Assembly: GCF_035046485.1 (NCBI RefSeq)
Contig: NC_085137.1
Coordinates: 442,622,334-442,686,333, forward strand
DNA from: Aedes albopictus
Taxonomy: Eukaryota; Arthropoda; Insecta; Diptera; Culicidae
Direction: 5' to 3'
Length of the DNA: 64,000 nt
Shown here in pieces: positions 1-64,000 of this stretch. The translations under genes and the position numbers were made by a program. Below the pieces are notes generated by a model. That model searched no databases, was not told where the DNA came from, and worked only from the letters and a program-made list of their open reading frames with translations. Position 1 is the stretch's first letter; the number at the start of each line of letters is the position of its first letter.

Positions 1-3000
1 TTCTTCTTGGAGCTCCTTCAACAACTTCATGAGAAATTTCCTCAGGAATTCATTCAGGAGTTCCTTGAGCGATTCCTTCAGGGATTTCTTTCAGAATTTC
101 TTTACAGATTACTCCATGAACTTCTTCAGGGATTTCTTCAGAAACTCCTTCTGGAATTTCTCCTGAACCTCCTTCAGGGATATCTCCAGGAATTTCTTCG
201 GAGATCCCTTCAGGACTTTTGAGGAATTAATAAAGGAATTTCATCAGTGCATCATCTAGCAAGTTTCTACTTGAGGAGTTTATTCGCGAATTTCATCAGG
301 GTTTTTTTAAAGCTCTGACAAGAGTTTTTCTTGGAGTGCATTCAGAAATTCTTCCAAAAAAATCATTAGGGATTCCTTCGGGAATTTCAACTAAGAATCA
401 TTCTGGGAGTTTTTCAGAGATTTCTCGAGGAATTTCTTTAAGAATTTCCTCATGAATTCGTTGATTTATTTCTTCTGGAATTCCTTGAGGGATTTTTTCA
501 GGAACTTATTCGGGGATTCCTCCAGGAACTTCTTCAAGGATTCTTTCAGAAAATTTTCGGGGATTTCTCCTAGAAAGTTACTGTAGATATTTCTCAATAA
601 ATTCCTTCAAAAATTTCTCCAGGAACTCCTTTAGGAATTTCTCTTGGAATTATTTGAGAGATTCTTCCAGGATTTTTTGGAGATATTTCTTCTCCAGAAA
701 CTAATCCAAGGATTTCTCCAGGACTTATTCAGGGATTCCTCCAAGAACTCCTTCAAGGATGTCTTCAGGGATTCCTTCAGAAAAAAAACAGGAATTCGTT
801 ATGGAATATTTTTTAGAAATTTCTCCTGAAATTGCTGTAGGAATTTCTCAAGAAATTCCTTCAAAAATTCCTCCAGAAACTACTTCAGGAATTTCTCCTG
901 GAACTCCTTCAAGGATTTCTATAAGAATTCTTCAGGGATTCTCCCAGAAATTTGTTGAGGGATTTCTTTAGGAATTTCTCCTGGAATTTCTGGAGAGGTT
1001 CTTCTTGGAGCTCCTTCAAGAACTTCATGAGCGATTTTCCTCAGCAGTTTCTTGAGCGATTCCTTTAGGGATTTCTTTCAGAATTCCTTTAGAGATTACT
1101 TCATGAACTTCTTCAGGGATTTCTTCAGAAACCACTTCTGGAATTTCTTCAGAACCTCCTTCAGGGATATCTCCAGACTTCAGGACTTATCAGGAATTAA
1201 TAAAGGAATTTCATCAGTGCTTCATTTAGCAAGTTCTTTCTAAGCTTCTTGAGGGTTCATTCGCGAATTTCATCAGGGATTTTTTAAAAGGGTTTTCTTG
1301 ATTTTCTCCTTGAATTATTTCTTCTGTAATTCCTTGAGTGCTTTTTCTAGAAAATTCTTCAGGCATTTCTACAGGAACACTTTCAATGATTTCTTCAGGG
1401 ATTCGTTCAGAAATGTTTCGGGGATCCTACTTGTAATATTTCAAGAGCTTTCTTCTGAAATTGCTGTAGATATTGCTCAAGGAATTCTTTCAAAGATTTC
1501 TCCAAAAACTCCTTCCGGGATTTCTCTTAGAATTCCTTCAGAGACTCTTCCGGGAATTTTTTGAGATATTTATTCTCCAGAAATTAATCCAGGAATTCGT
1601 TCAGTACTCCTTCAGAAACCCTTCAAAGATTCATCCAGGAACTCCTTCAGTGAATATCCCAGAAATTCGTTGAGGGATTTCTCTAGGAATTTCTCCTGGA
1701 TTTGCTAGAGAGATTCATCTTGGAGCTCCAAGAACTTCGTGAGCAATTTCCTCAGGAATTCATTCAGAAGATCCTTGAGCGATTCCATCAAGGATTTCTT
1801 TCAGAATTCCTTTAGAGATTACTCCATGAACTTCTTCTGGGATTTCTTCAGAATCTTTATAGGAATTAATGAGGGAATATCTTCAGGCATTCATCTAGCA
1901 AGTTCTTTCTAAGCATCTTGAGGGTTCATTCGCGAATTTCATCAGGGATTTTTTAAAAGCTCTGACAAGGGTTTCTCCTGGAGTGCATTCATAAATTCCT
2001 TCAGAAAAATTATATGCGATTCCTTCAGGAAGTTCATTCCGGATTCTTTCTAAAAGTTTTTCAGAGATTCCTCGAGGAATTTCTTAACAATTCTTTGATT
2101 TTCTCCTTGAATTACTTCTTCTGGAATTCTTTGAGTGATTTTTCTAGAAGATTGTTCAGACATATCCACAAGAACTCTTTCAATGATTTCTTCAGGGATT
2201 CTTTCAGATTTTTTTTCGGGGATTCCTCCTGTAATATTTTAAGGGGTTTCTCCTGAAATTGCTGTAGATATTGCTCAAGGAATTCATTTAAAGATTCCTC
2301 CAAAAACTCCTTCAGGGATTTCTCTTGGAATTCCTTCAGAGATTCTTCCGGGAATTTCTTTAAATATTTATTCTCCAGAATTTAATCCAGGGATTTCTTC
2401 AGGAAATCCTTTAGTACTCCTTCAGAAACTCTTCAGGGATTCATGCAGGAGCTCCTTCAGGAATTCTCCGAGAAATTCGTTGAGGGATTTCTCTAGGAAT
2501 TTCTCCTGGAATTGCTGGAGAGATTCTTCTTGGAGCTCCTTCAAAAACTTCATGAGAAATTTCCTCAGGAATTCATTCAGGAGTTCCTTGAGAAATTCCT
2601 TCAGGTATTTCTTTTAAAATTCCTTTATAGATTACTTCATAAACTTCTTCAGGGATTTCTCCAGGAATTTCTTCCAAAATTCCTCCAGGACTTTTCAGGA
2701 ATTGATAAAGGAATTTCTTCAGGGAGTTGCCTAGCAAGTTCTGCCTGAGCTTCTTGAGGGGTTTATTCACGAGCTTCATTAGAAATTTTTCAAAAGTTCC
2801 GACAAGGGATTATCCTGCAGTACATTCAAAAATTCCTCCAGAAAAATCCTAAAGGATTTTTTTACAGACATTCCTCGAGGATTTTATTTTAATAATTTCT
2901 CCTTCAATCTCTTCATTCATTTCTTCTGAAATTGCATGAGGGATTTTTCCAGGAACTCCTTCAAGTAGGTATTTCTTCGTGGATTATTTCAGATATTTTT

Positions 3001-3880
3001 CGGGGATTTCTCCTGGATTTTTTTCAGGGATTTCTCCTGAAATTGCTGTACATATTTCTCAAGGAATATCTTCAAAGATTCCTCCAGAAACTCCTTCAGG
3101 GATTTCTCTTGGAATTCATTCAGAGCTTCTTCTAGAAATTCTTTTAGATATTTCTTCTCCAGAAACTAATCCAAGGATTTATCCAGGTACTTCTTCAGGG
3201 ATTCCTCCAGGAACTCCTTCATGGATTTCTTCAGGCATTCTTTTAGATTTTTTTTGAGGATTCTTCCTTGAATATTTTTTAGAAATATTCCTGAAAATGC
3301 TGTGATATTTCTGAAGAAATTCCTTCAAATATTCCTTCAGAAACTTATTCAGGAATATTTCCTGGAACTTCTTCAAGGAAAGATTCTTCTTGGAACTACT
3401 TCAAGAACTTCATCAGCAATTTCCTCGGAAATTCATGCAGGAGTTTCTCGGGGGATTCCTTTAGAAAATCCGTCTGAGGTTTCTCCTGTAGTTCATTCAA
3501 GGATTCCTTTAGATGTTTTTTTCAGGAATTTCTACGAGAATACCTTTAGGGATGCTTCTCTTGAAATTGCTGGAGAGATTTCTCTTGCAATGTTTTAGTT
3601 TTTTTTTTCCCCCAGCCACTCCTTCAAAGACTTCTACGGAAACTCCTCAAGAAACTCCTTCCAGGAAGTCATTCAGGGGTTCCTTATGAAATTCATCCAG
3701 CGATTTCACCTGAATGTTTTGTGATTTCTACAGAAGATCCATCAGAGATTTCTCCATGAGCACCTTCTGTGATTCATCCAGAAGTTTTTCGAGGAAACCT
3801 CATGAATTCCTTCAGGTTTTCTCCCAGTAATTTCTCCTGTCGCGTTTCTCAGGCAGTCTTGCAGGATCTCCTTCAGGGAT
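1..3880. repeat. Degenerate T-rich minisatellite with higher-order structure
   Basis: The stretch is built almost entirely from variants of a roughly 12-base theme such as TTCCTCCAGGAATT or CTTCAGGGATTT. Larger blocks recur. The phrase TTCTTCTTGGAGCTCC or a close variant appears near 1, 999, 1714, 2524 and 3384, each time followed by similar text, so a higher-order unit of about 0.7-1.0 kb is present. Short open frames rich in Phe, Leu and Gln are a by-product of the repeat and not genes. The array begins outside the window. It ends around 3870, where ordinary sequence starts. Confidence 0.85.
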
Positions 3881-5349
3881 TCCTGCACAGAACACACAGT
3901 TGAGTTGGGCTAATTTCGAGATTCGCACAGTCGAGCAGTCAGCAATCGCAATTTAACAGGGATATCAGCAAAAGTCAAGTTTATTCATAGCAGCACCCAT
4001 GGGTACCGCAAGCGTCAAACATCAAACTTTGCCGAAGACACCGTCTTCAAATGTTAATACAACGTGAAGATATCAGGAAAACAAATAAACATCAGGTTTT
4101 TAAATTGGACTTTTAAAACGCGGCCATGTGTAATCTTTGCAGCAAGGCTTGCGCCACCTAGTGAGCTAATTCTGAAGTAAATTGTTCACCAAGTATGGAT
4201 CATCGTTAAAACTGCTCCAAATACTCAGTATATGGAAATATTGTGTATTCTCAAGATAGTCATTTCAAACGTTTTGTCTTATGAATAAGACGCTGGGCGG
4301 ATATGGATTAAAGGCAACAAAAACCTATAACTAATCTTCGGAACCGAGGGATTTCGGACAAGTTTCAGTCAATAAACGACACAGTTTCGAACCGCAATTT
4401 CGAAAATCCAACAAATGACTGTCTTGACAGTATATGTATAGTTACAAATTACATAATTTAAAAATGAAACTAAAGAGGAATAGATTGACTTGCCAAGCTT
4501 CTCCCCATCCCGGTATCATATACCTCTATCAAAGGGATGGGGACAAAGCTACACCATTCGCACAAAGTACGCATTCATTCGTTTGATAAAGCGGCCCACG
4601 ATTCTCCTGAATCAGAACACAAAGTTACAGCTAGTGTGAAATCATTCCTCCGAAATTCTCACAAAATGTCTTTTTATACTTATTTCTCCGTCCATTCCAC
4701 GTACGTGTTCTAGGTCCTTTGGTGGAAAAAAGTTTTGGGCACTAATATAAGTTTCCTCATAATATCGAGTCTTCTGACGACTCCAGCAGCATGCTTTCGT
4801 TCCTAAATGCTAGACGTTAGACGCGATTCGCGTTTTTTTGTAAGATTCTTTACATTCCAGTGGGTTTAATAGCAATCATTGCAGTGCACTTTCGTTCCTA
4901 AGCCGTGTGTATGTTTAGTAGAGGACGACCTATTCTTTGAAATTTGATAAAATCTACGGTTCGTGTGTCTTTCTGGATTTAAGACAAACAAAAAGAAAAA
5001 AAATGAATATGAAGGAAACATCATACAATTTGTATAAACAACTTGAAATATTGTGATGGAAGTTATGTTTAAAACTCGTTAAAGTTCATTCGTATTAAAA
5101 TGTTGGATAAAGAAAAGTGTTATAAACCCCAGAAAAACAAACGAATTGTCGAAAAATAAACCGCCCCCACAATTGTAAAGGTGATGCTTGTGCTCAATAT
5201 TGTAGCGGAAAAAAAACTTTAACAAATATAGTTCATAGATTGCTTTCGGTTCTAGAATATTTGTAGATCGTCTTCGTGGTGGAAATGGTTGTTGTCTTAC
5301 ACGTTTACCTGATTATGGATCGAAATGGGTACCTACAACTGTGGAGCGC
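3881..5349. other. Gene-free stretch downstream of GGPPS
   Basis: I see no coding region, TIR element or tandem array here. The part nearest 5349 should include the 3' untranslated region of the minus-strand GGPPS gene, but I found no convincing AATAAA on that strand close to the stop codon. Confidence 0.5.
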
Positions 5350-8300
5350 TTATGACGACGAATCATCGGTTCCAACCGTTTTCCAACTGAGCAGATCATC
5401 CAGAAGCGATTGCATAATCGGATTTTCGCCTAGTCGTTCAATCTGGAAAATATAAGAGATGATTATAATTGTATTGATATCATTAAAAATCTAGCAAATT
5501 TGAAATACAGACCTCCGCCCTCGCTTCGGTGTCCAGCATTTCCAATACTTCGGCGGTATACTTAAAACTACCGAGTTTCTCCAGCAGCGACACACAGTAT
5601 CGTTTCACTTCGACGTCCTGCGTCCGTTGCCTTAGAATATCTGCGGGTCAACAAAAAAAACGAATTAAACAACTTCGAACTAATTAACCCCCAAAATACT
5701 CACGTAACACCTGCCGATCCTTCTGGTTCAGCACCGCGTGTATCACCGGAAAGCTAAACTTGCCCTCGGTCAAGTCCTCACAGTAGCTCTTGTTATCCGA
5801 ATAGTCCTTCGACGTCAGGTTGCAGTAGTCGTCCCGGATCTGGAACGACAGCCCCAGGATGGCCGTCAGTTTGGTAAAGTCTTTCTTGTCGTCGCTGAAC
5901 AGCTGCATCAGCCGGATGGCCAACATGAACAGGCCGCCCGTCTTCCGGATCACCATCTGCTTGTACTCCGCCTCGGTCGGACAGATGAAATTATCCCTCC
6001 AGTAGATCTCCATGCCCTGGCCGCGGTGCAGCTCCAGCAGCTGCTCCGTCACCACTTGTTGGGCCTGTTGAACAGAGTGTAAGGGTCATTATCACCCACC
6101 TATGAACCAACTTTATGGTCATCACCTACCTCCGGGTGCCCCAGACTGTGGACCTTGGCGAGTGCCAGCACTAGGACGTAGTTGCCAGCGTTTATCGTAC
6201 TCGCAATGCCGTAGATCTTGTGTGCTACCGGAATTCCTCTACGGAGGATAGAGTTATCTTCGATATCATCGATTCTGGATACAGTTCAATGATGGTTTCC
6301 CGAAATTTGAATTTGAATGTGCAGGAAAGAGAAGAAATAGATGATGGTATTGTGCGCCCATTAGTAAGGTTAGTTATAATAGTGAATAGTTTCTTTTTTT
6401 TTTTAATTTTCGTTCCGAAGTTGACTCATGTTCGAACTATTAGCAAGTATTTCCTGTTATTAACGTATACATGAAAAAAATGGTCCAACATTCCTATGAA
6501 AACCAGATTTTTTATATGTATCACTGAACATTTTCGGGGAATGGTTTTCGGTGAAAAATGCAATTCTGGAAAATGATTTTCGGTAGAATGTTATAGAATC
6601 GATAAAAATATCCCAATACGGTTTGAACGGCTTGTGATCAAGATAATCAAGCATATTATCAGTTATTAGAAGCTGCATGTTTTCCACGATTTAGGAGATA
6701 AGTGACATCGCCATAAATGACCCTACACTCGAACCTCCATTTGGGTAACGAGTCAGGACTGCCCAAATGGATTCAGTTCGTTACCTAAATGGATTTCAAG
6801 GTTGCAAAGAAGAATAAGTGACTTGCAGATGCAAAGGGGAGGGGGTCAAGGCTTTCAGATGTAAAGGGGGATGGTCAGAGGGATTTTAAGGCTGTTTCAA
6901 GGCGTTTCAGGAGATTTCAGAGATGTTTTAGAGGGCTTCAGAGGCTATCAGGTGCGTTTCACATGGATATCATTTGTATTTCAAAGGTGTTTCAAGGCGT
7001 TCCAGGAAGTTTGGAAGAGGTTTTGTGAGGCTTCAGAAACTCTCAGGTGAGTTTCACGGAGATTTCAGAGGCGTTTCAATGCGTTTAATGGCGTTTCATG
7101 GTTTCAGGAGATTTAAGGGTGCCTTCAGAGGGTCGCAGGTGAATCTCACGAAGGTTTTATAGGGGTTTAAGTAGCGTTTCAAAGCGTTTCAAGGCGTTTC
7201 AGGGAGTTTTAATGCTGTTCATAGGAGTTGAGTTCACAGGGGTTTTAGGGGTATCAGGTATCAGGTAGGTCGGCTCCAGAGGCACGTTCTCCTCCATTTG
7301 GGAAATTTGTGCCATCGCCATGAATACGAGCCTATTCATCATTTAAGTAAGGGAGAGCGAGGGGAGCAATAAGGGATGGGATAGGGTAAGGGGAAGGTAA
7401 GGGAATAGGGTCGACATAATCGCATAAGCGTACCACAACGGGATTAAACAGCGCCCTGAAAAGGGCACTGTAAAAAACGCATAAAGCGTAAAGTAAGGGT
7501 TCATTCACACGCCAAAAACGGGCTTTTCTGACACCCACCCACCCCTTCTCAACATTGTTTGTATTAGAAGATTTTTTTTCGTTCGAGCTGTAACACCATG
7601 ACAAACACCCACCCACCCCCTCCAGCGTTATGACATTTGTGAACAAGCCCTAAGCCTATAGCTACTTGCCACAACAGGTTCAGAACAACAGAACATCCTG
7701 AAGATTCAGGCTTCTTAGGTCAGTTTCACTTAATCAAGTGGTTACCGAGTACTCGGAAACGGAGTTGCGTAAAAACTGGGTAGTTACATATCAAATGATT
7801 CAAAGTTCCACAGTCGGATTCTCAGCTAAGATATACAAATGAAGCAGCCTGTTGAGGATTGTGATGGACAAAATCATAAGTAGAAAAACCAATTGCGTTT
7901 ATGCTACGAGATTCCTCAAAAGTGATGGCAAGAATGCCGTGAAGAGATGTTGGTTTTTGAGCATTTGGTAAATCCAATTGGAAATCATTGAATGATAAAT
8001 AGGACAATCCAATATGGAATCGAAACTTACGTGTTAAAAAGTAACCTGGAAATCCAAGAAAACACCCAAACAAAATTGTTTTTGAATGAATGCTTTTCCG
8101 ATATCGTAAACAACATTGTGTAAACAAATCACTGTGGACTTTCCATTTCGGTAAGCATGTTGGTTCCCATGGAGAGGCATGTTTGCCAGAAAAAAATCAC
8201 GTGTGTGATGCTCGACAAAGCGTTCTAATCAATATTTATAAGAAAGAGGTCAAATTTATAGGTCTGATCTTCATACGATGCATTATCCACTAACGGAATA

Positions 8301-11300
8301 AACAAGCAGTTTTATCAAAACATTTTATGGTTCGAGGCATGACACGCGAGATTGTCATTTCAATTTTAGGGTAGGGCGGGGCAAGATGAGCACCCTAAGG
8401 ATCACGTTGAGTTTATTGAAAGTTAACACAATTTTTCCAAGTACCCCTCAGTAGTTCTTTTCTATATCATGTTTTCTATCATTTGACTTCACAAAAAAGA
8501 TGTTTTATGGTCCGTTCGAACATGCTACGGGGCAAGACGAGCACCCCTACGGGGCAAGAAGAGCACTTCATTAAAACCCCAATATTTTAACAATAAATTG
8601 GCCATACAGTGATTGATGTAGTGAACCTTGATTATAGTTTTGGTATCACGTTCTAAAATTATCATTTTTTTTCGATTATTGAAAAAAAATACTTTATACA
8701 AAATGACCCGAAAAACAATAAACGATTATTAAGTTGCTTATTTTTAGAAATTTACGCAACCAAATAGTTGCAGAGGTTACGGAAACCTATGTTCGGCACT
8801 ATTGAGTGGATTACAATAATTTCAAAATATTTTCTATATTCCGATCAGGGGTGCTCATCTTGCCCCACTAAAGGTAAAAACTAAAATTGAATAAATTTTA
8901 ATGTTTGTTTTTAGAAAATATTTTCTAATGTATTTAAATTAAAATGCTTTGCAGTAAGCTAGTAATGTTGGCTGATAACCAGAATTATGATAAAAATTTG
9001 ATTCTGACATAAAAACCTTATTTTATTCTGATGATTTCTTATAAGAAAATGCTAAAAATCCATGCTATTGACTAATTGGACGATATTTTTTAATTCGTTC
9101 AATATGAAGTACCTTTTATCAGGTTTACAAACAGGATGAAAATTATTCTAACGTATTATGAAGTTGTTTAGGCAAAATTCATCATAAAAGTAGTAAAACG
9201 GAGGGGTGCTCATCTTGCCCCGGGTGGCCATCTTACCCCGTCCTACTCTACTTGAAAGTAGCAAACATCGGGTCAAACGCAAGATCCGGAATCATATAGG
9301 TGTTAACTAAAGCATTACATCTACATAGAAATCCCCCTTACGAAAATAAGGTTCTTGGACCAAAGCTGTTCTTTTATGCTGAAGATTGATCTGAGCTGTC
9401 ATAACCATAGCCACTACCCAAACTAGGCAAGATCAAACCACAGAGAACAGACATCCAAGTCTAGTTCCGAAACTGTGTAAGAAATTTAACGGCCATTTTA
9501 AATCGGCAACACAAGTGGCAATAGCGTGGCGCTGCAATCGGTTAATTTTCTATACTAGTTAAATTCACCACTTGAAATGTTTCAATTCACCACTGACTGT
9601 GGCAATATGGTGTTTGGCGGCGTGAGTGTTGTCACCGTGTATTGGTTTGCAACCTTACTCAAGTGAAGATTTAAATCCTTACACAACTTTCTGAATGAAA
9701 TTTGTTCTAGCCTGGATGTCGGTTCTCTGTGATCAAACTCTTACAATCAAAGCACAAGAAAAAAGAGCAGCGATAAAAACCAATTCGGTATCGATTGAAG
9801 AACGCCAGAGACGAAGATACACAGAGGACACTGTGAACACAGAGAACAGACATCCAAGTCCAGTTCCGAAACTGTGTAAGGAATTTAACGGCTATTTGAA
9901 ATCGGCAACACAAGTGGCAACATCGTGGCGCTGCAATCGGTTAATTTCCCATACTAATTAAATTCACCACTTGAAATGTTTCAATTCACCACTGATTGTG
10001 GCAATATGGTGTTTGGCGGCGTTAGTGTTTTCATCGTGTATTGGTTTGCAACCTTACTCAAGTGAAGATTGAAATCCTTACACAACTTTCTGAATAGAAT
10101 TTGTTCAAGCCTGGATGTCTGTTTTCTGTGCTGTGAAGAACGCATAATGCGAAGAGTCATATAGGTTATAATTGAAGCTAATAAACAACATATTCCACTC
10201 TTATTGAGCCTCGCAGATGAGACTTAAGAAGGATCGCAGATTATCTCGGAGAAACACAAGGTCAACTGCATCATTGCTCCGGTTAGCGCAGTAAGGGCGG
10301 AATACTGTGGAGGGCGTCCTAGTACTCCACAGGCTCCGTTAAGCGGTTAGGATTTTATTAGACCCCCTAACCATTCATTCCTAGGCACGGTAAGCATATA
10401 GCCGCATCACACCATGAATTAGGGGTCACCTGTTTAATGGACTCTTACCACCGGAACAGGCAGTTCGTAGTGTTATTCTTAGTCAATTGTGACAACCGCT
10501 ACCGACACTACACAGTTATCTAGGCTGGTCAAGAAAAGAAGTTAATAATAATGATCAACTTCATACGGACCCGAACCAGTTTTATAGGGGTTTAAGTAGC
10601 GTTTCAAAGCGTGTCAAGGCGTTTCAGGGCGTTTTAATGCTTTTCATAGGCGTTTCAAAGTGTTTCAAGGCGTTTAAGGAGAGTTCACAGGGGTTTTAGG
10701 GGGCTTCAGAGGCTATCAGGTAAATTTTAAGGAGGTTTTATAGGGATTCTAGAGGCGTTTTAGAGCGTTTCAGGACATTTCAAGGCGTTTCAGATGATTT
10801 CACAGGGGTTTCAGGGGGCTTCAGAGGCTCTCAGGTGAATTTCATGGAGGTTTTGTAGGGGTTTTAGAAGCGTTCCAAAGCGTTTCAAGACGTTTCAATA
10901 GTTTTCAATGTGTCGCAGAGCGTCCCAGGCGGTTTTAGGATGGTTCTAGGGGGCTTCAGAAGCTCGCAGGTTCCATAGGAGTTTTAGAGGCGTTTCAATG
11001 CGTTTCAAAGCGTTTCAAGATGTTTCAAAGCGTTTTCAGAGGGTTAAGGGATCCTCAGAGGCTCATGGGGTTTCATGGGGGCTTTGGAGACGTTTCAAAG
11101 CGTTTCAAGGTGCTTCAATGCGTTTCAGAGCGTTTCAGGATGTTTTAAAGTGGTTTCAGGGGGTTCAGAGGCTTTCAGGTAAATTTCTTGAAATTTCAAA
11201 GCGTTTCATGGCATCTTAATGGTCTTCCGAGCGGTTTTAGGGGAATATAAAAGCCCATTTAACGTTTTCTCTATTGCGTGTATCTCTTAGAGATAACGAA

Positions 11301-14300
11301 ATATTCTAGTAGATCCGCTAACCTATACTCAAGGAAGCTCTTGGAGATCCTCAAACTGACAATGAATTCACTACTTGGTAGCACAGAGAACAGACATCCA
11401 AGTCCAATCTGAATTTTGTGTAAGGAATATTACATCGGCAACACAAGTAGCAATAGCGTGGCGCTGCAATCGGTTAATTTCCCATACTAATTCATTTCAC
11501 CACTTGAAATGTTTAAATTTACCACTGACTGTGGTAATATGGTGTTTAGCGGCGTTAGTGTTGTCATCCATCGTATATTGGTTTGCAACACTCAAGTGAA
11601 GATTCAGATCCTTACACAACTTTCTGAATGAAATTTGTTCTAGCCTGGATGTCTGTTCTCTGTGTTGGTAGCACATAGCTGCACGAGGTTGTGTAAGCAT
11701 AAATTTCATTCATAAAACTTTCATCCGAAATACTAACTATTTCAGATGAAAGTTTTAGATAGCTTGAAGAACACTCTTCCTGATAAGGGTGTTGATATGC
11801 GTGGGTGGCCCTGCAGAGACAAAAACATGTATGTTTACGCAAAGCAGATAGGCCCTTTTCAAATGTTCACCTAGTTTTGGCCATGTTGGAACCGATATGC
11901 GGATTTTACGGGATTGGTTCCGGTGGTTCTTAGGTACATTTTCGAAGATGAAAAAACACTATCATGCGACTTATCAAACTTCATGATTTTGAGAGTTATA
12001 GCATATTATCGCGATGATTGATCACTTTGAATACAGTTGGCCATTTTGGAATTGGTTTTCCGGAATTCTGTTCCGATGCCAAGTTTTGAAAATCAGGCTT
12101 ATTCTGCGCGGCGTGTGAGGTGAGACGAGTCGAATGAGGTGACAAAAGTCGACTCGCCCCATTTGATTTACATTAGTCGTCTCACGTCACGTGAGACGAA
12201 ACCGTCCGTCTCACCTCACACGCCGCGCAGAATAAGCCTGAATGGTCCAACACTGTCATACGGTATTTCAAGCATCGCGGTTTTCGAAGTATGTACACCA
12301 TTCTGTGCAATGTTTACGTTTTATGTATTCTTCAATCACTTTACCTAATTTACAACTCTATTGTCCACTAGGGCACTGCGTGTGCGATTCCAACTGGAAG
12401 CTGTACTTACACTTTGTACAGCGCCTAAATGTATTCTATTCTAATTGTACTACATATATCGATCTGATTGCTGTTGCGCTGATTTCACTTTCTACTCTAT
12501 CATGGTAGAATGATGAGCACGAGGATGTTGATGTGTGGCTGTTGGTTGTTCCTGTTTCCAGTCCGATTGGGGGTTCATTATGGGTTGCCGTTCGCCGATG
12601 TTCAAGTATCCGGGTCCATTTGAGCCATGGGCTCAGAAGAGGATAAGTGTCAACTGCTCTCAGGAGGAAAGAGCAACTGACGAAAGTGCCGGGGCTGGGA
12701 TCGAACCCATGACCATCTGCTTATGAAGCAAACATGTGACCAATTGCGCCCCAGCTAGTTTTACATTGTCCGTACTTCTTTGTATTCCATATACGGATTT
12801 CCCCGAAACGGTGGTTTGGGCATCAATTTTTCGAATGTAAGCAAATATCGTTAAGCGACACTTCAAATTTCGTGTTTTTTTTTCAAAATACATCAATCTT
12901 AGGTCTAGGAATACCTCTATCGATTCTTCCAGGGATTTCACTAGGTATTCCTTTATGGATTTTCCCCATATTTCTTCAATGAACTTCTCTTGGGATTCCT
13001 CCAAGCATTCCTGATGGGGTTACTCTAGAAATTTCTGCAGATTCCTTCCGGGATTTCTCTAGAAATTCTTATTATGATACTTCTCGGAAATCATCTAGGG
13101 ATATCTATTGGGATTCCTTCAGGAATTCTCGTTGGAATTATTCAAGACAATTCTTCTGTAATCCTTCCAGAAGTTTCTTCGGTGATTCTTCCAGGAATTC
13201 TTTCAGAGATTTTATTCTGAGTTTTCTCCGGAAATTCCACCAAAACTAGTTTTGACCTTCCACCGAGAACTTTAGCTGGGTTTCCTCAAGCAACTTTTGC
13301 TGTAGTTCTTCCAGCAGTTTCTCCTAGAACTCTACCAGAAGTTCTAACTGTTGTACCCTCAGGAATTCTACGAGGTATTCATTTAGAGATTTCTTCAAGC
13401 ATTCTTGCTGTGATTCTTTCGGGAAATCTTCCTATAATTTTTCCAGAAACCCCTTCGGTAATTCTCCCGGGATTTCTTCAAGGTTTTATCCAGGACTTCC
13501 TCCTAAGATTTTATCCAAGGGCTCTTACAGAAATTCCTCATGGGATTTCTCCAGGATTTCTCATATTGTCCTTTCTCCATGAATTCCAGCTGGGATTCCT
13601 CCAGCAATTCTTATATGGACTGCTCCGGAAATTCTAACTCTGGTACTTCCAGGAATACTTCTAGGGATTTCTCCTGGCATACTTACTTGCTGCAATACTT
13701 TTGGAAAAACTTCATGAAATTCCTTTGAAAATGCCTTTTGCGATTCCATCAGGATTGGAATCCATGGATTCCTCCAGAATACCTCTACCGATTCTTCCAA
13801 GGAGAACTGTAGGTATTCCTCCAGGTTTTTATTCAAGGAACTTCTCTTGGCATTCTCCCCGGCATGCTTGACAGGGTTTCGGTTTCTCTAATAATTCCAG
13901 TAGATTCCTCCAGCATTTCCTCCTAGGATTTTTCCAGAAATTCCTTCAAGAACTCCAGGTGGGACCGTTCAAGACAATCTCCCATGGATTACTACTGATA
14001 CCGATACTGATACTGATGACCATGATTTTATTCTAGCGGTTCCGGGTTCCATTTATCGAATGTAAACGAAACATCATCATGCGAAACCTCAAATTTCGTG
14101 ATGTTTCAAGATACATCATTTGGAGCTGTTTTTGCGTTATCCAAAATACTTCCTCCAGGAACTTTTTCATGAATTATTCCAGGGGTTCTCTAGGTGGGTA
14201 CTTTATGAGTTCCTCCCGATATTTTCTCAATGAACTTCTCTTATGATTGCACCAGGGATTCCCGATGGGATTTCACTAGAAATTCCTGCAGATATTCCTC

Positions 14301-17300
14301 CAGCAATCCCTACTAGGATTTCTCTAGAAATTACTATTATAATACCTTCCGGAATTTATCTAGGGATTTGTCTTGAGATTTCTATTGGGATTCGTTCAGG
14401 AATGCCAGTTGAAATTTTCCAAGACAATCTTCTTGGGATCCTTCCAGAACTTTCTCCGGTGATTGCTCCAGGAATTCTTTCAGCGATTTTAGCCAGGGAT
14501 TCTTCGATAAATTCTGCATGCGATTCCTTCAGAAACTAGTTTTGGCCTACCTCCAGAAATTTCGGCTGAGATCCCTCAAGCAATGCCTCCTACGATTCTA
14601 CCAGCAATTAGTCCTAGGACTCCTCCAGCAATTCCAACTGGTGTACCTCGATGAAATCATCTAGGGATTCCTCTTGCGATTGCTCCTGGCATTCTTGCTG
14701 AGATTCTTCGAGCAATCTTCTTGGCAGTCCTAATTTCTCCTGCGGTTCCTTCAAGGACTCACTCCTTCATGGATTTCTCCAAAATATCTCTACCGATTCA
14801 TTCAGGGGTTACTATCGGCATTTCTCCTGGTATATGTTCAATCTTCACTTAGGATTCCTCCAGGTATTCCTGATGGGATTTCACTAGAAAATCTTTTAGG
14901 GATTTCCTCTATAGATATTAGGATTCCTTCAGCTGGAACTCCTGGAGGATGGCCAAGAGGAATTCCTGGAGGAACCCCAGGAGAAATTTATGGGGAATTT
15001 TTGAATAAAACCCCTCGATAAAATTTCTGGAAAATTCTTAGAAGGATTCTGGGAGGTATAATTGTAGAAAAATTCAGCAGAAATCCTAGGAGGATTTGTT
15101 TTAGGAAACTATATGGGAATCTCTAAAGAAATCCCATCAGGAATGCCTGGAGCAATCCAAAGAAAAAAAAACCTGGAGGAATACCTAGAGAAGTCCCTAG
15201 AAGAAGAAGAAGAAGAAGAATAAGAATAAGAAGAAATATTCTGCAGGAATCGATGAAGGAAGCTCTGCAGAAAACGCTGGGGGAATTTCTGAAAGAATCT
15301 CAAGAATGCCAGGAAAAATTCGTAAAGGAATTACTTGAAGAATTCTTGGAGGCACCTTAGTTAGAATTTCTGGAGGAATTGCTAGAAAACGGCAGGAGGA
15401 ATTGATTGAGAGAAGGAAGGCCAAGAGGTATTTCTGTATGAGTTCCATGAGCAATTTCTGGATAGAATCTCTGGAGGAATTCCTGGATGAGTCTTCGAAG
15501 AAACTCCTGGAAGAACAACCGAAGGAATGTCTGCAACAATTCCAGAAGATAGCGTGGAAGGAAGTGCAAGTAAAATTGGTGATATTATTCAGAGCTTTCG
15601 ATGCCAAAAGTTTGGACATGGAATGGATATGAAAGCAAAGTGTATCAAGTGTGGGGAATTGCATCTTATAAAGGATTGCAGTTTTCCGTTCCGCACACCA
15701 AACGGGGATCGTTCGAAAATCTGGTGCGCAAACTGTAGCCAGAATCACAGGATCTTTCATCGGATCACATTCCTGTTGTGTTCACAATCAATGCTGCTGC
15801 CCCCTTCAAGAGAGAACTACGACAGCACAAAAACTACATACGTTCCGACTATGGATAGTAGAGTAAACTCTACTATACTCTACTATCTGTAGTGCCAACT
15901 GGTTCGTCTTCTCGAACTCAGTCTCAAGAGGCTTGGACCTTACAACTCCCCTAATCAATGGCTTGGACTCCAAAGATAAAATTGACACCGCCATTGCCAC
16001 GTTTGTAGCCGTTCTAATTGAAACAGAAAGAGTTTCTGTTCCAGTCACCAGCAGAAGTGTTCGAAAGTGTGAGGTTCCAGATCGTATCAAACTACTAATT
16101 CTTTTGCGACGAAGACAGTATTGCCGTACAAAACACTCATTCCTGAGAGGAATTGCTGAACAGCTCAATTTACAAATTCGTGAAGAAAGTGCAGCACACA
16201 GTTCCAAAATTTTGGGACTACTACATACCCGGAATCTAGCCAATGGAAGTAGTAAGTTTTGAAAAACAAGTAACCAAGCATCCTAGGAACAAAATCAAAT
16301 ATGTACCAACTCTTCGACATGGGAACCGGCTCGTGATATCTGATCTGGAAAGGGAAAATACATTGGCAGACCACTTTGCCCACGCCCACAACAATCAACT
16401 CCCTATAGTGATCCGGAAACAACATAAGGGGTCGTACACAAATTATGTCACGCTTTTAGGGGGGAGGGGGGGTTTTGCAGAACGTGACGACCCTTACGAA
16501 AAATATTGAGGTCCTATACAAAAAGTGTGACATAGCGGGGAGAGGGGTTGAAAAAGGTCGATTTTTGCGTGACATAATTTGTGTATCACCCCTAAGAAGT
16601 GCGTAACACGATGGAAGATTTGGCCAGTACCGCCTGACCCTACAGAGCTTCTTTTCTACAAATGCGTGTTTAGGCCTGTCCTCACATACGGGTGCCCAAT
16701 CTGGGAAAAATGTGCGTTGTCCCGCCTTCGAAGACTGCAAATTGAGCAGATTAAGCTACTTGATGTTAGATTTAAGTTCTTGGTAGGTATCCAACAGAAA
16801 TAGCTGAAATTGACACAATATTTTGCTTTGCAGAGGCATCATCAGCAAAATTCAGTTTATCTTGCGAAATGCCTCATAATCCACTTATTGACACAAGGAT
16901 ACTCTATGCCCAAGGAAAACAAAGTAATTTCTTTTACAAAACGATATTTCACTGACCGAGAATCGAACCCGTCACCCTGGAGTTCATTGCCTGCAATCGC
17001 ATACGACGGACGTGTTTCATACTCCTCTCTTAAACCTATTGGAAATCGACGAAAAATCATGTCTGCTGCGCGTGAAAACGTCTTAGTTGTCGACGTGAGT
17101 GTGCTTCCAGTGCGTCCCGATATTGGGAAAGTAAAGGCATTCTTAGAAACGGAAATTCATCTTGATTATGCTTTGGTCAAGAGTATACAATTACATCATA
17201 CTCGTAATTGTATACTGATCGAAATGGTGGACAAAAAGGTTGCTTCGCGCTATCAATTGGAGCACAATTGTAAGCGTACAATTGTTGTTTCCAATAAAGC

Positions 17301-18655
17301 ATACAAAATACCTGTGTATGTGGATGGTGATGCGGTTACCGTGCGCGTTAACGACCTCCCTTCAACGGTGAGCAACGAAGCTATCACCGAAAGTATGTTG
17401 CAGTTTGGAGAAGTGATTTCTATTAGGAGTGAAACATGGAAACACTATTTCCCAGGGATTCCTAATGGCGTAAGGGTGCTAAGGATGAATCTCTTCCGTG
17501 ACATACCATCAAACATATCAATCGCAAACGAAAACACAACAATATCCTATCCGCACCAGCCAAGTCGGCGGTACAGCCCAGACGCACATCAAAATAAAAA
17601 TTACACAGAACCACGAGGAGTCGCCGACGCAGCCCCAACAACAGTAGCTACAACCGAGCTGTTCACTCGGGACGATTTTCCCCCGCTGAGCGGCGAGCAA
17701 TCATCATCATCTAAACCTACTACTGCAGAGCAAAAAACACACAACGACGACGAGTGGACGGACGTAGAGGACAATGGAAGCTCATCAAGCGACTACAATG
17801 AAGTGACAAACAAACGCAGGCGATCGAATCGAAAGGCGAACGAAGCCAAGAAAGTTTGCGCAAACCAGTGTTCCCTCAACGCGGAGCACGGGGAAACAGT
17901 TGATTTTTGTTTGAAAGAAAAAAGTGCTTTGAAAAATAAAAGCGGGAAGGGTGCTAGTTTTACTTCATGTAGTAAAAAATGATTATCGGCCCTGTAAAGC
18001 TGAACACGGCGGGTGGGCCTTTAAATAAACGGTTGGATAAAAAAAAAAAAAAAAGAACCCGTCACCCTCAGCATAGTCATGCTGAATACCTTACCCACGG
18101 CTTAAAAGCCCTGGCTAAAGGGGCCCTACCGTGCTATGACTAAGAAACGTGACAAATTTGGATGCCAAAAGGTGACTGTTTGTCATATCCGAGACAAACA
18201 ATTTAAACTACATGTAGTGCTCACAGTCCAAACATAACTTTTGTGTTACCTTTGATTGCATCAGAAACCGTTAGGAATTTCAAGGGCAAGCCCCAAAGCG
18301 TTTGGATATCCTTATTCGGGCCCTTATACTTACAGCAAGCTGGAATTGTGCATCATCTGAACCACCTCGCCGATGGCCGCCAGCTTCTCCTCCGGAATGT
18401 TCAACCAGTGATTGAAGGCCAGTGCCATCTTGGCCCGGAACTGCTTGCCCGGAATTTGCTGAATGTAGGCGAACGGTTCCAGCAGTATCTAAACAAAAAC
18501 ATACGGAAGTGAATTAGCGTCGCCAAAATAAGGGGGACGATTCACAGCTGATAACAGCAACGTTTTATCCATACCGCGTCCTGTTCCTTCTGTAGCGATT
18601 GATCCCGACACTTTTCCAGGATTTCGTTGAACTCGTCCATGTCGAACTTGGCCAT
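5350..18655 (-). CDS. GGPPS: Geranylgeranyl diphosphate synthase (type III), six exons
   Basis: It condenses farnesyl diphosphate with isopentenyl diphosphate to make geranylgeranyl diphosphate for protein prenylation; the Drosophila orthologue is quemao. Exons on the minus strand are 18655-18575, 18488-18334, 6274-6130, 6064-5704, 5640-5513 and 5442-5350. Every junction has GT and AG, and phases agree throughout, giving 963 bases and 320 residues, a normal length. The first Asp-rich motif is DDIED, at the start of exon 3, within [15 protein letters not shown]. The second region is [10 protein letters not shown] in exon 4, the DDYxN form of animal GGPPS. I chose the ATG that starts MAKFDMDEF; the frame stays open upstream to 18793, so a longer N-terminus cannot be excluded. 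Intron 2 (18333-6275) is about 12 kb and packed with repeats, while introns 3-5 are only 63-72 bases. Intron 5 uses the weak donor GTCTGT. Confidence 0.95.
6860..7260. repeat. GCGTTTCA-type minisatellite, first block (GGPPS intron)
   Basis: Repeated variants of GCGTTTCAAAGCG, GTTTCAGGAG and TTTCAGAGGC make up this block. The same vocabulary returns at 10575-11240, including a nearly identical stretch of about 75 bases (7155-7230 and 10581-10655). The two blocks are probably parts of one array separated or duplicated around later insertions. Confidence 0.75.
7265..8300 (-). pseudogene. Decayed LOA/I-like LINE remnant in GGPPS intron 2
   Basis: Sequence from about 7270 to 7820 matches the 3' end of the LINE at 42285-45935, including the phrase CTCCAGAGGCACGTT and the same 3' UTR order. 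At about 7830 it jumps to sequence that matches that LINE's reverse transcriptase region (about 45420-45920), so the RNase H part is deleted. The reading frame is broken at several points, and only fragments such as the 7822-8127 frame remain. Its lower edge has a short tandem of TATCAGG units, which would be the 3' tail on the minus strand. A small MITE is inserted at 7497-7650. Confidence 0.75.
7497..7650. mobile_element. MITE, 154 bp, TAA target duplication (PIF/Harbinger-like)
   Basis: Ends are GGGTTCATTCACA and, inverted, GGGCTTGTTCACA, and it is flanked by TAA at 7494-7496 and 7651-7653. The related LINE at 42530 lacks the insert at the matching place, which supports the boundaries. There is no coding capacity. 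A 3-bp TWA duplication is typical of PIF/Harbinger. Confidence 0.7.
8369..9248. mobile_element. MITE-like element, 880 bp, with GGGGCAAGATGAGCACC termini
   Basis: The left end reads GGGTAGGGCGGGGCAAGATG. The right end read inverted is GAGTAGGACGGGGTAAGATG. TA flanks both ends (8367-8368 and 9249-9250). The terminal phrase GGGGCAAGATGAGCACC or a variant also recurs inside, near 8531, 8552, 8850 and 9207, in both orientations. There is no reading frame of note and the interior is AT-rich. Confidence 0.75.
9439..9731. mobile_element. CACAGAG-family MITE, copy 1
   Basis: This 293-bp element starts CACAGAGAACAGACATCC and ends with the inverse of CACAGAGAACCGACATCC. It is flanked by ATCAAAC at 9432-9438 and 9732-9738, an exact 7-bp direct repeat. 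It matches the copies at 9838 and 11382 along the whole length. The short frames inside are not genes. Confidence 0.85.
9838..10130. mobile_element. CACAGAG-family MITE, copy 2
   Basis: This 293-bp copy of the element at 9439 lies only 106 bases beyond it in the same orientation. The flanking duplication is CTGTGAA at 9831-9837 and 10131-10137, again exactly 7 bp. The different duplications show that the two copies are separate insertions and not a tandem duplication. Confidence 0.85.
10138..10570. other. Unassigned dispersed-repeat-like sequence
   Basis: This GC-richer stretch contrasts with its AT-rich surroundings and sits between a MITE and a minisatellite. It looks like the end of a retroelement, but I recognise no protein, TIR or tail and leave it unassigned. 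Confidence 0.3.
10575..11240. repeat. GCGTTTCA-type minisatellite, second block
   Basis: It has the same building phrases as 6860-7260 (GCGTTTCAAAGCG, TTCAGAGGC, GTTTTAGGGG). The frame at 10998-11219 is repeat-driven. Confidence 0.75.
11382..11664. mobile_element. CACAGAG-family MITE, copy 3
   Basis: This 283-bp copy has ends CACAGAGAACAGACATCC and the inverse. The flanking duplication is TTGGTAG at 11375-11381 and 11665-11671, exactly 7 bp. Confidence 0.85.
11672..12093. other. Intronic sequence with no gene
   Basis: I see no coding or terminal-repeat structure. The part around 11875-12085 contains TTGGCCATTTTGGAA twice, a phrase that reads like a degraded dispersed repeat. Confidence 0.35.
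12094..12240. mobile_element. Short CpG-rich hairpin MITE, 147 bp
   Basis: The termini are a perfect inverted repeat of more than 30 bases beginning CAGGCTTATTCTGCGCGGCG. Inside, further GTGAGACG/CGTCTCAC pairs let most of the element fold back. The flanks share AAT on both sides, so a 3-bp duplication is possible. There is no coding capacity. Confidence 0.8.
12380..12765 (-). mobile_element. tRNA-derived SINE
   Basis: Read on the minus strand, the head (12765-12690) contains a tRNA-like stretch with the B-box GGGTTCGATCCC and an A-box-like GGCGCAATTGG, with a possible anticodon stem-loop between. About 300 bases of non-tRNA body follow, down to about 12380. The tRNA part lacks a clean acceptor stem and continues straight into the body, so this is a SINE and not a functional tRNA. 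It resembles Feilai-type Aedes SINEs, a family name I give from memory. Confidence 0.65.
12860..15560. repeat. Second TTCCTCCAGGAATT-type minisatellite (GGPPS intron)
   Basis: The vocabulary is that of 1-3880 (GGATTCCTCCAGG, TTCTCCAGGAATT) but more diverged. Orientation switches near 14940, where the complementary phrases (GGAATTCCTGGAGG) take over up to about 15560. A non-repeat island sits at about 13990-14130. All open frames here are repeat-driven. Confidence 0.75.
15190..15236. repeat. (GAA)n microsatellite
   Basis: A run of AGAAGAAGAAG units followed by AATAAG variants, inside the inverted part of the minisatellite. Confidence 0.8.
15565..16800 (+). pseudogene. Jockey/I-type LINE remnant (gag zinc knuckles and RT pieces)
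   Basis: The 15527-15892 frame shows RCQKFGHG, then [13 protein letters not shown] (C-x2-C-x4-H-x4-C), then WCANCSQNH, the arrangement of zinc knuckles in LINE ORF1 gag proteins. After a break, 15933-16425 reads like the linker between endonuclease and RT in such elements ([20 protein letters not shown], later LADHFA). From 16596 a piece of the RT C-terminus follows ([21 protein letters not shown]). The endonuclease and the catalytic RT core are absent, so several deletions have occurred. A MITE at 16428-16592 splits it. The exact clade is uncertain. Confidence 0.7.
16428..16592. mobile_element. MITE, 165 bp, TAA target duplication (PIF/Harbinger-like)
   Basis: Ends are GGGGTCGTACACAAATTATG and, inverted, GGGGTGATACACAAATTATG, with the inverted repeat continuing to about 26 bases. 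TAA lies at 16425-16427 and 16593-16595. It is inserted in the LINE remnant. Confidence 0.85.
16979..18054 (+). mobile_element. ORF1-only poly(A) retroposon, 1,076 bp, with 14-bp TSD
   Basis: The flanking direct repeat GAACCCGTCACCCT occurs exactly at 16965-16978 and 18055-18068. The element ends in 16 A residues (18039-18054), begins with an 80-base 5' UTR, and carries a single complete frame (17059-17982). No RT or endonuclease is present. Exact TSD, poly(A) and intact frame indicate target-primed retrotransposition of a short RNA, with machinery supplied by another LINE. It landed in the T-arm of a SINE. Confidence 0.85.
17059..17982 (+). CDS. LINE ORF1-like nucleic-acid-binding protein without zinc knuckles
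   Basis: It encodes 307 residues starting [12 protein letters not shown]. Residues about 1-150 resemble the N-terminal half of ORF1 proteins of LOA/Jockey-type LINEs: a small alpha/beta segment followed by an RRM-like segment with [18 protein letters not shown] and [14 protein letters not shown]. In the ORF1 proteins I know, this is followed by CCHC knuckles. Here the chain instead passes after ISYPHQPS into a Ser/Asp-rich tail with a basic patch ([15 protein letters not shown]) and no CCHC. The frame extends upstream into the SINE to 16810, but the ATG at 17059 lies inside the element, 80 bases from its 5' end. Its role is inferred from resemblance only. Confidence 0.65.
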   Translation: MSAARENVLVVDVSVLPVRPDIGKVKAFLETEIHLDYALVKSIQLHHTRNCILIEMVDKKVASRYQLEHNCKRTIVVSNKAYKIPVYVDGDAVTVRVNDLPSTVSNEAITESMLQFGEVISIRSETWKHYFPGIPNGVRVLRMNLFRDIPSNISIANENTTISYPHQPSRRYSPDAHQNKNYTEPRGVADAAPTTVATTELFTRDDFPPLSGEQSSSSKPTTAEQKTHNDDEWTDVEDNGSSSSDYNEVTNKRRRSNRKANEAKKVCANQCSLNAEHGETVDFCLKEKSALKNKSGKGASFTSCSKK

Positions 18656-19082
18656 TCTGCTGATTGGTTCGGGGTCCTTTGGAACCGAGCGCTGAATAGT
18701 ATGTGGACGAAATCTAACTAATTTGGGCTCACTTTGGGCGAAGCTACACCAACAATGTTGAAAACTATTTGCTACTACTATCACTGACTTCAACTAGTTT
18801 AGATAGAAACTAAACTAGGATGTTTGAACATTGATTTAGCTTCGAAAATTCCCACTAGAATCTTTCGCCACCACCGACGAGGCAACCGCGATAAAGCGAA
18901 CGAAAAGTAAATAGATGCGACGAACGCAACCGATGATGACGGACTGATGACTTGCTGATTGGAAATGTCAAATTTAAAAAGAATCATCATAAATGTTTTA
19001 GCTATCCAACACCAGAGGGCCGTGCGCGCTGGGAGCTGCGATGTTTTTACACACAGATAGTTTTCCACTCAGTAACTGAGTG
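18656..19082. other. Upstream region of GGPPS
   Basis: It contains the presumed promoter and 5' UTR of the minus-strand GGPPS gene. The GGPPS frame remains open to 18793. I could not place a convincing TATA box or initiator, and no other gene is visible. Confidence 0.4.
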
Positions 19083-19091
19083 GTTATTACT

Positions 19092-19464
19092 ATAGACACT
19101 ATAGATTCCATAGACTCGCGGAGACATGGTTGAGCAATACGATTTTAGTGTGTTTTACCATGAATTTAGAGTGTACCGAGCAAATATGACGTCACGCAAT
19201 CCATTGTCGCTATTGAAATCGTGACGTCATGCTCGTTTGGCTACACGAACTGACAGTTCGTTTGGCTACAGTTGTCTACGCCTCCGCGAGTCTATGGAAT
19301 CTATAGAGCTTGCTGACGTTTATTCACCTCTCTCTTTCAAGCATGCAGGCGGGATAGGATTTATTTTCATCGGGAAACCTTTCCTGATGACAACAAATCC
19401 TATTCCGCCTGCATGTTTGAAAGAGAAAGGTGAATAAACGTCAGCAAGCTCTATAGTGTCTATA
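19092..19464. mobile_element. Foldback element, 373 bp, with nested inverted repeats
   Basis: The outer ends are ATAGACACTATAGA and, inverted, (T)ATAGACACTATAGAG. GTTATTACT flanks both sides (19083-19091 and 19465-19473), a 9-bp direct repeat. Inside are two further hairpins: one pairs CATAGACTCGCGGAG near 19110 with CTCCGCGAGTCTATG near 19274, and the other pairs about 19298-19365 with about 19392-19456 (phrase GCTTGCTGACGTTTATTCAC). It sits about 0.4 kb upstream of GGPPS. The 9-bp TSD would suit a Mutator-like origin, but that is inference. Confidence 0.75.
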
Positions 19465-19473
19465 GTTATTACT

Positions 19474-19895
19474 CATAACACGTCTTTTGTTAATTATCCC
19501 ACTAATTTTTTGATTGCGGCGAGCATTACGGGTAACGGGTAAATATTACCCGTTGCAAGAAAATAGAGAGCGAAAAAGGTGCAAAATCGCTAATAGACCT
19601 CCGCTGGTATGTTTAATCGTTATGGTGTCTTCTACAATAAGTGCGCGAATTGGCCAAGGAATACTGCGCCGAAAACACCGAAATGATTTTTCTTACAGGC
19701 GGAGATGTATGGGTGATTGCGCGTACAAATTTTCGCGCAACGCATAATGAGCCATTTTACGAGACGTTTCAGAACAGCTGATCGCAGCAGCGGCGTCAAC
19801 TGACAGAATTCCACGCACGTTTGTTTTGCTGGAATATCGTGTAATTTTTGAAAAGGTACTTTTTCGATAAATTGGAGATATGAGAAATTTGAGCC
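19474..19895. other. Intergenic, nothing recognised
   Basis: I see no coding region, tandem array or terminal repeats here. Confidence 0.3.
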
Positions 19896-19898
19896 TAA

Positions 19899-20120
19899 GA
19901 GCCGATGCACACGGGCGGTGCGTCCACGCAGCGTGCACGCAAGTGCGTCCTGAGTTACACACAATCAAATGGGAGGATGCACACGAGAACGCAACGCTAC
20001 CGCACCGCAACCGCGCCGCACCGTGTGCGGCACGCAATGTCAACGCATGCCCCACAGGAACGCTGCGGCGACGCAGCGTGAATTCACGCGGCGTCAATTA
20101 ACGCTCGTGTGCATCGGCTC
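19899..20120. mobile_element. GC-rich MITE, 222 bp, TAA duplication (PIF/Harbinger-like)
   Basis: Ends are GAGCCGATGCACACG and its exact inverse. TAA lies at 19896-19898 and 20121-20123. The interior is unusually rich in CpG compared with its surroundings (GCACGCAAGTGCG, GACGCAGCG). Confidence 0.8.
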
Positions 20121-20416
20121 TAAATATGCTCAAAAGCTGTCGTAAAAGCAATACAAAACTGAATAATTAATCAGGTAATTTTTCCGTTGCGATTCACTCG
20201 TTAACTTGCGAAAAAAAATTAAATAAAAATTTCTAATTATGGTTTTAGCCAGTTTCAAAAACTACGCTTGACTTGCGCGCAGTCATTAACCATCATCAAC
20301 CGGATGATGATTGAAAACGTAAACATCAGAGCGCGTACTTCTGTCGTTTGACTAGCCTCATAAAATAGTCTATACATAAATACTTTATGGTATAGAATAA
20401 CCGACTTGTTTACTTA

Positions 20417-20796
20417 CACGGAAAATCCAAACTACCTAATTTTTGGGTCGATTTTACTCAAAATTGAATATATCGAATAAACTCGTTACCCAAAATTAGG
20501 TTGTTTTCCCTCTCTGGCTCACCGATGTTGTCAAAAACAAACAGAGATGCATCTACCCAAAGGGGGTCCTTGACCAAAATAAGCCAATTTTGGGTAAATG
20601 TCGGTTTACTCAAAATTGAGTTAAATGAGGGGGATCTTAGGTTGAATTTACCTACTCTTTATTATATTTTTTAGCTGGGGGTAAAGGCAATCTACCTAGC
20701 GTGAGTTTAATCGATTTACTCAAATTTTGGCTTATTGGGCCGAACTATGGAATTGCGTCAGAAGAACTCAATTTTGGGTAGTTTGGCGGTTCCGTG
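20417..20796. mobile_element. TA-type MITE, 380 bp, CACGGAA termini
   Basis: Ends are CACGGAAAATCCAAACTACC and, inverted, CACGGAACCGCCAAACTACC. TA flanks both sides. The interior repeats the phrase TTTACTCAAAATTGAG and variants. It is related in its CACGG ends and its CTCAAAAT motif to the larger element at 57084-58092. Confidence 0.75.
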
Positions 20797-20798
20797 TA

Positions 20799-21955
20799 CT
20801 ATTTCCTGTGTTGATTGACGTGTGAACAAATGTTTTCAATAATCGAGCTTTTTGTGCAACGCAGGACTTGCGTTAAGGTCTGAGGTCACGCTCCTCGTGA
20901 GAGAGAGAGGATTCTTCGATTTTGGGAACTTCAATCGTAATATCTCGAATATGAAGCCAAATATTACAATTTCCACAAGACAATCTCTTCAAAATATATT
21001 TTAGAATATTCAGTGAAAATTTCATGATCTTAGACTTAGCCAAATTTGAATTTATTAGAAAAGAGTAAACTGTTGTCAAAAGCTGTTTTCGCCACCTTGA
21101 CACTTGTTTCTAATATTTGAAGTAGTTAGAGGCATTTGATCGCAAAATCGTCCCGACAATCTCTGAGGATATTTCTTATGATCATTTTAGTCCAAAAAAA
21201 AGTACGCTAACTATGGTACATTTTTAGTAGTCTGCATTTCATTTCAGTAAAAATCTAAAAATTGTGATGAAACTTCTCTCATATGAGAGAAATTATTTTC
21301 TCATTTTCTCCGCTCGTAACAGACAAACAAGAGCACATGGAATTGTGGTGGGGTTCAGGGTTACCAGGATTGGTCATGCGCATAACACGCAAAGTTGCAT
21401 TTCTAACAATAATATTTACATATTACATATAGTTATTTATTTCGCTTTAGAATATTTATCATCTTTCTAAAGTAACGACCAAAATGGAACTGAGCCTGCT
21501 TTAGTTTTCTATGAGAACTTCCTCGGTTGTTGGTTGAGAGCTTACTTTGCCAATCGATCATTTTTCGTTTGTGAGGAATTCACTCTATAACCAAGGAAGT
21601 CCAGAATATATTATCCAATGAGAAAAGATCCTGGCTCGACCGAAAAAAGTGTTATTCCAATATCGTACTTCGTTTAGCCAAAGATGGCAACCCTATGTTG
21701 CTCACAATGATGATCCTCTGTATGTTGCTCTGCGTTTGCTCCCACGGTGCGTTTAGTGGAACACGCTTTGACTGCAAGAATATATACGAAATGCACAACT
21801 TACAAATACTAAATAATATATCAAGTTCGTTAGAAGTCAATTCACTTATGATTTTCCTGTTCAGATACACTGGGCAATATCTCTAAATGTATGCCCCATG
21901 GTATGTGGCCACTTCCAAATGTTAACCGAATTTTGTCATACGTCAATCAATTTGG
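20799..21955. other. Intergenic AT-rich sequence, nothing recognised
   Basis: Only short chance frames occur. There is no tandem array until the satellite begins at about 21960. Confidence 0.4.
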
Positions 21956-21959
21956 ATAA

Positions 21960-24900
21960 TATATGAGTTCACAGAGCTTGCTCGAGGATTCTTGATAAAT
22001 TTGAGAGTATTCCTCGATTTATTGTGATTATTTAGAAATTCTAATGAATAGCGGTGTTTACTGAAATTATTCGAGGATTCTTGAAGATTTTTAGAGTATT
22101 CCTCGATTCTTTGTGGTTATTTAGGAATTCTAATAAATATTTGAGATTGTTGAGCTTGCTCGCTGATTCTTGAAGAATTTTGGAGTATTTCTAGAGTGTT
22201 CATGATAGCTTAGGAATTATAATGAATATCTGAGTTTTCTGAGATTATTCGAGTATTTTTGAAGAATTTTAGAAATCTCCTCAATTAAACGATATCTGAG
22301 GATTTCAGATAAATTTTAGAAGAATTTGGGAACATTTCTCGATTTTTTGTAATTATTTAGGAATTCAAATGAATATCTGAGTTTGCTGAGCTTATTCGAG
22401 GATTCTTGAAGATTTTTAGAGTATCCTCGATTTTACGATAACTGAGGAATTCAGATGAATATTTGTGCTCACTGAGCTTATTCGAGGATTCTTGAAGAAT
22501 TTGGGAATATTTCTAGATTTTTTATGATAACTGGGAAATTCAGATGAATATTTGAAAGCACTGAGCTTGCTCGAGGATTCTTTAGAGTTTTAGAGTTTTC
22601 CTCGATATTTTGTGATTATTTAGGAGTACTAATGAATATCTGAGTTTGCTGAGCTTACTCAAGGATTCTTGAAGAATGTTAGAGTTTTCCTCGATTTTAC
22701 GATAACTGAGAAATTCAGATGAATATTTGAGTTCACTGAGCTTGCTCAAGGATTCTTGAAGAGTTTTAGAGTATTCCACGATATTTTGTGATAATTTGAG
22801 AATTCTAATGAATATTTGAGTTTGCTGAGTGAGTTTTAGAGTATTCCTCGATTTTTTGTGATTATTTAGGAATTCTAATGACTATTTGAGTTCACTGAGC
22901 TTGCTCGAGGAAGAATTTGAGAGTATTCCTCGATTTTTTGTGATTATTTAGGAATAAGAATGAATATATTAGTTTGCTGAGATTATTCGAGAATTTTTGA
23001 AGAATTTTAGAGTTCTCCTCAATTTTACGACAAATATTTGAGTTCACTGTGCTTGCTCGAGAATTCTTGAAGAATTTGAGAAGATCCTTCGATTTTTTGT
23101 AATTATATAGGAATTCCAATGAATATCTGAGTTTGCTGAGCTTATTCGAGGATTCTTGAAGAGTTTTAGAGTATTCCTCGATATTTTGTGATTATTTAGG
23201 AATTCTAATGAATATTTAAGTTTTCTGAGCTTATTCGAGGATTCTTGAAGAGTTTTAGAGTTTTCCTCGATATTTTGTGATTATTTAGGAATTCTAATGA
23301 ACATTTGAGTTTTCTGAGCTTATTCGAGGATTCTTGAAGTGTTTTAGAGTATTCCTCGATATTTTGTGATTATTTAGGAATTCTAATGAATATTTGAGTT
23401 TGATGAGCTTATTCTAGGATTCTTGAAGAGTTTTAGAGTATTCCTCGATATTTTGTGATTAATTAGGAATTCTAATGAATATTTGAGTCTGATGAGCTTA
23501 TTCGAGGATTCTTGAAGAGTTTTAGAGTTTTCCTAGATATTTTGTGATTATTTAGGAATTCTAATGAATATTTGAGTTTGCTGAGCTTATTCGAGGATTC
23601 TTGAAGAGTTTTAGGGTATTCCTCGATATTTTGTGATTATTTAGGAATTCTAATGAACATTTGAGTTTTCTGAGCTTATTCGAGGATTCTTGAAGTGTTT
23701 TAGAGTATTCCTCGATATTTTGTGATTATTTAGGAATTCTAATGAATATTTGAGTTTGATGAGCTTATTCTAGGATTCTTGAAGAGTTTTAGAGTATTCC
23801 TCGATATTTTGTGATTAATTAGGAATTCTAATGAATATTTGAGTCTGATGAGCTTATTCGAGGATTCTTGAAGAGTTTTAGAGTTTTCCTAGATATTTTG
23901 TGATTATTTAGGAATTCTAATGAATATTTGAGTTTGATGAACTTATTCGAGGATTCTTGAAGAGTTTTGGGGTATTCCTCGATATTTTGTGATTATTTAG
24001 GAATTCTAATGAATATTTGAGTTTGCTGAGCTTATTCGAGGATTCTTGAAGAGTTTTAGGGTATTCCTCGATATTTTGTGATTATTTAGGAATTCTAATG
24101 AACATTTGAGTTTTCTGAGCTTATTCGAGGATTCTTGAAGTGTTTTAGAGTATTCCTCGATATTTTGTGATTATTTAGGAATTCTAATGAATATTTGAGT
24201 TTGATGAGCTTATTCTAGGATTCTTGAAGAGTTTTAGAGTATTCCTCGATATTTTGTGATTAATTAGGAATTCTAATGAATATTTGAGTCTGATGAGCTT
24301 ATTCGAGGATTCTTGAAGAGTTTTAGAGTTTTCCTAGATATTTTGTGATTATTTAGGAATTCTAATGAATATTTGAGTCTGATGAGCTTATTCGAGGATT
24401 CTTGAAGAGTTTTAGAGTTTTCCTAGATATTTTGTGATTATTTAGGAATTCTAATGAATATTTGAGTTTGATGAACTTATTCGAGGATTCTTGAAGAGTT
24501 TTAGAGTTTTCCTCGATATTTTGTGATTATTTAGGAATTCTAATGAACATTTGAGTTTTCTGAGCTTATTCGAGGATTCTTGAAGTGTTTTAGAGTATTC
24601 CTCGATATTTTGTGATTATTTAGGAATTCTAATGAATATTTGAGTTTGATGAGCTTATTCTAGGATTCTTGAAGAGTTTTAGAGTATTCCTCGATATTTT
24701 GTGATTAATTAGGAATTCTAATGAATATTTGAGTCTGATGAGCTTATTCGAGGATTCTTGAAGAGTTTTAGAGTTTTCCTAGATATTTTGTGATTATTTA
24801 GGAATTCTAATGAATATTTGAGTTTGATGAACTTATTCGAGGATTCTTGAAGAGTTTTAGAGTTTTCCTCGATATTTTGTGATTATTTAGGAATTCTAAT

Positions 24901-27539
24901 GAACATTTGAGTTTTCTGAGCTTATTCGAGGATTCTTGAAGTGTTTTAGAGTATTCCTCGATATTTTGTGATTATTTAGGAATTCTAATGAATATTTGAG
25001 TTTGATGAGCTTATTCTAGGATTCTTGAAGAGTTTTAGAGTATTCCTCGAAATTTTGTGATTATTTTGGAATTATAATGATTATTTGAGTGTGATGAGCT
25101 TATTCGAGGATTCTTGAAGAGTTTTAGAGTATTCCTCGATATTTTGTGATTAATTAGGAATTCTAATGAATATTTGAGTTTGATGAGCTTATTCGAGGAT
25201 TCTTGAAGAGTTTTAGAGTTTTCCTTGATATTTTGTGATTATTTAGGAATTCTAACGAATATTTGAGTTTTCTGAGCTTATTCGAGGATTCTTGAAGAGT
25301 TTTAGAGTTTTCCTCGATATTTTGTGATTATTTAGGAATTCTAATGAATATTTGAGTTTGATGAGCTTATTCGAGGATTCTTGAAAAGTTTTAGAGCATT
25401 CCTCGATATTTTGTGATTATTTAGGAATTCTAATGAATATTTGAGTTTGATGAGCTTATTCGAGGATTCTTGAAGAGTTTTAGAGTATTCCTCGATATTT
25501 TGTGATTATTTAGGAATTCTAATGAATATTTGAGTTTTCTGAGCTTATTCGAGGATTCTTGAAGAGTTTTAGAGTTTTCCTCGATATTTTGTGATTATTT
25601 AGGAATTCTAATGAATATTTGAGTTTGATGAGCTTTCTCGAGGATTCTTGAAGAGTTTTAGAGTATTCCTCGATATTATGTGATTATTTAGGAATTCTAA
25701 TGAATATTTGAGTTTGATGAGCTTATTCGAGGATTCTTGAAAAGTTTTAGAGCATTCCTCGATATTTTGTGATTATTTAGGAATTCTAATGAATATTTGA
25801 GTTTGATGAGCTTATTCGAGGATTCTTGAAGAGTTTTAGAGTATTCCTCAATATTTTGTGATTATTTAGAAATACTTATAAATATTTGAGTTCACTGAGC
25901 TTTCTCGAGGATTCTTGAAGAGTTTTAGAGCATTCCTCGATATTTTGTGATTATTTAGAAATACTTATGAATATTTGAGTTCACTGAACTTTCTCGAGGA
26001 TTCTTGAAGAGTTTTAGAGTTTTCCTCGATATTTTGTGATTATTTAGGAGTACTAATGAATATCTGAGTTTGCTGAGCTTACTCAAGGATTCTTGAAGAA
26101 TGTTAGAGTTTTCCTCGATTTTACGATAACTGAGAAATTCAGATGAATATTTGAGTTCACTGAGCTTGCTCAAGGATTCTTGAAGAGTTTTAGAGTATTC
26201 CGCGATATTTTGTGATAATTTGAGAATTCTAATGAATATTTGAGTTTGCTGAGCGAGTTTTAGAGTATTCCTCGATTTTTTGTGATTATTTAGGAATTCT
26301 AATGACTATTTGAGTTCACTGAGCTTGCTCGAGGAAGAATTTGAGAGTATACCTCGATTAGAATGAATGAATATATTAGTTATTATATAGTAGAATATAT
26401 TAGTTTGCTGAGATTATTCGAGAATTTTTGAAGAATTTTAGAGTTCTCCTCAATTTTACGACAAATATTTGAGTTCACTGAGCTTGCTCGAGAATTCTTG
26501 AAGAATTTGAGAATATCCTTCGATTTTTTGTAATTATATAGGAATTCCAATGAATATCTGAGTTTGCTGAGCTTATTCGAGGATTCTTGAAGAGTTTTAG
26601 AGTTTTCCTCGATATTTTGTGATTATTTAGGAATTCTAATGAATATTTGAGTTTGATGAGCTTATTCGAGGATTCTTGAAAAGTTTTAGAGCATTCCTCG
26701 ATATTTTGTGATTATTTAGGAATTCTAATGAATATTTGAGTTTGATGAGCTTATTCGAGGATTCTTGAAGAGTTTTAGAGTATTCCTCGATATTTTGTGA
26801 TTATTTAGGAATTGTAATGAATATTTGAGTTTTCTGAGCTTATTCGAGGATTCTTGAAGAGTTTTAGAGTATTCCTCGATATTTTGTGATTATTTAGGAA
26901 TTGTAATGAATATTTGAGTTTTCTGAGCTTATTCGAGGATTCTTGAAGAGTTTTAGAGTTTTCCTCGATATTTTGTGATTATTTAGGAATTCTAATGAAT
27001 ATTTGAGTTTGATGAGCTTATTCTAGGATTCTTGAAGAGTTTTAGAGTATTTCTCGAAATTTTGTGATTATTTAGGAATTATAATGATTATTTGAGTGTG
27101 ATGAGCTTATTCGAGGATTCTTGAAGAGTTTTAGAGTATTCCTCGATATTTTGTGATTAATTAGGAATTCTAATGAATATTTGAGTCTGATGAGCTTATT
27201 CGAGGATTCTTGAAGAGTTTTAGAGTATTCCTCGATTTTTTGTGATTATTTAGGAATTCTAATGACTATTTGAGTTCACTGAGCTTGCTCGAGGAAGAAT
27301 TTGAGAGTATTCCTCGATTTTTTGTGATTATTTAGGAATAAGAATGAATATATTAGTTTGCTGAGATTATTCGAGAATTTTTGAAGAATTTTAGAGTTCT
27401 CCTCAATTTTACGACAAATATTTGAGTTTACTGAGCTTGCTCGAGAATTCTTGAAGAATTTGAGAATATCCTTCGATTTTTTGTAATTATATAGGAATTC
27501 CAATGAATATCTGAGTTTGCTGAGCTTATTCGAGGATTC
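21960..27539 (+). repeat. 89-bp satellite array, forward arm, with higher-order repeats
   Basis: The unit is 89 bp (successive GAGGATTC landmarks at 25373, 25462 and 25551). Its core reads TTATTCGAGGATTCTTGAAG followed by AGTTTTAGAGTATTCCTCGA. The edges (21960-23100 and 25870-26550) are more diverged than the centre. In the centre the variant with GAAGTGTTTT recurs at 23336, 23692, 24137, 24582 and 24938, that is every 356 or 445 bases (4 or 5 units), so multi-unit blocks have been amplified. A diverged block near 22600-23150 recurs at 26030-26560 and again, in part, at 27230-27530. Confidence 0.92.
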
Positions 27540-28539
27540 AAATATTCACAAATACTTCAAGAACCCTCGAGCAAGCTCATTGAACTCAAATATTCACCCG
27601 AATTCCCAGGTCATCAAGGAAATCAAGAAATATTCACAAATACTTCAACAAACTCTGCCCGAATAAAAAATACAGTAGAAAAACCGAACGTTGTATTGTA
27701 ACAGTACTATTTAAAACCATATTTTTACAATAGACACTACTGTAAAAATAAAAATACAAAAACAATAAAATGTAATGTACAGTACCATACAGTAAATTGT
27801 AAATAAGATTTTTACAATATACTATACGGGTGGTTAAGTATCGTAACAATATAAAAATATATTTTTCTCCATATATATTTTTTTGCAAAACCATACATTA
27901 TATTGTAAATGAATTGTTATCAATACTGATACGTGGGTTTTAATAAACCGTACATTGTATGGTACACATATGGTTTCAAACAATAAAATGTACCGTAAAT
28001 ATATTGTTTTTAATTGTAGTTTCAGTACTGGTTATACATTTAATTAAATGGTTTTGTAATGGTTCTCTTTTGTTATGTTGTGTTGGTTTACATTACATAA
28101 ACCATATAACGTTATATTATCTTGTCATTTTCCTCCTGTTAATGGCATCTCAGGCTTACTAGCATTATGAGATACGCTTTGGGAATTCTCCAGAGCGTTT
28201 TGGATAACCCTTCATATATTGGATCGCCCACGTCCAAGTCTGAGTCGAGGTCTGAGTAGTCTCTGATTGCATTAACAGTTGAAGCTTAGGCTCCCATGCC
28301 CCACCAGCCAGATAACTGGGTTTCGCAAACTAAGCATTATTTGTGGCAACACTTTGAGCGGCATGATGGAACTATGCCGAGCGCGCTAAGTATTATTAGA
28401 CCACTAATGTAGTTGCATGAAGTGGGTGACGAGGTACATAAGTATCATTACAGCGTGCTTAACCGTTATTGCAATATTGAGGCTCCAGTTTGACTAAAGT
28501 TCGAAATACACGGAAATACATAACAACTCATGAGAAAAC

Positions 28540-28792
28540 CACAGACAAACAGACGTAACACTTCGAACATTTTTCGATTCAAATTATAGTCACGGAAACA
28601 TATTCGCCCAATGCTAAAAGGACTGAGTTTGGCCGACTATCAACTAGGTGGCGGTAGTGGGCAAACGTCAAACTCGAACAAAAACGATGCAAGCGCTACG
28701 GGTGGTCAGTTGGCCAACTATCAAATTTTCAAATAGACCGTTAAATCGGTGTACGATGGGAATTATCAGAGTGTTACGTCTGTTTGTCTGTG
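28540..28792. mobile_element. CACAGAC-type MITE, 253 bp, 7-bp TSD
   Basis: Ends are CACAGACAAACAGACGTAAC and its inverse (a perfect inverted repeat of about 23 bases). AGAAAAC lies at 28533-28539 and 28793-28799, exactly 7 bp. The CACAGA..ACAGAC pattern and the TSD length match the CACAGAG family at 9439, 9838 and 11382, but the interior differs. Confidence 0.85.
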
Positions 28793-29324
28793 AGAAAACT
28801 GTCAAGTTCGATTCAAGTATAAGTTAGGTTAAAAAGCGAACCCGCAGACGAACCTATATTAAAAGTCATTTCAGTGTTCAGTCCAGTCCATGTGTTGAAG
28901 ATGGCTCTACGTCAAAGATAAAGTTTGTCAATCGCATTTGATTCGATTGTGGTCGAAGGCAAGTTCACATGAGAGAAGAGGAGAAAATTCCCCTAAATGC
29001 AAATACAGAAATAATAGTGTTAATGATGAACTCATCCACTGATTTACGGTAATCTGACCTGCATCATTCCGGGTTGGCCTACATTCGTATTTCTCTCATC
29101 GCACTCTACACACCTAGCCCGCCATATCTCTTGGACCCCTGCTTGGACCTGCAGTTCTTAGGATAGGACATTTAGTTTACCACTGATTTAAACATGTTAT
29201 TGATTTTCAATTGATGTTTCAACTTATTCACTTTTTTCTCTTTCCTATGAAAGCTTTCCTTTGCATCAAAAAAGTCACAAACATCAACAAAACAAAGCAC
29301 GGAAAAAATGTTAAACTGAATAAA

Positions 29325-29404
29325 TTCTGGTGTTCGATTTGAATAGGTCGAATCTGCATATGAATCACAGCAAACATACGACCTATTCAAATCGAACACC
29401 AGAA
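29325..29404. repeat. Perfect 26-bp inverted repeat (hairpin)
   Basis: Bases 29325-29350 and 29379-29404 are exact reverse complements (core GGTGTTCGATTTGAATAGG), with a 28-base loop. It is embedded in the AT-rich TIR element. It could be a tiny MITE or a structured site. Confidence 0.85.
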
Positions 29405-31610
29405 ATAATAAAAAAATCACGGTAAAATAATGTTTCGGAAAAGTGAATGGTTCAAACGTAAGAAAAACAGTATAATATATTGTTACATAAAAATCCAATG
29501 TAAATGTATAGTATAGCGAACCATTTCATCACAATACACTTTATTGTAGCTGGTACACTGTATGGTGCAGAAATGGTTTTCACCATACACCCTATGGTTA
29601 GTTTTTATCCGGGTGGTGCAAGCTCATTGAACTCAAATATTCCCCAGAATTCCCAGATCATCATAAAAATCAACAAATATTCACAAATACTTCAACAAAC
29701 TCTCGAGCAAGCTCATTCAACTCAAATATTCACCAGAATTCCCAGATCATCATAAAAATCAAAAAATGTTCACAAATACTTCAACAAACTCTGGAGCAAG
29801 CTGATTGAACTCAAATACTCACCAGAATTCTCAGGTCATCATGGAAATCAAGAAATATTCACAAATACTTCAAGAACCCTCGAGCAAGCTCATTCAACTC
29901 AAATATTCACCAGAATTCCCAGGTCATCATAAAAATTAACAAATATTCACAAATACTTCAACAAACTCTGGAGCAAGCTCATTGAACTCAAATATTCACC
30001 AGAATTCCCAGGTCATCATAAAAATCAACAAAAATCACAAATACTTCAACAAACTCTCGAAAAAAAATCATTCAACTCAACTATTCACCAAAATTCGCAG
30101 GTCATAATAAAAATCAACAAATATTCACAAATACTTCAAGAACCCTCGAGCAAGCTCATTGAACTCAAATATTCACCCGAATTCCCAGGTCATCAAGGAA
30201 ATCAAGAAATATTCACAAATACTTCAACAAACTCTGGTGCAAGCTCATTGAACTCAAATATTCACCAGAACTCCCAGATCATCATAAAAATCAACAAATG
30301 TTCACAAATACTTCAACAAACTCTGGAGCAAGCTGATTGAACTCAAATACTCACCAGAATTTTCAGGTCATCATAGAAATCAAGAAATATTCACAAATAC
30401 TCCAAGAACCCTCGAGCAAGCTCATTGAACTCAAGTATTCCCCAGAATTCCCAGATCATCATAAAAATCAACAAATATTCACAAATACTTCAACAAACTC
30501 TCGAGCAAGCTCATTCAACTCAAATATTCACTCGAATTCCCAGGTCATCATGGAAATCAAGAAATATTCACAAATACTTCAAGAACCCTCGAGCAAGCTC
30601 ATTGAACTCAAATATTTCCCAGAATTCCCAGGTTATCATAAAAATCAACAAATATTCACAAATACTTCAACAAACTCTCGAGCAAGCTCATTGAACTCGA
30701 ATATTCACCAGAATTCTCAGGTCATCATGGAAATCAAGAAATATTCACTAATACTTCAAGAACCCTCGAGCAAGCTCATTGAACTCAAATATTCACCAGA
30801 ATTCACAGGTCATCATAAAAATCAACAAATATTCACAAATACTTCAACAAACTCTCGAGCAAGCTCATTGAACTCGAATATTCACCAGAATTCTCAGGTC
30901 ATCATGGAAATCAAGAAATATTCACTAATACTTCAAGAACCCTCGAGCAAGCTCATTGAACTCAAATATTCCCCAGAATTCCCAGATCATCATAAAAATC
31001 AACAAATATTCACAAATACTTCAACAAACTCTCGAGCAAGCTCATTCAACTCAAATATTCCCCAGAATTCCCAGATCATCATAAAAATCAACAAATATTC
31101 ACAAATACTTCAACAAACTCTCGAGCAAGCTCATTCAACTCAAAAATTAACCCGAATGCCCAGGTCATAATAAAAATCAACAAATATTCACAAATACTTC
31201 AACAAACTCTCGAGCAAGCTCATTCAACTCAAATATTCCCCAGAATTCCCAGGTCATCATGGAAATTAAGAAATATTCACTAATACTTCAAGAACCGTCG
31301 AGCAAGCTCATTGTACTCAAATATTCACCAGAATTCCCAGATCATCATAAAAATTAACAAATATTCACAAATACTTCAAGAACTCTCGAGCAAGCTCATT
31401 CAACTCAAATATTCACCTGAATTCCCAGGTCATCATAAAAATCAACAAAAAATCACAAATACTTCAACAAACTCTCGAAAAAAAAATCATTCAACTCAAC
31501 TATTCACCAAAATTCCCAGGTCATCATAAAAATCAACAAGAATACACTAATATTTCAAGAATTTTCATGCAACGTCATTGAACTCACATATGCACCAGAA
31601 TTCCACGTTT

Positions 31611-33176
31611 TATCAACGACTACAAACCATGAGAGCTTTCGAGCAGTCGTGATTTTTATTCATAGTTCAATGAAATATGGTTTATGTGAATGACTAAATT
31701 GTTACGTGTTGAGTATTATATAAATCGGATGTAGCGCTGAATGAAAGCTCTTACATTTTATTATATTTATTCATACAAACTTCGAACTGCACATAAATAA
31801 TATCATTGAATGTTTGTATATTCGAGCAATTTGCTCGAACAGCATGAAATTATTTCCAAAACAACTGTTACTGTTTCAGCAGCTACCAAACGCACCCGCT
31901 TTACCGTGCTTCATTGTTCTCTCCTCTCGAAACAAGCTGGCTGAGCATTGGTATGTACCAACCGATGCAATTGTTTCCCCACTTGACTCCTGAGCGGTGC
32001 TGTGTTATCAAGGCAGCCCAAAAACGAGTTTATATTTAGTCAATACGCACCCGTTCAAACGTCAAATCCGTTATGTCGTGTATTGGTCTCATGCTTGGTC
32101 TCATGCGATTTTTTTTCTTTTGCTCTGTGCTATGGTTTGCAGGAGAGTAAAGATAAAATAGAAATCAATGTGCACGGATCATCGGTTTCATGGTTGCCAA
32201 TGATCATGTTTCTGCCACTCGGCAAAATGTACAACAATAATTGATTTTATTTTGTGTGATATTATAAAGATTGTTGGTACTAACATTGCTTATTATACAA
32301 AACTGATAATAATTTAATCGTGAGTAATTCCATACTAACTATCCTTGCCCTGATATTTTCATTACTTTTCATTACTAGAAAGCAGCTTATTTTCTTATTT
32401 TTTCTTTACCTAACGTATGTACACTGGAACATGGCCTGCTTCTCAGCTTACTGTTTTATGAGCCCTGCCACAGTTATAATTACAATTATTTTCTTCAGAA
32501 TGTATGTTATTCGAATATGTCGAATACAACTATTCACTTGCTTGAATAATTATACAAAACTTACACATAAATGTTATAAGAAAACCTGATTACCAAGAGC
32601 CAAATAGAAACCAGAGTTATGATACTGATTCATGTCGTAGCATTTTAGGGATTCCCCCCACACAATCTTGGCCACCCTGCCACCCTTGATCAGGCGGGAA
32701 AGCTTTCCTCTCTGAGAGAACTACAACGTGCTTTCTAAACGACAACACGTGACCATATCAATTTTTTAACGGACGAGCTTGACCTCAGACCTTAATGTTT
32801 CTTTAATAAATTTGGCACGGACGATTTTGACACTTTCCGATAGTTTGTTTTGATTCTCATTCGTTGCCGTTCCCTTCACTCTCGGAAGAAAATTGAGGTT
32901 AAATTTCTATGCAAAAATCTTAATGTGAAATTCAAAAAATCCCATTAATGCTATTTTGCATACAAACTTAAATGGCACAAATCTGACGAACGAAACATCG
33001 AACTAAGCCGCACTTGTTTATCTTGGCTTTGCTCACTTGCAAAAAGAAGCTGCTTTTCCAAATCAAGCGCATTAGTTTACAAACTTTTAAGATTGGTGCT
33101 CTTGAAAACGTGAGAGGGGTCTAAATCGGCCATTGTGGCAGCCATGTTTGTATTCGCTGATGTTTCTCCTTAAAAA
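31611..33176. other. Intergenic, nothing recognised
   Basis: AT-rich sequence with only short chance frames. I see no terminal repeats, tandem arrays or conserved protein segments. Confidence 0.4.
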
Positions 33177-33920
33177 CACTGAACGAAAACGCCCGCCGTA
33201 CAAAGAATGATTCTTCATTCAATGCGGTACAGACCCGCAAAATCTGAATTTTAAATGATTTCTCAGCAGAATGACTTGACTGCCTTCGATTGAACCAAAA
33301 TCATCCTGTAATAAAACTAAAATTGACACAATTAATGAATGATTTTTCGCTTGGGGTTTGCTGTGAATGATTATCATCATAAAACCATCGGAAAGCATTT
33401 TCCTTTATGCTTCATACCGAAAATCATTCAATCGCTGAATGAAAATCCCCACAACTCAAAATATGAATTGTCATTCAATCGTGTGCTCAATCCCAGGGCT
33501 CACTCGGTGATTCCTAAAACTGAATGACAATCGCGATCGAATGATTTATTGAACAATAATGACGGATTCTTGTTTACCTTTTGTATTCTAATTGTCTGCA
33601 TGTTCCCCATTCTGAAAGTAATTCAATTTTGGATTGTTTTTCATTTTGCTGTTGGTGCGCCATCCTTTGACAGTTTATAATGGCAAAATCAACGTTGAAG
33701 TGGTTGCGGAAAAAATGCGTCGTGCAAAAGTGTTCGACTGTGATGCAGAATGGTGATATATTTATAATGTGTATTAATATAAAATGAGATTTCTGATAAT
33801 AAAAACCAATAAAATTCAAATAAAAAATAATTCACATATGGTTCTATTGTTCTTTTGTTATTTTCCAAACAACTAATATTACAACCATTTCAACGAGTTC
33901 GAGCGAAATTGACTTCAATT

Positions 33921-34165
33921 TGTTGGCGGATGGCAACACAGATCGTATGAGTAAATATAATGCAAATTTGATGACGTTTTGTTTTAGTGTGTACCTTTCT
34001 GACTTGTTTATATTTTTGAATTCGCTCTTGATCATTCTGAAAAAATGTAACCGCGTGCCGTTGAGCAAGATTATTTTTTCCAAATTTTTTTTTCAATAAA
34101 TACCCGTGTATTCCGTAATAAACTGCGTGTTTTCCGATCGATCCGAAACCTGCCTCTGCCCAACA
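33921..34165 (+). repeat. Copia 5' LTR
   Basis: It starts TGTTGGCGGATGG and ends CTGCCCAACA (245 bp). It contains AATAAA near 34095, a candidate polyadenylation signal. The preceding CAATT is the target duplication. Confidence 0.93.
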
Positions 34166-34179
34166 GGTTATGGGCCCGG
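34166..34179 (+). promoter_or_regulatory. Copia primer binding site (tRNA-iMet internal)
   Basis: GGTTATGGGCCC directly follows the LTR. It complements the anticodon stem-loop region of initiator tRNA-Met and not its 3' end, the half-tRNA priming known for Drosophila copia. Confidence 0.8.
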
Positions 34180-34266
34180 CGGAGCAGTCGGATAAAGTGC
34201 GCGGGGTCGGTTTTTCCAAGTCGGTAAATTAGTGCGTCGCATTGTCGTGTCGGTTCGATTTTAGCT

Positions 34267-35493
34267 ATGGCGACCGGTGAAAGGATGGTGTCATTCCCAA
34301 GGCTGAATGGGACAAATTACGACAATTGGAGCTTTCGGATGAAGCTGCTCCTTTTGAAGGAAGGTAATTGGACCGTGATCAGCGAGGAGAAGCCTGAAGA
34401 AGAAGAAAACGCGGTGGATTGGAACAACAGGAACGACCAAGCGATGGCAACAATTGGTTTGGCAGTGGAGGACAGTCAACTGATCCACATCCGGAAGGCC
34501 AAATCAGCAGCAGAAGCATGGAAAAACTTGGAGACTTTCCACGTAAAGCGGACGCTCACTACGAAGGTGTCTCTAATGAGGAAAATCTGCCGTCTCAGAC
34601 TTGAACGAGGCGGAGATATGGAAACGCATATCAGTCGTCTAACGGAGCTCTTCGAAAAGCTAAACAATTTGCAGGAGGACAAGATACTGGATGATCATTG
34701 GCTCGTCGCGATATTATTTAGCAGCCTACCTGATGAATACGAGACGCTCGTCACTGCACTGGAAGCACGTCCAGATGAAGATTTAACCTTGAACCTGGCC
34801 AAAGGAAAGTTGCTGGACGAGTGGCAGAAACGGAAAAATCGTTTTGAAGATGACGACGACGCGGAGACGGCTTTGCATGCCAGATCAAGTGCTAGTAGTG
34901 TGGTGAAGTGTTTCTTCTGCAAAAAGTCCGGCCATAAGAAGTTTGAGTGTGAAAAGTATAAGGACTGGAAGAAGAATAAGGACACAAAGCAAGAAGAAGA
35001 AAAGGTCAACAGTGTAGTAAATGCGCCGGATGAAGATTGCCACTGGGCATTTGTCGCAGCTAGTTCTTCATCAACTGAAGGGTTGTGGCTTCTAGACTCG
35101 GGCGCGACGTGCCACATAGTGAATCACCGTGACTTTTTCGATGATCTTGATGACACTGTTCGAGAGGTGGTATACGTGGCTAATGGTGCGAAGGTGGTGG
35201 CCAAAGGTCGTGGGCGCGGTGTGATGAAAGTTGTGGATGACAAGAACCGATGCCGAGTTATCACTGTAGAAGAAGCTTTATTTGTCCCGGAAATGAACAC
35301 TAATCTGCTGTCTGTGAAAATGCTTGTGCGCAAAGGTTATGTGGTGACGTTTGATAGCAAGGGAGCTACAATCGCTCGCGATGGGGTTGTCGGAGCTGTT
35401 GGAAATAAAAACACAGGCGAGGCTTTCTGTTTCCGAACCCAGGCACTGACTGATATCGCTACCAGCTCAGTGCCTCTCCTTTATTCAATCTAG
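34267..35493 (+). CDS. Copia gag-protease, 5' part of gag-pol interrupted by TRIM
   Basis: It begins MATGERMVSFPRLNGTNYDN, a typical copia gag start. The zinc knuckle is CFFCKKSGHKKFEC (Cys215, Cys218, His223, Cys228). The aspartic protease motif LLDSGATCHI has DSGA at 277-280. Residues up to about 376 are copia. The rest of the 408-residue frame, from VGNKNTGEAF on, is read through the inserted LTR and ends at a stop inside it. The element could therefore make gag and protease but not a full pol protein in its present state. The start is the first ATG after the primer site and gives the expected gag N-terminus. Confidence 0.92.
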   Translation: MATGERMVSFPRLNGTNYDNWSFRMKLLLLKEGNWTVISEEKPEEEENAVDWNNRNDQAMATIGLAVEDSQLIHIRKAKSAAEAWKNLETFHVKRTLTTKVSLMRKICRLRLERGGDMETHISRLTELFEKLNNLQEDKILDDHWLVAILFSSLPDEYETLVTALEARPDEDLTLNLAKGKLLDEWQKRKNRFEDDDDAETALHARSSASSVVKCFFCKKSGHKKFECEKYKDWKKNKDTKQEEEKVNSVVNAPDEDCHWAFVAASSSSTEGLWLLDSGATCHIVNHRDFFDDLDDTVREVVYVANGAKVVAKGRGRGVMKVVDDKNRCRVITVEEALFVPEMNTNLLSVKMLVRKGYVVTFDSKGATIARDGVVGAVGNKNTGEAFCFRTQALTDIATSSVPLLYSI

Positions 35494-35595
35494 GTATAAC
35501 ATATTTACAATTTATTTCCATTTACCTGCCAGTTGATACCTAGCTCTCCACTGAGCTGTGTGATGCACCTCCAAGGATATACCTACCATTCAACA
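35397..35595 (-). repeat. TRIM LTR (3' LTR in element orientation)
   Basis: On the plus strand it runs TGTTGGAAATAAA to CATTCAACA. It carries the stop codon that ends the copia gag-protease frame. Confidence 0.92.
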
Positions 35596-36069
35596 CTCCT
35601 CCTCATCACACACTCTCAGATCCGACGCGTCCCGAGCTTCACCTGGCCACGTACTCCTCCAGCCTACCGAGCTCCTCCTTAGCAACCGAGCTACCAGACT
35701 CCTCCTGGCTCCAAGCAGACTCTGCTACCAGGCCCTGGCTCCAAGCTACGTCTGCTACTAAGAGGCTACCAAGCTCCTCCTGGCTCGAAGCGTCTTCCGC
35801 CTCAAGTACCTTCTGCCATCCAGCTCCAGCGTCCATCGATCAGCCAGCACCCTCTGCCTCTTGGTTCCAGCGCAGGTCCCACACGGCTATCAATCCTCAC
35901 CGAGTGTTGGTCCCCTCACCGCATCTTGGTGTCTCAACGAATATTGGCACCAGGCCTCATCGCATCTTGACACCTCATCGGGTATTGGCCTCCTCATCGT
36001 ATCTTGGATACCGCATCTCGGTTTCCTCGCTTCCCGAACCACCACCAGGGCGTCCCTGGGCCCATAACC

Positions 36070-36268
36070 TGTTGGAAATAAAAACACAGGCGAGGCTTTC
36101 TGTTTCCGAACCCAGGCACTGACTGATATCGCTACCAGCTCAGTGCCTCTCCTTTATTCAATCTAGGTATAACATATTTACAATTTATTTCCATTTACCT
36201 GCCAGTTGATACCTAGCTCTCCACTGAGCTGTGTGATGCACCTCCAAGGATATACCTACCATTCAACA
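36070..36268 (-). repeat. TRIM LTR (5' LTR in element orientation)
   Basis: I found no difference between this copy and the one at 35397-35595. It is adjacent to the primer binding site at 36057-36069. Confidence 0.92.
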
Positions 36269-39070
36269 GGAGCTTATGCGGACCTCAAGCACAATTTGTT
36301 TGTCATGCGAGTCTCCGGAGAATCGGCATCCCTTGTGCAAAAGGGCAGTGACTGTGTTCATGGTTGGCACCGTAGGTTGGGGCACAGAAACTGCGATGCG
36401 ATTGTAAAGTTGTGTGAATTGGCCGATGGTTTTGATGTCGCGGAGTGCAAATGTAACGATGTTTGTGAAGTGTGCGTGAGGGGTAAAATGCACCGAAGCC
36501 CTTTCCCGAAGGAATCAGAGAGCAAGTCGTCAGCTGTATTGGATCTGGTGCATACAGATATTTGCGGTCCGATGCGCACTGCGACTTTGGGTGGCCGAAA
36601 GTATTTTCTCACCTTCACGGACGACTACAGCAGATACACTGTGGTCTACATTGTGCGACGAAAATCGGAAACGTTGGAGAAGATCAAAGAATTTGTGGAG
36701 ATGGCAAAAACCCAATTCGGTCGGAAGCCGAAAATTCTTCGGTCTGATCGAGGCGGTGAATACATCGGAAACCAGGTGAGAAACTATCTTAAATCAAATG
36801 GTATCGTTGGTCAGCTTACAGTGCCCTACTCACCCCAGCAAAATGGGGTAGCCGAAAGGAAAAACCGGTACATTGTTGAAATGGCACGATGTATGCTTAT
36901 TGATGCGAAGTTAGATGATCGTTTTTGGGGAGAGGCGGTGGTTACGGCAAATCACATGCAAAACCGTCTACCGTCTCGTTCGATTCAGGGCACTCCATAT
37001 GAACGTTGGTTTGGGCGTAAACCGGATCTCAGCGATATTAGACCATTTGGCATTGATGTCTATTGCCATGTGCCGAAACAAAAACGAGGGAAATTGGACG
37101 AAAAAGCTGTCAAGCTGAAGTTTATGGGGTACAGCGAAGACACAAAAGGGTATCGTTTAGTGGATGTCCATACCGGTAAAGTGACAATAAGTAGGGATGT
37201 TCGATTCCTAAACACTTTTGATCCTATTAAGAAGTCTGAGGAAAATGAAGTGGTTGTGCCATTGCATGTTTCGCATCCTCGTTCACATCAAGTTGTACCA
37301 GAAGACATTGCAGTAATAACTGACGACGAGCCTGACGACGATCCTGACGACTTCTGGGTTGATACTGAGTGCTTCTTGGATAACAATCCTAATGACGACG
37401 AACCTTTTCAGGACCCGCTGAACCAGCCGGTGGAAGACCCGTTACAACTGCCAGTTCGGCGATCAGAGCGAGCAACTAGAGGTGTTCTTCCGCAGAGGTA
37501 CGCGTGTGTAGCAGAGGAGGAGACTGAGCCACGAAACTACGACGAGTCGCAAAGTAGTATTCACAAGGGTCAATGGCGGAATGCCATGCTTGAAGAGCTG
37601 GAGTCAATTAAATCTAATGATGTCTGGGATATTGTTGATCTGCCACCAGGGAGGCGAGCACTAGGAAGCAAATGGGTATATAAGCTGAAGCGGGATTCGG
37701 ACGGCAACATTAGACGTTTCAAGGCTCGGCTCGTTGCCCAAGGTTTCAACCAGCGGTATGGAAGCGAGTACGACGAAATCTTTGCACCGGTGGTACGATT
37801 GACAACATTTCGAGCCCTTCTGTCGGTCTCAGCGAAAAGAGGAATGATAGTACAACAATATGATGTCAAGTCAGCTTTCCTTCACGGCAACCTTGAGGAG
37901 GAGATCTTCATCCGTCAGCCACCGGGATTTGTTGTAAAAGGTGCGGAAGGCAAGGTTTGCCGGCTGAAGAAGAGTTTGTATGGATTGAAGCAAGCGGCGC
38001 GGTCCTGGAATAATCGGCTTCATGAAGTTCTAGTGGGCGAAGGATTTGAGAGATGTGATTCGGATCCCTGTCTTTATCGTAAGCAAGTCGGGGATAAATT
38101 GTGTTTCGTACTTGTGTACGTAGACGATTTGATCGTTTCAAGTGACGACAAGGCCATCGTGGATTCTCTGGAGCAGAGTTTGAAGAAAAACTTCGCTATC
38201 AGCTGCCTAGGACACGTTCGGCAGTACCTTGGTGTTGAAGTAGGACAGGATGAAGGAGGAGACTACTATATCAGCCAGCAGCGATATATCGCCGATGTCG
38301 TCAAATCTGCCGGTTTGGAGGACGCTAAAGTGTCAGCGATTCCGCTTGATACAGGATATGAAAAGCAAGATCAAGATCCAAACGTTCTACCTGACAATCA
38401 CGAATATCAACGTCTGATAGGGAAGTTATTGTTTATTGCTGTGAACTCACGCCCGGATATCGCTGCTTCCGTGTCTATCCTTAGCAGGAAAACCAGTAAA
38501 CCTACTCAACGTGACTGGAACGAGGTTAAGAGAGTCATACGCTATTTAAAGGGAACCGCAAATCTGCAACTTCGCCTAAGTTACACTACCGACGGATCAG
38601 GACTGGTCGGTTATGCAGATGCCGACTGGGCGGAGTGTCGAGATGGCCGCAAATCGAATAGTGGCTTCGTATTCCAGTATAACGGTGGCACGATTTCGTG
38701 GGCGTGTCGCAAACAAGCTTGTGTGTCACTTTCGACAGCAGAAGCCGAATTTGTGGCTTTAGCGGAGGCCTCACAGGAAGCCCTATGGCTTAAACGATTG
38801 CTGACTGATTTAGGTGAGACTGTGACCACAGTTCGGATGAACGACGATAATCAAAGCTGTCTACGAATGCTCGACTGTGACAAGTTTAGCAACCGCACAA
38901 AACATATCGATACCAAGTATTACTTCACTAAGGACCTGAAGCAAACTGGAGTAATGGAGTTCCAATACTGCCCGAGTGAACTAATGAGAGCTGATCTTCT
39001 AACAAAACCACTCGCAAGGATCCGGCTAGGTGTGCTGAGGAAGCTGTGTGGCCTTGATGTCATGATCTGA
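36206..39070 (+). CDS. Copia pol: integrase, reverse transcriptase, RNase H (3' part of gag-pol)
   Basis: The frame opens in the TRIM LTR and reads copia sequence from 36269. In order it shows the pre-integrase zinc region (HGWHRRLGHRN, then CEVCVRGK), the integrase core (HTDICGP, RSDRGGEY, QQNGVAERKNR), a C-terminal integrase extension rich in Asp, RT (ALGSKWVYKLK, YDVKSAFLHGNL, LVYVDDLIVSS) and RNase H (YADADWAECRDGRKSNSG, LSTAEAEF, RTKHIDTKYY). It ends ADLLTKPLARIRLG and a short tail, as usual in copia. No stop or frameshift lies within it. The apparent start at 36206 belongs to the inserted LTR and is not a natural start. Confidence 0.94.
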   Translation: MIPSSPLSCVMHLQGYTYHSTGAYADLKHNLFVMRVSGESASLVQKGSDCVHGWHRRLGHRNCDAIVKLCELADGFDVAECKCNDVCEVCVRGKMHRSPFPKESESKSSAVLDLVHTDICGPMRTATLGGRKYFLTFTDDYSRYTVVYIVRRKSETLEKIKEFVEMAKTQFGRKPKILRSDRGGEYIGNQVRNYLKSNGIVGQLTVPYSPQQNGVAERKNRYIVEMARCMLIDAKLDDRFWGEAVVTANHMQNRLPSRSIQGTPYERWFGRKPDLSDIRPFGIDVYCHVPKQKRGKLDEKAVKLKFMGYSEDTKGYRLVDVHTGKVTISRDVRFLNTFDPIKKSEENEVVVPLHVSHPRSHQVVPEDIAVITDDEPDDDPDDFWVDTECFLDNNPNDDEPFQDPLNQPVEDPLQLPVRRSERATRGVLPQRYACVAEEETEPRNYDESQSSIHKGQWRNAMLEELESIKSNDVWDIVDLPPGRRALGSKWVYKLKRDSDGNIRRFKARLVAQGFNQRYGSEYDEIFAPVVRLTTFRALLSVSAKRGMIVQQYDVKSAFLHGNLEEEIFIRQPPGFVVKGAEGKVCRLKKSLYGLKQAARSWNNRLHEVLVGEGFERCDSDPCLYRKQVGDKLCFVLVYVDDLIVSSDDKAIVDSLEQSLKKNFAISCLGHVRQYLGVEVGQDEGGDYYISQQRYIADVVKSAGLEDAKVSAIPLDTGYEKQDQDPNVLPDNHEYQRLIGKLLFIAVNSRPDIAASVSILSRKTSKPTQRDWNEVKRVIRYLKGTANLQLRLSYTTDGSGLVGYADADWAECRDGRKSNSGFVFQYNGGTISWACRKQACVSLSTAEAEFVALAEASQEALWLKRLLTDLGETVTTVRMNDDNQSCLRMLDCDKFSNRTKHIDTKYYFTKDLKQTGVMEFQYCPSELMRADLLTKPLARIRLGVLRKLCGLDVMI

Positions 39071-39088
39071 AGTTACGATCCACGTGTT

Positions 39089-39097
39089 GAGGAGGAG
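39089..39097 (+). promoter_or_regulatory. Copia polypurine tract
   Basis: GAGGAGGAG lies directly before the 3' LTR and should prime plus-strand DNA synthesis. The TRIM carries the same tract. Confidence 0.75.
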
Positions 39098-39341
39098 TGT
39101 TGGCGGATGGCAACACAGATCGTATGAGTAAATATAATGCAAATTTGATGACGTTTTGTTTTAGTGTGTACCTTTCTGACTTGTTTATATTTTTGAATTC
39201 GCTCTTGATCATTCTGAAAAATGTAACCGCGTGCCGTTGAGCAAGATTATTTTTTCCAAATCTTTTTTTCAATAAATACCCGTGTATTCCGTAATAAACT
39301 GCGTGTTTTCCGATCGATCCGAAACCTGCCTCTGCCCAACA
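39098..39341 (+). repeat. Copia 3' LTR
   Basis: 244 bp, from TGTTGGCGG to CCCAACA, followed by the second CAATT target duplication. Confidence 0.93.
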
Positions 39342-39930
39342 CAATTGAAATCAGATTCCTTCTAACTTGTTGTGATGGTTGTAATATTAGTTGTTTAATT
39401 AAGAATTTAAATCAATTTAAATTGTAGACTGCAGTGAACAATGCCTATATACTTTCGTAAGGATTTTCATTCTCATTTCAACCGGTAAACTGAATGGGTT
39501 TTGAATGAAAATCATCCATGTAAAGATTTGTTTTGATTCTGAATAGTATGATTATAGTGGTCGCTCTGGATGATTTTCATACCGTCTGTTTTGATTCTGT
39601 CAGATCAGCTCTTGAATGACAAAAATCCAAAAATCATCTGATTTTAGGCATGGGGCTCGGATGAGGCAATCTTCATTCAATTTATGGCGGGGATTTTCGT
39701 TCAGTGAAGATAAGAAAGATTTTCCGTGTAAATTTCATCGAACTTCATCGCCGACTGAGTTTCTGAATGATGATGATTGTGATGATTGATGATCAGCCAG
39801 GAAAGTTTGACAGTTGAGCTCAAACGTGTAAAGAAATTTGTGTTTTGGTTCCGTACGCAGCAGATTTCCTGCTGAAATTGTTGAAATTAGTTGAATTCCA
39901 GTGAAATTCCGGAATATAACAGTGTGCATA

Positions 39931-40474
39931 ATGGCAGCCGCAGTAGCCCCGATGCGCCCGTGGAATCCGACATTCCAGCACGCCGACCGGGAACGGTGGG
40001 TTTGCATCTATCCGGCGTACATCAACAAGAAGAAAACCCGTCAGGAGGGACGTCGCATCCCGAAGGAGCAGTGCGTTGATAATCCGTCCTTCCAGGAGAT
40101 CCGGGACGTGATGCATTCGCTGAATCTGAACGTGATTGTGGAAAATAAGCAGTATTCGCGGGAAAAGAGCAAGGTGGGTGTTGTGAATTGACTTTTGTTT
40201 CCTAAGATAAAATACGAGGGACGTGGCATTTGTTTTGTAGGAACTGGCCTACCGTGGACGGATCCGTGTGCAATTGAGGAACAACGACGGAAGCCCAATT
40301 CTGAAGGAGTATCCCAGCAGAGACAGTTTACTGGTCTTTTTAGGAAAGATGATTCCGCAGCTAAAGTCCAGACAGGGCAAGCCGGCGGAACCACTAGCAC
40401 AGGCTAGCAGTTCCGGAGGAGGTGGGAGCGGTGGCGGACAATCTCACAAGAAGGGCAAGGGAAAGCGACGATAG
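39931..40474 (+). CDS. SRP19: Signal recognition particle 19 kDa protein (SRP19), two exons
   Basis: It binds SRP RNA at helices 6 and 8 and prepares it for SRP54 in the particle that targets secretory proteins to the ER. Exon 1 is 39931-40173 (donor GTGGGT) and exon 2 is 40241-40474 (acceptor TTTTGTAG), both phase 0, giving 158 residues against about 144 in human. Recognisable segments are ERWVCIYPAYINKKKT, the basic stretch GRRIPKEQCV, and RGRIRVQLRN at the exon 2 start. The C-terminus is a Gly/Ser-rich linker followed by a Lys/Arg tail (HKKGKGKRR), common in SRP19. I chose the ATG of MAAAVAPMRPW; an in-frame ATG 30 bases upstream would add 10 unlikely residues. The intron is 67 bases. A CACTGAAC MITE ends 225 bases upstream. 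Confidence 0.96.
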
Positions 40475-40755
40475 AGAGGTAGGTTTTTGGTTCGGTTCTA
40501 ATTACTTGAGGTTTATAACATGTGCAAATGAATTACGATTGTTTGGACGTCGGTGAGTTCATTTTACAGAGCTGAAAAGAATGACCTTGCCTTGGACCTT
40601 GTTATATTTTTCCCGTTTCTCCCTTCGTAATATTGAATAATGGTAATCTTAATCATGCAAATTGTTTTTCGATGACTACAATTTCCATAAAAATAGTTTA
40701 TAACTGCCAGGCTTACGTTAAATCTATTAAATACAATACAATTCAATACAGTGCC

Positions 40756-41789
40756 CCGTGGGTTGAAGTGCAATTATCAACTGTATGCTGATGATCTGCA
40801 GATCTACATATCTGGTGAAATTCGGGACGTAGATCAGCTTATCACGAGTATTAACGACAATCTGGAGATTATAGAACGATGGGCGAAACAGAACTCACTC
40901 TTCCCGAACCCCAAGAAGACGCAGGCAATAGTTTTTTGCAAGGAAGGTTCAGTAACACCAGCGACGAGCATCGTATTCTGCAGAGAGCGCATTCCATTGG
41001 CCGACTTCGTGGTGAATCTTGGACTGAAAATGGACTGCAACTTGAAATGGAATCGGCAAGTGAATGACGTGACAGCGAAGGTTTTCGGTACGCTGAAGAC
41101 ATTTCGAAGATTTGCCTCCGTCCTGACAATGGAAACTCGAAGAAAACTTGTGCAGTCTGTGATAATTCCTTTCTTTACTTACTGCGACGTCATATACCAT
41201 CCCGGTCTATCAGCTGCACTGCGTGACCAACTGAACCGATGTTTCAAGGCATCTGTTCGCTTCGTACACAGCATGAGGCGGCGTGAATCCACAGCTGCAG
41301 TTAGGAATACAATATTAGGACACGACTTGGAAACTCACTACCAGAACAGGATCAGCTGCTTCATACGTCAGGGATACGCAGGAACATTACCTGCATACCT
41401 ACAACAGCATTTAAGAAGAGGACACCTGGAAAGACTTTGTACATTCTTGATTCCACAACATTCAACGACAAAAAGAAAAAGCATTTTGATCGCAGGTGTA
41501 ATTCACTGGAATCAGCTTCCTTTAACTATAAGACAACTGCCAACTATCAGTTCATTCAAAGCAGCACTAGATAGACGTTAAAGTGTGTATGTAGAGATAT
41601 GTAGGTGTTTAAAGATAAGAAGTCAAATTAGCATAGGTTGAATAGGATTAATTTTTATTCTGTTATTATTAACTGTAACTATTGCACTCCTAATGTTAAC
41701 TCAAAATGTTGTTTTTCCTTGACCTGAAAAAAGGGTACTACCTACAGGCTTACGTATGTTCAATAAAAATTACAATTACAATTACAAAT
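40756..41789 (+). mobile_element. 5'-truncated LINE with TSD
   Basis: TACAGTGCC flanks it at 40747-40755 and 41790-41798. The insert starts inside an RT gene and ends with a short tandem of ATTACA units, the 3' tail. AATAAA lies just before the tail. It is a typical incomplete reverse-transcription product. It lies about 280 bases beyond the SRP19 stop in the same orientation. Confidence 0.88.
40757..41581 (+). pseudogene. LINE reverse transcriptase C-terminal half
   Basis: About 275 residues are open. The frame starts just before the catalytic YADD (QLYADDLQIY) and continues through the thumb region (FPNPKKTQAIVF, FVVNLGLKMDCNLKW) to a conserved C-terminus (GVIHWNQLPLTIRQL). The CR1/L2-like style of this end is my reading. 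RT fingers and endonuclease are missing, so it cannot be autonomous. The reading frame has no stop, which suggests a fairly recent insertion. Confidence 0.85.
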
Positions 41790-41798
41790 TACAGTGCC

Positions 41799-42284
41799 AT
41801 GAATTGCATATCAGTCCCATGTTTGCTGAATTTCCTATTATGATTGTTCGAGCATTCATTAAAAAGGTCCATAGGTGTTGTCCGTTCCGTACCCTTTTAG
41901 ATTCAAGACAAGACTTTTTCGTTTATTCCATATAGATCTTAGAGTTAATCTTACTTTCCAAAAACTAATGCATTTGGCCTAGCTTCGATTTAATCAATCA
42001 GGGACGATCGGCAAGTAAGTTGTAAAAAAGATGAGGCGCAGTGTCAGTCAGGGACACTAATGGTTTGTAATTTGACCTTCTGTTCGCACGGGTCTGCTGG
42101 ATACAACTCAGCATGGTGCAATGATTAAATGACCTAAACAGTTTTAAGTATAGCCATTCAAGGTTGGCTCATAGGAATTCAAAATGTCTTTTTGAAACAC
42201 AATTGGCTAATACTTATTCTTAAGCAATATCAATTCATACAAATCCAGATTAATGAGGCGAGGCTGCCTATTTTCTGTATTGTA
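41799..42284. other. Intergenic, nothing recognised
   Basis: AT-rich spacer between two LINE insertions. I see no coding potential. Confidence 0.4.
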
Positions 42285-43007
42285 TCAGGTATCAGAAGCC
42301 CGGCTCCAGAGGCACGTTATCCTCCATTTGGGACATTTGTGCCATCGCTAAAATAATAGCCTGTTTCATCATCTACCTGAAAGAAAAGGAAGGAAATAAG
42401 GATAGGGATGGAGATAAGGACAGGTAGGGAAATAGGAAAAGTATCCTGGAAGAGGATGCTAACGCATAAGCGTGCCACAATGGGTTCAAATAGCGCCCTG
42501 AAAAGGGCACTGTAATAACGCATAAAGCGAAAGAGAGCCTATAGCTCTTTACCACAGCGGGTTAAGAACAATAGAATATCTTTAATATTCAGGTCTCTGA
42601 AGTCAGTTTCACTTAATAAGTGTTTACCGAATACTCGGAAACGCAGTTGCGCAAAAACTGGACAGTTACATATCAAATAATACGAAGTTCCATAATCGGA
42701 TTCATAGCTATCACATGCAAATGAATCAGCTTGCTGAATATTCGCCATGCGATAGCTGAGTTGGCAGTGGCCAGTCAATGCTTTGATCAGAATGCTGCAA
42801 TTCTGCTTTGACAGATTTGTAAGATACTTCGCCACCCTTGGAGATGGCTCAATACATACAATTTGGTTTGACGACATGACTCCAAACTATTCCAGTATTG
42901 TCTGTGTTGAGTAGCAGCCCAGGTGTGAATCTGAAGCTTTACCCAACACTTCGGTATCGGAATAGCGGGCTCAGGGCCAATGAAGGCATGTGATGCTCCA
43001 GTACGAG

Positions 43008-43568
43008 CTAACTCATCAGCCAATTCATTTCCAGAGATGGAAGAATGGCCAGGTACCCAAGTGCTTTAATAGCAGCTTGGCTATCTGAACAGAAGTATAT
43101 TACTTTGCCCATTACGTGCTGCTGAAGTGTCGATTGCACTCCGCACATAAGAGCAAAGATTTCGGCCTGCAAAACGGTGCAGTGTCTACCAAGTGAGTAA
43201 GACTGATACAGCCTTAGATCACGAGAATAAACACCAGCACCTGCTCGACCTTCGAGAAGGGAGCCATCAGTGTAACATACGATGCCGTCTGAAATACTTC
43301 TTTCCAGATATCCAGATATCCACTCTTCCCGAGAAGGGAATTTCGTGGAAAATGTCCTATATGGGAAATTACAAGCAATTGTAAGATCACTAGGAGCAAG
43401 GACAATTTTGTCCCAATTCACAGGAGTTTCATCTAGTAAACCGAGTACCCGTAGACGGTAAGTGCAAGAAAGTGCTTCTTGTTTGAGATGAATGTGTAGT
43501 GGAGCAACGTCAAAGAGAACTTCAAGCGCTGCCGTGGGAGTTGAAGAGAACGCTTCAGACATCGCCAT
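43008..43568 (-). pseudogene. LINE RNase H domain region
   Basis: This is an open segment of the LINE. Catalytic-type residues are visible as the Asp of YTDGS, the Glu of AEIFAL and the Asp of SDSQAA. It is in a different frame from the neighbouring RT piece, so at least one indel separates them. Confidence 0.8.
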
Positions 43569-44032
43569 TAAGTAAGTACATTCTTTGGAGATGGCCTAAC
43601 TTTGATTGGACCGTTCTCATTTCGCCCTTTTGCCACCACACAATACATCCATAAGCCAATATTGGCCGAACAACAGTTGTGTAGATCCATTTGATATACT
43701 TGGGTTTTAGACCCCAAGTTGTACCAAAGGTTCGCCGGCATTGCCCGAAGGCCATGCAAGCTTTCTTGATTCTGAACTCAATGTGAGGTGTCCAGGAAAG
43801 CTTGGAATCAAGAATGACTCCAACGTACTTTACTTGTTCAGTCACATCGATTTCAGAATCAAAGAGACGCAAAGGTCGAACGCCATTACGGTTTCGCCTT
43901 TCCGTGAAAAGAACAATAGATGTTTTACTCGGATTAACCGAAAGGCCATATTGGCGACACCAACCCTCAACTACCTGAAGGGCGCTTTGCATCAGGTCGA
44001 AAAGGGTGGTGATACACATACCAACTAACAAT

Positions 44033-44502
44033 TAGAGATGGTCGGGTTTCAGATTTTACAGACCCGAACCCGAACAATTTTTAATTTCAAAACCCGGACC
44101 CGACCCTAGCCCGAGCATTTTTTGTTCCGTCAAACCTTGACCCGACCCGAACCCGAAAAATTTTCGTCGGTCAAACCCGAACCCGACCCGAACCCGAGAA
44201 AATATTTGTCAATAAACCCGATCAAAACCCGAGTTAAAAAATGATTGTTAAATGTATCGGATATAACAAATAAACCATTTTTCTGAATACTAATTTATCT
44301 ACACTGGTACCAAACCCGACTTGAACCCGACGTTTTTCAAACCCGACCCGACCCGTACCCGAAAATTTTGAAATTATTCAAACCCGGACCCGACCCAAAC
44401 CCGAGTTTTTTAAAATATCTATGCCCGAACCCGACCCGTACCCGTCGGGTTCGGGTTCGAGTCGGATTTCGGGTTTGAAAACCCGAAACCTGACCATCTC
44501 TA
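44033..44502. mobile_element. hAT-like MITE, 470 bp, 8-bp TSD
   Basis: Ends are TAGAGATGGTCGGGTTTC and, inverted, TAGAGATGGTCAGGTTTC. CTAACAAT lies at 44025-44032 and 44503-44510. The interior is built from many copies of CCCGACCCGAACCCG-like units on both strands, giving strong strand asymmetry. It is inserted in the RT region of the LINE. Confidence 0.88.
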
Positions 44503-44518
44503 CTAACAATGATAGGTA

Positions 44519-45423
44519 CACTGAACAAAAATCCCCGCCAAAAATTGAATGAAAATTGTCTCATCCGAGCCCCATGCCTAATATAAGATGATTTGAAGAA
44601 GGCCATCATTCAATTGCCGATTTGACAGAATCAAAACAAGAGATATAAAAATCATTCAAAGTTAGCATTATACTCATACAATTCAAAATCAAAGCAAATA
44701 TAGGAAAGGATGATGGTCATTCAAAAGTCATCCAATAAAGCGGTTGCAAAATAAATGAAAATAATTACGAAACCAAATATTGTTTATATGGGAGTTTTTC
44801 ACTTCTGGATTATTATTTTTAAACATTCTGGCAAAAACTAATATCACAACCATTCCAACTAATTTGAGAGATAATCCAATGAAGTGATTTTCACAAGGAT
44901 TTTCACTCAAACTAGTTGGAACGGTTGTGATATTAGATTTTGCCAGAATTTATGAGTAAATGTGTACTACAAATGTTGTTTAGTTTTTTTTTTTATTTTA
45001 CTAGGTATCTCTAATTCCATATGTTTAACACCGCAGCATAACTGCCATTTCCACGATAAAAAAAAACTTCATCGTTATTGTTTTGAAAATCATTCGATCG
45101 ATTTGACGTTTGATCACATGACTGAATGATGATTCATTCGCATGGTTGCGGGGATTTTAGTTTGGTGGTTGAATGATTTTCAATATGAGGCACGGTAGTA
45201 AATGCTTTCCGATAGTTTTGTGACGATAATCATTCACAACACACCCCAATCAAAAAATCATTAATAAATTGTGTAAGTTTTAGTTTTATAACAGGATGAT
45301 TTTCATTTATTTGAAGGCAGTCAAATCATTCTGTTGTAAAATCATTTAAAATTCAGATTCTGTGGATCTGTAACGCATTGAATGAAGAATCATTCTTCGT
45401 ACGGCGGGGGTTTTCGTTCAGTG
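44519..45423. mobile_element. CACTGAAC-type MITE, 905 bp, TA TSD
   Basis: Ends are CACTGAACAAAAATCCCCGC and, inverted, CACTGAACGAAAACCCCCGC. TA flanks both ends. Joining the LINE across it and the adjacent hAT MITE restores a sensible RT frame around GFVDDY, which confirms both boundaries. It is in opposite orientation to the copy at 33177-39706. The element starts only 8 bases after the hAT MITE duplication. Confidence 0.88.
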
Positions 45424-45935
45424 TAGTCGTCGACAAAACCACAAGTAGGAAAACCGCTATTATTGAGTTGCCTCAATAGCGTATCTGCTACGAGACTCCA
45501 CAAAAGCGGTGACAAGACTCCCCCTTGAGGGCATCCACAAACACTCAATTTCCTAATCGCCGCTTGACGCAATGTCGAGAAGAGATGTCGGTTTTTGAGC
45601 ATTTGGTGAATCCAATTGGAAATCATTGGAGATATACCATGACCCCGTGTGGCTTCCAATATGGCATCGAAAGGTACATTGTCAAAGGCATCCTCGATAT
45701 CTAAGAAAACACCCAAACAAGATTGCTTTTGAGCGAACGCCTTCTCGATATCGTACGCAACTTTGTGTAAAAGACTCACAGTCGACTTACCAGAATGGTA
45801 GGCATGTTGGTTCACATGAAGAGGCGCGTTGGTCAGATGAACATCACGAATGTGATGATCCACAATGCGTGCTAAACATTTCAGAAGAAAAGGGGTTAAA
45901 CTGACAGGTCTGAAGCTCTCAGACTCAGACACCTT

Positions 45936-47309
45936 TCACCTTATCCACTCGTGCTTAGAATCTCTAGAAATATAAAGAATTAGATTTGATTCGTAGATAC
46001 TTTTCATAAATTTTGCGAATGCCATTTCTCCGAGTAAACTATTGTTATCCAAATCGAGATTTGGGTTTTGGTGTAATGATGCGTTCCTGGAGTGGCCTTC
46101 GGGATTTAGTTATTTGAGATTTTGGGATAGAATTTTCAAAGCTATCCACCAGCACATCGATTAACAATAGATAAATCATATGGGTAATTGAAGAAGGGGT
46201 ATGTGATAAGTCAATCAAAATTGTGATGTGGTTTGTTAAGTAGTTTATTTATTTACCCTTCTAACAAAGGGACACTGCGCAGACAGTGACGTATATCCCC
46301 AAAAACTAGACAAGATTTGAGGTTAGATGCAATACACCTGATCGTTCCGAACTGTTTCATTAAAAAGTACTAGATCAATTTTGCCAGAAATTATTATCTA
46401 AAAAAGCAGTAAGAGCTTCAATTTTTAATGGTCTTAAATCACAACAAATGTAATGCCAAGGGCTGAAAGTCTCTTTGATAAAGACAAATCAAGACTTAGG
46501 ACGGTTGACAATGTAAAGGGTTACGATGGATGTAATAATACTTCGGACTTAGATGATCACAGATATGCAGAAGACGACTAGACGAAATTAAGAATACAAT
46601 TTGACACATTATAGACTATATTTTGACGTATAGGGTCATTTCAACATCGAATGGAAGCTCAAAAAGTGTTACCTAACACTAATATGAGAGTTATTTGGGG
46701 ATGATGCTGGTGCTGTCAATGACCAACATCGGTTATTGACACTGTTGGTAATCAGCTTGAAATAATTTTCAGAATGTATTGTAAAAAACTTAGGTTATTA
46801 TTTGATTTATTGTTAAGAGATGCTGTCAGAAAAACTAGTTGCCCATATCGGCTAAAAACGCTAGCTCTGGTAGCTGTCTCCGAATAATTTTCAAAAATAT
46901 CAAACCTGTAAACATTAGCTATGACATATTTTTTTTGCTCTTTGTAATATTTCACAGGAATAGTACCTTGAAGGCGTTAACATGTACAGCCTTTTTTCTC
47001 TCTGAATGTTGTCCAGTGATCTCGGAGATTTTCGATTATTGAAATATTGTTCAATTATCAAATCATCTTTGGAGCTTCCATTCGGCCAAAACGCTAGTGC
47101 GATGGGAATAGTTAAAACACAGTATTTTTAAAAACTGCTACGACCCAATACTATCAACTACACACTTTACTCAAGTTGACGACATCGTCTAGTCCATCGT
47201 GAGTATTGGTACTAGTAGGGGGAAAGTTGGGAAAGGGATATAGGCATTGCTATCAGCTGTCATGCAGCTGCACCTGGTCACTCTACAAAAAAAAGTTATG
47301 ATTGTATTA
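45936..47309. other. Intergenic, nothing recognised
   Basis: AT-rich sequence with short chance frames. No terminal repeats could be paired. Confidence 0.4.
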
Positions 47310-47329
47310 TTATTTTCTTTGTCCAAATT

Positions 47330-48240
47330 TCATCGAATACAGTCTTTAGAGTTCAAATTCTCCATGTGCTTCAATTTGAAACCGTTAACCATCTGCTTCA
47401 ATTGCTTCAAACTCGGCACATTCAAATTTCCAAGCCTTCTATGCCATATAGCTCCTATATAGCTGCTATATAGCTCCAGCTCATTTGACAAAAACGTATG
47501 CTCTGCTTGACGATTGAGCCGATATAATCCTCCGTCAGCCATGCCGGATGGAGAAACTTCTCCATTTTCATCCAACACCGTACATCCGCTTGTTGTGAAC
47601 GTCATCGTGAAGCCTTTGCTGCATATCTTGCTGACTGACAACAATTTTGCCGCTAAATCCGGGACTTCTAGGAGATCTTGAATATCCATAAGACCGTCAA
47701 CGCATTTTAGCTTGACGACACCTTTGACTTTGGCCATCATTCTCGCTTTATTCGCCGTACCAACTTGACATGAAATCTCCTGTTTGCCACGCAAGTTCCA
47801 TCCAGTTCTTGTCATGTGTGTGGTGGCACCAGAGTCGAAGAGTGACCTTCCTTAGGCATCACTGCGCACCAGAAGCCTTCCCGTATTAACGTCATCTTCA
47901 TGGTGAACGCCCATCACACGTTCTCGGCCTTTCAACTTTTCGATCGAAATCACATTCACAATGCGTGTTTGTTGGGTTGCTTTATTCAACTAATCGCATG
48001 CTCCTCTTACCGTACATCAATTTTAAAGCGAGTTTGAAGTGTTTTGTGATCATAAGAGGTGGAAAAAATGATTCCAAAAACTGATCAACAAACCAAAATA
48101 AACGTTAAACAAAAAATTGTTGATGTTTTCGCATTTGACAGTGGGCGCTATTTACTAGCACCCAGGACATCCTGTCTACCACGATTCCAATGCATTGATA
48201 TAGGCCGTGTCAGGGGCCTGGCTGGGCCCATAACCTATTG
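47330..48240 (-). pseudogene. Decayed copia fragment (protease to pre-integrase)
   Basis: On the minus strand, about 47850-47820 reads FDSGATTHM, the copia protease active site. It is followed by VPDLAAKLLSVSKIC, then IWHRRLGNLNVPSLKQL, the start of the pre-integrase region. The frame ends at 47330 and the rest of pol is missing. At 48241-48228 the minus strand shows GGTTATGGGCCCAG, a copia-type primer site, so the 5' LTR boundary should lie near 48242. The gag between is unreadable. It is much older than the copia at 33921. Confidence 0.75.
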
Positions 48241-48244
48241 TAGA

Positions 48245-49744
48245 AGTAAAACCCGTATGTTTGGTTTGAACGTTGGAAACTGAATGAAAAGATTTAGGTA
48301 TTATTTAGCCTAACGAAGTTGTTAAGGTCGTCATGGATTACTTGATGCTAACAGATCCAAAATGTATGAGCTGCTTAAATTGCATTTTGAGAGTAAAAGG
48401 GAGTGTACCAGCACGCACGTAATTCAGTTGGACCTCAGAGCAATTGAGTTGTTTAGTGAATAAAATATTTTCTATTTTCTATATCCTAATTGAAAGAGCT
48501 CATTTTTCTGAGTATAACGTGATTTTATTGCGATCCAGTTCCTTTGTTTTGATGGTTAAATAAACAAAATAAATTTAATTTCCGCGGATAGAATGACAGT
48601 TCATTTGATAAAATTACAGTTCGCCCTGTACAAATAAAATCCCCATACAAACTTTGAATGCATTTTAAAAATAGTTCCCGACCACCAAAAATTATGAAAT
48701 TTTGAATTTTGACTAAGTTTTGAACGGAGAATCCGATTACGAAATAATCTGAATGATATGATATGTTATGAAGCCACCACCAGTGCAGGACTTGCCATGT
48801 CGTACGGTTCCTCTTAATAGCAAGATCAAGATGCTGAGTAATAAAATATTTCAAAACCTTTGAATAGAGGTCCAAACTAGGAAGTCAGTTCCTAAGTACT
48901 AGATCGGAACTCCTACAAACTTAAGTTCATATCTTACCCCTCAGCTACTTGCATGCATATTAAGATTTCCGTCTGGTGGTTTGTGACAAAAGTGTTATTC
49001 TATAGGGTGCGTCAAACTTATAGCAGACTGCTAGAAGACATCATCGACTATGATCAAGATTCTTAGAATTTTAAATATAGAAGCGATCACCTCCGTAATT
49101 TGGGCCTGGTTTCCACGACTCCCGCATCCAGCCTGCTATTAGTTTGATACCCTCCCTTTTTAGCCCCCATATGGTTTCAATAATGTTGAAATGTAGATCC
49201 ATATATTTTGAGAATATGATTCAACTTACCAGCTTTTCGAGACCTACGATGAGAAGAACCAATGATATATGAACCCTTTTGTTTATTTGACCTGTGAAAA
49301 ACACTTAAAAGCTATCCTGCCTAAAATCCATTTTTTGACTCTACTGGATTTTTTTTTAAATTTATTAATGACATTTTACACTATAATAGTGCATTCGTGT
49401 CACCTCTACTGGATTGGTTGAGATATTTCTGAAATGTGTAGCTAAAATATTAAAGTGACCACTAACCGATATAGAGAAATTTTATAGTTGGCGTACATAC
49501 CTTCAGTGGACATGAAGTTCTTTTGAGTAATCGCATGTAATTATTATAGGACATTGTCACCCTAAACACTTTATTATTCTTGATTTTTATTTGGTAATGA
49601 TGTCCTGTTATCTAATTAATGATAACTTTTTCTTTCCTTGCCATTATTTATTTAATTGATCATTTGTTCATTCATGCTTACGTTTACCTTTAATTAATAA
49701 ACTTTTATTATTTTTTCTTTATTATTGAGACTTTCGCCTGTGGC
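48245..49744. other. Intergenic, possibly old LTR at its left edge
   Basis: The first 200-250 bases may be the decayed 5' LTR of the copia fragment. Beyond that I recognise nothing. The phrase TCCGATTACGAAATAATCTG near 48730 recurs near 56147, so some dispersed repeat is shared. Confidence 0.3.
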
Positions 49745-49836
49745 ACTGAATAAATAAATACGTTAAAAATAAACAATTTTATGAATAAATTAATAAATAT
49801 ATAAATAAATAAATCAATCAATCAAATAATAAATAA

Positions 49837-49891
<55 letters not shown>

Positions 49892-49893
49892 AT
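49745..49893. repeat. (TAAA)n microsatellite, 3' tail of the OTU LINE
   Basis: It is a pure run of TAAA units at 49843-49892 and variants on the low side. On the minus strand it is (TTTA)n and directly follows the 3' UTR of the LINE at 49893-54470, so it is probably that element's tail. Simple-repeat tails are usual in RTE-like LINEs. Confidence 0.8.
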
Positions 49894-50148
49894 ATCAAGT
49901 TCTTGTCAATGTATTATTAATGTATTAATAATGCTTTTTTTTATAATATTACAAAAACATAAAACAATATTTACTTACAATCTCCTTCAATGGCTGAACA
50001 AATGAACAATTAACTCACCAAAACAATCACTTTGACCAAATAATTATTGAGTAACTACCACATTTTTCGAATAACTAATACAACTTTGCTAAAATATACC
50101 TCTCTTTGCATTTAAAATGTTTTTTTTTCTTTCTTAGTCCATTTAATT

Positions 50149-50473
50149 TTATTCTTCCTCTCCATCCGAAATTTCACTCTCTTCCTGCTTGTAGATTTCT
50201 TCCGCTTTTTGTTTCAATTTAACTTTATCTTTCGCATAAGCTTTCCACTCATCTTTGCTTATGCCCCTGTACCTACCCAGATCCCTATTCAGCGAATGCT
50301 TCCAAGTAAAACTTGGCCTTCCCTCCTTTTTACGGCTAAACTTAAACCTATATGCGATTTTTAGTGGATGATTTTGGGGTCTCCTTTTGATATGACCATG
50401 ATAGTTTATTCTTCCAACCCTAATCCTCCTATTTATAGTTTTACCATTCAATTCTTTTCTTATGTTTAGCTTG
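50149..50473 (-). pseudogene. C-terminal segment of OTU LINE protein
   Basis: After the MITE the LINE frame resumes as LNIRKELNGKTINRRIRVGR and contains YHGHIKRRP, then GRPSFTWKHSLNRDLGRYRG, the R/W-rich end seen in RTE-type LINE proteins (compare GRP..W....DL). It ends in an acidic tail (EESEISDGEEE). The track of this frame through the MITE adds unrelated residues. Confidence 0.8.
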
Positions 50474-50476
50474 TTA

Positions 50477-50764
50477 GGCCGATGCAAATATTCAATTTGT
50501 TTTATGTCACCCCCCCCTTCAAAAATCTCAAAATATTGAAGGGGCGAAAACAAAAAACATGGCGTCTCATGACTTCATTTTCAATAGACAATTTTTTTAC
50601 AAGCAACTATTTTTCAATAGTTGAAAAATATTTTTTCAATAGTTAGTAAAAATTCCAATTTTTCAATAGTTTTTTTTTCGTTTGTTCCTTATTTATTTTT
50701 GTCCCCCCCCTCGTACCTGATGAGAGGTCTCGGACATAAAAGAAAAATAATATTTGCATCGGCC
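50477..50764. mobile_element. MITE, 288 bp, TTA TSD (PIF/Harbinger-like), in the OTU LINE
   Basis: Ends are GGCCGATGCAAATATT and its exact inverse; similarity continues to TTTTATGTC. TTA lies at 50474-50476 and 50765-50767. Removing it restores the LINE frame. Confidence 0.88.
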
Positions 50765-50807
50765 TTATTGTTTTCTTTTCTGCAGTTTTGCCAAATACTT
50801 TTAACTA

Positions 50808-53800
50808 TCATTTTTTTTTATATTTTGCTATCTGCTGTCTACTCCTCTTTGTCAACGTTGATACTTTTGTTCCGTATAATATTGCCGGTGCTATCACAGT
50901 ATTATACATTAACTTGCCAATGTTCCACGAAGGTTTGAATTGTTTACAAAAGTCAATTACTACTCTGGATGCTTTTACTGCGTTTACACATCTTTGCTTA
51001 ACAGTGGCTGGCCTATTCAAGCTTTCCGTTAAGGTAATTCCCAGATATTTTAGTGATTTACATGTTTTGTAGTTCTTATTATTTAACTGAATTGAGTTTG
51101 GAATGTCTCCCATTTTATTTGGCGCTCTTATTATTACATGACTCTTCTCTTGATTGATTTCTAAGCCTACTGTCGGTAAACATTCTTCTAACGCTTTCAC
51201 TATTTTCTCTAGTTCCTCGCGACTTCTTGCTATAATTAGAACATCATCTGCAAAAACTAATATTAAGGGAAGTTCCATTATGTCCATTTCCATCAGTTTA
51301 AGACCGGGAACTTTGTCCACTACTAAAACTAACACTTTCTGCATGACTAAATTGAATAAAAAGGGTGACAAAGGGCACCCTTGCTTAATTCCCTTCCCTC
51401 TGTAAATTTCTTCTGACCACTGATTTTGCCATTTAACCCTTGTTCTATCTTCATTCAAACACAATAACACTCTGTTAATTATGTGTGTGGGAACTTTTAA
51501 GTCTATTAATATATCTTTCAACTTTTCTATTTTAACATTATCGAACGCTTTCTTTATGTCTAGAGAGGCAATATATAATTGCTCTCCTGCATTCCAGTAC
51601 TCCTCCATAATTCTCCTTGTGATGAAAATGTAGTCATCTGTAGATCTCCCTTCCGTAAATGCTGCCTGATGAAGCCCAGCATCTCCCGAAAAAATTCTTA
51701 ATCTATTTTTAACCCACTTTGCATAAGGTTTGTAAATAACATTGCATAGACTGATTCTTCTAAAATCTTCCACTTTCTTTGGACAGCTGACCTTGGAAAT
51801 TGGAATTTGTGTTGAACATGAAAGGTCTCTGGGCATTACATTTTCTATCCACATTCTTTGCCAAATTGCCATCAAGTCATTGAAAGTATCCTCATCAGCA
51901 TATTTTATCATTTCCATACGTACCCCATCCGGGCCTGCTGATTTCCCATTGCAAGAATTAAAAATTATCGTAAGCATTTTCTCCTTTGTAGGCGGCTCAG
52001 TCAATGGACACGTATCGTTCTCATCTAAGAATGTTATGCTAGGCCCTTCACTTTCCTTTAAAACTTGATTCCATAACCTCGTAGGAATATAGGCATTCTT
52101 CTTTTTCTTTTTCTTCATAAATTTCTTCAAAAAGGTATAAGATTTCCTAATTCTTGCTCCTACTTCAAAATCATTCAAATTCCTATAAAAATCCTTAATA
52201 GTTTTTTCTGTATGCTCTCTCTCTGCTTTCTGGAATTCCTCTTTCCTATTTTGAACTTTCCATTTGTAAGGTAACATATCTGGATGTTTCTTCCATAATT
52301 TCAGCGCTTTGTTCAGTCTTCCCAATGCTGCTTTTCTTTTTGGAGTTAAAGGTGCTATAGCTGTTTTCAATGCTTCATCTGCAGAACATTTCATTTTCTC
52401 CGATACTTCTTTATATTGCTGATGTATATCTTTCCTTATATCTCTAAACTCCGTGTTGTCGTGTTGTTTTAGGGCATCCTTATATTTCTTCTTAATTACA
52501 TCATACCTCAGTGCTGCACAATCTAACTTCCTCTTACACTTTTTCCTTTTTCTTTGGATGGAACTATCATCAAAACTCAAACCAGCAATCAGCAATTTGT
52601 GATCCGTTTTCACGCCTGTCCAAAACCCTCGTACAAATCTTACCCTAAAAAAACTATCGTTTGGTATTAGTACATGGTCTATTTGACTTTCCCTCTGCCC
52701 ACTTCTCCATGTGACACACGTGTTTTCTCCGATTTTTGTAGAAATGTTGATCAGTTTATGTATTTTCAAAAACATTTTAAATTCTTCTCCATTATCATTA
52801 CTCTTATCAAAACCTAGCTTTTCTCGTAAAATTTCATTATCGTCGCTGTCTGTATCTTCCCTTCCGATTTGAGCATTAAAATCCCCAATAATTAAAATTC
52901 TCCTCCTAATATGATCTTTTCCAGTCAATGACCCCACCTCTGTTAAAAAGTTGTACACTGTTTTGTTAGGTCCATGGACATTTACTAAAATAAATTTCCA
53001 TATCTTGTCAATCATGATTTCCACTGACATAATTGATGGACTCTTCATTCTTATCTCTCCAACCGATACTCCCGAGTTCTTTTTAATCATTAGTGCTAAA
53101 CCCCTTGACTTATTGGGTCTATTCATAGGCGACGTCCATTTGTAGTTTTTAGTTTCGATCAACTCACCTAAGGCATTGACTTCTTGTAACGCTGCTACCT
53201 CTATATTATGTAACATCATTATCTCATCTATCTCATTTCTTTTCTCTTCTCTGATACATCCCCTCACGTTCAATGAAGCCACCCTGATGAACCGTTGATT
53301 TGGTTCTTGACTTGCATTGCTTTCTATTTCATGGTTCGATCTGCTATGTCTGTTCAATTCTACTTCTTCCTGTTTTCCTTTCTTATTACTCACCCTTGCT
53401 TCGTTGTTCTCCACCACCTGAATACGATTTTCAATTTCGTTATACACCTGTTCTTGTGCAGCCTTACCTTGTGCATATGACTCATTCTCATCTTCTAGAA
53501 CTTCAATTACACTTTCAAAATGATTTTTCCCTCCTTCTGCCACAGTCCTGGTATAAAAAATCCTCAGTGTCTGATCCTCGCTTCTTCCGCTTTCACCAAT
53601 GATAACATCTGGTTCATCTTCTTGATGGACTATTATGTTTTTCTCAAATAATTCACCAACTGCCACCATTACTTCATGTCTCAGCCATGCTCCCATTTTT
53701 CTGACACTTGACGAAATAAACTTCTCAAATCCACCCTCTTCCAAACTTTCTATTAGGAAAGGTTCGTATCTGTCCCTATGATTGATCATATGCTCTGCAA

Positions 53801-54457
53801 CTCTGTTTCTGAAATCCTGAATTTCTTTGCCTGTTACAATATGGTTATCTTCTTGCCCCTTTAATTGATCAATAAGTGCTCTTATCAAACAATTCCCGTC
53901 CCCCCTAATCTTCCGCACTCTAATTTTCGTTGTCTTGTCGTGTAACAGTGCTACATAACTTTCCGAATTGTTCTCTTGTTTTCTCAACAAACTGTACCGA
54001 CTTTTTGCTGTCTGGTAGGACTTATTCACACTATTTGTTGATGTATTCCTCTTTACTGTGTCACAGGTTTTAAAGGCAATTGCCGAGTCAATTATTTTAC
54101 AGTCGATGTTAAATTCGACCCCGTTAACTGTATTAATCATTTTATCAGGAATTATTGAAAACTTATAATCACCACCTTCAAAAATATTAATCACTGTACA
54201 GAATATTTCCGCCGTTGCACAGATAATCCGAAGGTCTTTGAAATTATTTTTCTGGAATACTCTGATTATTTCTTGTTTAGCAATACTCCTCTTAAACAAC
54301 TTACTATTAACTGAGGGTGAAATAAGAGCTTCAAAAACTTTTTTGGAAAAAATGAATGTCGAAAATCGATTGTCAGCCTTTTGTATTTGATCAATAAGTG
54401 TTTCACTAATATTTTCAACCCCTCTCCAGAACCCACCACCTTGTTCGTATTTTCCAT
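50808..54457 (-). CDS. OTU-APE-RT polyprotein of LINE
   Basis: The frame is open from 54470 to the stop at 50808. No ATG lies near its start in this frame, while an ATG at 54457 one base out of frame suggests a small indel. Counting from codon 54299: an N-terminal region; an OTU-type cysteine protease domain with RGDGNCLIRAL (Cys137) and NHFESV (His260); a Glu-rich linker; an APE-type endonuclease (SLNVRG at 342-347, LQEV with Glu373, IGDFNAQIG with Asp473, Asn475, TDHK with His567); and RT (SAGPDGV, SLDIKKAFDNV, GIKQGCPLSPFLF, VFADD at 1015-1019). OTU domains cleave ubiquitin chains; a role in this element is unknown. The stop follows an A9 run, and the RT C-terminus continues in the next frame (IVKSIWQNC). 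Confidence 0.9.
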
Positions 54458-54470
54458 GTTTGTAAGAAAA

Positions 54471-55628
54471 TTAAAGAGAAAAAAAGGGAAAAAATATCTT
54501 GGTTTTTTTTAACTATGAAGAAACAACGTATAGTAAGTTGAGATAAATGAATTTTAGGGAAAATTTATATAAAAAAATATTAATCGATGCCGCTTTTAAT
54601 AAAAGTGTAATTTAAATTATTATTTGTGTATATTGACTTACCTTGTAATGTTTTTGCTCTCAATAACTTAGATCTAAATCAAATCCAATTATTATGATTT
54701 TTTCTCTTGAAGTAATCAACTTTTTCTATTTAACTATAACTATTATTAGTTGCTACTGGTAATACCTTTGCTAAAAAATCACTTTCTGCTGCTTACATCT
54801 GTTTCTCTTTCAAGCCACTATTAACCAATTGTCAATAATGATCCACCCTAATCTGTTCACTCTAACTCCAGTCCTCCAAAACACCTCATCTTGTTTCCAC
54901 GCATCTAAAACACCATCACTAATCGCTGCAGGGCACTATCACAGCCTTCCGCCCTCTCTCGACCAACAGCTTATATGTTCGTTCGTATTTATCACCAACC
55001 CGATCCCCAACACTGCTCACCTATACTATTGAAACAAACAAACCTCACATGGATGCTTCTCGATTGTCACGCATGTACAGTTGATGTGAAACCACTTCAG
55101 CCTCAGAACCCGTTACGACCTCCACCACACCATCCATGATAACACCACTAATACCAGTTTATATTCCACTCAGTCAACTTTCCAGCGCTCACTCTCTCTC
55201 TCTTTTCATTTATGCACGCAACAACATGCATGCGTCCATAGTTTCAAAGCTGCCCAGCGTCTTCACCGCTTCTCTCCCTTTCCTTTGCACTCCTGTTTCT
55301 TTCGCTTTCTTTGCAGTTTTCGCACCCGTACACAATTTTTCAGCCAATTCACTGGATTTCCACTTCTACCCCAAAACACGATTATCAATTTCTAATGTAC
55401 CCCCGTCCGGAACACCACCAACCTTCAAAGCCCCGATTCCCTTAACACCACAGTGCCATTAGCCGAAGAATGTCCAATCTATTCAACTTATTATGCAAGT
55501 TGTCGTGGCCCCGCATTCGAATCACCACTCGAAATTTTTACCGTTTTTTCTTCCCGCAGAACTCACTCTCCCTTTTCAACGATTGTCAACCTCACACATA
55601 CACGCACAACCCCACCGTCGCCGCGCTT
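54471..55628. other. Probable 5' region of the OTU LINE; no gene
   Basis: From about 54800 the plus strand is C/T-rich with many CACCAC and CTCTCT runs (G/A-rich on the LINE strand), unlike the AT-rich background. It may be LINE 5' UTR. The open frames on the plus strand are composition-driven. Confidence 0.35.
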
Positions 55629-55884
55629 CAGGGATGCCACATATACAGATTTTTCTATAACCATGCAGATTTTCTCGCAGCTTTTCATACAGAATTCTGT
55701 ATACCAATAATTACAGATTTTTGAAAATCATACAGATTATACAGATTTTTCTGAAACTCACAGAATTTCAAACAGATTTTCCGCGAAATCTTACAGATTT
55801 CATACAGATTTTTGGCAAAACATGGTGATACAGATTATAAAGATTTTTGGAAGGCAAAATATAGATTTAAATGTGGCAACACTG
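55629..55884. mobile_element. hAT-like MITE, 256 bp, 8-bp TSD
   Basis: Ends are CAGGGATGCCACA and, inverted, CAGTGTTGCCACA. CCGCGCTT lies at 55621-55628 and 55885-55892. The interior repeats TACAGATTTTT many times. Confidence 0.88.
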
Positions 55885-55892
55885 CCGCGCTT

Positions 55893-56346
55893 CTCCCTTC
55901 CCGCAGCAGCCCTTTTTCTTTTCACCTCTTTTCAATTTTCACAATCGGAACCAGAAAATCCAACTTTTTCTCACTATGGAAAGTCCATTCGCAATCCCAA
56001 TTAATCACTGCTCCACCAGAAACATTCACGACTCCAATTCACCAGCCAATTTATTACACTTTACATCCGAATCGCGACCAAACGATCAACTACGCTCGAG
56101 CATTTGCAAACGCGTCCGTTTCTAACCGCAGTCCAACGTGCACTGACGTCCGATTACGAAATAATCTGAATAGCCCTAAAGAACTCAATTTGTACCAGTT
56201 GAGATCAATCACTGAGGAGCAACCATTGTCAATGCATTGACATGTACAGTCAGTCTATAGCATGATGTAGTCGCCCCTACGGATTTTAACCAAATCTTCG
56301 GAAACTCAACACACATCCTGTAAGATCACCAAGAGAGGATTGATTA
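55893..56346. other. Intergenic, continuation of C/T-rich sequence
   Basis: The C/T-rich character of 54800-55620 continues after the MITE to about 56060. No gene is seen. Confidence 0.3.
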
Positions 56347-56397
56347 ATGTCGAATTCGTTTATTTGCACCGCCTGCACCGCTTTGCCACCGGGTGTA

Positions 56398-56995
56398 CAG
56401 TATGCGGCAGGAAAAAATGCGAAAGTGTTTTTCAACTTCAAACCTCATTTTCGTCCATTTGACATTAACCTATCTATGTTTCAACGTTCCATGATCTATA
56501 ATAGGCTAGTTTTCTGAAAAGTTAATTAAAAAATTTCCCATTTTGGTCACTAACCTTTACAGGGCGGCGCCTGAAGATGAAGACAACCAGAATTTTCAAA
56601 CCGCAGAAAATCACACAGGTCGCTAAATTTCGCATCTGATAAAACAAAATTTTTGATTTTCTCTACAATATCATCAAATATATGTACTTATTTCATCTGG
56701 TATGTGAAACTACATGGCTCTGGATCAGTGTGGTCTGGTTTTTCATCGAATTTGAGCTAATTTTGTTACTGTTATAGTCATTTTGTTTAATGACCATTGG
56801 GCGTGCAGTTTATTGATATCCGCTTATTAGGCCTACTTTATCACATGTTAAACATCAAATGTGTTCATTTTTATTTTTCAGTGCTAGAATATAGACATTG
56901 ACTGATACACTGTCATGAAAAAATAGTCATATATATCCCATATTTAGCGTGTAATAGTGCCTTGAACTTTTCGCATTTTTTCCTGCCGCACCCTG
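56398..56995. mobile_element. TA-type MITE, 598 bp, in left end of palindrome
   Basis: Ends are CAGTATGCGGCAGGAAAAAA and, inverted, CAGGGTGCGGCAGGAAAAAA. TA flanks both sides. The right end of the palindrome has no such insert between the corresponding bases, confirming the boundaries. Confidence 0.88.
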
Positions 56996-57083
56996 TAATA
57001 AACTTGCACCGAAACCGTTCGTTTATTCGCAGGTATACTGTTCTGTTTTGACACCCGATTGGCACCGGTGCAAGAAAATGCTA

Positions 57084-58092
57084 CACGGGGAAACGAAATA
57101 ACTCAAAATTAAGTATTTTTCACTCAGCTTGACAGCTAAGTAAAACCAGTCAAATTTGAGTTTTTTTGGAAGAACCCAAATTTGAGTTGTTTCACAAAGA
57201 CTCCGTTTTGAGTAAAAAGTATGTATTATGAAAATAGAGGATTTTGGATTAAAAGTATCCAAAAATTAGTTTTCACGAATAGAAATTTTTACGAAAATTT
57301 GATTATTTCTTGTAATTTACAAATATACGCATGGTTTTCAAACGAGGTTCCTAGTTCATTTTTATTCACACATTTTGAAATTAATATAACACATTATTTA
57401 GAAACTTTATCGCCTGGTGCAAACGCCATCCGGATCCGGGTTACGGTAGCGTTCGCGTTTGGTGATCATCTTTCGTCGTCGGAACTCGCGCCGGAAGCGA
57501 ACGGGGAATCAAACGAATGTTCTGTTGGTGATGATAATGATGAGAAAAATCAGTATTGCGTTGAATGCATTAATGCAGTATGCAACTTACCTGTGATTAA
57601 CAAGTGAAAGGATTAGGTAACCATTTCAATTTTATTTTGAAGATGTTCGAAGTCCAGAAATGTACCAGGAAATCCAGGAAATGGAGCGAACTTTTCGTTT
57701 TGGCTAATTTTTGGTAACGAACGCTTTCTGAAAATGATAAAAAAGATTGACAATACATAAAAACATAATAATTATGAAGGAACTTACCGAAATTTGCAGA
57801 AACAACGACCACCGAATATCCAACCTGAAATCAACATGGCGCAGAATAAAATTTTCATCCAAAATCGTGTTTGCCAACAACACCTTATTTTGGATACTTT
57901 ACGAAGAGAAAAACAAAACAAAATCATCACATGTCTGAATTTACCCAAAGCCAAGTATTTGCGCCATACTCCAATATTAATTTAAAAGTATCCAACAACC
58001 ACAACAAAAATGTACCCAATTCAATAGTGTTGGTGGAGTACTTAATTTTAAGTTTTTTTTATCTCAGTTTTGAGTTATTTCGTTTCCCCGTG
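57084..58092. mobile_element. TA-type MITE, 1,009 bp, CACGGGG termini, in palindrome left arm
   Basis: Ends are CACGGGGAAACGAAATAACT and its exact inverse (about 25 bases). The empty site is visible at about 60455-60475 in the right arm and shows that TA is duplicated. The interior includes a GC-rich piece (57418-57520) that stands out from the AT-rich remainder. Confidence 0.9.
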
Positions 58093-60517
58093 TACACCCA
58101 GTTTGAGCGCGGTGTAGCAGATACAAAGCTAGTTTTACCAATACATGCATATCGCTGAACTTGTATCGTGGTTTTGTTTTGGTAGGAATGATGATTTTCT
58201 TTTCGGCATTAGGTTAACAGTTTTCTTGGATATTCATTTAAATAACAGCAAATCTGTGCGTTTAAAAATTATTGAAACTTGATCGATGATTATCACGTCT
58301 TTCAATCAACTTCTGAGGAATCTTCAAAATTTATCGGTAACATAAAATTTCAAAGAGTTGATTCAACGTATATTTTTCCCATTACTATTTTTTTTTTGAT
58401 TATGGCAATTATGTGGGTTACTTTTAATGATTTTAATCATTAGAATTTTCTGTCGCATGGTGATCTATTATTTATGAAAAAAATTGACGTAATAAAGTTT
58501 TGATAAGCCCAGAATAAAATATTATGAATTCGATTGGAAATCAAAAAACTTTTTTTGAGAAAAATATTTTTGCTAATTTTGAGTTGTTTACAACATACAT
58601 CGGAAGTGACGTATATGATAGTGCATCATTGAACACACACAGCGCACCCCACCCGGCACTGAAAAAAAGTGTCGCTTGTCGAAAAGTGTCGCTAGTCAAA
58701 ACGTCGCTATTCGGTTTGGTGCTGGCGCCATAATAAAAATCTATTCATTCAAATTGGGCTGAAATATTACTGAAGTAACATTTTGTAGGTACAAACAGTT
58801 TCAAAAACCGCAAATTCTATTTTTTTTTTCTAACAACAAATATTGAATTTTTGAGTTATATTGAAAGTCAAACAAATGTCATTAAAGGATGGTTAAAGCG
58901 TTTTTAATATGAGTTGCGTTTCAATAACGTTATCTTCTAAAAAGCATTTAGTTATTTTTCTTTTTACGTTGTAGCTAAACGTTTTAAATTGAACTGCCTT
59001 TAACATTTTTTGTGTTAAATTTGTGCACGTAGATCGCTTACAATTGTATGTTAGCATCCATTTTTATTGGGTAACCGAAATTGTTAAATTCTAAAAAGTT
59101 GCTTTTAATTGAAAAATTATGATATTACGAGAATTTGAAGAAGATAAATAAAGTAGGAGTGTTAACACATTGGATAACTATTTTCAAGTAACATTTATTA
59201 TTACAAGTTTATCATGTACAAGTGGATTACTGAAAACTTTTAAAATTGTTAAATTGGATATAGAAAGTAAAAAATAAAAATAAATTAAAATAATTTTGTT
59301 CATCACGGAAATCATGAAAACATTGATTATGTTTATTTTTGAAATCCTTTATTATTTTCATTGACGCTCTCACGCGATCTTATTATGTCGAATTCGTTTA
59401 TTCCCGACAGTGCCCTGCACCGGTGTAGCAATTGACACCGGAAAAACGAACGGTTTCGGTGCAATTTGTTGACAGCTTATGATGGTATTAGTAAGAGCGG
59501 TGAGAGCGTCAATGAAAACAATAAAAGATATCAAAAATAAACATAATCAATGTTTTCATGATTTCCGTGATGAACAAAATTATTTTTATTTATTTTTATT
59601 TTTTACTTTCTATATCCAATTTAACAATTTTAAAAGTTTTCAGTAATCCACTTGTACATAATAAACTTGTAATAATAAATGTTACTTGAAAATTGTTATC
59701 CAATGTTTTAACACTCCTACATTATTTATCTTCTTCAAATTCTCGCAATATCATAATTTTTCAATTAAAAGCAACTTTTAAGAATTTAACAATTTCCGTT
59801 TCCCAATAAAAAAGGATGCTAACATGCAATTGTAAACGATCTACGTGCACAAATTTAACACAAAAAATGTTAAAGGCAGTTCAATAGAAAACGTTTAGCT
59901 ACAACGTAAAAAAAGGTTTTTAGAACATAACGTTATTGAAACGCAGCTCATATTAAAAACGCTTTAACCATCCTTCAGTGACATTTGTTTGACTTTCAAT
60001 GTAATTCAAAAATTCAATATTTGCTGTAAGAAAAAAAAAATAGAATTTACGGTTTGTGAAACTGTTTGTACCTACAAAATGTTACTTCAGTAATATTTCA
60101 GTCCAGACAGAAATTTCTAACGATTAAAATCATTCAAAGTAATCAACATATTTGCGATAGTAAAAAAAAAATGGTAATGGGAAAATATACGTTGAATCTA
60201 CTTTTTAAAATTTCATTTTACCGATAAATTTTGAAGATTCCTCAGAAGTTGATTGAAAGACGTGATAATCATCGATCAAGTTAAAATAATTTTTAAACGC
60301 ACAGATTTGCTGTTAAATGAATATCCAAGAAAACTGTTTACCTAACGCCGAAGAGAAAATCATCATTCCTACCAAAACAAAACCACGATACAAGTTCAGC
60401 GATATGCATGTATTGGTAAAACTAGCTTTGTACCTGCTACACCGCGCTCAAACTGGGTGTAGCATTTTCTTGCACCGGTGCCAATCGGGTGTCAAAACAG
60501 AACAGTACCTGCGAATA

Positions 60518-61370
60518 ATACTTATGACACACATGTGATACAAGAATCACTGTACAATTGCGCTTGAAATGAGTGCCATACTGAAAATTCTCTCAGTTCA
60601 AGTCAGTCTTGTTAAAATTTTCTTGACACTGCGTACCGTTGTACAGGAATCACACTCGTATCACATGTCTGTCCGGGGTAGGGTCAAGTGGGGTAAAATG
60701 CCATTTTTCAAACATTCATCGTTTTCAATGATAATTAGCCGCATTTGTTAGGCTTTCAAAGTGGTAACAGCAACTAGACAATATTTGCTCGATACTTCAG
60801 CAAAAATATTCACTAAATTATTGCATTTTCATCGATTTTTAGCGATTTTAAAAACTGATTCGTAAAACGGAAGTGGTGCAAAAAGGCCATCTGCCATGGG
60901 GTAAGATGCCACTTCATGAAAACATTCAAAAATTACGTCCATCAGTTTTCGGGCATTTCCGACTCCTTTTCCCCCCTCTGTCCCGCTTTATTCGTATACT
61001 CAATAAATGGAGTGTTACCCCCCTCTCCGCAAAACGATGTTCGTAATATTTAAATGACCCCAAACATGGAAAGCGTAGACATCAACAACCATGCGTCTCC
61101 ATGCGTGCCTAAATCTCGTTGGAAACACTTGGCTGGTAATAAAATCACCAGAAAACCTTAATTGCAAGCACGAAAAACCGGAAGTTGCCGATTTTCATTG
61201 GGAAATCAAAAGATTTTTCGTGGGTTTCGTGGCCTAGCTTCTAGAAGAATGTTCGATGTAAACATATCTTGACACCATTCACCAATAGTAATGATCAAGT
61301 CCCATTCAGGAATGATTTTATGAGTTGGGCCATTTTACCCCATCCTGGCATTTTGGGCTTTGTTCCCCTA
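60518..61370. mobile_element. Composite insertion in palindrome right arm
   Basis: The palindrome sequence GCGAATAAACGAACGG is split here with TA on both sides. The first part (60527-60671) is a hairpin whose ends pair (GACACACATGTGATAC with GTATCACATGTCTGTC). The second part (60672-61370) has GGGGTAAAATGCC phrases in both orientations and resembles the GGGGCAAGATG element at 8369 in style. The internal boundary is uncertain. Confidence 0.55.
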
Positions 61371-61444
61371 TAAACGAACGGTTTCGGTGCAAGTTTGCTA
61401 CACCCGGTGGCAAAGCGGTGCAGGGGGTGCAAATAAACGAATTC

Positions 61445-61562
61445 GACATAAACTAATACCATCATAAGCTGTCAACAAATTGCACCGAAACCGTTCGTTT
61501 TTCCGGTGTCAAATGCTACACCGGTGCAGTGCACCGTCGGGAATAAACGAATTCGACATAAG
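61445..61562. repeat. Extra inverted copy of the palindrome loop sequence
   Basis: Read inverted, this matches the loop at about 59384-59493 (TTATGTCGAATTCGTTTATT, CACCGGTGTAGCA, ACGAACGGTTTCGGTGCA, TTATGATGGTATTAGT) with few differences. AATAAACGAATTCGACATAA therefore occurs twice in direct orientation (61431 and 61541). Confidence 0.8.
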
Positions 61563-61635
61563 ATAAATCGATGAAGTCGATGCGGATACGCAAGGGAGAG
61601 AAAATAATCACTTATGTACTTTATGAAAACAAAAC

Positions 61636-61641
61636 TTTATT
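61636..61641 (-). terminator. Polyadenylation signal of the secreted Pro-rich gene
   Basis: AATAAA on the minus strand lies about 30 bases beyond the stop codon at 61670. The duplicate at 62946-63190 keeps the same signal. Confidence 0.7.
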
Positions 61642-61669
61642 GGAGTTCAAATAAACTAGTTTTGCTCTA

Positions 61670-62206
61670 TCAGTCCCTCCTCAGTGCTGGAAACTGAAAT
61701 AGCAAAAAAGGTGTTCGGACATTAGAATTATTGTTCATTAGCCCCCAAAGCGTTCAAATACTCACGAGAACTGGTCTGGGTGGGGGGAATACTGGCAGAA
61801 GTGGTTTCCTGTCCGGATTAAGTGAAGGCCGTGGAGGAGGTGGCGGTGGTGGTGGCCGACTTGGCCGATTTCCTCGACTGGGACGGCTCGGGCGGTTTGG
61901 TGGCGATGGTCGATTTCGCGACGGGGTAGGTGGTCTCTTTCGGCCGCGGAGGGTTGTGGTAGGTTCCGGTGTGGTGGTTGTAGGTGCCACGGTAGTTGTG
62001 GTCGTAGGTGGAAGGGTCGTTGTGGTCGGTTCTTCGGTCGTAGTGGACCTTAATCGACGCATCTTCTGAGGTAGTGGCGGCGGTTGGGGTGGACGTCGCT
62101 TGATGGCGTTGGGAGGTACAGGAGCCTGACATTGTCCTTGGTCCATGGTGAGGGTGAGAAACACCGTTAGAATCAGGAAGAGCCAAGCTGTGCGAAAATA
62201 CTGCAT
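61670..62206 (-). CDS. Small secreted Thr/Pro-rich protein, two exons, function unknown
   Basis: Exon 1 is 62206-61766 (donor GTGAGT) and exon 2 is 61693-61670 (acceptor TATTTCAG), phase 0, 154 residues. Residues 1-28 (MQYFRTAWLFLILTVFLT, then MDQGQCQA) form a clear signal peptide. The mature part has a basic Pro-rich segment, a Thr run with TTTEEPTTTTLPPTTTTT and TTTTPEPTTT, as in mucin-like O-glycosylated stems, then an Arg/Pro-rich tail with an eight-Pro run, and ends RPVLFPALRRD. No enzyme domain or paired Cys is seen. The frame is open upstream to 62335, but the ATG at 62206 is the one followed by the signal peptide. I do not recognise the family; a cuticle, gut or haemolymph role is possible but not shown. 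Confidence 0.85.
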
Positions 62207-62230
62207 TGTGGCTGACGTTGTGGGATTGCT

Positions 62231-62270
62231 GACTGAAACTTTGGCGGGGCTTACGCGCCTACATAAAGTA
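62231..62270 (-). promoter_or_regulatory. Possible core promoter of the secreted gene
   Basis: The minus strand shows TCAGTC (62236-62231), which fits the arthropod initiator, and about 30 bases upstream the T/A-rich TACTTTATGT, a weak TATA-like site. This would give a 5' UTR of about 28 bases. Confidence 0.3.
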
Positions 62271-62344
62271 AATTTGAGGTGCACGTGGTTTTTGGTGGTT
62301 GTGTCTGTTCGATAAGATTTGGGTTCGTTTTGCATTCAGTCATG

Positions 62345-62945
62345 TGGGGTCGGTCGCTTAGTTGGTTCCTGTTTTAATTGTGAGTTTTTGTTTTTTCTTC
62401 CGGTAACTTTTTCTACATTGATTTCTCGTATAAAGTTTGTTTGGAGGGATTGACGTTCCCATTCATCTGCCAGACACGTGATACAGCAACTTTTTTACGA
62501 ATAGGGCAATCCCAAAATTTTGACTAATGATTGCCCCCGCAATTCAAATAATTATTTGTTTTGATATATTCCTTCGCCATGCTATCATTGTTAGCGTGGG
62601 AAGTACCGCCACAAATAATGCTTTTAGCATCCATCTGCCGTTCCGTGATTCCATCCTAGGAAAAAATTTCCGTCTTACTTGGACGTGGAACATCCGCTCC
62701 GCATGATCAAAAAATTTCAACTTAGTTAAGTCACTGATGCAGAAGTGATCCAAATAAAATCCTTAAAAGATAACCTTCTGAGAATTTTTAGAACAGGTTC
62801 TCTTCTTCATTTGAATTGCTATACTGGGGCATAGAATAACGCAAATAACAATAAACTGTAGGAAAATAGCATAACCCTTAAAATGATTCATTCGTAACTC
62901 GCAGGTACACAAAGGAGCGCCAAATAATAAATAACCACCTATTTA
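62345..62945. other. Intergenic, nothing recognised
   Basis: I see no supported feature between the secreted gene and its truncated duplicate. Confidence 0.35.
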
Positions 62946-63190
62946 TTTTATGAAAACAAAACTTTATTGCAATTCAAATAAGCTGCCTAGTTTAACTATA
63001 TCAGTCCCTCCTCAGTGCTGGAAACTGAAATGTAAAAGAAAACACAGCCATTAAAAGATGATCCCTTGTATCCACATCATTCAATTACTCACGAGAACTA
63101 GTCTGGGTAAGGGGAAAATTGGCCCCGGCGCAAGTGGTCTCCTGTCCGGATTGAGCGTAGGCCGCGGAGGAGGTGGCGGTGGTGGTGGTT
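62946..63190 (-). pseudogene. Truncated duplicate of the secreted Pro-rich gene
   Basis: It matches the 3' part of the gene at 61670: exon 2 (63024-63001, identical codons), the polyadenylation signal, the intron ends, and the last part of exon 1 (63093-63190) with the Pro run and NPDRR/LVL residues. The intron sequence differs. Homology stops abruptly at about 63190 inside the Pro run. Signal peptide, Thr region and promoter are missing, so it should not be expressed as a secreted protein. Confidence 0.82.
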
Positions 63191-64000
63191 GTAGGATCGC
63201 AGTAGTCTTGTATAGATAGGATTTGACAATAAAGAACATAAGTTGTTATTTAACCAACCAAGCCAGATGTACTTTACTACAAATGGCGACGAGGATGAAA
63301 ACGATACAATAATCGATGCAAGAAGACGCTCGCCTCACGCTCACCCTAGAGGATCAACAAAAGGAAACAAGAAGAAACAAGGAAAAAAACTTAAGTGGCG
63401 CATCGGAATGGACAGCAGCATGAAACTGGTGCCATCTACTGCCGAAAACGCCCCTGTGCAATCACAAGCCGCTATTAGGATCCATTGCCGTCCAAAATAA
63501 ATCCGGAGAATCAAAATAAGTAGATCCAGCATTGGTCATCATGAAGAATACGCAGAACTTATCCGAACTAGTTCAAACTAGAATTTGGTACTGCCGGAAA
63601 GGAGAGACTCTGTAGTACGTAAGTTTTGAAATGAAGGACTCGTGAATGGTACATACCAGGATGTACAAGGTAAGGCATAGTGATGTGATAACTCATGACA
63701 AAGAACAAAGTACCAATGTTTTATTTTGATGAAAAGGTGAATAAAGCCTTTTGTATTTAGATTTGCGATTGAAATGTAGCGCCATCTAAAAGGACGCTGC
63801 AGCCGGCTGAATTTAAATCCTGAGCCTGAACCTTTTTGAGTTGGTGGACTTGGACTTTCACAAGCATTGAGATAAAATCGATATATATCGAACAAGTCGC
63901 GAGGCCAACCGTTTAAAAGAGTGGCAGGAAAATGACCTCCAGTATTTATGATTATGGAGGGCATAAGGCATAGAATTGCAAGAGAGAATTACAATCTGAG
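63191..64000 (+). other. Possible 5' LTR end and gag start of an LTR retrotransposon
   Basis: AATAAA (63228) is followed by TGTACTTTACTACA and then AATGGCGACGAGGATG, which looks like the end of an LTR and a gypsy-type primer site. About 30 bases on, an ATG opens a Gln/Glu/Arg-rich frame of about 33 codons that soon stops. No second LTR or pol is in the window. From about 63500 to the end I recognise nothing. Confidence 0.35.

Follow-up and report, generated by a model that had tools for sequence, protein, structure and literature searches.

A complete LTR retrotransposon of only 872 bp, with no recognisable gene, lies in reverse orientation inside a copia element in the 64,000-nucleotide stretch of Aedes albopictus DNA analysed here (hereafter the window, with positions numbered from its first letter). 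By structure this miniature element is a TRIM, an assignment made from a single copy. We conclude that copia proteins likely carried out both its reverse transcription and its insertion; this conclusion concerns the mode of copying and applies with or without a longer parent that has the same LTRs. The element is an addition to the known kind of TRIM and not a new type of system.

TRIMs are defined as elements under 1 kb with direct repeats of 100-250 bp, a primer site, a polypurine tract and a non-coding interior (PMC6934838). The miniature element (35397..36268, minus strand) resembles TRIM/SMART elements in all of these respects and also in having a target-site duplication. Its 872 bp fall below the limit of about 1000 bp, and its terminal direct repeats of 199 bp, inside the range of about 100-250 bp, are the 5' LTR at 36070..36268 and the 3' LTR at 35397..35595, both on the minus strand, with TGTTG...CAACA ends and no difference at any of the 199 positions. 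The 14-nt primer-binding site GGTTATGGGCCCAG (36056..36069, minus strand) adjoins the 5' LTR and opens the 474-bp interior (35596..36069, minus strand), which is closed by the 9-nt polypurine tract GAGGAGGAG (35596..35604, minus strand) adjoining the 3' LTR. We take the primer site to be of the half-tRNA, initiator tRNA-Met type known from copia. The element is flanked by GGAGC on the left (35392..35396) and on the right (36269..36273). The length, the identical LTRs and the GGAGC duplication given in the initial annotation agree with these coordinates and letters, and its description of a recent miniature LTR element in reverse orientation inside a copia is borne out by the absence of LTR differences and by the nesting.

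The host copia (33921..39341, plus strand) is recognised by its LTRs, a target duplication, a primer site, a polypurine tract and Pfam domains. Its LTRs (33921-34165 and 39098-39341; 245 and 244 bp) are 99.2% alike, with one substitution and one indel between them, and the 5-bp duplication CAATT flanks it on both sides. The 12-nt primer site GGTTATGGGCCC (34166-34177) directly follows the 5' LTR, and the polypurine tract GAGGAGGAG (39089-39097) directly precedes the 3' LTR. Pfam matches cover copia Gag, Pol beta-barrel, pre-integrase, integrase, an SH3-like domain and RVT_2. The insertion point falls after the part matched to Pol beta-barrel and before the part matched to pre-integrase, and the miniature element is antisense to both. 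The three pieces of the host coding sequence are stop-free over 388, 467 and 464 residues, and subtracting 877 bp (the insert plus one duplication) leaves the frames in phase (36275-877-34228 = 1170 = 3 x 390), a result of arithmetic on the coordinates and not of joining the letters. Because the pieces are stop-free, the frames are in phase and the LTRs are nearly identical, the copia that was hit by the miniature element was young and apparently open. The insertion splits the host coding frame and would have inactivated the host copia. With 0 differences over 199 bp in the miniature LTRs and 2 over 245 bp in those of the host, divergence cannot rank the ages of the two elements; the order of insertion, first the host copia and then the miniature element, is given by the nesting. 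An assembly artefact or chimera might be suspected of an element known from a single copy, but we consider this extremely improbable: all the landmarks of a retrotransposition product (LTR ends, target duplication, primer site, polypurine tract) fit to the base, and the host coding frame keeps its phase on either side of the insert.

The miniature element and the host copia have the full set of copia-type signals in common. Both have LTR tips TGTTG...CAACA, the same first 12 nt of the primer site, the same 9-nt polypurine tract and target duplications of 5 bp, and the initial annotation was correct that the minus-strand primer site and polypurine tract are the same as those of the host. Allowing at most one mismatch, the 12-nt primer motif occurs 3 times in the 64-kb window, where 100 shuffles average 0.11 occurrences. 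The element was very probably mobilised by a copia. In the mechanism we propose, a core promoter in the 5' LTR would drive minus-strand transcription by RNA polymerase II, and copia Gag would package the RNA; half of an initiator tRNA-Met would prime minus-strand DNA and the polypurine tract would prime the plus strand, and copia integrase would insert the product, making the 5-bp duplication. A predicted stem-loop in the LTR may act in packaging or 3'-end formation.

Which copia might have served as helper is a separate matter. A third, decayed copia (47333-48235, minus strand) is recognised by a primer site, a Pol_BBD match and a pre-integrase match (below the Pfam cut-off), and its primer site (48224-48235) has 12 nt identical to that of both the miniature element and the host. 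Since the third copia carries an identical site, the 12-nt primer site cannot name the helper. The earlier proposal of mobilisation by a copia stands as to recency and copia-type signals; the host copia is a candidate helper. The interior of the miniature element is unlike the 5' interior of the third copia (249 of 300 shuffles were as good). The local score between the miniature LTR and the LTR of the third copia was reached by 3 of 300 shuffles, and kinship between these LTRs was set aside on the grounds that the aligned stretches are out of register with the LTR end.

Outside the common signals, the miniature element does not resemble the host copia. The best local score between their LTRs was 11, against a shuffle mean of 12.1, with 218 of 300 shuffles as good, and a global LTR alignment was likewise unremarkable (92.5, compared to a mean of 84.0 and standard deviation of 8.2 in 200 shuffles). 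The interior showed no excess likeness to the 5' interior of the host when the primer site was left out (110 of 300 shuffles as good), nor to its 3' interior when the polypurine tract was left out (133 of 300). Because LTR and interior likeness are at chance level, the miniature element did not arise from the host copia by deletion, and this origin was rejected; what the two have in common above chance is confined to tips, primer site and polypurine tract.

As to the claim that the element has no coding capacity, Pfam recognises nothing in the frames scanned; a plus-strand frame of 192 codons stop-to-stop (35544-36122), antisense to the element, stays open and spans the interior. A Pfam search with this frame gave zero matches, and dinucleotide shuffling of the interior gave an open run as long in 43 of 500 cases; on these two results we rejected it as a genuine protein. 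The interior is 40% C on the plus strand, and base composition may lie behind the open frame. Each of the remaining five interior frames contains at least one stop, and of the 13 runs of at least 20 residues from these broken frames, 10 were scanned against Pfam and none matched at E up to 0.1. Over the open frame and these 10 runs, the interior is non-coding in the sense of the TRIM definition. Rfam returned nothing better than E 0.86 for the interior, and ARAGORN found no tRNA in the element. Some repeats are present in the interior, and they are weak: the best internal self-alignment was equalled by 38 of 200 shuffles, and repeats were rejected as a defining feature of the element.

A derivative need not come from the host copia. 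The miniature element could have arisen by internal deletion within a full-length copia family, itself unseen, that has the same 199-bp LTRs, and could have been moved by its own parent. Larger related elements accompany 11 of 289 plant TRIM subfamilies, and the larger relatives found in the six flowering plants were Ty1-copia (PMC4717578); the fully copia-like cis signals of the miniature element also fit such an origin. Among our comparisons, the sole result favouring a deletion origin is the best match of the element to the host protein pieces, 13 columns of a sense-strand frame against the integrase piece at E 0.006. It came from a deliberately permissive short-peptide search that listed 17 hits up to E 10, and is taken as chance. 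Against this origin, Pfam finds no copia coding trace in the open frame or the 10 scanned runs of the interior, and the host copia is excluded as parent by its LTR. We regard descent from such a family as unlikely, while giving it real weight; copying by copia proteins would apply to it as well.

The LTR of the miniature element contains motifs that may direct its expression, a promoter and poly(A) reading that is drawn from short motifs only. TATA at LTR position 15 is followed by TCAGT at 42 (27 nt apart) and AATAAA at 80 and 111, with a GT-rich stretch at 181-189. The same order is seen in the host LTR, with TATA at 89, TCATTC at 112 and AATAAA at 175 and 197. TCAGT recurs at positions 143 and 147 of the miniature LTR, behind the AATAAA at 111, and this second pair (143-151) is an alternative candidate for the transcription start.

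The same LTR is predicted to form a stem-loop with a 15-bp stem, a one-base bulge and a GCGA loop at LTR positions 121-155 (35441..35475 and 36114-36148, minus strand), beginning 4 nt behind AATAAA. The predicted energy of the 36-nt hairpin piece is -22.0 kcal/mol, and none of 1000 mononucleotide shuffles (mean -7.5) was as stable. The stem-loop is also present in the predicted fold of the whole LTR, which was equalled by 4 of 200 of its shuffles; the fold of the interior is unremarkable (11 of 100 shuffles as stable). We scanned both strands of the 64 kb in 36-nt segments at steps of 4 nt and found that, besides the two LTRs, only 44421-44460 reaches -22.0 or comes within 0.5 kcal/mol of it. 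This last site is the most stable short hairpin found in the scan. A natural guess from the predicted fold is that the LTR hairpin may serve packaging, or 3'-end formation and control of the poly(A) site.

Alternatively, the LTR could hold a promoter for RNA polymerase III, as in TRIMs of the Helenus or Cassandra/Ajax type. A GGTTCG motif at LTR position 157 agrees with 7 of 10 specified positions of a B-box consensus, and an A-box-like motif at position 38 agrees with 7 of the 9 positions specified for it. A distance of 119 nt separates these motifs, and the spacing of the boxes in a tRNA gene is much shorter than this. Moreover, Rfam gave 6 matches at E up to 5, none of them to a tRNA or 5S, ARAGORN finds no tRNA, and the duplication is 5 bp here but 4 bp in animal Helenus (PMC10886601). 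This reading is very improbable, and we rejected it for want of tRNA-like or 5S-like sequence and for the 119-nt motif spacing. Identity with Helenus or TRIMp3 is excluded by the same searches of the LTR (Rfam at E up to 5 and ARAGORN).

Comparison with described elements places the miniature element, a likely product of copia proteins, among animal TRIMs. The initial annotation names plants and some insects as the groups in which TRIMs are best known, which is broadly correct but incomplete: TRIMs are also known from cestodes and bivalves, as well as from the honey bee (PMC6934838), and TRIM-like Helenus elements have been reported from fungi and fish (PMC10886601). Among dipterans, the Hessian fly, Mayetiola destructor, has two TRIM lineages (PMC8504770). 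Likeness to the plant, ant, cestode, bivalve and Mayetiola TRIMs is judged here from descriptions and not from sequences. The ant element PbTRIM has a tRNA-Leu primer site and leaves 4-bp duplications (PMC3532108), whereas the miniature element has a half-tRNA site of presumed initiator-Met type and a 5-bp duplication. The bivalve TRIMs are described as having no clear primer site (PMC6934838), unlike the element described here. The primer sites of fungal Helenus elements match Copia and lie in the anticodon loop, with tRNA-iMet among the tRNAs used, and in this they resemble the miniature element with its presumed initiator-Met site; the Helenus families of animals match Gypsy instead, and their duplications are 4 bp long (PMC10886601). 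The Helenus LTR is tRNA-like, while the miniature LTR has no tRNA-like sequence.

Gene-less LTR elements have also been described from another mosquito genus. In Culex, 38 such elements were reported, which contain tandem repeats and lack an apparent master copy, and the cqUNK elements of Culex quinquefasciatus have a clear primer site, a polypurine tract and mostly a duplication (PMC3286476). The cqUNK series thus resembles the miniature element as mosquito LTR elements that lack genes and have a primer site and polypurine tract. The tabulated cqUNK elements are all at least 1629 bp long, and three give Met as the primer tRNA, the kind of site being unstated (PMC3286476). They differ from the miniature element, whose interior is 474 bp with weak repeats only, in being longer and in being described by their tandem repeats. 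Copia itself (Ty1/copia, Drosophila copia type) is alike, by way of the host copia, in primer site, polypurine tract, LTR tips and 5-bp duplication, but has gag-pol; the miniature element is without gag-pol, and its LTR is unrelated to that of the host copia. In a literature search that covered few papers from subscription journals, no copia-dependent mosquito TRIM appeared among the listed titles and abstract openings, and no copia-type primer site was described for an animal TRIM in the parts of the literature examined.

Most TRIMs are without an identified helper, and no coding relative was found for 278 of 289 plant TRIM subfamilies (PMC4717578). Here, a candidate type of helper with the same cis signals lies in the same window. 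The contrast between shared and unshared sequence narrows what the helper could need to LTR tips of about 5 nt, a primer site of 12-14 nt and a purine tract of 9 nt, which opens the minimal signals for trans-mobilisation to assay in insect cells. An animal TRIM of copia type would be a further lineage, because animal Helenus elements are tied to Gypsy and PbTRIM uses tRNA-Leu (PMC10886601 and PMC3532108). It is possible, and we suggest this tentatively, that the element represents an active animal TRIM family, half-tRNA-primed on copia, that retains no more of its helper than tips, primer site and polypurine tract, uses its LTR hairpin as a packaging handle and has silenced an intact copy of its helper's family. 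If this were true, the window would show one genomic parasite caught exploiting another.

Database searches were made in collections described as viral, bacterial, archaeal, phage or plasmid, in which misses are uninformative on copy number in this genome. Exact patterns for the LTR and for the junction of LTR and primer site had no matches each in viral contigs, the LTR pattern had none in microbial genome contigs, and the miniature element had none in phage records. The reverse transcriptase piece of the host copia had no match among PDB sequences and the integrase piece none in viral contigs. With the reverse transcriptase piece as query, one stretch in viral contigs encodes a relative, no locus being returned; in genome contigs, 15 stretches matched a pattern and none encodes a relative. 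Plasmid records gave 4 distant matches to the same piece, all in bacterial plasmids and judged not relevant. In the plasmid records NZ_CP115454.1 and NZ_CP115302.1, a copia-like reverse transcriptase aligns with 96% of the query (37.6% identity), which is possibly contamination.

Other features of the window were also observed. An open frame of 1220 codons (50808-54470, minus strand) contains an OTU-type cysteine protease domain, RVT_1 and an endonuclease match below the cut-off, and by these predicted domains is a putative non-LTR retrotransposon-like ORF with a deubiquitinase-like domain. Two long tandem arrays (21949-27539 and 29614-31604) show register shifts of about 89 bp. The segment 27539-27671 matches the second array at up to 100% over 119 bp, and the two may belong to a single array family that other DNA has interrupted. 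Nested inverted duplications occupy 57023-61561, in which, for example, 58755-59385 and the reversed 59489-60105 are 92.9% identical.
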